This document shows, in pieces, positions 1-38,868 of a stretch of 38,868 bases of DNA. Source of the stretch: Nitrospira sp. (lineage in GTDB: Bacteria; Nitrospirota; Nitrospiria; Nitrospirales; Nitrospiraceae); the NCBI GenBank assembly GCA_016788885.1, contig JAEURX010000022.1:1-38868 (forward strand). Direction: 5' to 3'. The notes below the pieces were generated by a model. That model was not told where the DNA came from. It made no database searches and saw only the letters and a program-made list of their open reading frames with translations. The position numbers and the translations under genes are program-made. How positions within the stretch are numbered: the stretch's first letter is position 1; every line of letters starts with the position of its first letter.

Positions 1-3000
1 ACTGGCTAGGCCCGGATTGATGTCCTTCACGAGGAACGGCACCCCCGAGAACGACCCGCCTTCCATCATCGTAAACGTGTCATCCACCGCCACCGGAGCC
101 TGGTTTGCAGACGAGACCGTGATACTTACCACCTGTTCGGCGAAGAGCGCCGGCGTGCCATTGTCCGTCACGCGCACGGTCACGCTCTGTGGGCCGATCT
201 GCGCCACCGTCGGCGTCCACGTGAATGCCCCGGTCGTCGGGTTGATGTTCGCTCCTGCCGGCACCGTCCCTTGCAAGCTGTACGTGAGCGTATTGGCGGG
301 GACATCCAGATCGTTGCCCACCGCCGCGAAACTGAGCAGTTGGCCCGCCGTCACCGTTTGGGCAGCAATCGGATCCAGCGTCGGCGCTTGATTGACCTCG
401 CCCACCGTCACCGTGATCGTCTCACGGTCCGTGAGCGCGGGGCTGCCGTTATCCGTCACGACGACATCAAAGGTGTAGGTCCCAGAGCCTTGGAGCTCCG
501 TCGGCGTCCAACTGAAGGCACCCGTCGTGGGATTGATCGTGGCTCCGGCCGGGATCAATCCGCTCGTCCCGTTCTCTAAACTGAACGTCACCGTCTGCCC
601 GGCATCCGGATCACTCGCCGTGGCCGTGAACGTGAGCAGTTGTCCTTCGTCGATGGTCTGAGGACCGATGGCCGTGAGCGTTGGTGCCTCGTTGACCTCC
701 CCGACGGTCACCGTGAGGGTCTCCTCATCGAACTGCGCCGGACTCCCGGTATCTGTGACTCGGATGGTGAGGCTGTGTGGGCCGATCTGCGCCGCCGTCG
801 GCGTCCAGGTAAATGCCCCCGTCGTCGGGTTGATGCTCGCACCCGCCGGCACCGTGCCTTGCAAACTGTACGTGAGCGTATTGGCTGGGACATCGCCATC
901 CGTGGCCGTCGCGGTGAAGGTGAGCAAGGCCCCTTCGTTCACCGCTTGATTACCGATCGTGGTGAGCGTCGGTGCTTGATTGACCTCGTTCACCGTCACC
1001 GTGATCGTCTCCCGATCGCTCAAGGTTGGCGCCCCGTTGTCCGTCACCACCACATCAAACGTGTAGGTCCCCGGCCCTTGGAGCTCCGTGGGCGTCCAAC
1101 TGAACGCCCCGCTCGCCGGATTAATCGTCGCGCCTGCCGGCACTTGCCCACTGGTCCCATTGGCGAGGCTGAACGTCAACGTCTGCCCAGCATTCGGGTC
1201 GCTTGCGGTGGCCGTCAAGGTCAGCGCCTGACCTTCGCCGACCGTCTGGTTGCCAATGGCGGCCAGCACCGGCGCCTGGTTCGTGACTTGATCTTCGATA
1301 AAAACGACGGTGGCCTGCGCGAAGCCGCTGGAGAAGGCACCGGTAGGGCCTGTGCCGGTGAGCGTGCCGGTCGTGATCACGCCGCCGTTGGTCCCGACCG
1401 TCCGATCCCAGGCCTGGAACATGAATTCGTTCACCCGCGTTCCCGCAAAGTCGATCGAAGGGGGGGACACATACAGCCGCGTGCTCGCATCGGCGGCCAG
1501 AAGCCGGACGTTACTGGCACTCGGCGAGAACCCCACCCAGGTCGTCCCATTATCGAGCGAGTACCAGAGCGGAAGTCCCACTGACGTGGAGATTGCGATC
1601 CCAGTCACCGCGCCGGCATCGCTATCGCTGACGTTGAATGTGCCCGGACCTGATCCGGGCGCGAGCTTCACAATGTCGCGGACCAGCCTCCCAACCGCAC
1701 CCACGGGCGTCAACGGACTGTCTACTTGGCCAATCGGCACGGAGCTAACCAGCAACACCGGCGCCGCGTTGGCCTCAGTGACCGTGACCGTGATCGTCTC
1801 CCGATCACTCGAGGTCGGACTGCCGTTGTCCGTCACCACCACATCAAACGTGTAGGTCCCCGGCCCTTGGAGCTCCGTGGGCGCCCAACTGAAGGCGCCG
1901 GTGGTGGGATTGATCGTGGCCCCGGCTGGAACCGCCCCGCTCGCCCCGGGAGCAAGGCTGAATGTCAGGGTTTGTCCCGCGTCTGGATCATTCGCCGTGG
2001 CCGTGAATGTAAACGGCAGGTGCTCACTGATGGTCTGGTTGCCGATCAGGCTCAGCACCGGCGCCTGGTTGGGCACCGCCGCCACCGTGATACTTACCAC
2101 CTGTTCGGCAAAGAACGCCGGCGTGCCATTGTCCGTCACGCGCACGGTCACGCTCTGTGGACCGATCTGCGCCACCGTCGGCGTCCAGGTGAAGGCCCCG
2201 GTCGTCGGGTTGATGCTTGCTCCTGCCGGCACCGTGCCTTGCAAACTGTACGTGAGCGTATTGGCCGGCACATCCGGATCGCTGCCCACTGCCGCGAAAC
2301 TCAACAATTGCCCGGCCGTCACGGTCTGCGCCGTGATGGGCTCCAGCGTCGGCGCCTGATTCACTTCGTTCACGGTGACGACGATGGTCTCCCGATCACT
2401 CAAGGTTGGCGCCCCGTTGTCCGTCACCACCACATCAAACGTGTAGGTCCCCGGCCCTTGGAGCTCCGTGGGCGTCCAACTGAACGCCCCGGTCGCCGGA
2501 TTAATCGTCGCGCCCGCCGGCACTTGCCCACTGGTCCCATTGGCGAAGCTGAACGTCAGCGTCTGCCCCGCATCCGGCTCACTGGCCGTGGCCGTGAACG
2601 TGAGCAGTTGTCCTTCGTCGATGGTCTGAGGACCGATGGCCGTGAGCGTCGGTGCCTCGTTGACCTCCCCGACGGTCACCGTGAGCGTCTCCTCATCGAA
2701 CTGCGCCGGACTCCCGGTATCTGTGACTCGGATGGTGAGGCTGTGTGGACCGATCTGCGCCGCCGTCGGCGTCCAGGTAAATGCCCCCGTCGTCGGGTTG
2801 ATGCTCGCTCCCGCCGGCACCGTGCCTTGCAAACTGTACGTGAGTGTATCGGCTGGGACATCGCCATCCGTGGCCGTCGCGGTGAAGGTGAGCAAGGCCC
2901 CTTCGTTCACCGTCTGATTACCGATCGTGCTGAGCGTCGGTGCTTGATTGACCTCGTTCACCGTGACGGTGATCGTCTCCCGATCGCTCAAGATTGGCGC

Positions 3001-5718
3001 CCCGTTGTCCGTCACGACGACATCAAACGTAAACGTACCGGGCCCTTGCCCTTCGGTCGGCGTCCAGCTGAAGGCGCCAGTGGTGGGGTTGATGCCGGCC
3101 CCCGCCGGGATCGCGCCGCTCGTCCCGTTCTCCAAACTGAACGTGCGCGTCTGTCCCGCATTGGGGTCCGTGGCGGTGGCCGTCAAGGTCAGCGCCTGCC
3201 CTTCGTCAATCGTCTGGTTGCCGATCGTGGCCAGCACCGGCGCCTGGTTGGGGATTGCCGCCACCGTGATGCTCACCACTTGTTCGGCAAAGAGCGCCGG
3301 CGTGCCATTGTCGGTGACGCGCACCGTCACGCTCTGTGGACCGATCTGCGCCGCTGTCGGGGTCCAGCTGAACGCACCCGTCGTCGAGTTGATGGAGGCT
3401 CCCGCCGGCACCGTGCCCTGGAGGCTGTAGGTGAGCGTATTGGCCGGCACATCGCCATCGCTGCCCACTGCCGTGAAACTCAACAATTGGCTGGCCGTCA
3501 CCGTTTGGGTACCAATCGGATCCAACGTCGGCGCCTGATTGACCTCGCCCACCGTCACCGTGATCGTCTCCCGATCGCTCAAGGTTGGCGCCCCGTTGTC
3601 CGTCACCACCACATCAAACGTGTAGGTCCCCGGCCCTTGCGCCTCCGTCGGCGTCCAACTGAACGCCCCGCTGGTCGGATTAATCGTCGCGTCGACAGGC
3701 ACCGCGCCGCTCGTCCCGTTCTCCACACTGAACGTCAGCGTTTGCCCCGCATCCGGCTCATTCGCCGTCGCCGTGAAATCCAACGGGAGCCCCTCGGCCA
3801 CGCTCTTGCTTCCAATGCTGGTGAGCACCGGCGCTTGATTCGACGGCGCCAGTCGCGTGAAGGTGCGGGTTTCCGTCCGCTGATTGCCCGCCGCGTCCGT
3901 TGCCCGCACGGTGAAACTATTGGCGCCGAGCGCGAGCGCCACATTTGAGAGAGTGAAATTGCCGGAGCCATCAGCCGTACCGGTGAGTCCTAGACCTATC
4001 AGCTCGATCAGTGCGTTCGATTCCGTCTGACCAATCACTGATATCGTAGACTGTGTGGTTTGCTGGTCGCCAACCGGCGGCGTATCGAATGCTGGAGCTA
4101 AATCCACTGTGAGCGTCGCAATGGTGGTGTCGAGCGTCAAGGAGACGGCAATCTGCGTACTGTTCCCCACAGTGTCTGTCGCGCGGAGGGTCAACGTGTG
4201 TGGGCCGTCGGTGAGTGGGCCTCCATTGATCTGCTCGAGGCGGGCCCGACTAAACGTAAACGACCCATCTGATTGGCGATCGGAGAGCACATTGACAGTG
4301 GGTATTGCGCCGAAGCCGGCAGTGAAAGTGACAATGCCCTGTGGATCATTCACGCTGCCGGTGATCGCCGGATTGTTGGTGTACCGGTCGTTGTTCGAAC
4401 TGCCCGTATCCTGCAGCAGTACCGCTGACAGGGTCGGGCTTCCGGTGTTCGGATCGGTCGAGAAGTGCGGATCGCCGGCGGTAGGGCGAGAGCTGAAGAG
4501 TCCCGTGCTGTAGCGCGACGGAAACGACCCGGCAAGGAACCGCGAGTCTGCGCTTAGTGAACCAAAGCTGACGATCGTTCCGATGGAACTCGCCGTGCCA
4601 CCGAGGATCACGTCGTTGCCGTTTCCAAACACTCCGTCCACCGGATCTACCCCGACCCGTACGGTCGTGCCGGACATCGACCCGGTGAGTACAAACAATC
4701 CGATTCGGCCTGCTCCGAAGGAATCGGCGTTGACACCGGTGCCGCCGAGCTTTCCGTCCTCCCCCAGGACCGCCCCGATGAAGACATTCGTGTTCACCAA
4801 CGTTTGGGCCACGAAGGTTTGTACGGATGGAGCGGCTATCACCGCCCCCGTCGCCGAGCCGAGACTGAGCGTGGAGACGGGACCGTCGATCGCCAGGGTG
4901 CCGGTCAGATCCACAGTGAGAGCTTGCACTGATCGGATCGACCCATGCACATGAATATCGTTCACCGTCACACGATCGTTGCCGCCTCTGTCCGTCAAAA
5001 TGATGAAGTCCGACGAGGCCGTTGTGCCGGTAAGTTTGAGATCCCAGGCCACGCCGTCCTGAATGACCTCTCCCCGTCCAGGGCCGCTCAGGCCGAAGGT
5101 CACCATCGTCCCATCAGCGTCACGTAAGGTCAGCGTCGTGTTACCCGCTCGGCCCGGCACATTCCCGAACTGCCAGGTTACGGAGAACGGCGTGGAGCGC
5201 GCAGAAATATTGTTGGCTTCACTGTTCTCCGCGATGGCATTGCCATTGTCGACTTTGGCCAACAACGTGTAGGAACTAGGCGTCAACCCGCTCGGCACTG
5301 TGAAATTCACCGTCACATTACGCGATTGTCCCGCGTTCAGACCGGCCGTGTTCGCCGATCCCAGCAGCACGTCGCCGGCGCCGAGCGTTGCATCGAGCGA
5401 TGCATAGACACCCACCTGGGTCGTGGCGTTGGCCCGCTGATTGCCGATGTTCTGCACCTGCACCACCGCGCTGGCGGCATTGCCGGGAACGGCCGGATCA
5501 ATCTGCGCGGAGCTTTGCACCACGCCGGTCAGATCGGCGGCAAGCAAGAGACGCGATTCAAGTGGTTCGAGCGTGAAGAGAGAGGCGGATCGTGGTGAAC
5601 AAATCGTACGATGAGTGCGCTGCCACCGGCGCCACTGGCTGGGGCGAAACCGTTGAAGCCGCCACCGCCAGCCTGCCAAGAAGACTCGGAGTTTCGAGAA
5701 GTACAACGTGTCTCGCAT
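1..5718 (-). CDS. Giant LEPR-XLL surface/adhesin-like repeat protein (C-terminus beyond window)
   Basis: An open frame runs from an ATG at 5718 to the window edge, giving 1906 residues with no stop. The start is supported by GAGGAGG seven to eight bases upstream and by match to the paralogue at 6189-16136 (MRDTLYFSKLRV versus MRDALFFSKLRV). The order of domains is an Arg/Trp-rich leader, the LEPR-XLL motif LEPLESRLLLAAD at residues 50-62, a CARDB-like segment (about 64-170), a region shared with the paralogue, and an Ig-like domain (about 527-625). Then come seven He_PIG repeats (about 625-1316, signature SWTPTEAQGPGTYTFDVVVTDNG-like), one cadherin-like unit with W-YS-DNGTTW (1317-1483), four more He_PIG repeats (to about 1870), and the start of a cadherin-type repeat (NQAPVAVDDTF). 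No classical signal peptide is visible. The family is extracellular and probably adhesive; the ligand is unknown. Confidence 0.88.
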   Translation of the reverse strand, partial: MRDTLYFSKLRVFLAGWRWRLQRFRPSQWRRWQRTHRTICSPRSASLFTLEPLESRLLLAADLTGVVQSSAQIDPAVPGNAASAVVQVQNIGNQRANATTQVGVYASLDATLGAGDVLLGSANTAGLNAGQSRNVTVNFTVPSGLTPSSYTLLAKVDNGNAIAENSEANNISARSTPFSVTWQFGNVPGRAGNTTLTLRDADGTMVTFGLSGPGRGEVIQDGVAWDLKLTGTTASSDFIILTDRGGNDRVTVNDIHVHGSIRSVQALTVDLTGTLAIDGPVSTLSLGSATGAVIAAPSVQTFVAQTLVNTNVFIGAVLGEDGKLGGTGVNADSFGAGRIGLFVLTGSMSGTTVRVGVDPVDGVFGNGNDVILGGTASSIGTIVSFGSLSADSRFLAGSFPSRYSTGLFSSRPTAGDPHFSTDPNTGSPTLSAVLLQDTGSSNNDRYTNNPAITGSVNDPQGIVTFTAGFGAIPTVNVLSDRQSDGSFTFSRARLEQINGGPLTDGPHTLTLRATDTVGNSTQIAVSLTLDTTIATLTVDLAPAFDTPPVGDQQTTQSTISVIGQTESNALIELIGLGLTGTADGSGNFTLSNVALALGANSFTVRATDAAGNQRTETRTFTRLAPSNQAPVLTSIGSKSVAEGLPLDFTATANEPDAGQTLTFSVENGTSGAVPVDATINPTSGAFSWTPTEAQGPGTYTFDVVVTDNGAPTLSDRETITVTVGEVNQAPTLDPIGTQTVTASQLLSFTAVGSDGDVPANTLTYSLQGTVPAGASINSTTGAFSWTPTAAQIGPQSVTVRVTDNGTPALFAEQVVSITVAAIPNQAPVLATIGNQTIDEGQALTLTATATDPNAGQTRTFSLENGTSGAIPAGAGINPTTGAFSWTPTEGQGPGTFTFDVVVTDNGAPILSDRETITVTVNEVNQAPTLSTIGNQTVNEGALLTFTATATDGDVPADTLTYSLQGTVPAGASINPTTGAFTWTPTAAQIGPHSLTIRVTDTGSPAQFDEETLTVTVGEVNEAPTLTAIGPQTIDEGQLLTFTATASEPDAGQTLTFSFANGTSGQVPAGATINPATGAFSWTPTELQGPGTYTFDVVVTDNGAPTLSDRETIVVTVNEVNQAPTLEPITAQTVTAGQLLSFAAVGSDPDVPANTLTYSLQGTVPAGASINPTTGAFTWTPTVAQIGPQSVTVRVTDNGTPAFFAEQVVSITVAAVPNQAPVLSLIGNQTISEHLPFTFTATANDPDAGQTLTFSLAPGASGAVPAGATINPTTGAFSWAPTELQGPGTYTFDVVVTDNGSPTSSDRETITVTVTEANAAPVLLVSSVPIGQVDSPLTPVGAVGRLVRDIVKLAPGSGPGTFNVSDSDAGAVTGIAISTSVGLPLWYSLDNGTTWVGFSPSASNVRLLAADASTRLYVSPPSIDFAGTRVNEFMFQAWDRTVGTNGGVITTGTLTGTGPTGAFSSGFAQATVVFIEDQVTNQAPVLAAIGNQTVGEGQALTLTATASDPNAGQTLTFSLANGTSGQVPAGATINPASGAFSWTPTELQGPGTYTFDVVVTDNGAPTLSDRETITVTVNEVNQAPTLTTIGNQAVNEGALLTFTATATDGDVPANTLTYSLQGTVPAGASINPTTGAFTWTPTAAQIGPHSLTIRVTDTGSPAQFDEETLTVTVGEVNEAPTLTAIGPQTIDEGQLLTFTATASDPDAGQTVTFSLENGTSGLIPAGATINPTTGAFSWTPTELQGSGTYTFDVVVTDNGSPALTDRETITVTVGEVNQAPTLDPIAAQTVTAGQLLSFAAVGNDLDVPANTLTYSLQGTVPAGANINPTTGAFTWTPTVAQIGPQSVTVRVTDNGTPALFAEQVVSITVSSANQAPVAVDDTFTMMEGGSFSGVPFLVKDINPGLAS
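613..1050. repeat. Intragenic repeat block, copy A
   Basis: This block is almost identical to 2581-3018, with an offset of 1968 bp (656 codons). Over 661-960 I count about eight differences in 300 bases. Both copies encode the same two-repeat segment of the giant protein, in the same frame. The low divergence compared with the other He_PIG units points to a recent duplication or gene conversion. Confidence 0.85.
2581..3018. repeat. Intragenic repeat block, copy B
   Basis: Partner of 613-1050 at an in-frame offset of 1968 bp. Another shared stretch begins near 2395 and matches from about 1015 (offset 1380 bp, 460 codons), so several exchanges between repeat units are likely. All offsets are multiples of three, so the reading frame is preserved. 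Confidence 0.83.
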
Positions 5719-6188
5719 CACCCACCTCCTCGCCGTGCCTATGTGGCGACACTTATTACGTATTATTTGGCGTGGATGCTACAACTCCAGTGGCAGAAAA
5801 ACAAGTCCGTTTCAGCTAAAAACCCTTCACAGGCAAAGATTTTCGGCAAATTCAGCCATCACACAATGGTTGCATTCGTAGAGAGCCGGTAGAACGGCCT
5901 GCCTGCACTGACGAAAGATACTTGAACACAGGCCAGTACAAATCTTGTTCAAAAAATTGCGGCTGAGGCAGCTCCTGAGTGACCGCTCCACTTTGAACCC
6001 TGGCCGGTGACAGCTCCGCCTGATTCCCGCTTGGGCCTGCTGTGACGCACAGGACCAGTTGCTGCTGCGCGCATGATCGATCTTTACTCGTGCTGTCTTT
6101 TCCTGGATCGTCGCCTTTCTGGCGTCAAGATGCGTCCGCCTCTCTTTCACTCTGACTCGGCATGACGGTGCTCCATCGTTTTCCTCAA
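5719..6188. other. Intergenic region between the two giant genes
   Basis: This 470-bp gap holds the leader of the gene starting at 5718, with its strong GAGGAGG ribosome-binding site at about 5725-5731, and the 3' flank of the gene ending at 6189. I see no convincing terminator (no long GC stem followed by a T tract) and no consensus promoter. A 107-codon frame on the minus strand (6150-5827) lacks recognisable features and is probably not a gene. Confidence 0.6.
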
Positions 6189-9100
6189 TTACGCAGTGAC
6201 GGTGATCATAAACTGCGTGTCGATGAACCGGCTTGGTACGCCATTGTCGTAGACACGGATTACAAAGCTGTGACTGCCGATATCATCGGTGGTCGGTGTC
6301 CAGGAGAAGACGTTGCCGGTAAAGTCCACTCCTGCTGGAACCGATCCGATCAGTCTGAAATTCACGGACTGAGCCGGGACATCGAGATCTTGTGCAGACA
6401 AATCAAACAGCACATTTTGGCCCGCCTGTACCTCATACACCCCAACCGGCATGTTCAGGAACTCCGGCGCAAACGCATTCACCGGCAACACAACGCGCCA
6501 GCCTTCTTGATCCCCCTGCGGATTTATCCCTTCCCCGACAATCGTTCGCCCGTCGGCAGAGATGCCGATCGCATTTATGCTCAGCCAGCTTTCGAATCCA
6601 GCAATCCCTGAGTCGACGATCACCTGAAACAAAGAACGGATGCCATTATTGGCATCCCAGATGGCGTTGCCACTGATGATCACCGTGCCATCGGCGGACA
6701 TCGCGCGCAGATCGCCGGTACTGTCCCCGAGCCCTTGCATCCCTCCGCTCGCCGTCCACAAAAAAGCCTCTTGCCCTCGATCCGATTCGCTGACGCCTAA
6801 AATCACGCTTCCATCGGCCGACACGGCCACCGCTCGGCTCATGAAGTTGCCGCCCGGCAAATCACCCAGTCCCTCTACAGTGAAACCGCCCGAGCCGTCG
6901 GCAATCCAACGCACGGCTTGTGCCTGTTCGCCGGATGGACCGAAGTAACTCGCGCCCACGATCACGTTGCCATCAGCGGAGACGCCAAAAGCTTCGGCAT
7001 CGGCATACCCGGCGAGGGTATCCAATCGAACCGCCCCGGTCGCCGCTGTCCATCGGAACGCACCCGGAATAGACGCATTGATCAGGCCTTTGCCGACGAT
7101 GACCGTTCCGTCGGGAGTGACGGCATTGGCTGAATGCGGGGCCGCATTACCGAGAATCATTTGCAATCCATCCGCAACACTCCATCGGAACGATCCGCCA
7201 TCGGTATCCCCGGCAATCACCGAACCATCAAATGAAGCCGCGCGGCCAACCGCCGACGCCCCGACGACTGCCGAGAAGTTCTGAATGCCGCCACTCACGG
7301 TCCATCTAAAGGGCTCGAGACCTGAGCCCCCGTCGCTCACCCCGACAATCACCGCCCCATTGCCTGACACTCCGAATGGACGGCTCGAGAATGTTCCGCC
7401 CGGCAAATCGCCGAGCCCCTGGAACGACGCCGCGTTGGAGAGGACCGTCACATTGAGTGTCCGTTCACTGAAGAGCACTGGGGTGCCGTCATCCGTCACA
7501 CGTACCGTGATCGCGTAGGTGCCCGCGTCTCCCGCCGACGTGGCCCATGTGAACAGGCCTGTTTGCGGATCGATGCCGGCGCCTGTCGGCACTGTGCCTT
7601 CAAGACTGTAGGTGAGTTGGTTCGCCGGCACATCGATGTCCGTCGCAGTCGCCGTAAACGTCACAGTTTGTCCACCCGTCACGGTCTGATCGGAAATGGA
7701 GGAAAGCACCGGTGCCTGGTTCACCTCGCCGACGCTAATCGAGATTGTCTCTTCGTCGAACAATGCAGGCGTGCCGTTATCTGCCACACGCACCGTCACC
7801 TGATAAGCCCCAGGCCCTTGTGCCTCCGTCGGTGTCCAGGTAAAGAGGCCGGTCGCGGGATTGATGCTGGCGCCAGCAGGTACGGTTCCTTGCAAGCTAA
7901 AAGTTAACGGTTGCCCCAAGTTTGGGTCTGCCGCAACAGCCGTAAAGGAAAGGGTCTGGCCTTCGGTTGCCGAACGGTCTCCAATCGGCTCCAAGACGGG
8001 CGCTCCCAACACCTCAATATTCACCACCTTTTCGTCGAAGAGTGTCGGCGTCCCGGTATCGGTCACCCTGACCCTCACGGTGTAGGTTCCCCCACCAGGA
8101 ATATTGACAGCCGCCCAGTTAAACACACCCGACAAGGGATTGATGGCCGCACCTACAGGGACCGTCCCCTCCAGGCTGAACGTCAATTGATTTGCCGGGA
8201 CGTCCTGATCGTTAGCCGTCGCTGTGAACGATGCCGGCTGTCCTCCCGCGACCGTAACAACCGCCGGTACGGTCAAGACCGGCCCACGATTCACCTCGTT
8301 GACCGTCACCGTGATCGTTTCACTGTCGCTGAGTGGTGTTGCACTGTTGTCGCGAACTACAACATCAAAGGTGTACGCCCCTGGGCCTTGAGCCTCGTTC
8401 GGAACCCAGGTGAAGATGCCGGACACTGGATCGATCGCGGCACCGGGAGGTGTAGCTCCTGACAAGAAGTAGGCAAGGGTTTGGTTGGGGTTGGGGTCTG
8501 TCGCAGTGGCCGTGAAAGTGATTGTCGATCCTTCATCGCCTGTTCGATTCCCAATCGGAGTCAATATCGGAGCCTCATTCGTCGGCACAGAAACGCCTTC
8601 TGGTAATACCAGCCGCCAGGCTTCGGGCTGTCCAGTCGGATTAGTTCCCCAACCAACGATCACTCGTCCATCCGCAGAGATGCCGGTTGCTTTTTTCAAC
8701 ACCCACCCAGGAGCCAATCCCAGATCTCCGGCAACCAGTCCATTAAGACTGCGCATTCCGTTTGTCTCATCCCAAAGAAAGGCCTCGGTCGATAGCACGA
8801 AGGCCGATCCTTCAACGTTTCCAAGACCGTCACTGTAGCCAACTATCCGTTTTCCATCCGCTGAGACAGCAAGCGGGTAACTCGCACTTGCCCCTTGGGG
8901 CAAACCAAGCCCGACCATCCCCTCAGCACTTGTCCATCGAAAAGGTTCTTGCCGCCCTGACGCGGTGGAACCCCAGCCCACAACGATCGTGCCATCCGCC
9001 GACACCTCGTTGGCTTGGCTGGCTAGGGCACCGCCGGGCAAGTCCCCTAAACTCACCATGCCTCCGCCGCTGGTCCAACGAAATGCCACTCCCCCGCCAG

Positions 9101-12100
9101 GCACTGAACTTTCTCCCACGATGACTGATCCGTCAGCTGAAACCGCATGCGCCTCGCTGATAAAAGACCCGCCGGGCAAAAGTCCCAGGTTCACCATGCC
9201 TTCCCCGCTGGTCCATCGAAACGCCCTAAGGTCACTTTGGCCTACGATAACAGTCCCATCCGCCGACACATCAAAGGCGTCACTGTTAACTCCCCCGGGC
9301 AACGTACCGAGGTCCACCATTCCGTCAATCGCCGTCCACCGGAAAGCATGATTAACCGTGCCTAATGGAGAAGCAGGAGAACCAGTGCCTACGACGACCG
9401 ACCCATCCGCCGACAATCCTTCGGCGTGGCTGGAAAATCTTCCGGCAGGCAGATCTCCTAAAAGCTCAACCCCTGAGCTGCTTGTCCAACGGAATGCTTG
9501 CCCCAAGCCTTCCTCGTTCGTCAAACTCATCCCTCCGACAACGATGCTCCCATCCGGTGAAACCTCGGCGGCAATACTGCCTCCCTGCACCGACACCCCC
9601 AGCCCCTGAAATGACGGTGCCGACACAGCACCCACGGTAATCGTGAACGTTTCTTCATCAAACAAAGTCGGGCTGCCGCTGTCCGTCACGCGTACCGTCA
9701 CCGTATGGGCGCCACCCTGGCCCGCCGTCGGCGTCCAGGCAAATACTCCTCCCGGAGTGATGGTCGCGCCTGCGGGAGGCGTGCCTTGTAGACTGAATGT
9801 CAATTGCTGCGCCGGAAGATCAGTATCCGTGGCGCTTGCCGTAAATGTGATCTGGCTTCCTTCAGTCACCGTACGATTGCCGATCGGCGCCAACACCGGC
9901 GCCTGGTTCGCCTGCGCGTTCACCGTGATCGAGACGACTTGCTGCGCGAACAAAGACGGTGAATCGCTATCCGTGACGCGCACCGTAACGCTCTGCAGGC
10001 CGAGCTGCGCATTGGTCGGCGTCCATGAGAAGACTCCCGTCGTCGAATCGATGGTTGCGCCCGCTGGGACCACCCCTTCTAAGCTGTAGGTCAAGCCGTT
10101 GGCCGGAATGTCCGGATCGGTGCCCACTGCCGTGAAGGTCAGGAGTTGTCCTGCCGTGACAGTCTGATTCGGAATCTGGGCCAGGGTCGGCGCTTGATTG
10201 ACTTCGCCCACGGTGACGGTGATTGTCTCCCAATCACTCAATGCCGGTGTGTCGCTATCCGTCACTACCACGTCAAACGTATAATTGCCGGGCCCTTGCG
10301 CTTCGGTCGGCGTCCAGGTGAACTGGCCCGTGCCAGCAGCGATGGTGGCGCCGGTCGGCACTTGCCCGCTCGCACCATTGGCCAGCGAGAAGGTGAACGT
10401 CGTGGGGCTATCCGGGTCCGTCGCATTCGCGAAGAAGGTCAATGGCTGGCCTTCGTCGATGGTTTGGTTGCCGATTGGATTCAGTACCGGGGCCTGATTC
10501 GGGGTTGGCTCGACCGTCACTTGGACGATGTGTTCCGCGAACAGATTCGGCGTCCCGTTGTCGGTCACGCGCACGGTGAAGCCGTGCGGTCCTCCGATCT
10601 GCGAGACTGTCGGCGTCCACGAGAACACTCCCGTGGTGGGATCGATCGTCGCGCCGGCAGAGAACAGGCCTTCCAAACTGTAGGTCAGCGTATTACTAGG
10701 CAGATCCGTGTCAGTCCCGACCGCCGTGAACAACAGCTTCTGACCAACGGTGGCGGTTTGATTCGGAATCTGGGCCAGGGTCGGCGCTTGATTGACTTCG
10801 CCCACGGTGACGGTGATCGTCTCCCGATCACTCAATGCCGGTGTGCCGCTATCCGTCACTACCACGTCAAATGTATAACTGCCGGGCCCTTGCGCTTCCG
10901 TCGGCGTCCAGGTAAACGTTCCCAAGGCGTTGATGGAGGCCCCTGATGGAACCTGTCCGCCGGCACCGTCCTCGAGCGAGTAGGTGAGGGCCGTGGGGCT
11001 GCCGGGATCCGTGGCAGTGGCATTGAACTGCAAGAGTTGTCCTTCGTTGGCCGTCTGATTGCCGATGGGCGCCAAGACGGGCGCCTGATTGACATCATTG
11101 TCGAGAATGGTCCCGATGCCCTGAGCATCGGCGATCACCACTCCGGCGCTTACATTGCTCAGATTCACGAAAAACTGTTCCGTCGATTCCTGGAGCACAT
11201 CACTGACAATCGGCACCGAGAATGTTTGCTGCGTCGTTCCTGGTGCAAATGTGAGCGTCTGAGAAAGCGTGGTGTAGTCAGACCCGGGCGTCGCAGAATC
11301 GGCGGCTGTGGTCGCCACCACCGTGACCGTCCCTGGCGAGGCTTGCGAGAGCGTGACCGTGAACGTGGCAGCGCTGGTTCCGCTATCCCCTTCCGTCACT
11401 GTCACATCGTCAATGCTCACACTTCGGACGTCGTCATCGATAATCGTGCCGAAGCCACTCCCATCCAGAATCGTCGCATTGGTCGGCGCGCTCAACGAGA
11501 CCTGAAACTGCTCCGTACCTTCCACCCGATCATCCTGGCGCACCTGTACCGTCACGGTCTTGGTGGTCTCCTCCGGCGCAAACGTCAGCGTCGTGGGCGG
11601 CACGGGCGTATAGTCCCCCGAGGCCGCCGTCGCCCCGTTATCCGACGTCGCCACCTGCACGGTCACATCCGACGTAATTGTAGGCGCCGATAGCGTCACG
11701 GTGAAGGTGTAGGGCGTGAAGCCAGCTGGGCTCGTTCCCTCCGTCTGTGTCACGTCGTCAACGCTCAACGTACGGACATCGTCGTTGGTGATCGTGCCGA
11801 AGCCGGCCCCATCCAGAATGGTCGCATTCGTCGGTGCGCTCAGCGAGACCTGGAACTGTTCCGTGCCTTCCACCCGATCGTCCTGGCGCACCTGTACCGT
11901 CACGGTCTTGGTGGTCTCTCCCGGCGCAAACGTCAATGACGTGGGTGGGATGGGCGTGTAGTCCCCCGAGGCCACCGTCGCCCCGTTGTCCGACGTCGCC
12001 ACCTGCACCGTCACATCCGACGTAATCGTCGGCGCTGATAGCGTCACGGTGAAGGTATAGGCCGTGAAGCCGGCTGGGCTGGTCCCTTCCGTCTGCGTCA

Positions 12101-15100
12101 CGTCGTCGACGCTCAACGTACGGACATCGTCGTTGGTGATCGTGCCGAAGCCGGCCCCATCCAGAATGGTCGCATTCGTCGGTGCGCTCAGCGAGACCTG
12201 GAACTGTTCCGCACCTTCCACCCGATCATCTTGGCGCACCTGCACCGTCACCGTTTTGGTGGTCTCCCCCGGCGCAAACGTCAACGTCGTGGGCGGCACG
12301 GGCGTATAGTCGCCTGACACCGCCGTTGCCCCGTTGTCCGAGGTCGCCACCTGCACCGTCACGGTATCGTTGACTGGCTCGGACAGCGTCACGGTAAAAT
12401 TGAACGCCGTGTTTCCGGCGAGAGACGTGCCTTCTGCCAAGGTGACGTCGTTGATCGCCAACGTTGGGATACTCTCGACGACATTGGTGACTGTGACATT
12501 CACTGCTTGCGTCGCAATACCTCCGGCGCCGTCGCTTACCTGCACCGTCACTTCATAGACATTGTCGTGATTCTCATCCGAGGGCGTCTCGAAGTTCGGC
12601 GCCGTCACGAAGCTCAACGCTCCCCCGCTCGTGAAGACGAACGCCGCAGCATCCGCGCCGCCGGTGACGCTGAAGGTGAGTGGTTGAGCTGGAATATCGG
12701 CATCGGATGCAGTGACCGTCATGATCGACGTCTGGTTTTCCGGTACAGCGACCGCCGAAGCGCTGGTAATAGCCGGAGACTGATTGGCGTCCCCGATGGT
12801 CAAACGCACCGTCTGTTCGATGAACGCGTTCGGAGTTCCGTTGTCTGTTACACGAACCGTGATGTCGTACGCTCCAGGCCCTTGCGCTTCGGTCGGCGTC
12901 CAGCTGAATACGCCGCTGACCGGATCGATACTCGCTCCCGTCGGCACGGTCCCTTGCAGACTGAAGGTGAATTGATTGGCCGGCAGATCTCCATCCGTCG
13001 CCACGGCGGTAAACGTCAGCAAGGTTTGTTCGTCCCCACTCACTGCCACCGGAACGGACAACCCGGGCGCCAGATTGACTTCATTCACAGTCACCGTGAT
13101 CGTCTCACGATCACTCAGCGCAGGCGAACCGTTGTCGGTGGCAACCACGTCGAACGTATAAGTGCCAGGGCCTTGCGCTTCAGTCGGCGCCCAGCTGAAT
13201 ACGCCACTGGACGAGTCTATGCTTGCCCCCACCGGCACGGCTCCCCCGAGACCATTCTCAAGGGAGTACGTAACAATCTGAGCAGGCACGTCCGCATCCG
13301 TCACGCTGGCCTGAAACGTCAGGAGCGAGCCTTCGCTGCCGGTCTTATTACCGATCAGATTGAGTATCGGTGGCTGATTCACTTCCGTGACCGTGATGGT
13401 GATCGCCTCGCTGGTGGTCACCAGGCCGTCGCTGAGGGAGAAGGTCACGTTGTAGCTCGTCGACCCTTGCGTATGGTTTGGCGTCCAGACGAACTCCCGA
13501 GTCGCCGGGTCGAATGCCGCCCCTTGCGGCAGGCCAGCCGCGCTGTAGACCAACGCTTGGGCCGGGACATCGCCATCACTCCCGTTTATCGTGAAGCGTA
13601 ATTCGTTCCCTTCGAGCACGCTCTTATTCCCGATTGGGTCGAGCACTGGCGCAGAATTGACATCCGTGACGGTGATCGCAATGGTTTCGCTAGACGATAC
13701 AAACCCATCCGTGACGGAGAAGGTCACGTGATAGATACCGGGCCCCTGACTTTCGTTTGGCGTCCACGTAAATTCTCGTGTGGCAGTGTTGAAATTGGCT
13801 CCCTGTGGGAGGCCCGAGGCGGTATACACCAGCGCCTGGATCGGAATATCCGCATCGGCAGCATCAACAGTGAACCGGAGTTCAGCGCCTTCGACAACGT
13901 TCCGATCACCGACCGGCGCAAGCAGAGGCGATGCGTTCACCTCGCTGACCGTGATCGTGATCGTTTCGGAAGTGGTCGCCACTCCGTCAGTCACGGAAAA
14001 CGTAACTTGATGGACTCCAGGCCCTTGCCCCTCGGTTGGTGTCCAAGCGAACTCACGAGTAGCAGAATCGAAGGTCGCACCAACCGGCAACCCGGCCGCA
14101 CTGTAGGCGAGCGGCTGCGAGGGTACATCCGTATCCGAAGCCGAGACGGTAAACCGGAGCTCCGTGCCTTCGTTCACCGACCGGTTGCCGATCGGAGCTA
14201 GAACAGGCGCACTATTCCCAACACCGACTCGTGTAATAGTTTGAGTCTGACTCCGCTGATTCCCGGCGGAGTCGGTGGCTCGCACGGTGAACGCATTGGC
14301 CCCGACTGTGAGCGCCACATTGGTGAAGGTGAACTGGCCGCTCGCATTGGCCGTGGTGGTAAGGCCGAGCCCCAGCAATTCGACCGCGGCGTTGGCTTCC
14401 GTCTGCCCGACCAGTGCGACACTGGCGTTGGTCGTCTGTTGGTCACCAATCGGCGCGCTGTCCGAGGCCGAGTCGAGTTCCAACGTGAGGCTGGGGACAA
14501 CCGTGTCCAGCGTGAATGGCACCGTGGTCTGCGTGACATTGCCCCCGGTGTCCGTCGCCCGCAGCGTAAGTGTGTAGGATCCATCGGCAAGCGGTCCGCC
14601 GTTGATCTGTTCCAAGCGAGCGGGGCTCAATGCAAACGACCCGTTCGCTTGACGATCGGCCAGAATGTTGAAGGTCGGCGTCGCGCCGAACCCTGCCGTG
14701 AACGTGGCGATCCCTTGCGGATCGTTCACGCTGCCGGTGATTGCCGGATTATTCGTGAGTCGGTCGCTGTTGGAACTGCCGGTATCCTGCTGCAAGGCGG
14801 CATTCAGGGTTGGTCCACCGAAGTTGCTGAGAAAATGAACATCTCCAGCCGTCGGTTTCAGCGTCAAGCCGTTGAGATACTGGGTTGGGAACCGTCCGGC
14901 GTAGAATCGCGTATCGGCGCTCAATGAGCCACCAATCACGATGCCGCCAATCGCGCTGTTGGTGCCGCCGACAAGTTGATCGTCGCCGTTACCGTACAGG
15001 CCATCGACCGGATTGATCCCCACTCGCACGGCAGTATTCGTCATGGCACCGGTCACGGTGAAGAGGCCGATCGTTCCCGCTCCATAGGTATCGGCATCGG

Positions 15101-16136
15101 CACCCGTTCCGCCCGGCTGGCCGTCTTGTCCAAACGTCGTGCCGATGTAGAACTTCGCATTGCTGACGGCACCGAGGACTGTGAGCGCTTCCACCGACGG
15201 TACCGCAACCGTTCCACCTTGAATGCTACCCAACGTCAGGGTGCCAGGCGCAGCCCCTGGGATATTGACCGGTCCATCGATCGCCATCGTGCCGGTGAGA
15301 TCGGTGGTGGCCGCCAAGAAGGTGGAGAGCGGACCAAAGACATGGATGTCGTTGAGCGTAACCCGGCCATTGCCGCCGTTGTTGGTCGTAATGGTGACGG
15401 CTGAACTCGCCGTCGTGCCCGTCACCTTCAGATCCCAACTCGTCCCGTCTTTGATCACTTCGCCCAAGCCCGGTCCGGAGAGTCCAAACGTGACCGTGGT
15501 ACCATCGGCGTCTTTGAGGGTGAGCGTCGTACTGCCGCTGCGGCCCGGAACCGTACCAAACTGCCATTTGACGTTGATAGTCCCGCCGACTGCCAGGTTA
15601 TTGGCCTCGCTGTTCTCGCTGATCGTATTGGCGTGATCGAGTTTGGCCAGGAGTCGATACGTGAGGGCATCGAGGCTGTTTGGAATGGTGAGATTCGTAG
15701 TGACGTTTTTCGATTGCCCGGCGTTGAGTTGGCCGGTGTTAGCCGTTCCCAGGAGGACGTCTGACGCATCCAGGGTAGTATCAAGTGACGCGTAGACGCC
15801 GATTTGCGATTGCGAGACATTTTGATTGCCGACGTTCTGGACCTGCACGACGGCACTCGCCGTATTGGTGGGAACCGCAGGATCGAGTTGCACGGCCGAT
15901 TGCACGACTCCAGTCAGATCGGCGGCCAGTAACACCCTGGATTCCAGAGGCTCGAGGAGAAAAGACGACGCTGAAGAGTTGCTCGGCGAGGGCACGAAAC
16001 GGTCACGCACCAGGCGTTGCACACGACGGCGCATCTGTCGCCATCGCGCCTTGAGCCAGGAAGCCCGTCGATACGATTTCCACCGCCATCCGCACAACAT
16101 CACCCGCAGTTTGCTGAAGAACAGCGCGTCACGCAT
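6189..16136 (-). CDS. Giant LEPR-XLL mosaic repeat protein with He_PIG, Calx-beta and HAF repeats (3315 aa)
   Basis: Complete gene; the start at 16136 has AAGGAGA upstream with correct spacing. Domains in order: Arg-rich leader; LEPR-XLL motif LEPLESRVLLAAD (61-73); CARDB-like segment (about 75-190); region shared with the paralogue; Ig-like domain (545-640); five He_PIG repeats (640-1118); cadherin-like unit (1119-1218); four Calx-beta repeats (1219-1684, with LTFAPGETTKTVTVQV and NDD ends); five He_PIG (1685-2170); six HAF repeats (2170-2517, FRWTSGGGMVSLGDLPGG type with SADGTVIVG); four He_PIG (2520-2895); six further HAF repeats (2898-3220); a terminal He_PIG. No LPXTG, PEP-CTERM or RTX nonapeptides are seen at the C-terminus (ends FMITVTA). 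Calx-beta units usually bind calcium. It is probably secreted or surface-exposed, with an adhesive or structural role by family; the export route is unclear. Confidence 0.9.
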   Translation of the reverse strand: MRDALFFSKLRVMLCGWRWKSYRRASWLKARWRQMRRRVQRLVRDRFVPSPSNSSASSFLLEPLESRVLLAADLTGVVQSAVQLDPAVPTNTASAVVQVQNVGNQNVSQSQIGVYASLDTTLDASDVLLGTANTGQLNAGQSKNVTTNLTIPNSLDALTYRLLAKLDHANTISENSEANNLAVGGTINVKWQFGTVPGRSGSTTLTLKDADGTTVTFGLSGPGLGEVIKDGTSWDLKVTGTTASSAVTITTNNGGNGRVTLNDIHVFGPLSTFLAATTDLTGTMAIDGPVNIPGAAPGTLTLGSIQGGTVAVPSVEALTVLGAVSNAKFYIGTTFGQDGQPGGTGADADTYGAGTIGLFTVTGAMTNTAVRVGINPVDGLYGNGDDQLVGGTNSAIGGIVIGGSLSADTRFYAGRFPTQYLNGLTLKPTAGDVHFLSNFGGPTLNAALQQDTGSSNSDRLTNNPAITGSVNDPQGIATFTAGFGATPTFNILADRQANGSFALSPARLEQINGGPLADGSYTLTLRATDTGGNVTQTTVPFTLDTVVPSLTLELDSASDSAPIGDQQTTNASVALVGQTEANAAVELLGLGLTTTANASGQFTFTNVALTVGANAFTVRATDSAGNQRSQTQTITRVGVGNSAPVLAPIGNRSVNEGTELRFTVSASDTDVPSQPLAYSAAGLPVGATFDSATREFAWTPTEGQGPGVHQVTFSVTDGVATTSETITITVSEVNASPLLAPVGDRNVVEGAELRFTVDAADADIPIQALVYTASGLPQGANFNTATREFTWTPNESQGPGIYHVTFSVTDGFVSSSETIAITVTDVNSAPVLDPIGNKSVLEGNELRFTINGSDGDVPAQALVYSAAGLPQGAAFDPATREFVWTPNHTQGSTSYNVTFSLSDGLVTTSEAITITVTEVNQPPILNLIGNKTGSEGSLLTFQASVTDADVPAQIVTYSLENGLGGAVPVGASIDSSSGVFSWAPTEAQGPGTYTFDVVATDNGSPALSDRETITVTVNEVNLAPGLSVPVAVSGDEQTLLTFTAVATDGDLPANQFTFSLQGTVPTGASIDPVSGVFSWTPTEAQGPGAYDITVRVTDNGTPNAFIEQTVRLTIGDANQSPAITSASAVAVPENQTSIMTVTASDADIPAQPLTFSVTGGADAAAFVFTSGGALSFVTAPNFETPSDENHDNVYEVTVQVSDGAGGIATQAVNVTVTNVVESIPTLAINDVTLAEGTSLAGNTAFNFTVTLSEPVNDTVTVQVATSDNGATAVSGDYTPVPPTTLTFAPGETTKTVTVQVRQDDRVEGAEQFQVSLSAPTNATILDGAGFGTITNDDVRTLSVDDVTQTEGTSPAGFTAYTFTVTLSAPTITSDVTVQVATSDNGATVASGDYTPIPPTSLTFAPGETTKTVTVQVRQDDRVEGTEQFQVSLSAPTNATILDGAGFGTITNDDVRTLSVDDVTQTEGTSPAGFTPYTFTVTLSAPTITSDVTVQVATSDNGATAASGDYTPVPPTTLTFAPEETTKTVTVQVRQDDRVEGTEQFQVSLSAPTNATILDGSGFGTIIDDDVRSVSIDDVTVTEGDSGTSAATFTVTLSQASPGTVTVVATTAADSATPGSDYTTLSQTLTFAPGTTQQTFSVPIVSDVLQESTEQFFVNLSNVSAGVVIADAQGIGTILDNDVNQAPVLAPIGNQTANEGQLLQFNATATDPGSPTALTYSLEDGAGGQVPSGASINALGTFTWTPTEAQGPGSYTFDVVVTDSGTPALSDRETITVTVGEVNQAPTLAQIPNQTATVGQKLLFTAVGTDTDLPSNTLTYSLEGLFSAGATIDPTTGVFSWTPTVSQIGGPHGFTVRVTDNGTPNLFAEHIVQVTVEPTPNQAPVLNPIGNQTIDEGQPLTFFANATDPDSPTTFTFSLANGASGQVPTGATIAAGTGQFTWTPTEAQGPGNYTFDVVVTDSDTPALSDWETITVTVGEVNQAPTLAQIPNQTVTAGQLLTFTAVGTDPDIPANGLTYSLEGVVPAGATIDSTTGVFSWTPTNAQLGLQSVTVRVTDSDSPSLFAQQVVSITVNAQANQAPVLAPIGNRTVTEGSQITFTASATDTDLPAQQLTFSLQGTPPAGATITPGGVFAWTPTAGQGGAHTVTVRVTDSGSPTLFDEETFTITVGAVSAPSFQGLGVSVQGGSIAAEVSPDGSIVVGGMSLTNEEGLGQAFRWTSSSGVELLGDLPAGRFSSHAEGLSADGSVVVGTGSPASPLGTVNHAFRWTAIDGMVDLGTLPGGVNSDAFDVSADGTVIVGQSDLRAFRWTSGEGMVNLGLLPGGSFISEAHAVSADGSVIVGESSVPGGGVAFRWTSGGGMVSLGDLPGGALASQANEVSADGTIVVGWGSTASGRQEPFRWTSAEGMVGLGLPQGASASYPLAVSADGKRIVGYSDGLGNVEGSAFVLSTEAFLWDETNGMRSLNGLVAGDLGLAPGWVLKKATGISADGRVIVGWGTNPTGQPEAWRLVLPEGVSVPTNEAPILTPIGNRTGDEGSTITFTATATDPNPNQTLAYFLSGATPPGAAIDPVSGIFTWVPNEAQGPGAYTFDVVVRDNSATPLSDSETITVTVNEVNRGPVLTVPAVVTVAGGQPASFTATANDQDVPANQLTFSLEGTVPVGAAINPLSGVFNWAAVNIPGGGTYTVRVRVTDTGTPTLFDEKVVNIEVLGAPVLEPIGDRSATEGQTLSFTAVAADPNLGQPLTFSLQGTVPAGASINPATGLFTWTPTEAQGPGAYQVTVRVADNGTPALFDEETISISVGEVNQAPVLSSISDQTVTGGQTVTFTATATDIDVPANQLTYSLEGTVPTGAGIDPQTGLFTWATSAGDAGTYAITVRVTDDGTPVLFSERTLNVTVLSNAASFQGLGDLPGGTFSSRPFGVSGNGAVIVGVSDGGSGLEPFRWTVSGGIQNFSAVVGASAVGRAASFDGSVIAGDTDGGSFRWSVADGLQMILGNAAPHSANAVTPDGTVIVGKGLINASIPGAFRWTAATGAVRLDTLAGYADAEAFGVSADGNVIVGASYFGPSGEQAQAVRWIADGSGGFTVEGLGDLPGGNFMSRAVAVSADGSVILGVSESDRGQEAFLWTASGGMQGLGDSTGDLRAMSADGTVIISGNAIWDANNGIRSLFQVIVDSGIAGFESWLSINAIGISADGRTIVGEGINPQGDQEGWRVVLPVNAFAPEFLNMPVGVYEVQAGQNVLFDLSAQDLDVPAQSVNFRLIGSVPAGVDFTGNVFSWTPTTDDIGSHSFVIRVYDNGVPSRFIDTQFMITVTA
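11434..12477. repeat. Three tandem 348-bp Calx-beta coding repeats
   Basis: The same DNA words recur at 11443, 11791 and 12139, an exact period of 348 bp (116 codons). Each unit encodes one Calx-beta domain of the giant protein. The units at 11791 and 12139 are the most alike over their first part, and the outer edges are more diverged. A fourth Calx-beta copy at about 11090-11430 is clearly more divergent. The pattern is typical of recent in-frame tandem duplication. Confidence 0.88.
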
Positions 16137-16210
16137 TGTCGGTCTCCTTGGCCAATGGATCGATCCGTGAATCGACCTGACTCTGACTGGGTGTCCTCTC
16201 TAGCACGACA

Positions 16211-16254
16211 CAGGGGACAGACCGGGGGACAGATTCAAATTAATACCAGCAATA
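16211..16254. repeat. GGGGGACA intergenic repeat, copy 1
   Basis: The unit reads CAGGGGACAGACC, then GGGGGACAGATTCA, then AATACCAGCAATA. It lies between the orphan regulator and the giant gene and therefore in the leader or promoter area of the latter. It shares both halves with 17707-17752 and the first half with 17365-17390. GGGGACA-type words of this sort resemble palindromic or REP-like elements in other genomes, but I cannot assign a family. Confidence 0.65.
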
Positions 16255-16267
16255 TCGATACGCACTC

Positions 16268-17107
16268 TTAGCTGAGCGCATTTCTATATAGATACTGAAG
16301 CGCCTGGGGGAGTGGACGTCCCAGCTCTTGACCGAACACCCGAGTGCACTGGTGATACACGGCCGTGGCCTCTGCTCTGCGGCCCGTCACCGAGAGGAGC
16401 GTAATCAGGGGCTCATACAGCGGCGTCGCGTGCGGGTCCAGCTGGAGGCCTCGATTCAACCATTGGATCGCGTGTTCGAATCGTCCACGCCGCTGCTGAT
16501 GATCGCTGAGTCGCGCCACAGCGGTGACAAACCGTGCACGCACACGTTCTCGAGTCGCAGCCGCCCATGGCTTCATCCGTTGCTCAGGCAAAAAGGGACC
16601 GCGATACAGTGCCAACGCCTGCCGAAGTTCCCGCGGCGCTTCCCTCACTCTTACATTGGATCTGCCATGGTCCGATCGAGCGACAGCCTGCTCAAACGCA
16701 CACAGATCCACCCAACAACGTGCGGGATCTAAGGTCACGGTGCCATGCTCGAGGCGTACGACGCCCTCAACCGCGAGATATTTGCGCAGGCGCTTGAGTG
16801 TCTTGGAAAACGTCGCGACGGCTCGATCCCCGTCACTGTCAGGCCACAGTTGATCAATGAGGTATGACACCGGCACAGCCTCCCCTCCTGATGCCACGAT
16901 GGCCTGAAGGAGTTCGATCAGCCGCTGCGGCGTCTTCCGACGCTTGGGGAGAGGCTGCCCTTCAACTCGTATTTCAAATGGTCCGAGTACGTAGAGTTGG
17001 AGCGGCCAAGATTGACGCCGGGGAGGGGGTGCGCTCGTCGCGCTTCCTCGAGCACTCGGTGAATCCATGAGGGACCGCATGATCACTCGATGTCCGCCCT
17101 TCATCAT
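16268..17107 (-). CDS. Orphan SARP-like regulator: winged-helix DNA-binding plus BTAD domain
   Basis: The 279-residue protein is homologous along about residues 34-279 to the C-terminal ~250 residues of the two large regulators upstream. It has an OmpR-like winged helix (LYVLGPFEIRVEGQPLPKRR ... LLQAIVASGGE ... QLWPDSDGD ... LKRLRKYL), then a BTAD helical repeat region (ALYRGPFLPEQ ... RAEATAVYHQC). It lacks the ATPase and TPR body, so it looks like an output module left after duplication and deletion, or an independent SARP-type activator. The start is uncertain: ATG at 17107 has no good Shine-Dalgarno, while AAGGGCGGA lies just ahead of internal GTG/ATG codons at residues 8-10. It precedes the giant gene by 131 bp on the same strand and could regulate it (inference). 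Confidence 0.82.
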   Translation of the reverse strand: MMKGGHRVIMRSLMDSPSARGSATSAPPPRRQSWPLQLYVLGPFEIRVEGQPLPKRRKTPQRLIELLQAIVASGGEAVPVSYLIDQLWPDSDGDRAVATFSKTLKRLRKYLAVEGVVRLEHGTVTLDPARCWVDLCAFEQAVARSDHGRSNVRVREAPRELRQALALYRGPFLPEQRMKPWAAATRERVRARFVTAVARLSDHQQRRGRFEHAIQWLNRGLQLDPHATPLYEPLITLLSVTGRRAEATAVYHQCTRVFGQELGRPLPQALQYLYRNALS

Positions 17108-17364
17108 GCACCGCTGCGGCTACGGTAGAGGCGATTGCCCAAGCATCGTCTCTTCCTTCAAAAGCAGGAACAGTTGCTCCAAGTCTTCTCGTGGGTTCGC
17201 CTGCAGGATCGTCTCGCGTGCTGCGTAGTGATCTGCCGCACAGAGCAGGAGGCCTGCAGCAAGGGCACAAGCTTCAACGACCATGACCAACTGTCTGCTC
17301 GTGCAACTCATACCGCACCTGTGGGCACAACCCGACGCATCCGAGGTCGAGTAAGCCATAGCGG

Positions 17365-17390
17365 CAGGGGACAACGTGGGGGACAAATTC
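17365..17390. repeat. GGGGGACA intergenic repeat, partial copy 2
   Basis: The unit reads CAGGGGACAACGTGGGGGACAAATTC, matching the first half of the copies at 16211 and 17707. The second half (AATAC-AGCAATA) is missing. It lies upstream of the orphan regulator. Confidence 0.55.
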
Positions 17391-17706
17391 GGGATGAGTG
17401 CAAGCGGAGTAAAAGCCCTGCGCCGGAAGCTTAGGACAGCGACTTGGAGAGGGGTATTTGCTCGACTTTCACTGGGAAAGGGTGAAAAAGCGGAGTTTTA
17501 CTTGTCACTGGCATACATTCTGGCACCATTCTGCCGCGTTTGCGATTTCTGGGATCTGAACGAGACCCGAGAGCACAAGAGACAACACGAAGGCGCCGCA
17601 TCCGTTCTTCATATGAAACTCCTCCCCTGTATACATCCAATGATCACCAGGTCAGTTGAGGTGCTGAGGCCTAACCTGCTCAGACGAGGACCGTATACCT
17701 TCTCAG

Positions 17707-17752
17707 CAGGGACCGATTGGGGGACACATTCAGGAAATAAATACTAGCAATA
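17707..17752. repeat. GGGGGACA intergenic repeat, copy 3
   Basis: The unit reads CAGGGACCGATTGGGGGACACATTCA, then AATAAATACTAGCAATA, in the same orientation as 16211-16254. It lies 52 bases beyond the 3' end of the large regulator gene. Confidence 0.65.
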
Positions 17753-17803
17753 GAAAACCGTCGTTCTGGGAAACGAGGCGTGAGAAGAAACGGACGTTAC
17801 GTA

Positions 17804-20800
17804 TTACCGTGGGCGGAGAGTTTGAGCGAGCTTTTGAAGATCTGCGGAGACAGAGCGACCGGCCCAACGTGCCAGCTCCGTTCGGCATCTGTCGTAACAG
17901 GCGGTAGCCTCGGCATGCCGGTTTGCGGAGACAAGAAGCGGAATCAGTTGCTGATAGAGCGGTTCCGCGACTGGGTCGACGTCAATGGCTCCGGCCAACT
18001 CGGCCATGAGTTCCTTACATTGCATTCCATCCACGACTTTTTCTCGATGAGTGAAGAGTCGTGTGAACTGCCTACGAATTCGCTCTCGATAAGAGTCGGC
18101 CCATGGTGCGATCTCGTTCCACCCTAGGAACGGGCCTCGATACAGCGCGATGATATTGTCCCGATGGCCGTCCTGGAGGACTGTTCCTGTAGTTCGCTTC
18201 GATTCACCCTCTCCCAAGGAGGCTTCGAACGCCCAGGCATCCACCCAACAGCACGTGCGGTTCAGTGAAATCTCGCCATCCTGCCAACAGAGAGCATCGT
18301 CAACCGCCAGCAACTGACGCAAGCGTGCGATTGATTTCTTAAGATTCTCCCGTGCTTGATCCCCGTCCGCCTCCGGCCACAGCATGTCCATGAGTCTCGC
18401 GGCAGAAACCGGGGCACCGCCATACGTCATGATTGCGATGAGTAACTCCATCAGCCGATGCGGAGTCTTACGGTTTTTCCCGAGCGGTTGCCCATTGATC
18501 AAGACTTCAAATCGGCCCAACGTATAGATCTTGATCGGCCAAGGCCAGGTCTCGAGACAACGAGCCTCCAACGGTGCAGCAAAGCGGTGTTTTTGAATCA
18601 TGCGTAACACAAAGGGAACGTGAATTCCGGCGATGAGCGCTCGGGCACAGAGTCCTGCCATAAGACGTCGGTCGCAACTGGGGTATTGCATCAATCCACG
18701 TACTTCTCCAATCGTCAATGCTTTCTTGAGCGCAACGAGGCCCGCCGGCGCATCATTCCGATCAAAAGCCATTTTCGCCGTCAGGACCCACGCTCCGAAC
18801 CGAAGAAGATCGCTCCGCATTCGATCGCCGATCTCCAAGGACTGTTCGACGTAGCGGGCAGCGCCGTCCAATTGTCCAAGTTCATGCAACGCATGGGCGA
18901 TCACCAGCGCATTGATGCCCTGGCCGAACATGTGTCCGCCTGCAGCTGCGATCAAATCATTTGAACGTAGCCCCTCCTCTAATGCCTTTTGATGATCACC
19001 TCGCAAGCGCAGGAACCATGCAAAGAGGTGCAGGTAGTGCGCTCGATGAATGCCACCAAGCCGCTGGGTCATTGCATCTTCTTCCTTCAAGAGTGCTTCA
19101 GCCGCAGACAGGTTTCCCGCTAATAATTCTCCAGCCACCCCCTGGCTAATGATCAGACCATCCCACACATGGAGCCCCGATTGAGTGACCAGTTCCCTTG
19201 CCTTTCCGATATGCAGGCGGCAGAGATCAAGTTCGCTGTCGAACCAGGCCAAGGTGGCGGTCGTCGCGTGGAAAAATATGGCAGTGATCAGATTCCACTG
19301 TTTAGACTCGCGTAAGCGGGAAAATTGCTCCAGACCTGCCCTGGCGGCGGCGATATCCCCAAACCATAAAAAGTAGATCTCCGTCATGTATCGAGAACCG
19401 GTTTGCACGGCCGGTGGGAGATGCTCGCTGAGGCTGACGGCCCGATCCAGCCATGCCCTCGCATCGTCCCTGTCCGGACGGGTCTGCATGATCGCACCAG
19501 CCAGACAGTCTGCGACATGGGCCTCGACCTCGATCGAGGGGTAAGAAGCACCGTCTGGATGGATGGTTGGAAACAACTCCAAGAGTTTCGTGATCCGCCC
19601 AAGACCGTCCCATCGTATGAGGACTGCCCGGATCGCGCCGCACCAGGACAATAACGCGCCCGTTCGATCGCCCTGCCGCAGGAACTCGTCCAAGCTTTGA
19701 TCGAACAGGGCGTAGGCTTGATCGGGGTCGAAGGACACCTTCGTGCTCGCCAACCAAAACATGAGCCAGGGACTTTGTGCGCGAACTGGCTCGGGAATAC
19801 ATAAAATCCAGGCTTCCAGCGTTTGAATACGTCCGGTCGCCACCAGTTCCTGGGCTTGGCCGAGAATCACCTGTACAAGGCCTTCCCAATCCTCAGCAGC
19901 CTGGAGCACAAGCACAGCCTCTTCGATGCGACCCTCTTTGATGAGGAGGTCCGCCGCGTTTCGCTGGAGCGCTTGGATTTGGGCCGTGCCCAAGTCCACT
20001 CGTGCCCGGTGGAGAAGAAAGTCTCGAAACAGCGGATGGTATCGATACGATGGCTCAGTCCCCTGCCGACGCTCGGTAAAGTAGCGGGAGCGGTGCAGGA
20101 ATGCGAGTAGGTCACCAGCATTTGAGAGGCCGGTGAGCCCCTCCGCCGATCGGATGTTGATATCGGACAGCACGGACGTCTTCAGCAAGAGTTGCCGGAC
20201 ATCCGGGGAAAGCCGTTCCATCACCTCTCCGGCTAAGTAGCGAAAGATCGTCTCGGACGTGCCGTCGAGTCCACTCCCCGACACCGTGCGATCGCCTTTC
20301 GCCTGTTCGACCATCAGCATTAAGCCGGCGGCCCACCCTCCTACTCGTCGGTAGGCCTCATCGACAAAGGTTCGCATGGCGCCGTCCGCCTTTTTCTTCC
20401 AATGCAGCTGGACGATGGCTTTGGCCTCCACTCTCGACAGCGTCAGCGAATCGGCACCGATCACAGTCATTCCCCTGTCGCATTGCACCATAACCAACGG
20501 CGGTGGCGGATCGTGGCGGCTCATGACAAGAACGGATACATGTTCCGGCAGCTCCTGAATTGCGTAGGGAAGCAATTGGTGCAGAGCAGATGTCGAGGGC
20601 ACTTCCTGATAATTGTCCAGCACCAGTACGCAGCGACGCGGCAACCGCGCACACAACTCTTGGAAAAATCGCCGCGTAAAGGTCGGTAACCCAAGCGCAT
20701 ACTCGGGCGTCAGAACCGGAAGGGGCCGTCGGATTCTCGGGACCAGCGACTTAGCCGCCAGGCTCAGATAGTGAAAGAAGGTGGCCGGATCCGCATCTCC

Positions 20801-21010
20801 CTCGTCGAGGCGATACCAACACACCGGCCGGCGTCGTGCCTTCAGGTAACTCGCAACGAGTGTGGTCTTGCCGAATCCGGCCGGTGCGGCGATCCAGGTC
20901 AGGGGGCGGGTTCGTGCACGATCGAGAACCCGAAAGAGCCTCGCTCGGGTGAGCACCACCGGCAAGGTTGGAGGCGTGAGTTTGGCTAACCTCGACTTTG
21001 GTTGCGTCAT
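17804..21010 (-). CDS. MalT-like STAND ATPase/TPR regulator with C-terminal winged-helix/BTAD output
   Basis: I choose the ATG at 21010 (1068 residues) over an in-frame ATG 31 codons earlier. It forms an ATGA overlap with the upstream stop, has GAGGG upstream, and begins MTQPKSRLAKLTPPTLPVVL like its paralogue. The N-terminal ATPase has a Walker A motif APAGFGKTT (42-50) and a Walker B motif VLVLDNY. A long helical TPR-like body follows, and the last ~250 residues hold a winged helix (IYTLGRFEVLINGQPLGKNR, MLWPEADGDQ, KKSIARLRQLL) and BTAD (ALYRGPFLGWNE). In MalT/LAL regulators the ATPase/TPR part senses a ligand and the C-terminus binds DNA; here the usual LuxR helix-turn-helix is replaced. 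It is translationally coupled to the gene at 24246-21007. Ligand and target genes are unknown. Confidence 0.88.
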   Translation of the reverse strand: MTQPKSRLAKLTPPTLPVVLTRARLFRVLDRARTRPLTWIAAPAGFGKTTLVASYLKARRRPVCWYRLDEGDADPATFFHYLSLAAKSLVPRIRRPLPVLTPEYALGLPTFTRRFFQELCARLPRRCVLVLDNYQEVPSTSALHQLLPYAIQELPEHVSVLVMSRHDPPPPLVMVQCDRGMTVIGADSLTLSRVEAKAIVQLHWKKKADGAMRTFVDEAYRRVGGWAAGLMLMVEQAKGDRTVSGSGLDGTSETIFRYLAGEVMERLSPDVRQLLLKTSVLSDINIRSAEGLTGLSNAGDLLAFLHRSRYFTERRQGTEPSYRYHPLFRDFLLHRARVDLGTAQIQALQRNAADLLIKEGRIEEAVLVLQAAEDWEGLVQVILGQAQELVATGRIQTLEAWILCIPEPVRAQSPWLMFWLASTKVSFDPDQAYALFDQSLDEFLRQGDRTGALLSWCGAIRAVLIRWDGLGRITKLLELFPTIHPDGASYPSIEVEAHVADCLAGAIMQTRPDRDDARAWLDRAVSLSEHLPPAVQTGSRYMTEIYFLWFGDIAAARAGLEQFSRLRESKQWNLITAIFFHATTATLAWFDSELDLCRLHIGKARELVTQSGLHVWDGLIISQGVAGELLAGNLSAAEALLKEEDAMTQRLGGIHRAHYLHLFAWFLRLRGDHQKALEEGLRSNDLIAAAGGHMFGQGINALVIAHALHELGQLDGAARYVEQSLEIGDRMRSDLLRFGAWVLTAKMAFDRNDAPAGLVALKKALTIGEVRGLMQYPSCDRRLMAGLCARALIAGIHVPFVLRMIQKHRFAAPLEARCLETWPWPIKIYTLGRFEVLINGQPLGKNRKTPHRLMELLIAIMTYGGAPVSAARLMDMLWPEADGDQARENLKKSIARLRQLLAVDDALCWQDGEISLNRTCCWVDAWAFEASLGEGESKRTTGTVLQDGHRDNIIALYRGPFLGWNEIAPWADSYRERIRRQFTRLFTHREKVVDGMQCKELMAELAGAIDVDPVAEPLYQQLIPLLVSANRHAEATACYDRCRTELARWAGRSVSADLQKLAQTLRPR

Positions 21011-24000
21011 GCACGTCCCTCTGCACGAGTCATCGCTATCACGAGTTGATACGTCGCTGCCGAAGGGGTGCGATTGCCCCATCGAGCCAGCGCAGCACGA
21101 CATCGATCGTATTGAGCCACTGCCTCCGACCGTCGGCCCTGGGCCAAAAGGAGAGGGATAAGCCGCTGATAGAGCGGTTCCGACACAGGATCGACGTCGA
21201 TCGCCGCTTCCAATTCACGCACCATGTCCTGCGCCCCACTCACTGGCTCTGATTGGTCACTGCGACGCGCGAGCAGCCGTGTCCATCGACGGCGAAGTTC
21301 GGCCTGATAGGGCTGGGCCCATTCTGGAATAGCCTCCAGTCCAAGGAAGGGCCCACGGTAGAGCGCAAGGGCGGACTTGTCGATGTCACCTGTATCCTGC
21401 CTTCTCGTGTTCGCAACCCGAGCGTCTGCCTGTTTCACTAACGCCTCAAATGCCAGGGCATCGACCCAGCAGAGGTCCCGGTTCAACGTGATTTTTCCGT
21501 CTTGCCAGAGAATTGCGTTCTCGATGCCAATCATCTTTCTTAAGCGCGCCAGCGACTTCTTGAAGTTTTCCTGCGCTTGATCACCGTCGGCTTCGGGCCA
21601 CAGGGCGTCGGTCAAGCGGGCGACCGGCACGGCCTCTCCCCCGAACGCCACGATAGCGGCAAGCAACTCCAACAGCCGATGGGGCACTTTTCTCTGCCTG
21701 TCGAGGGGGCGCCCGCATACCATCACGTCACACGGGCCCAGCATGGAGATCTTGAGCGGCCACGGCCAATTCGAGGGCCGCAACTCCGGTGCAAGCGGAA
21801 GCCACAGTCGTTGGATAAGCCCCTGGACGAACGACACCTCGATGCCTTCTTCCAGTGCCATGCCGCAGAGGCGCGCAATGACCGGGGCTTCCCACCCCAC
21901 GTAGCCGCCTAATCCGCAGGTGCGACCGATGACCAAGGCAGCCCGAAGCGCCTGCAGACACTGCCGGCGATCGCCTGACTCGAGAGCACATTGCGCCGTC
22001 AACCACAAGCAGCCATACCGGAGGAACTGACTGTTCATGGCTTCGCCGATCACCTCGGCACGCACCCGGTAGGCCTCCGCTTCCTGTCGCTGGCCAAAGG
22101 ACTGACAGATCGACGCCATCAGCAGACAGCACAATGCTTCGGGAAACGGACCGGCTTCCTGTTCTGCGAGGGATAGTGCCTTCGCGCCTGACTCCATCAC
22201 TGTGGCACAATCGCCGTCCAACAGCGTGGACCATGCCGAGAGGTAGCAGAGTTGGCAGCGGTAGAGCCCTCCCACTCGCTCCCACATCGGCCGAATCTCT
22301 GCGAGCCACCGCTGCGCTGAGTTGAGATCACCGGCAAACAAACTGTTGTGAATATCTTGTGCAACCAACCACCCATCCCAGAGATGGATGCCTTCCCGCT
22401 CCGCAAGTGCGAGGCCTTCTCGCACCGCACGTCGACAGTCATCAGCGCGAGCTTCGATCGAGGCCAACAGTGCTTCCGACAGACAATACAGAATCTTCAA
22501 CGATGGAGCCGCACCCGGAGTCGAAGCTCTCTCCAAGAGTCGTACCTGGCCATTGCGCGCCTCCGCCAAATTGCCCATCCACACCAGATACGACTCCGTC
22601 AAAAAGATGGCGTGGCCGGCACCCGATCCCGTAAGCCGATCGGTAAGGGCAATGGCCTTGTCCAGCCACTTTTTCGTCTCGGGGTTGCCCGGCTGCCGCC
22701 ACACGAGTGCGCTCGCCATAGCCTCAGCGACCTGGGCCTCGATCTCAGCGCTAGGATACGGAGTGCCTTCGGAATGAAGCGCACGAAACCTCACGATCCA
22801 CGCATCCAATCGTGGCAGCCCTCTCCACTGAAAAAGGATACAGCGCACAACATTCGCCCACGTCAGCAGGGCCCCCGCCTGATCGTTTTGCGCAACAAAT
22901 TGCGCGAACACCTGTTCGAACATGATGTGCGCATCATGAGGATTCTTAAACAATCGCGAACAGGCATGCCAGAAACGTAACCAGGGGGTGCCCGCAAGTA
23001 CGTGTTGGGGAATCGCGGCTATCCAGTCATCGACTGTTGCGAGTCGGCCCTGTCCCAGCACAGCGGGGGCCAAGGCGATGATCTGGTCGGCCATGGCGGT
23101 CCAGTCCTCTGCCTGCCGCAACTGCGCGATACTCTCTTCATAGTGACCGATTTCCGCCAATCGGGTCGCGGCCTGCCGTCGAAGGGCCCGAACCTCGTCC
23201 ACTGAATATCTTGTCGCGAGCTGCTCGAGCAGGAAGGCTCGAAACAGCGGGTGGTACCGATACCACGGCTCTGGCTCGTCCCGCCTTTCGATGAAGTGGC
23301 GAGCCAGGTAGAGAGACCGGAGCACCTCTCCCGCCTTCGGCGAATTGGTCAATCCCACTGCCAGCGTGACACTGACATCGGGCAGGATGGAGGTTTTGAG
23401 CAAGACCTCCTGAACCTCTCGGACCAGGCCCTCAAACGCATGCGTTGCCAGGAACTGGAAGATACTTTCAGGCGATTCCTGGGTGGATGCAGATTCGATC
23501 GTCTCCTGATGTTTGATGTGATCCAGCAGGAGCGTCACCCCGGCGGCCCATCCCCCGGCCTTCCTATGGAGTTCATCAATACGACTTCGCGCCACACGCT
23601 CTTTTCGAGATGTGAGATGAAGCCGCGCCACTCCAACGGTTTCAAGCCTAGAGAATCGCAGGGGATCCGGACCGATCGTGTCCATCAGTTGCTCAGCCAT
23701 CAGACGAGCCATTGGAGCGCAGGGGCCCTGCCTGCTCATAACCACGACCGAGACGCCGTCGGGAAGTTCATACACCCCGCAGGCCAACAGCTGATGGAGC
23801 GCCGCATCGGCCGGAACTTCATGGTAGTTATCCAGCACAATTCTGCAACGCCGTGGCAGACGCGCGCCAAGCTCCTGAAAATAGCGCCGGGCAAACGTCT
23901 GAAGGCCCAACACATACTCCGGAGTGAGCGTCGGCAAGGGTCGTTTGAATCGAGGAGCAAGACTCTTTGCAGCGAGACTGAGGAAATGAAAGAACGACGA

Positions 24001-24246
24001 AGGATCGGCATCACTTTCATCCAGCCGATACCACAAGACCGGGACGCGCTTCGATTTCAGATAACTGGCAACGAGGGTGGTCTTCCCGGCGCCGGCCGGA
24101 GCCGTGATCCAAATCAGTCGACGCGCGTTCGATTTATCGAGCAGGCGGAACAGCCGCGTCCGTTGAAGCACGATCGGAAGAGTGGGCGGGACCAGCTTGG
24201 CATACGGAACAGAACGGACACGCGATGGCTTGGAGCGGGTCACCAT
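21007..24246 (-). CDS. MalT-like STAND ATPase/TPR regulator with C-terminal winged-helix/BTAD output, paralogue
   Basis: A 1079-residue cytoplasmic regulator and the first gene of a coupled pair. The ATG at 24246 follows TAGGGGGA with about 6-base spacing. It has Walker A TAPAGAGKTT (48-57), Walker B RIVLDNYHEVP (about 135-145), a STAND-like helical body with TPR-type helices, and from about residue 826 the winged helix (ISMLGPCDVMVCGRPLDRQR; DALWPEADGDQ; KKSLARLRKM) followed by BTAD (ALYRGPFLGLE; RRSEAVAQYDRC). It is collinear with the downstream 1068-residue protein along its whole length, so the pair arose by tandem duplication. It may form hetero-oligomers with its partner (inference). 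It is divergent from the FadL-type gene at 24378. Confidence 0.88.
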   Translation of the reverse strand: MVTRSKPSRVRSVPYAKLVPPTLPIVLQRTRLFRLLDKSNARRLIWITAPAGAGKTTLVASYLKSKRVPVLWYRLDESDADPSSFFHFLSLAAKSLAPRFKRPLPTLTPEYVLGLQTFARRYFQELGARLPRRCRIVLDNYHEVPADAALHQLLACGVYELPDGVSVVVMSRQGPCAPMARLMAEQLMDTIGPDPLRFSRLETVGVARLHLTSRKERVARSRIDELHRKAGGWAAGVTLLLDHIKHQETIESASTQESPESIFQFLATHAFEGLVREVQEVLLKTSILPDVSVTLAVGLTNSPKAGEVLRSLYLARHFIERRDEPEPWYRYHPLFRAFLLEQLATRYSVDEVRALRRQAATRLAEIGHYEESIAQLRQAEDWTAMADQIIALAPAVLGQGRLATVDDWIAAIPQHVLAGTPWLRFWHACSRLFKNPHDAHIMFEQVFAQFVAQNDQAGALLTWANVVRCILFQWRGLPRLDAWIVRFRALHSEGTPYPSAEIEAQVAEAMASALVWRQPGNPETKKWLDKAIALTDRLTGSGAGHAIFLTESYLVWMGNLAEARNGQVRLLERASTPGAAPSLKILYCLSEALLASIEARADDCRRAVREGLALAEREGIHLWDGWLVAQDIHNSLFAGDLNSAQRWLAEIRPMWERVGGLYRCQLCYLSAWSTLLDGDCATVMESGAKALSLAEQEAGPFPEALCCLLMASICQSFGQRQEAEAYRVRAEVIGEAMNSQFLRYGCLWLTAQCALESGDRRQCLQALRAALVIGRTCGLGGYVGWEAPVIARLCGMALEEGIEVSFVQGLIQRLWLPLAPELRPSNWPWPLKISMLGPCDVMVCGRPLDRQRKVPHRLLELLAAIVAFGGEAVPVARLTDALWPEADGDQAQENFKKSLARLRKMIGIENAILWQDGKITLNRDLCWVDALAFEALVKQADARVANTRRQDTGDIDKSALALYRGPFLGLEAIPEWAQPYQAELRRRWTRLLARRSDQSEPVSGAQDMVRELEAAIDVDPVSEPLYQRLIPLLLAQGRRSEAVAQYDRCRAALARWGNRTPSAATYQLVIAMTRAEGRA

Positions 24247-24377
24247 ACAGCATCCCCCTATCTCGCCAGCAGAAATCGATGGGGATTATCTCTGTTCGCT
24301 TCCAGGCACCGCAAGAGAAATATTGACGATACGTAGTTGCTCGTGCTAGGGACCACTCCAACCCATTCGGCCCAAAC
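24247..24377. promoter_or_regulatory. Divergent promoter region between regulator pair and FadL-type gene
   Basis: This 131-bp spacer must carry the start signals for both directions. On the plus strand a perfect -35-like TTGACG lies at 24323-24328, but the -10 at 17-18 bases (CTAGGG/TAGGGA) is poor, so this is only a candidate. On the minus strand I see the ribosome-binding site TAGGGGGA next to the ATG at 24246. No operator-like dyad is evident. Confidence 0.35.
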
Positions 24378-25787
24378 ATGGACATGAACCTACGGATTCG
24401 TGCACACCGACTCTCCTTGCCCGCAGGGTGCCTTATTGGAGCACTGGCGACTGGGTGCGTGGCGCTGTTCTCCGGCGATCCGGCTTGTGCCGACGGCTTT
24501 CGTAACCCGTTTCATGACGCGGCGGCCATGGGACAAGGCAACGCCTTTGCTGCCGAAGCCGACAACGCCTCCGCAGTCTTTTACAACCCTGCCGGCATGG
24601 CCCAGTTGCGCGGGGTTCAGATTGCCGGCGGCGCGCAATTCGTCGGCGTCAATACACGATTTACCAGTCCAACCGGCGCATCCGTCCACAATGAGCACCC
24701 CTTTCCGATCGGCCTGCCACCGCCGGGGCAGATCTTTCTGACGGCAAAGGTGAAGGACCTGGGAGTGTCCGCCCTGGGAGAGCTGAGTGCAGGCCTGGGG
24801 GTACAGAATCTCTATGGGTTCGCTTCCAAGTTCCCTGTGAATGGCCCGTTTCCCACAGCGGTAACCTTTGCACAACTTCCCTTGCTGGCGATCAAACCGA
24901 CGTTGGCTTATCAACTGACCGAATCGCTCTCCATTGGACTGGGCGCAGATATTCTCACCTTTGCCAACTTCCTGGGCGAAGGACAAGCCGAACGTCAATT
25001 TCAGGCCGCGCCCGGGTCCGGCTTTCCCGCGGGAACCGGGATGGAACTGAACGGGAAAGGCACGACGGCCGGACTGAACGCGAGTGTACTCTATACTCCC
25101 TGGCGCACGGCCGAAGGACAACCTCGCCTCTCCTTCGCCGGTATTTGGCGTAGCCAAGCGGTCTTACCTTTGAACGGAGAGCTTCGCGCCAATGGGGTGT
25201 CGGCCGCACTAGCGTCAACAGCCATACGGCTGCCCGAAGTGTGGACGGGCGGCCTGGCCTTTTGGCCAATACGGAATGCGGAACGTGCGTGGAAGCTGGA
25301 AGTTGATGTGGACTATGTCCGTTGGCAATCGATACGCAGTGCAGACGTGCGGCTCTCGAATGGGGCAACCTTACCAAGCCCGCAGCAATGGAAAAACACG
25401 GTAACGGTCAACATCGGCACAGAATATACATGGTTCGGCCTGACAGATACGCAGGCCTGGAACGTCGCCCTTCGCACGGGATACATCCGCTCACACACGC
25501 CTGTGTCAGATCTCAACTTTGACCCTGCCTATGCCGACAGTGACGCGCATGTGGTCTCAGCCGGCGTGGGATTCTCCTGTCACACAGGCGGGAAATTCTT
25601 CGGCCTGATTTCCTGTGCCGATGCGGAAAAAAGTTTCTTTGCGAAACATTCGATGGGCATGGACCTGGCTTACCAAGCTTTCTTATTCGATCCTCGCACC
25701 GTCACGGGCAACCCGAATCCCACCGTGAATGGAACGTACCGTACCACCAATCACGCAGGCGCAGTCACATTTCGGGTCGGCTTTTAG
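24378..25787 (+). CDS. FadL/OmpP1/TodX-family outer-membrane channel
   Basis: The 469-residue precursor has a signal peptide with a hydrophobic core and a likely cleavage site after ACA near residue 37. Mature DGFRNPFHDAAAMGQGNAF is followed by the family hallmark NASAVFYNPAGMAQL. The rest is rich in amphipathic beta strands and ends in aromatic-rich FRVGF, as expected for an outer-membrane barrel. The family moves long-chain fatty acids and other hydrophobic molecules across the outer membrane; the substrate here cannot be told. The ATG at 24378 has no good Shine-Dalgarno, and a second ATG two codons later is equally possible. The next gene on the same strand begins about 90 bp downstream. 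Confidence 0.85.
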   Translation: MDMNLRIRAHRLSLPAGCLIGALATGCVALFSGDPACADGFRNPFHDAAAMGQGNAFAAEADNASAVFYNPAGMAQLRGVQIAGGAQFVGVNTRFTSPTGASVHNEHPFPIGLPPPGQIFLTAKVKDLGVSALGELSAGLGVQNLYGFASKFPVNGPFPTAVTFAQLPLLAIKPTLAYQLTESLSIGLGADILTFANFLGEGQAERQFQAAPGSGFPAGTGMELNGKGTTAGLNASVLYTPWRTAEGQPRLSFAGIWRSQAVLPLNGELRANGVSAALASTAIRLPEVWTGGLAFWPIRNAERAWKLEVDVDYVRWQSIRSADVRLSNGATLPSPQQWKNTVTVNIGTEYTWFGLTDTQAWNVALRTGYIRSHTPVSDLNFDPAYADSDAHVVSAGVGFSCHTGGKFFGLISCADAEKSFFAKHSMGMDLAYQAFLFDPRTVTGNPNPTVNGTYRTTNHAGAVTFRVGF

Positions 25788-25877
25788 ACACACCTGCAGC
25801 ATATGCTGGAGTGCCCCCTGCCTTCATCGGAAACGACCGAGCTAGCCTCCTGCCAACACAGCAGCTACAATGCCTCC

Positions 25878-26837
25878 ATGACACAGACGCTCCCCATCCC
25901 CTTCTATATGCTCTGCGGATCACTCGGTGCCGGGAAGACCACCCTGCTCATGCGCCTCCTCGAACATTGGAACAGCCAAGGGCACAAGGTCGGCGTGCTC
26001 ATGAACGAGGCGGGCGAGGTCAGTATCGACGGCCCGCGAGCAGGCACGATCGCGGAGCAGGTCCTAAACCTCGCCGGCGGCTGCATCTGTTGCGACACCA
26101 AAGATGACCTGGCTTGGAGTATTGCGCAGCTGGTGCAGGATTACGAATCGACCGTGATCGTGCTGGAATGCTCGGGCATGGCCGACCCCGCAGAAGTGGT
26201 CGATGCCGTGACGGACGTCTATGTCTCTCGGATGACAAGGCTCGAACGGATTTTTGCCATGCTGCACCCCGTGCCGCTCCCGGAAACCGGCATGGCGGAA
26301 CTCGTCACACGCAATGCCATCCGGTATGCGGATGATGTGATCCTCAACAAACGCGACCTCTACATCCCCGGTCATTGGGAACAGTTCCGCGAAAGCATCA
26401 CCCGCTTGAATCCGTACAGCCGACTGTGGGAAACGAATCACGCCAGGCTCGACGTGGCAGCGTTGCTTGCTGCGCCGCCAACTCACCCGCGCCCCACCAA
26501 TGTGCAGTTCGGCAAACCACCGGCGCCAGGAAACAGACAGGACGCCCGCGCCCTCCACCATCCGATGGTGACGACCGTGCGCCTGCCGAAGCCAGTCGTC
26601 CGCACAAAGTTTATGGAATGGACGAAGTCCTTACCGGAGGGACTGGAACGTGCGAAAGGATTTTTTCGTTTCGAAAGGGAGCCGGAGCTGCAGGAGTTTC
26701 AATTCTTCCCTCCCCGCACCAGCACCGTGGCTCCGGTCATGCTGCTCGATGAACCGGATCATGTCTTGGTGCTGATCGGACGCGACTACGATCAGGAACG
26801 CTGCCGAGCCTCCCTCCTCGCCTGCTTGGCAGAATAG
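25878..26837 (+). CDS. CobW/G3E-family GTPase (putative metallochaperone)
   Basis: I prefer the ATG at 25878 (MTQTLPIPFYMLCG, 319 residues). An upstream in-frame ATG at 25803 would add 25 residues without homology-like character; neither has a clear Shine-Dalgarno. Motifs seen: Walker A GSLGAGKTT (14-22), NEAGEVSIDG, metal-binding CxCC as GGCICC (Cys69, Cys71, Cys72), Walker B-like VLECSGMADP, and guanine-specifying NKRD. The C-terminal CobW-C-like domain (VTTVRLPKPV ... FRFEREPELQ) is present. G3E GTPases load metals such as Zn or Co into client proteins; the client is not evident from the neighbours. Its 3' end is five bases from the convergent PAP2 gene. Confidence 0.87.
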   Translation: MTQTLPIPFYMLCGSLGAGKTTLLMRLLEHWNSQGHKVGVLMNEAGEVSIDGPRAGTIAEQVLNLAGGCICCDTKDDLAWSIAQLVQDYESTVIVLECSGMADPAEVVDAVTDVYVSRMTRLERIFAMLHPVPLPETGMAELVTRNAIRYADDVILNKRDLYIPGHWEQFRESITRLNPYSRLWETNHARLDVAALLAAPPTHPRPTNVQFGKPPAPGNRQDARALHHPMVTTVRLPKPVVRTKFMEWTKSLPEGLERAKGFFRFEREPELQEFQFFPPRTSTVAPVMLLDEPDHVLVLIGRDYDQERCRASLLACLAE

Positions 26838-26842
26838 CGACG

Positions 26843-27442
26843 TCAGGAGATTGAACCGATCTCGGATTGTGAGGCAGGGGCCGCCTCGGCAACCGGTCGG
26901 AAGCGAGACCAACGGCGCAGGAACCAGGCCACGCCCGCCCCGATCAATCCACCCACGACCCAGCCCCCGATCACATCCGTCAGATAATGCGCCCCGATGT
27001 AGACACGCGAGAGACCGATCGCGACTACCAAGGGCCAGCCGATCCAGCCTGATTTCGGATAGAGCACCTGAAAAAACGCCGCCGCCGAGGCCGTGTTGGC
27101 GGCATGGTTAGATGGAAACGAAAACGCGCCGCCGCAACCGAGCAACTGATGCACATCGGCAAGCGTCACGCAGGGGCGCGGGCGCTGGACCAAGCCCTTT
27201 AACTGAGTCCCCAGCGCATCCGTCGAACCGACGACCACCGCCAGCATTGCCCCGCCGAGCACACATTCACGCCAATTCACCCAGGCCCAATAGGCTGCAG
27301 CCAGCAATATGGGATAGAGCAGGTTGCCCGGCTTGGCCAGTTCGACTCCGATCCAATCCAGCAGGCTCGACTGCCCGGCCACGCCGTTGATCGTGCGAAA
27401 GAGAATCTCGTCTACACCCATGGCGCGACGATAAAGGGTCAC
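26843..27442 (-). CDS. PAP2-family membrane phosphatase
   Basis: The 199-residue integral membrane protein has several hydrophobic segments. The three phosphatase motifs are visible: KGLVQRPRP (K-x6-RP), SFPSNHA (the usual PSGH is PSNH here) and SRVYIGAHYLTD (SR-x5-H-x3-D). The family removes phosphate from phosphatidic acid, undecaprenyl diphosphate or similar lipids; the substrate is not decidable. The start may be GTG at 27442 or ATG at 27421; neither has a strong ribosome-binding site. It is convergent with the G3E GTPase gene, with no space for a terminator between them. Confidence 0.87.
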   Translation of the reverse strand: MTLYRRAMGVDEILFRTINGVAGQSSLLDWIGVELAKPGNLLYPILLAAAYWAWVNWRECVLGGAMLAVVVGSTDALGTQLKGLVQRPRPCVTLADVHQLLGCGGAFSFPSNHAANTASAAAFFQVLYPKSGWIGWPLVVAIGLSRVYIGAHYLTDVIGGWVVGGLIGAGVAWFLRRWSRFRPVAEAAPASQSEIGSIS

Positions 27443-27655
27443 GAGGGATCAGTCAAATGATTCAGTGCACGAGCATCACGCGACAGTCTGTGTCGGGACG
27501 CTCCATTACCACTCCCCGGGGTGTTCCCCAGGTTCGACGTGTCGCCCGAATCTGTACCATACAGTTTCAAACCGGTGCGGCCAATGACACATCCGATTCT
27601 GACGACGATTCACTCGCCCATCGGCGCCTGATGCCGTCGCCCAAAGGAGGAGCAC

Positions 27656-27841
27656 ATGGCACGCTACAGTAAGGGCTCACAGAAGATGGTCAAGAACACC
27701 CTGCACAAACTCAAGAAGGGCACGCTGAAAAGCGGGCGCAGCGGGAAAAAGGTGACCAAACGAACGCAGGCCATTGCGATCGGTCTGTCTGAAGCCCGCG
27801 CAAAGGACATGAAGGTGCCAAAGAAGCGGCGGGCTGCCTAG
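27656..27841 (+). CDS. Small basic protein, DUF6496-like
   Basis: 61 residues, very rich in Lys and Arg, with the pattern HKLKKGTLKSGRSGKKVT followed by KRTQAIAIGLSEARAK, which I recognise as the DUF6496 type. The start is firm: GGAGGAGCAC precedes the ATG. Function is unknown; the strong positive charge suggests nucleic-acid binding (inference). It stands alone between divergent and convergent neighbours. Confidence 0.8.
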   Translation: MARYSKGSQKMVKNTLHKLKKGTLKSGRSGKKVTKRTQAIAIGLSEARAKDMKVPKKRRAA

Positions 27842-28016
27842 CACGCGCAAATGGCTTGCGAGCCTAACGGGATCGTGGCCTCACTCCCAGACGACATTGG
27901 TGATGCCCTGAATTGAAGGGATCAGCTCGGCCGGATGGTGTCTCACCCGTTCGATCTCAGGCGCAGGGTCGACACGCTAAAAGACCTGAGCCTTACACAT
28001 GACCCCGAGCAAGGCC

Positions 28017-29849
28017 TCAGTTCCCGTCCAACGCGCGATCCAGATCAAAGGCGGCGCTGATGAGCGCCAGATGGGTGAAGGCCTGGGGGAAATTACCCAA
28101 GGCCTCTCCGCTGTCCCCGGTTTCCTCCGCGTACAGGCCTAGGTGGTTCGCATAGCCGAGCATCCGCTCGAACAGCAGTTGTGCCTCATCCAACTTTCGG
28201 CGATCCGTTCGCCCGGCCCGCGTGAGGGCCTCCACCAACCAAAAACTGCACATGTTGAACGTGCCTTCCGTCCCCGTGAGTCCATCCATACCCGTCGCCG
28301 CGTCGTAGCGGTGGACGAGGCCGTCGGAGACAAGTCCCCCATTGAGCGGCGGACGATTGATCGCCTCCAATGTGCTGAGCATCCGCGGATCAGTCGGCGA
28401 AATAAAGCGTACCAGCGGCATGATCAGGTTGGACGCATCCAGCGAATCGCTGCCGTACGACTGCACGAAGGAGCCGCGTGACTCGTCCCACCCCTTCGTC
28501 ATAATCTCCTCATACAGGCGGTCTCGCATGGTCAACCATTTGAGGTGGTCGGCCGGCAGTGACCGTTTGCGCGAGAGGCGCAAGCCTCGGTCCAACGCCA
28601 CCCAACACATGAGTTTGGAATAGACGAAGTGACGGCGGCCGCCACGCACTTCCCAAATGCCCTCGTCCTCGCGCGTCCAGTTCTGGCATAGCCAATCAAG
28701 CGAACTCCGGACATGGGACCATCCCAGGTAGGAAATGGGGGCGACGTATTTGTCGCACAGGTAGATGGAATCCAGCAGTTCGCCGTAAATATCCAGTTGC
28801 AGATGCTGATACGCCCCGTTGCCGATCCTGACCGGCTTCGATCCTTTGTACCCGTCCAGATGGTCGAGGACCAGTTCGGTCAAATCAGTTCGGCCATCGA
28901 TGCCATAGACGATTTGTAACGGACCTGGCGCTTCGCTCTCGTTGCGGACACGCGCGTTCAACCAGTGCATGAAGGCTGTAGCTTCACGGGTAAAGCCGAT
29001 GCGGAGCAATCCGTAGACGGTAAAGGCAGAGTCTCTGATCCAGGTGTAGCGATAGTCCCAATTGCGGCCCCCGCCGATCTGTTCCGGGAGACTACAGGTC
29101 GGAGCGGCAACGATCGCGCCGGTGGGTTCGAAGGTCAGGAGCTTCAAGGCCAGAGCGGATCGGGATACCATTTCGCGCCAGCGTCCGGTGTAACGGCTGT
29201 GTGACAACCATTCGTGCCAGAACTGCACCGTAGTTTCGAACATGTTGCCGGCGTGGGTGCCCGACAGTGCAGCCCCACACTGGTTCCCTTGGTCGATTTC
29301 CCGCAAGACACAGGCCACATGTTCTCCCCGCTGCAACGTAAACTCGGCACAGACTCCCCGCTCGTCTTGTTTGAGCGGCAGGGTCGTCGCCAATCCAAGC
29401 GTCAGCGCCGCCGTCGAAAACACCGCCCCGTTCGAGTTGAGGTGCGTATCGTGGGGGGTCCGTGCGTAATCGAAGGCGGGATGACAGCTGAGACAAAACG
29501 TCATCTGCCCTCGCACCACTTTGATCCGCCGGATCAGCTGATGGTACAGGTCTGGACCTGTAACACCGACCGGCATGAAGTCTTCAATTTCGCCGACGCC
29601 TTCGCTGGACAGAAAGCGTGTGATCAGCACGTTGGTCTCGGGCCAGTAAAATTGTTTGGTGGTGAACCGCGCCGTTTTCGGAACGATGCTGAATCGCCCG
29701 CCCTTGGCGTCATCGAGAATAGCCGCGAAGATGCTGGGGGAATCGAAGTGCGGAAAACACAACCAATCGATGCTGCCGTCTCGCCCCACCAGGGCTGCGG
29801 TGCGCATGTTGCCGATGATGCCGTAGTTCTCAATAGGCTGATAGGCCAT
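28017..29849 (-). CDS. Glycoside hydrolase family 15 (glucoamylase/trehalase-like)
   Basis: 610 residues, the usual length for bacterial two-domain GH15. The N-terminus ([34 protein letters not shown]-type, with [11 protein letters not shown]) is the typical N-terminal beta-sandwich domain. The (alpha/alpha)6 barrel shows [48 protein letters not shown] and [17 protein letters not shown], regions that carry the catalytic acids and substrate contacts. No signal peptide, so probably cytoplasmic. It likely cleaves alpha-glucosidic bonds in trehalose, maltooligosaccharides or glycogen fragments. The ATG at 29849 follows GAGGAA. A remnant IS3 element starts 123 bp upstream and may have replaced distal promoter DNA. 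Confidence 0.9.
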
Positions 29850-30055
29850 GGGACATTCCTCGTATCATCCGTTCTGCGTTGCCGTTCGACAATATCAAAA
29901 TTGCGGTGATCTCGGCCAGAACCGCCGATCATGAAATACCGTGTTGTCGGATTGCACAAGTCCAGGCTAGTGTGACGTCTCCCCGGAAAACGACGGCACT
30001 CTAACACGAGAGTAGAATGGTGGCTTCGACAGTCCTCGACGAAAGGAGTGGATCG

Positions 30056-30322
30056 ATGAAGCGGTCACGATTCTCCGAAGAGCAGATGGTCTATGCCATC
30101 CGGCAAGCCGAGAGTGGGACCCCAGTTGGGGATGTCTGTCGGCAACTCGGCATCGCCGAGCAAACCTTCTACGCCTGGAAAAAGACGTACGCGCACCTCG
30201 GCGTGAGCGAACTGCGTCGGCTGCGGCAGGTGGAAGAAGAGAACGGCCGGCTCAAACGGCTCGTGGCCGATCTCTCCCTCGACAAGCACATGCTGTCGGA
30301 GGCCTTGCGAAAAAAAGTCTAA
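30056..30322 (+). CDS. IS3-family transposase OrfA (HTH, Tnp_1)
   Basis: 88 residues from the ATG at 30056, preceded by GAAAGGAGTGG. MKRSRFSEEQMVYAIRQAE and DVCRQLGIAEQTFYAWKKTY form the helix-turn-helix; VSELRRLRQVEEENGRLKRLVADLSLDK is the leucine-zipper helix. The last codons CGA AAA AAA GTC TAA contain the A7G slippery run. OrfA alone binds IS ends and usually inhibits transposition; fusion to OrfB gives the active enzyme, which is impossible here because orfB is broken. Confidence 0.9.
   Translation: MKRSRFSEEQMVYAIRQAESGTPVGDVCRQLGIAEQTFYAWKKTYAHLGVSELRRLRQVEEENGRLKRLVADLSLDKHMLSEALRKKV
30310..30317 (+). other. Programmed -1 frameshift site (A7G)
   Basis: Seven A residues followed by G sit four codons before the orfA stop. 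A -1 shift here enters the orfB frame and reads LRPARRRELT, a transposase-like junction, as in IS911. The fused frame then meets TAG at 30349 after about ten codons, so slippage is now futile. Confidence 0.75.
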
Positions 30323-31175
30323 GGCCCGCCCGCCGCCGAGAATTGACTTAGTGGTTTCACCAGACGTTCTCGGTGAGGTGTACGCGGGCCTGTCGGTTGG
30401 CGCAGTCTGGTCGAGCTTCCTGGTATCGACACAGTCGCGCCAAGGATCAATCGGCTCTCCGGCTCCGCATTCGGGATCTGGCGCATGCTCGGCCTCGATT
30501 TGGCTACCTGCGCATCTGGGTGTGACTGCGCCGCGAAGGCTGGCCGGTGAATCGCAAACGTATCCGTCGACTCTACCGACTCGATGGATTGCAGCTGCGC
30601 ATGCGGGTGCGAAGACGGAAGCATATGGCATTGCATCGCGGACCCGCCCCGATCCCTGTCGGGCCGACCGAACGCTGAAGCATGGATTTCGTCCATGATA
30701 CCATGGCCGATGGGCGTCCATTCCGCGTGTTGACGGTCGTCGATAACTGGAGTCGTCAGAGCCCGATACTAGAGGCAGGAGTTCGCATGTCAGGAGCGAT
30801 CGTTGGAGAAACGCTGGACCGTGTGCTGCGCGGTGAACGAGGACCGCGCTCCATCACGGTCGATCATGGGACGGAGTTCCAATCGCGGGCATTGAAGGAT
30901 TGGGCCTATCGGCGCGGCGTCCAACTGGACTTCATTCAACCGGGGAAACCCGTCGAAAATGCCTTCATTGAATCATTTAACGGACGGCTGCGGGATTAGT
31001 GTTTGAATGCTCATCAGTTCGCCTCGCTGGCCGAGGCCCAGGCGATCATCGAACCTGGCGAGTGGACTATAATACCCGTCGTCCCCACAGCTCGCTTGGA
31101 CACCTGCCCCCAAGTGAGTTTGTCGCACAACGTCAGGCTATACCGATCGCCGAAGAAGCCCTCTGCTCTGGTTAA
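30316..31175 (+). pseudogene. IS3-family transposase OrfB (DDE integrase), inactivated
   Basis: In the -1 frame relative to orfA the DDE transposase can be read almost throughout: DQSALRLRIRDLAHARPRFGY, REGWPVNRKRIRRLYR, SMDFVHDTMADGRPFRVLTVVDNWSR, ITVDHGTEFQSRALKDWA, PGKPVENAFIESFNGRLRD, then after a shift WRVDYNTRRPHSSLG. Acidic catalytic positions are still seen in SMDF, VDHGTEF and AFIESFN. It is interrupted by TAG at 30349-30351, TGA at 30523-30525, TGA at 30676-30678 (expected Trp) and TAG at 30997-30999 (expected Glu). A one-base loss near 31054 shifts the tail, which ends at TAA 31173-31175. The longest piece that could still be made covers only part of the catalytic core. Confidence 0.88.
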
Positions 31176-31251
31176 GAATTGCCTTGGAATGGGAGCAACG
31201 TCACAGTCGTCTACTCTGGTGAAGAACCGTCTCAGAACGGGGGCAACGTCA
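31166..31251. repeat. Duplicated right end of the IS element
   Basis: Two imperfect copies of about 38 bases lie 48 bp apart (ending at 31203 and 31251). Both contain CTCTGGT-AAGAA, a variable middle, and GGG-GCAACGTCA. The outer copy matches the left inverted repeat better and is taken as the IS end. A local tandem duplication of the terminus explains the arrangement. Confidence 0.7.
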
Positions 31252-31833
31252 GGTCAGCGTGCCGATCGCCCCATCGCGGGTATCCTGATTATAGAAGAGT
31301 AATGTCGCACCATCAGCGACAATATGTGTCCAGTGGTCGAAACTACCTGACTTATAGGATGTGTTGGTCTTAAAGCCTGTCGGCGTCAGCGTCCCAATTG
31401 CGCTGGCGCCGTGATCTCGGTTGTAGAAGAGTATTGTTGACCCGTGAATCACGACGTGCGTCCATGTCCCAAAACTACCTGGTTGAAATGAGGTATTGGT
31501 GGTGAGTCCCGTTGGAGTTACTGTTGCAATCGCAGCGCTACCGTCAAGGCGATTGTAAAACAGCATTGTCGTACCGTCTGCGACGATATGAGTCCATTCC
31601 CCCAAACTTCCGTTTGGCAGAGATCCGGTGGTAGTGAACGTTGCCGTGTCAAATGAACCGATCGCGGCAGCGCCCGTCATTTGATTGTAGAAGAAACAAC
31701 CTGCGCCGGTATTGAGAACGTGCGTCCAAGTCCCAAAACTTCCCTACCCAAATTCCTTGGTGGTTGTGAGGCTGCTCGGCGTAAGTTTGCCGATAGCGGC
31801 AGCCCCATTGGTGCGATCGTAAAACAGCAGCAT
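31249..31833 (-). pseudogene. WTH/LFYN tandem-repeat protein, interrupted by an amber codon and truncated by the IS end
   Basis: An ATG at 31833 follows GGAAGGAGGG with nine-base spacing, a very good start. The frame reads MLLFYDRTNGAAAIGKLT and meets TAG at 31744-31746. Beyond it the same frame continues with ~44-residue repeats: WTHVLNTGAGCFFYN, WTHIVADGTTMLFYN, WTHVVIHGSTILFYN, WTHIVADGATLLFYN, each followed by a GA-AIGTLTPTG-type strand. The TAG aligns with a variable position before GSF, so it is a nonsense mutation or a read-through codon. The final stop TGA at 31251-31249 is the terminal TGA of the IS, so the original C-terminus is gone. The repeats suggest a beta-propeller-like fold (inference); no known family is recognised. 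It starts 33 bp after the TIR gene and probably shares its transcript. Confidence 0.7.
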
Positions 31834-31866
31834 ATTGGTTAGCCCTCCTTCCCCTCTCCTCTCGCG

Positions 31867-33429
31867 TTAGGAATGATTTGCTTTGAGGTTGATCGAAGTA
31901 CTCCGCCATGTGTCACCGTCTTTCACTCGGAGCAGAGCCTGAGTCACGGACTTTGGTACGATAAACACGATTTCAGTGTCGGCATAAGTATGCGCAGGAA
32001 TAGATTTGTTTGCCCCTCTTGCCGGTTCGTGAGGAAGATCATCAAAAACTAGGCGAAAATAATTCTGACCATAGTATGTAAATCCGCTTTTGTCGGTAGT
32101 CACCCTCAGTGAAATCCGCAGAAGGAAGGATTCCAGATTGTAAGGCTCTAATGAAAGCGCCCGAAAATCATAGTTAGCCGAACCTTTATCGACGCCAATA
32201 ATACGTGCTGGTCTGGCTAACGACCTAGGGATACTCGATGACCGCACATCAGACCGTGAGACTCCATACTTGAGGTCGATGGGGATAGTCGTTTGTTCGT
32301 TATCGTAGGTAATGCGAAAGCCTACTCGGCGAGCCGTCTTGGGAACAACAAAACTTACCTCCCCAGACTGTTCGCTGTCACTCGCTATCCTCTCAGCAAC
32401 GGACGAGGTTTTCGTCGGGGCATGACGACTATCATCAATCTGAAGTCGAAAGTGACTTTCATAATAAATGTTTACGTCCGAACCGCTGTTTCTTGTCAAG
32501 ATGGAAGTGCTGAGAAGCCAGTTCCCATTGAACTGGTCTTCCAATCGGATTGAGGTGAGGCGAAATACCAAATCGCCTGCCATAAACTTCACTTCAGCAC
32601 CAGCAGGCAGCGAGCGAACCTTTCCGTCTTCTATCCGAACGGATGCAGCAATCTTCTCGGATTCCGGTTTGTCGGCGATGGGAATCGGTTGCGCGGGTGG
32701 AGATTCTCCGGTGGTCGCTGCCGAAATCTGGGAAGCAGGCTCCGTTGGGTTAAGTTGAGCAACCGGCTCAGGAGATGGAAGCGAGGGGGTGTTCCTTTCC
32801 GTAACGATTCCACTGCCATTCGTCTGTGCGATGCCGGTTCCTTGAGTACTCCAACGCGCAACGGGAGAGATCAATGCAACCGCCAGCCCAATGCCAACGA
32901 TGCCTAATGCTACCAACGCTCCTCGATGTGCCAGGAGAGTTTGCTTGACATTGCGTTTGGGCTTGCCTCCTCCGAGCACTTTTTCAAGTACCAGCTCGAG
33001 CTGACTGGAATCATACTCCCAACGTTTATCAGTGAGCTCGTGGGTTTGGTACTGGAATAATTTTTTCAGTTCGTCCGGTAGAGTGTCTACCTTGGGAAGA
33101 TCGGCGCCTCCTACGAGAACGGGAATCACAGGAATGCTCCGGTTGAGAGCGGCCGTCAATTCCGTTCGGACCCAATCATTGGGGTCTTCCAGACGTCGCT
33201 GTCCTTCAGGACTTGTAGCGATAGGCCAATTCGGGCCGATCATGGCCAGCAGGACATCGCATGATCCGACAGCCGAACGCAGGGCTTTCGCAAAATCGGT
33301 GCCTGGTTGGATTGTATCGATATCCATAAAGATCGAGGCAGTTCCAAACTTTTGCTTGAGTCGCTCCGATAGGCGGCCCGTCCAGCCCGCGCTGTCTTCA
33401 CGACGGTAACTGATAAAGATGCCGGCCAT
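31867..33429 (-). CDS. TIR-domain membrane protein with two C-terminal beta-sandwich-like repeats
   Basis: 520 residues; ATG at 33429 with GGAGG six bases upstream. Residues 3 to about 130 are a bacterial TIR domain: IFISYRREDSAGWTGRLSERL, FMDIDTIQPGTDFAKAL, CDVLLAMIGPNW, and WVRTEL with Glu90 at the position of the NADase glutamate. A single transmembrane segment follows (about 168-190, ALVALGIVGIGLAVALI), then a Pro/Ser/Glu-rich linker, then two related modules of about 105 residues (LTSIRLEDQFNGNWLL ... FVVPKTARRVGFRI and ALSLEPYNLESFLLR ... FIVPKSVTQALLRV) resembling DUF4352/telokin-like immunoglobulin folds. Expected topology is cytoplasmic TIR and periplasmic modules. TIR enzymes cleave NAD or make signalling nucleotides in defence; whether this one does is untested. 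Confidence 0.82.
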   Translation of the reverse strand: MAGIFISYRREDSAGWTGRLSERLKQKFGTASIFMDIDTIQPGTDFAKALRSAVGSCDVLLAMIGPNWPIATSPEGQRRLEDPNDWVRTELTAALNRSIPVIPVLVGGADLPKVDTLPDELKKLFQYQTHELTDKRWEYDSSQLELVLEKVLGGGKPKRNVKQTLLAHRGALVALGIVGIGLAVALISPVARWSTQGTGIAQTNGSGIVTERNTPSLPSPEPVAQLNPTEPASQISAATTGESPPAQPIPIADKPESEKIAASVRIEDGKVRSLPAGAEVKFMAGDLVFRLTSIRLEDQFNGNWLLSTSILTRNSGSDVNIYYESHFRLQIDDSRHAPTKTSSVAERIASDSEQSGEVSFVVPKTARRVGFRITYDNEQTTIPIDLKYGVSRSDVRSSSIPRSLARPARIIGVDKGSANYDFRALSLEPYNLESFLLRISLRVTTDKSGFTYYGQNYFRLVFDDLPHEPARGANKSIPAHTYADTEIVFIVPKSVTQALLRVKDGDTWRSTSINLKANHS

Positions 33430-33438
33430 ATAGAACCT

Positions 33439-33464
33439 CCGCTAGATTCGGGTGAACCTAGCGG
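33439..33464 (-). promoter_or_regulatory. Hairpin abutting the Shine-Dalgarno of the TIR gene
   Basis: The transcript of the TIR gene would contain CCGCTAG, a second short arm, a 4-base loop and CTAGCGG: seven plus three base pairs around a single mismatch. Its 3' arm ends in GCGG, directly joined to and partly forming the AGCGGAGG Shine-Dalgarno, with the ATG ten bases further on. Such placement could restrain ribosome access or serve as a protein-binding operator. The structure is plain in the sequence; the regulatory role is inference. Confidence 0.5.
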
Positions 33465-33609
33465 ACTAAAGGCAAGACCTATTCCTTAATAAAGAGCAGG
33501 CGCGGGGAACTCTGCTTCCAAATAAGGTCGTGCCAAATCAGTATTTGTTGCGTCGATTTAAAGAATAACGTACGTGGTGTTTCATCACTGGACAGCGTGT
33601 CAGTACGTA

Positions 33610-33652
33610 TGCTGTATCCGATCCGATTCATTGAATCGGATCGGATACAGCA
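33610..33652. repeat. Perfect 43-bp palindrome (21-bp arms, one-base centre)
   Basis: TGCTGTATCCGATCCGATTCA is followed by a single T at 33631 and then its exact reverse complement ending in AGCA. The arms contain a doubled GATCCGAT/ATCGGATC-type core. There is no T tract for an intrinsic terminator. Candidates are a bidirectional hairpin, a recombination site, a binding site for a dimeric regulator, or a palindromic mobile repeat. It lies 181 bp upstream of the TIR start codon. Confidence 0.9.
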
Positions 33653-33932
33653 GCTCCTTTCACTCATTACCTAATGTTTGCGACGATTCACCGAGGAGGG
33701 CGAGGTCTTTTCAACACACCAACACCGCTATGATATTTTCACAATGCCAGATATGCGTTCCGCTTGATGTCCAGGCAAGTTCATCTGTCATCACCCCCTA
33801 TCCCGCATGTCAGCATCTCCGTTCGACACATCACTTCCGCCACAGGTTCCACTCAAGGACTCGAAGATGTTTCTATGCCGCCTCACTCACGTCATCTCGC
33901 ACTTCCAAGAGCTCACCGAGCCGTTCTGAAGA

Positions 33933-34160
33933 TCAAGGAACCGCCGATAGATGGAGCGAGACGCGGCTATCCGAGACTTGTATGACGTCGTCGTAGCGGA
34001 GCCTCTTCCTAAGTCGATGCAGAGTTGCCAGAAATGCCTGGCTCTCTGCTTCTCCATCCACCTGAGGCCCATAAGATCTCTTCGATGGCATCTTGATGTG
34101 CGCCATCGCTCCGGCTGCACAGACATACTGTAATAGTTCGATGAGGACATATGCGATCAT
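33933..34160 (-). pseudogene. Decayed winged-helix/BTAD regulator fragment
   Basis: The 75-codon frame LIELLQYVCAAGA ... VDGEAESQAFLATLHRLRKRL ... VIQVSDSRVSLHL matches the winged-helix region of the three regulators in the left part (for example LIELLQAIVASGGE ... SDGDRAVATFSKTLKRLRKYL ... VVRLEHGTVTLD). In the middle the match moves to another frame, which reads HQDAIEEILW just before PQVDGE, where the homologues have LIDQLWPDSDGD. Two compensating indels explain this. The fragment has no start context, no ATPase part and no BTAD part, so I call it a remnant of a regulator related to those at 16268-24246. Confidence 0.6.
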
Positions 34161-34252
34161 TTCTCTAACTAGGGCTCCTCCTAGGGTCGGCCCTGGCGCT
34201 TAATGTGGTACTCCACTTCTGTACATCGAAGGGCGAACCCAGGAGGCCTCAT

Positions 34253-34729
34253 ATGATGAAATCCAATTTATTACTACTCAGTGGTCTGTTCGCCACCCTC
34301 ACCGGCTGCATGACGAATGCGACCGTCGAGTTGACGAAGGCGCCGTTCGACGCCACGACCGACCTCACCAACGGCACCTCCGGCGCGACCAGGGAGTTTC
34401 TCGACCCCACGACGGACTTCACGTCGAGTACCACACCGGGCGCATTGTCGGAGAGCGGGCTCCTCCGAGCCAAACGAAAGGCCACCTTCTTCGCGACACA
34501 AACACAGGAGAACCTGCGTACAGATATCGCCCGGGGCCGGGGCGAATATCTGTCATCACTCGCTGTCCTCACGGGAGTGCCCGCACACCAGTGGACGGAC
34601 TTCCAGGCGACGATGACCGGCTCGTATCCCGCACTCTTCGACCAGGCGCTGTCACCGTCGCAATCGACGGAGCGGCTCATTGAGTTGGCGTGGGCGAGCG
34701 GCTACGGCCGGCAACGATCAGCGGACTGA
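34253..34729 (+). CDS. DUF3015-like putative lipoprotein
   Basis: 158 residues from the first of two adjacent ATGs at 34253, six bases after AGGAGG. A frame open further upstream (34205) lacks such a site. The N-terminus MKSNLLLLSGLFATLTGC ends in a good lipobox (LTGC), so export and lipidation are expected. A Thr/Asp-rich low-complexity stretch (DATTDLTNGTSG, DPTTDFTSSTTPG) precedes a helical domain with LRTDIARGRGEYLSSLAVLTGVP, YPALFDQ and ELAWASGYG, features I associate with DUF3015. Function is unknown. It is followed by a hairpin and then the PLD gene on the same strand. Confidence 0.75.
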   Translation: MMKSNLLLLSGLFATLTGCMTNATVELTKAPFDATTDLTNGTSGATREFLDPTTDFTSSTTPGALSESGLLRAKRKATFFATQTQENLRTDIARGRGEYLSSLAVLTGVPAHQWTDFQATMTGSYPALFDQALSPSQSTERLIELAWASGYGRQRSAD

Positions 34730-34746
34730 GCCCATTCGATGTCGAG

Positions 34747-34782
34747 CCCTCAACTGGACGCGCGAACGGCGTCGGTTGAGGG
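34747..34782 (+). terminator. Candidate hairpin terminator after the lipoprotein gene
   Basis: CCCTCAAC (34747-34754) pairs exactly with GTTGAGGG (34775-34782), and the loop contains further possible pairs. It starts 17 bp after the lipoprotein stop. There is no T tract, so it may be only a stabilising hairpin or a weak terminator. Confidence 0.4.
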
Positions 34783-34921
34783 GGCAGTCGCACATCATTG
34801 TGGAACTGCCTTAATCTGACACGCACCGCGCTACGCCCGCATGAATACACGTATTCTCACGCGTCTCGACGGTTGACAGGGTCGCCTGAGCGGCGTAGGT
34901 TTCGTTCACCTGACGGAACCT

Positions 34922-37177
34922 ATGGCCAACATCAGCATCCACGGACGCCTCATCGATGAGCGGGGAGCCGGCATCGCCGGCTTGACCGTTCGTGCGCTCG
35001 ACTTCGATCCTTTTTTTAGCGAAGACGATGTGCTGGGGGTCGGCAAGACAGAAGGCGACGGCACCTTTCTCATTGCCTACTCGCCGGACGCCTACCGTAC
35101 CTGGAAGGTTGATCGAAATCCCGACCTCGTCGCGCAGATATTCGGCCCGCCCAACTCCGACCCGAAACGCTTCGGCACGCGCCTCCTGCACGAAACCCCG
35201 GAAGCGGAAGATGTCACCGACTCGAACCACGAAGTCGGCACCATCACCATCCACCGCAACAACCTCGACGGCTGGCTCGTCACCCACACGACGTTACACC
35301 CCGCCTCCGGAGACCCAGTCGCGCTCTTTCACCATAACCGCGTCACACCGCTGATCGACGGGGCCACGATGTTTCCCGCAGTGACCGACGCCGCCGCCTC
35401 GGCCACCGAATCCATCAACCTCATGACGCTCTTCTTCGACGTCAACAACGGCTTCCTCACCAAATTCAAACCCAGCTTCGACCCGTTGAATCCCCCGTCC
35501 AACGGTTGCAAACAGGCGGCCGAGACCACGTTGGAGGACATCCTGAAACACAAAGGCGGCAAGCCGGTCAACATTCTCGTCACGAACCTGCCGCTCTCGG
35601 CAGAAGATACCGTGACCGAAGTGGCGGAGTTCTTCGCACAGACCGCGGGGGTGCACACCAACGCCTACAACAAGGGATTCGCGCTGCTGCATGCCAAGGC
35701 CATCGTGGTGGACGGGCGCCGCGCCATCCTCATGGGGTCGCCGTTGAAACAGTATTACTTCAGCGACACCAGCCATGCCATCCGTGACGCGCGCCACAAG
35801 GGCTCGCTCATGCACGACGTGAATCTCGACATCAGCGGGCCGGCGGTCTCCCATATCGAGAAAACGTTCGCAAGCATCTGGAATGCCACCGGCAAGCCCA
35901 TGCTCATTCCTCCGCCGAAAACCTTTCCCGACCTGCCGGTCACGCCCGACGGCGACGTGACCTCGGTGCAAGTCCTGCGCACGCTGCCGGGCGGCTCGAT
36001 CAAACGCATCAACCCCAGCGATGAAGACCTGCCCTACGGTGAAACCGGCATCCTCGAAGCCTATGAGCGTGCCATCGCCAACGCTCAGCGCTACATCTAC
36101 ATCGAGAACCAATACTTCACCTCTCACGAAATCATCGATGCGCTCATCTCGCGGATGAAGGACACCACCAGGCCGCGCTTGGAAATTATCCTGGTCTTGA
36201 ACCTGCTTCCCGACCTGCCCGGCTATCCGGATCGCCAGATCGACAACGTCAACCAACTCCGCAGCGCCGCCGACAGTGGCGGACATCATCTGGGCGTCTA
36301 CACCCTCTGGAGTCGATCGGAACAAGCGGGCAGCGGCGCAGGCAGTCAGCGGCGCTACGACGTGATGCCGGTGTACGTGCACAGCAAAACCGCCATCATC
36401 GACGACGTGTGGGCCACGTCCGGCAGCGCGAACCTCGACGGCACCTCGATGAACTACCACGAGATCGGCCTCATCATCACCGGCTCCCTCCTCGACCGCG
36501 CGATCGAAAAAGCCAACCTCACCAATGATCCGGGGAAATTTCTCTGGGAACTGTTTTGGTATATCTTTTTCTTCGTCTTCAAACAGATCCTGTTCGACCT
36601 CAAGACGTTGCTCGTCTTGCTCTTCGTCGCCTACAAACTGATCTTCGACTTCAAGGAGACACTGGAGACCATCCGCGAAACGTTGGGCGACGTGGCCGAC
36701 ATTCCCCAACTTATCGCCGACGTCTTTACACGCACGGCCCGGCACGCCCTCCCCGGCCGGTCACGTCAGCCGTCGCGGAGTGTGGAACTCAACCTGGTGA
36801 TGTACAGCGGCATCGCCGGCTTGCCGGAGAACGGCGTGGTCAAGGCCCTGCGTCATCAGTTGTGGCAGGAACACTTAGGACTCAGCTCGCTGCCGGATCA
36901 CCTCAAGACCTTGCCGGCCGATCCCGCCGCCACAACCTGGGTCGCCGACTGGGACGCCGCTGCCGCGCGACATGTGGAAGCCATTCAGAACAACCAGGCT
37001 CCGCCCGCCGACCAGACTCCACACCTGTTGCCCTGGAAGCCGGAGACCGACCCGAAGGACTATCTGACGGCACTCAAGATTCGCACGTCCACCCTGCGTA
37101 ACAAGGCGCAGAAGTTCGATTTCAACACCTGCAAGGTCGACGACAAGAAGGATCTGCTCCCATGGCCGATCATCTAG
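34922..37177 (+). CDS. Phospholipase D-like protein with two HKD motifs and N-terminal transthyretin-like domain
   Basis: 751 residues. Residues 3 to about 60 look like a transthyretin/CarboxypepD-reg beta-sandwich (ISIHGRLIDERGAGIAGLTV ... EGDGTFLIAY). The PLD catalytic core has HKD motif 1 at HAKAIVVDGRRAILMGSP (His257, Lys259, Asp264) and motif 2 at HSKTAIIDDVWATSGSANLDG (His487, Lys489, Asp494); both are complete, so phosphodiesterase or transphosphatidylase activity is plausible. IYIENQYFTS before motif 2 is typical. Residues about 541-575 form an aromatic hydrophobic stretch (FWYIFFFVFKQILF, LLVLLFVAYKLIF) that may sit in or on a membrane. No signal peptide. The ribosome-binding site is weak. 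It overlaps the next gene by 16 nt, so the two are co-translated. Confidence 0.88.
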   Translation: MANISIHGRLIDERGAGIAGLTVRALDFDPFFSEDDVLGVGKTEGDGTFLIAYSPDAYRTWKVDRNPDLVAQIFGPPNSDPKRFGTRLLHETPEAEDVTDSNHEVGTITIHRNNLDGWLVTHTTLHPASGDPVALFHHNRVTPLIDGATMFPAVTDAAASATESINLMTLFFDVNNGFLTKFKPSFDPLNPPSNGCKQAAETTLEDILKHKGGKPVNILVTNLPLSAEDTVTEVAEFFAQTAGVHTNAYNKGFALLHAKAIVVDGRRAILMGSPLKQYYFSDTSHAIRDARHKGSLMHDVNLDISGPAVSHIEKTFASIWNATGKPMLIPPPKTFPDLPVTPDGDVTSVQVLRTLPGGSIKRINPSDEDLPYGETGILEAYERAIANAQRYIYIENQYFTSHEIIDALISRMKDTTRPRLEIILVLNLLPDLPGYPDRQIDNVNQLRSAADSGGHHLGVYTLWSRSEQAGSGAGSQRRYDVMPVYVHSKTAIIDDVWATSGSANLDGTSMNYHEIGLIITGSLLDRAIEKANLTNDPGKFLWELFWYIFFFVFKQILFDLKTLLVLLFVAYKLIFDFKETLETIRETLGDVADIPQLIADVFTRTARHALPGRSRQPSRSVELNLVMYSGIAGLPENGVVKALRHQLWQEHLGLSSLPDHLKTLPADPAATTWVADWDAAAARHVEAIQNNQAPPADQTPHLLPWKPETDPKDYLTALKIRTSTLRNKAQKFDFNTCKVDDKKDLLPWPII

Positions 37178-38868
37178 TCCAGAACGCCACCGCCGGGATC
37201 GGGCGGCTGCTGTCGCACCTCGACCTCATCCAGGGCGATGTGGAGGAAGCGCGCGCATTTCTGAAACTGTTGGGGTGGGACCTGCCGCCCGGCCTGGATG
37301 ACATCGGTCTAGCCGCACTCAATCTCAGCGATTTCCTCACCAAGCTCGACGCAGTCCTCGGCGCATCCGATACCGAATGGAACGACGACCTGGCCATGGC
37401 GGGCCGCATTGCTGACCTCGCGCTCGCGATCGAAGCCCTCACGCAGCAGATTCACCAGTTGGCGCAGACCCTGCCCGCCAGGCTGGCATATTTCGGCGAC
37501 TATGTGGAGCGCACGCAGATCCACAAGGAACTGCCGAGACGCCTCTTCGATTTTCTCGCCGCGAATTTCTTGTCGCAGGCCTCGCCGCTGACCTATGCCT
37601 CCCTGCACCTACTGAACATCATCGACTACCCCTATTACGCCGCTGATCCGACGAGGTTCCAAGTCGAACACGTCCGCGCCACGATCAACTATTACCTCTT
37701 CAAGGTGGCGGTCACACAGCCCGACCAACTCTTTACCGAGGCCTACGGCTGGCACACACCCGACTTCCAGTCGATGACCTTTCTCACCAGGTTGAGCCAG
37801 TTGCTGCAAACGCTGGGGTTACGAAACCGTATCCAACCCATGAGTCCGCAGGCGCAAGAGGCCTGGTTGGGGCGAGTCGAATCGAGTTCCAACCCGCCGC
37901 CGCAACTCATCACCTTCCTGCACGAGGAACGTGGAGCCGCGTTCGGAGTGCGGTTAGGCCTCTCGCTTTTCGGCGCCGCCCCCACGTCGGCGGGCGCGAG
38001 TGATGCCGGACTCGGCCTCGCCCCCATCATTCAAGGCCGCGCGGAAGGCACGATCCCCTTTCCGCGTTTGGAAGACACCCGCATCGAATGGTCCGGCGAC
38101 GTGGCGGTGCTGAAACGGCTGGCAGTGATCCTCAGGCCAGGGCAGGACCTCACCGTGCGCAAGGGAGCCGGGCTCGCCGATGCCCTCAACGGACGCCTCA
38201 CGCTGGGCCTGCGGCACGGCCAACCGGCCGGCGAGTTCAAACCATTGATTCGATTACCCGGCGGCTCAGCCCTACGGTATCAGCAGTTTTCCGTCGCAGG
38301 TGGACTCGATGCCTCCTCGGCCACCCGGATGGAGACGTTCGTCGAGCTTGCGCTGCTGGGACTCCGCTTCGACCTCTCGCTCGCAGAGGCAGACCACTTT
38401 ATCCAAGGCACGGTTGGGCGTGAGTCTGTCCAGGCCCCGTTCGACCTTACCATGCGCTGGAGCAGCAGAGAGGGACTGTCGTTCTCCGGTAGCGGCGGAC
38501 TCCACGTGTCGTTGCCGTTGCAGCAGGCCATCGGCCCCGTGAAGCTGGATGCGGCCCACATCGGTATCGACGTGGGCGAAGCGGGCATCGATACGGAAAC
38601 CAGTGTCAACGCCCGCTTGGTGCTCGGCCCCGTCACCGCAACCGTCGAACGGATCGGTGTCACCGTCGCCCTCTCCTTCCAGGAAGGCAACCTTGGCCCC
38701 TTCGGCCTGACGCCGCGCTTCAAGCCCCCGACCGGCCTCGGTCTGGTGGTGACGACACCGGGGGTCACCGGGGGCGGCTTCCTGGGCTTTGATCCCCAGC
38801 GGGCCGAATACAGCGGGATGTTGCAGTTGGAGCTGGCCGAGACCCTCGCCCTCAAGGCCCTGGGCCTG
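37162..38868 (+). CDS. Large DUF6603-like protein (partial, runs off window)
   Basis: An open frame of 569 codons from the ATG at 37162, with AAGGAT about nine bases upstream and 16 nt inside the end of the PLD gene. The first ~270 residues are helical (IGRLLSHLDLIQGDVEEARAF, DFLTKLDAVLG, YYLFKVAVTQPDQLF). After about residue 270 it becomes beta-rich with repeating Gly-rich strands (GLSFSGSGGLHVSLPL, NARLVLGPVTATVERIGVTV) and the stretch RFKPPTGLGLVVTTPGVTGGGFLGFDP, followed by YSGMLQLEL, which I associate with DUF6603. Members are very long and of unknown function. Tight coupling to a PLD-like gene suggests joint action, perhaps on lipids or at membranes (inference). Confidence 0.75.
   Translation, partial: MADHLVQNATAGIGRLLSHLDLIQGDVEEARAFLKLLGWDLPPGLDDIGLAALNLSDFLTKLDAVLGASDTEWNDDLAMAGRIADLALAIEALTQQIHQLAQTLPARLAYFGDYVERTQIHKELPRRLFDFLAANFLSQASPLTYASLHLLNIIDYPYYAADPTRFQVEHVRATINYYLFKVAVTQPDQLFTEAYGWHTPDFQSMTFLTRLSQLLQTLGLRNRIQPMSPQAQEAWLGRVESSSNPPPQLITFLHEERGAAFGVRLGLSLFGAAPTSAGASDAGLGLAPIIQGRAEGTIPFPRLEDTRIEWSGDVAVLKRLAVILRPGQDLTVRKGAGLADALNGRLTLGLRHGQPAGEFKPLIRLPGGSALRYQQFSVAGGLDASSATRMETFVELALLGLRFDLSLAEADHFIQGTVGRESVQAPFDLTMRWSSREGLSFSGSGGLHVSLPLQQAIGPVKLDAAHIGIDVGEAGIDTETSVNARLVLGPVTATVERIGVTVALSFQEGNLGPFGLTPRFKPPTGLGLVVTTPGVTGGGFLGFDPQRAEYSGMLQLELAETLALKALGL

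What the first reader, a model, noticed from the sequence alone, without database searches (positions are those of the whole stretch)
34922..38868. Coupled phospholipase D-like and DUF6603-like genes
The PLD-like gene has both HKD motifs, an N-terminal transthyretin-like domain and a hydrophobic belt; it overlaps by 16 nt a very large helical-then-beta-rich protein of unknown function. Such a tight pair may form a membrane-acting complex or an effector with its carrier. No system with this pair is known to me.
Basis: inference. Interest (0 to 1): 0.6.

Follow-up and report, generated by a model that had tools for sequence, protein, structure and literature searches.

The report
Swappable-enzyme DUF6603 operon, function unknown
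In a Nitrospira genome, a phospholipase D gene and its DUF6603 partner turn out to be one exchangeable "enzyme plus matching adaptor" cassette of an undescribed gene cluster that occurs in many bacterial phyla and in salt-loving archaea, with different enzymes in different organisms; what the cluster does is not known.

Summary
The window is a whole contig ending inside the DUF6603 gene. In relatives the order is [hydrolase]–DUF6603, sometimes twice, then three giant proteins with no family in Pfam, NCBIfam, PADLOC or PHROGs (here F1, F2, F3). That order holds in 67/69, 70/71 and 65/66 testable loci from about ten phyla, including haloarchaea. The hydrolase is swapped: PLD, PhoD-like phosphatase, S8 or trypsin-like protease, M64 metallopeptidase, lipases, amidase, DUF4056; several at the same chromosomal site in Nitrospira. 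Between tandem DUF6603 proteins of one genome the N-terminal ~440 residues are 23% identical and follow the enzyme (nearest neighbour shares enzyme class 21/22), while the C-terminal beta domain is 99% identical in DNA (nearest neighbour is the own paralogue 22/22). Best reading: the N-part is a cognate adaptor for its enzyme, the C-part a constant domain coupling to F1–F3. The purpose, probably bringing envelope-degrading enzymes to membranes or other cells, is inferred.

The parts
34922..37177 (+). Phospholipase D family hydrolase, 751 aa: the exchangeable enzyme of the cassette
   Evidence: PF13091 and PF00614; PDB PLD1/PLD2/PLD alpha matches; orthologues 84-91% identical in sister species
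35690..35713 (+). First HKD motif, HAKAIVVD (residues 257-264)
   Evidence: conserved in all type I PLDs aligned
36380..36403 (+). Second HKD motif, HSKTAIID (residues 487-494)
   Evidence: PF00614
36539..36652 (+). Hydrophobic belt (residues about 540-577)
   Evidence: hydropathy scan; shortened or absent in distant PLDs of the system
36860..36877 (+). LWQEHL motif (residues 647-652), as in the C-terminal part of classical PLDs
37162..38868 (+). DUF6603 protein, first 569 residues; cut by the end of the contig
   Evidence: PF20248, contig length
37162..38481 (+). N-part (residues 1-440): inferred enzyme-specific adaptor, helical then beta
   Evidence: 77-92% identical to the N-part of PLD-slot DUF6603s of sister species, 16-26% to those paired with other enzymes; AlphaFold
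38518..38868 (+). Start of the constant DUF6603 beta domain (Pfam positions 1-105)
38717..38868 (+). Expected start of the stretch that is near-identical between tandem DUF6603 genes (by homology with G004, gene position 1556); the contig ends about 150 nt into it
   Evidence: many draft genomes break in DUF6603
34205..34729 (+). DUF3015 protein, syntenic anchor: the same neighbour precedes PLD, M64, PhoD and other cassettes in sister species
   Evidence: PF11220; tblastn

Best explanation
The pair is one interchangeable cassette (hydrolase plus its cognate DUF6603 adaptor) of an undescribed multi-gene system, [hydrolase-DUF6603] x 1-2, then F1-F2-F3. The N-terminal ~440 residues of DUF6603 bind one particular hydrolase. 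The C-terminal domain, a large amphipathic antiparallel beta meander, is the common coupling part that docks any adaptor onto the same F1-F2-F3 assembly, so one assembly can carry several enzymes. Because most of the recognisable enzymes attack lipids, phosphodiesters, proteins or peptidoglycan, and most strands of the beta domain have one hydrophobic side, the assembly most likely brings envelope-degrading enzymes to a membrane, of another organism or of its own cell. Shown: fixed gene order, enzyme swapping at one site, N-part/enzyme co-variation, homogenisation of the C-part, one hydrolase-DUF6603 fusion. Inferred: physical docking and a common assembly. Speculative: membrane or envelope targeting and antagonism.
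For: Order DUF6603-F1-F2-F3 in 67/69, 70/71 and 65/66 testable loci among 80 loci found by F1 alone, in Nitrospirota, Acidobacteriota, Bacillota, Verrucomicrobiota, Bacteroidota, Actinomycetota, Pseudomonadota, Myxococcota, Planctomycetota and haloarchaea. Gene just upstream: PhoD-like 28, M64 11, PLD 10, S8/trypsin-like 10 of 82 (sample partly redundant), the rest singles including Amidase_2, serine beta-lactamase-like, DUF2515, DUF4056; often with a 4- or 16-nt overlap. The same site next to the DUF3015 gene holds PLD, M64, PhoD or unknown cassettes in different Nitrospira. N-part nearest neighbour shares enzyme class 21/22, C-part DNA nearest neighbour is the own paralogue 22/22; within-genome C-part median 99.1% in DNA against 83.6% between species, up to 1735 identical bases, in single-contig genomes too. 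Across phyla, N-part identity corrected for C-part identity is higher for the same enzyme (10.5 points; shuffles 0 +/- 0.65, 0/1000 reach it). Alpha/beta-hydrolase-DUF6603 fusion in Polyangium. AlphaFold mean pLDDT 81.7, mostly about 90 across residues 480-880; about 28 strands, most alternating polar and hydrophobic. No other family recurs in the flanks.
Against: No contact was computed or measured. Outside Nitrospira the N-part signal is weak in absolute terms (median 23.5% against 20.3% identity) and the shuffles ignore kinship. Adjacent genes can move together without binding. No signal peptides and no linked export genes, so how it would reach an envelope is unexplained. No recurring immunity gene. 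The PLD belt is not conserved in the system. Several upstream genes have no recognisable enzyme domain. The folds of F2 and F3 were not predicted.
Confidence: 0.6

Rival explanations
1. A cell-autonomous defence system: F1-F3 sense infection and the DUF6603 adaptor releases or activates a destructive hydrolase inside the cell.
For: Exchangeable effector enzymes with a constant core are typical of defence systems (general knowledge); the enzymes include PLD and proteases; no signal peptides; patchy distribution; a TIR-domain gene lies nearby in the window.
Against: DUF6603, F1, F2 and F3 match no PADLOC or PHROG model; no phage record holds DUF6603; peptidoglycan amidase and PhoD are odd for an intracellular suicide effector; no other gene family recurs in the flanks.
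Confidence: 0.15
2. A nutrient-scavenging or envelope-remodelling complex: surface-held hydrolases that release phosphate, fatty acids and amino acids, or maintain the cell's own envelope.
For: The enzyme set (PhoD, PLD, lipases, proteases) fits scavenging; free-living environmental hosts; surface-type domains (FG-GAP, BGTF, lamin tail) in some actinobacterial and haloarchaeal core proteins; no immunity gene.
Against: No signal peptides or anchors seen in the core; giant conserved non-enzymatic proteins and strict enzyme-adaptor matching seem more than scavenging needs.
Confidence: 0.2
3. The co-variation only reflects joint transfer of neighbouring genes (enzyme and N-part recombine together because they adjoin), with no docking.
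For: Enzyme and N-part are adjacent, so hitchhiking would give the same pattern; the identity jump lies at the start of the homogenised C-part.
Against: The N-part stays with its enzyme class also across phyla; a hydrolase-DUF6603 fusion exists.
Confidence: 0.15
4. Chance neighbours: PLD simply lies next to a DUF6603 gene.
For: None found.
Against: PLD orthologues stand in the same slot in at least ten Nitrospirota species, and PLDs precede DUF6603 in a Myxococcota record and in a type II cluster.
Confidence: 0.01

Closest known systems
Effector-adaptor modules of type VI secretion and extracellular contractile injection systems (general knowledge)
   Same: Works alike: exchangeable lytic enzyme, adjacent cognate adaptor with a variable and a constant part, one common machine (inferred here)
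   Different: No sheath, tube, baseplate, spike or ATPase gene recurs near the cluster; core proteins match no known component; occurs in archaea and Gram-positives
Polymorphic toxin systems
   Same: Module swapping at a fixed locus, envelope-directed enzymes
   Different: Enzyme is usually a separate upstream gene, not a C-terminal tip; no recurring immunity gene; no known trafficking domain
DUF4056 'CapCone' lipocone domains described in PMC12419801
   Same: One cassette of this system uses a DUF4056 protein; the superfamily is predicted there to act on lipid head groups
   Different: That paper does not mention DUF6603
Outer-membrane usher, LptD and porin barrels, and ApoB (fold only)
   Same: DUF6603 model: long meander of amphipathic antiparallel strands; best VIA Z 14 with rmsd 11 over about 270 residues
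   Different: High rmsd, low TM-scores, no signal peptide, present in single-membrane organisms: a shared arrangement, not shown kinship
Classical phospholipase D (plant PLD alpha, human PLD1/2)
   Same: Two HKD motifs, IENQYF, C-terminal LWxEHL
   Different: Pfam finds only the PLD domains; N-terminal region transthyretin-like at most; hydrophobic belt inserted before the LWxEHL part

Membership tests
Phospholipase D superfamily | Two HxKx4D motifs in one chain | tested here: met
   residues 257 and 487; PF13091/PF00614
Phospholipase D superfamily | Hydrolysis or transphosphatidylation of phospholipids | not testable with these tools
   needs an enzyme assay
DUF6603 (PF20248) | Match above the Pfam gathering score | tested here: met
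   67.7 bits against cut-off 27, partial because the contig ends
Polymorphic toxin system | Adjacent immunity gene | tested here: not met
   no recurring flanking family apart from the hydrolases; fast-evolving immunity genes could escape this clustering
Polymorphic toxin system | Toxin fused to a known trafficking or secretion domain | tested here: not met
   no known trafficking domain in the enzymes or core proteins scanned
Contractile injection system (T6SS, eCIS) | Linked sheath, tube, baseplate and ATPase genes | tested here: not met
   none recurs within about 10 kb; PHROGs tail families not matched beyond a chance-level coiled-coil hit
Contractile injection system (T6SS, eCIS) | F1 with a tail or baseplate fold | tested here: inconclusive
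   F1 model has Ig-like sandwiches and helices, no clear match
Known anti-phage defence system | Core proteins match PADLOC models | tested here: not met
   no hits for DUF6603, F1, F2, F3
Known anti-phage defence system | Protection against phage | not testable with these tools
   needs plaque assays
Outer-membrane beta barrel | Signal peptide and outer-membrane location | tested here: not met
   no signal-like N-terminus seen in the DUF6603 proteins listed (simple hydropathy scan); system also in Gram-positives and haloarchaea
Outer-membrane beta barrel | Closed amphipathic beta barrel | tested here: inconclusive
   amphipathic meander, Z 14 with rmsd 11 A; closure not measured

The most novel reading that the evidence does not exclude
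A previously unrecognised kind of protein delivery or targeting machine, found in bacteria and archaea, that loads different envelope-degrading enzymes through cognate DUF6603 adaptors onto a common F1-F2-F3 assembly, with the constant adaptor domain kept uniform inside each genome by gene conversion.
Probability: 0.4. Interest if true: 0.92.

Novelty: categorically new. Interest (0 to 1): 0.77.

Why it matters
A four-gene core with fixed order runs through about ten phyla and haloarchaea, yet its three largest proteins have no family in any library searched, NCBI calls most of them hypothetical, and DUF6603 is named in no paper of the library searched. The split evolution of DUF6603 (N-part with the enzyme, C-part uniform per genome) turns an unknown domain into a testable adaptor hypothesis and gives a handle on how environmental bacteria and archaea might deploy lipases, phosphatases and proteases. 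Near-identity of the tandem adaptors also explains why many draft genomes break at this locus, which may be one reason it was overlooked.

Tried and rejected
Chance pair: rejected by gene-order conservation and by the unbiased DUF6603 survey. Phage origin: no DUF6603 in 50,697 phage records and no meaningful PHROG hit for the core. Secretion, tail or immunity genes in the operon: none recurs. Distant sequence relatives of F1, F2, F3 in the PDB: none credible; DUF6603 hits there are coiled-coil look-alikes of the helical N-part. F1 fold: Ig-like pieces resembling CopC at Z 4-5, below the noise level stated for the tool; BFVD nothing. DUF6603 against porins, ushers, LptD and ApoB: similar arrangement only. 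The second cassette expected in the window's own genome was not found: neither S8 nor M64 in G000, so it is lost in the assembly gap, differs, or is absent. Another PLD in the genome (contig C58) has a C-terminal hydrophobic multi-pass-like region and is a different PLD type. No sigma-70-like promoter found upstream of PLD. The whole genome was not available as a file. Literature on the pair or on DUF6603: none found in the open library.
Full report
What is in the window. The window is the complete contig G000:C22 (38,868 bases) of a draft genome whose same-genus relatives are Nitrospira in the named collection. A 751-aa phospholipase D (34922-37177) overlaps by 16 nt the start of a DUF6603 gene that runs off the contig. 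The PLD has two HKD motifs, IENQYF and LWxEHL, and a hydrophobic belt at residues 540-577. The transthyretin-like N-terminus is only weakly supported (E 0.097 in an orthologue).

What lies beyond the contig end. The end of contig C16 carries a DUF6603 C-terminus followed by genes named here F1 (869 aa), F5 (coiled coil, 340 aa), F2 (1772 aa) and F3 (574 aa). Single-contig relatives show the whole operon. G004: PLD–DUF6603–S8 protease–DUF6603–F1–F5–F2–F3. G023 (N. defluvii): the same with an M64 peptidase in the second slot. G006: PhoD-like phosphatase first. The contig ends about 150 nt into the stretch that is near-identical between the two DUF6603 genes in relatives, and many drafts have DUF6603 at contig ends, so the break is most simply an assembly break at a repeat. 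Neither S8 nor M64 was found in G000, so its second cassette is unproven.

A conserved core. A scan of GTDB species genomes with F1 alone gave 275 relatives; the best 80 were studied. DUF6603 stands just upstream in 67 of 69 loci with room, F2 downstream in 70 of 71, F3 in 65 of 66. Hosts include Nitrospirota, Acidobacteriota, Bacillota, Verrucomicrobiota, Bacteroidota, Actinomycetota, Pseudomonadota, Myxococcota, Planctomycetota, Chloroflexota and haloarchaea; some copies are on plasmids. F1, F2 and F3 have no Pfam, NCBIfam, PADLOC or PHROG family, apart from FG-GAP and DUF3892 additions in an actinobacterial F1. NCBI calls most of them hypothetical. In 395 Nitrospirota genomes DUF6603 occurs in 39 and F1 in 35, and all 35 F1 genomes have DUF6603. 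An unbiased sample of 296 Actinomycetota genomes had ten DUF6603 loci; one is cut by a contig end and the other nine lie in this cluster or in a second type (one of them is L107). The second type, also in G027, G057, G234 and G405, is DUF6603–F13–F25–F24, and F13 is a relative of the N-terminal third of F1 (hhalign probability 93%, E 2.7e-7).

An exchangeable enzyme. The gene just before DUF6603 is usually a hydrolase: PhoD-like 28, M64 11, PLD 10, S8/trypsin-like 10 of 82 units (a partly redundant sample), with singles carrying Amidase_2, serine beta-lactamase-like, DUF2515 and DUF4056 domains. Some upstream genes have no family. In type II loci a PLD and a class 3 lipase precede DUF6603. DUF4056 belongs to the lipocone superfamily, predicted to act on lipid head groups (PMC12419801). 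In Nitrospira the same site beside a DUF3015 gene holds PLD, M64, PhoD or unknown cassettes. A Polyangium protein joins an alpha/beta hydrolase to DUF6603 in one chain.

The decisive pattern. In 11 Nitrospira genomes with two DUF6603 genes, the N-part (about 440 residues) is 21.5-25.1% identical within a genome but a median of 82% identical between species when the enzyme is the same. The nearest N-part neighbour shares the enzyme class in 21 of 22 cases. The C-part does the opposite: within a genome a median of 99.1% identical in DNA (up to 1735 identical bases in these genomes), between species 83-84%, and the nearest neighbour is the own paralogue in 22 of 22. Single-contig genomes show it too, so it is not assembly collapse. 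This is concerted evolution of the C-part with the N-part tied to the enzyme. Across phyla the N-part/enzyme link persists after correction for C-part distance (0 of 1000 shuffles; nearest neighbour by N-part 56/59, by C-part 41/59), although outside Nitrospira the absolute effect is small and shuffles ignore kinship.

Structure. AlphaFold of the N. defluvii DUF6603 (mean pLDDT 81.7) gives a helical N-terminus, a beta region, then about 28 antiparallel strands at residues 420-900, most with alternating polar and hydrophobic sides. Best solved neighbours are porins, ushers and LptD (VIA Z 14, rmsd 11 over about 270 residues) and, weakly, ApoB: a shared arrangement, not kinship. It could be a barrel, a lipid groove or a scaffold. 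A simple hydropathy scan shows no signal peptide in the core proteins. F1 is predicted well (pLDDT 81.4) as Ig-like sandwiches plus helices without a clear match. F2 and F3 were not folded.

Interpretation. The most economical reading is a modular system: one hydrolase, one cognate adaptor (the DUF6603 N-part), one constant coupling domain (the DUF6603 C-part) and a shared assembly (F1–F3). The logic resembles effector–adaptor pairs of injection systems, but it is not a member of those systems: no sheath, baseplate or ATPase recurs. Why the enzymes are carried is inferred from their nature and the amphipathic strands: action on membranes or cell envelopes. Defence and scavenging remain open. 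No contact, activity or export was tested. The paper library holds no text naming DUF6603 or PF20248; it covers open-licence papers only, so prior work elsewhere cannot be excluded.

Noticed in passing
window 1-16136 (-): Two giant surface-type proteins (over 1907 and 3315 aa) made of He_PIG, Big_9, CARDB, Calx-beta and other Ig-like repeats.
   Followed up: no
window 16268-24246 (-): Three mutually similar genes in a row (279, 1099, 1079 aa; the last two overlap by 97 nt), the first with a BTAD transcriptional activator domain.
   Followed up: no
window 31867-33429 (-): TIR-domain protein with a weak DUF4352-like C-terminal match, close to the PLD-DUF6603 locus; weak PADLOC ThsB hit.
   Followed up: partly
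window 31454-31743 and 33610-33652: Three 26-nt repeats spaced exactly 132 nt, and a perfect 21-nt inverted repeat with a 1-nt gap.
   Followed up: no
L028 (G008:1.38 Mb) and L161/L103 (G008:2.37 Mb): In the single-contig Nitrospira UBC2 genome the operon is split: PhoD with a truncated DUF6603 at one place, F1-F2-F3 about 1 Mb away.
   Followed up: partly
L041/L057 (G029): Second DUF6603 module (amidase-type) is followed by a 105-aa remnant of F1; the two DUF6603 copies share a 2208-bp identical stretch.
   Followed up: partly
L040, L043, L151, L152, L163, L165, L171: Type II clusters: DUF6603-F13-F25-F24 with PLD, class 3 lipase or weakly metallo-beta-lactamase-like genes upstream in some; F13 is related to F1.
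   Followed up: partly
L139, L140 (haloarchaeal plasmids): The cluster sits on megaplasmids of Halobellus and Salinigranum; in the latter F2 and F3 are annotated with BGTF surface and lamin-tail domains.
   Followed up: no
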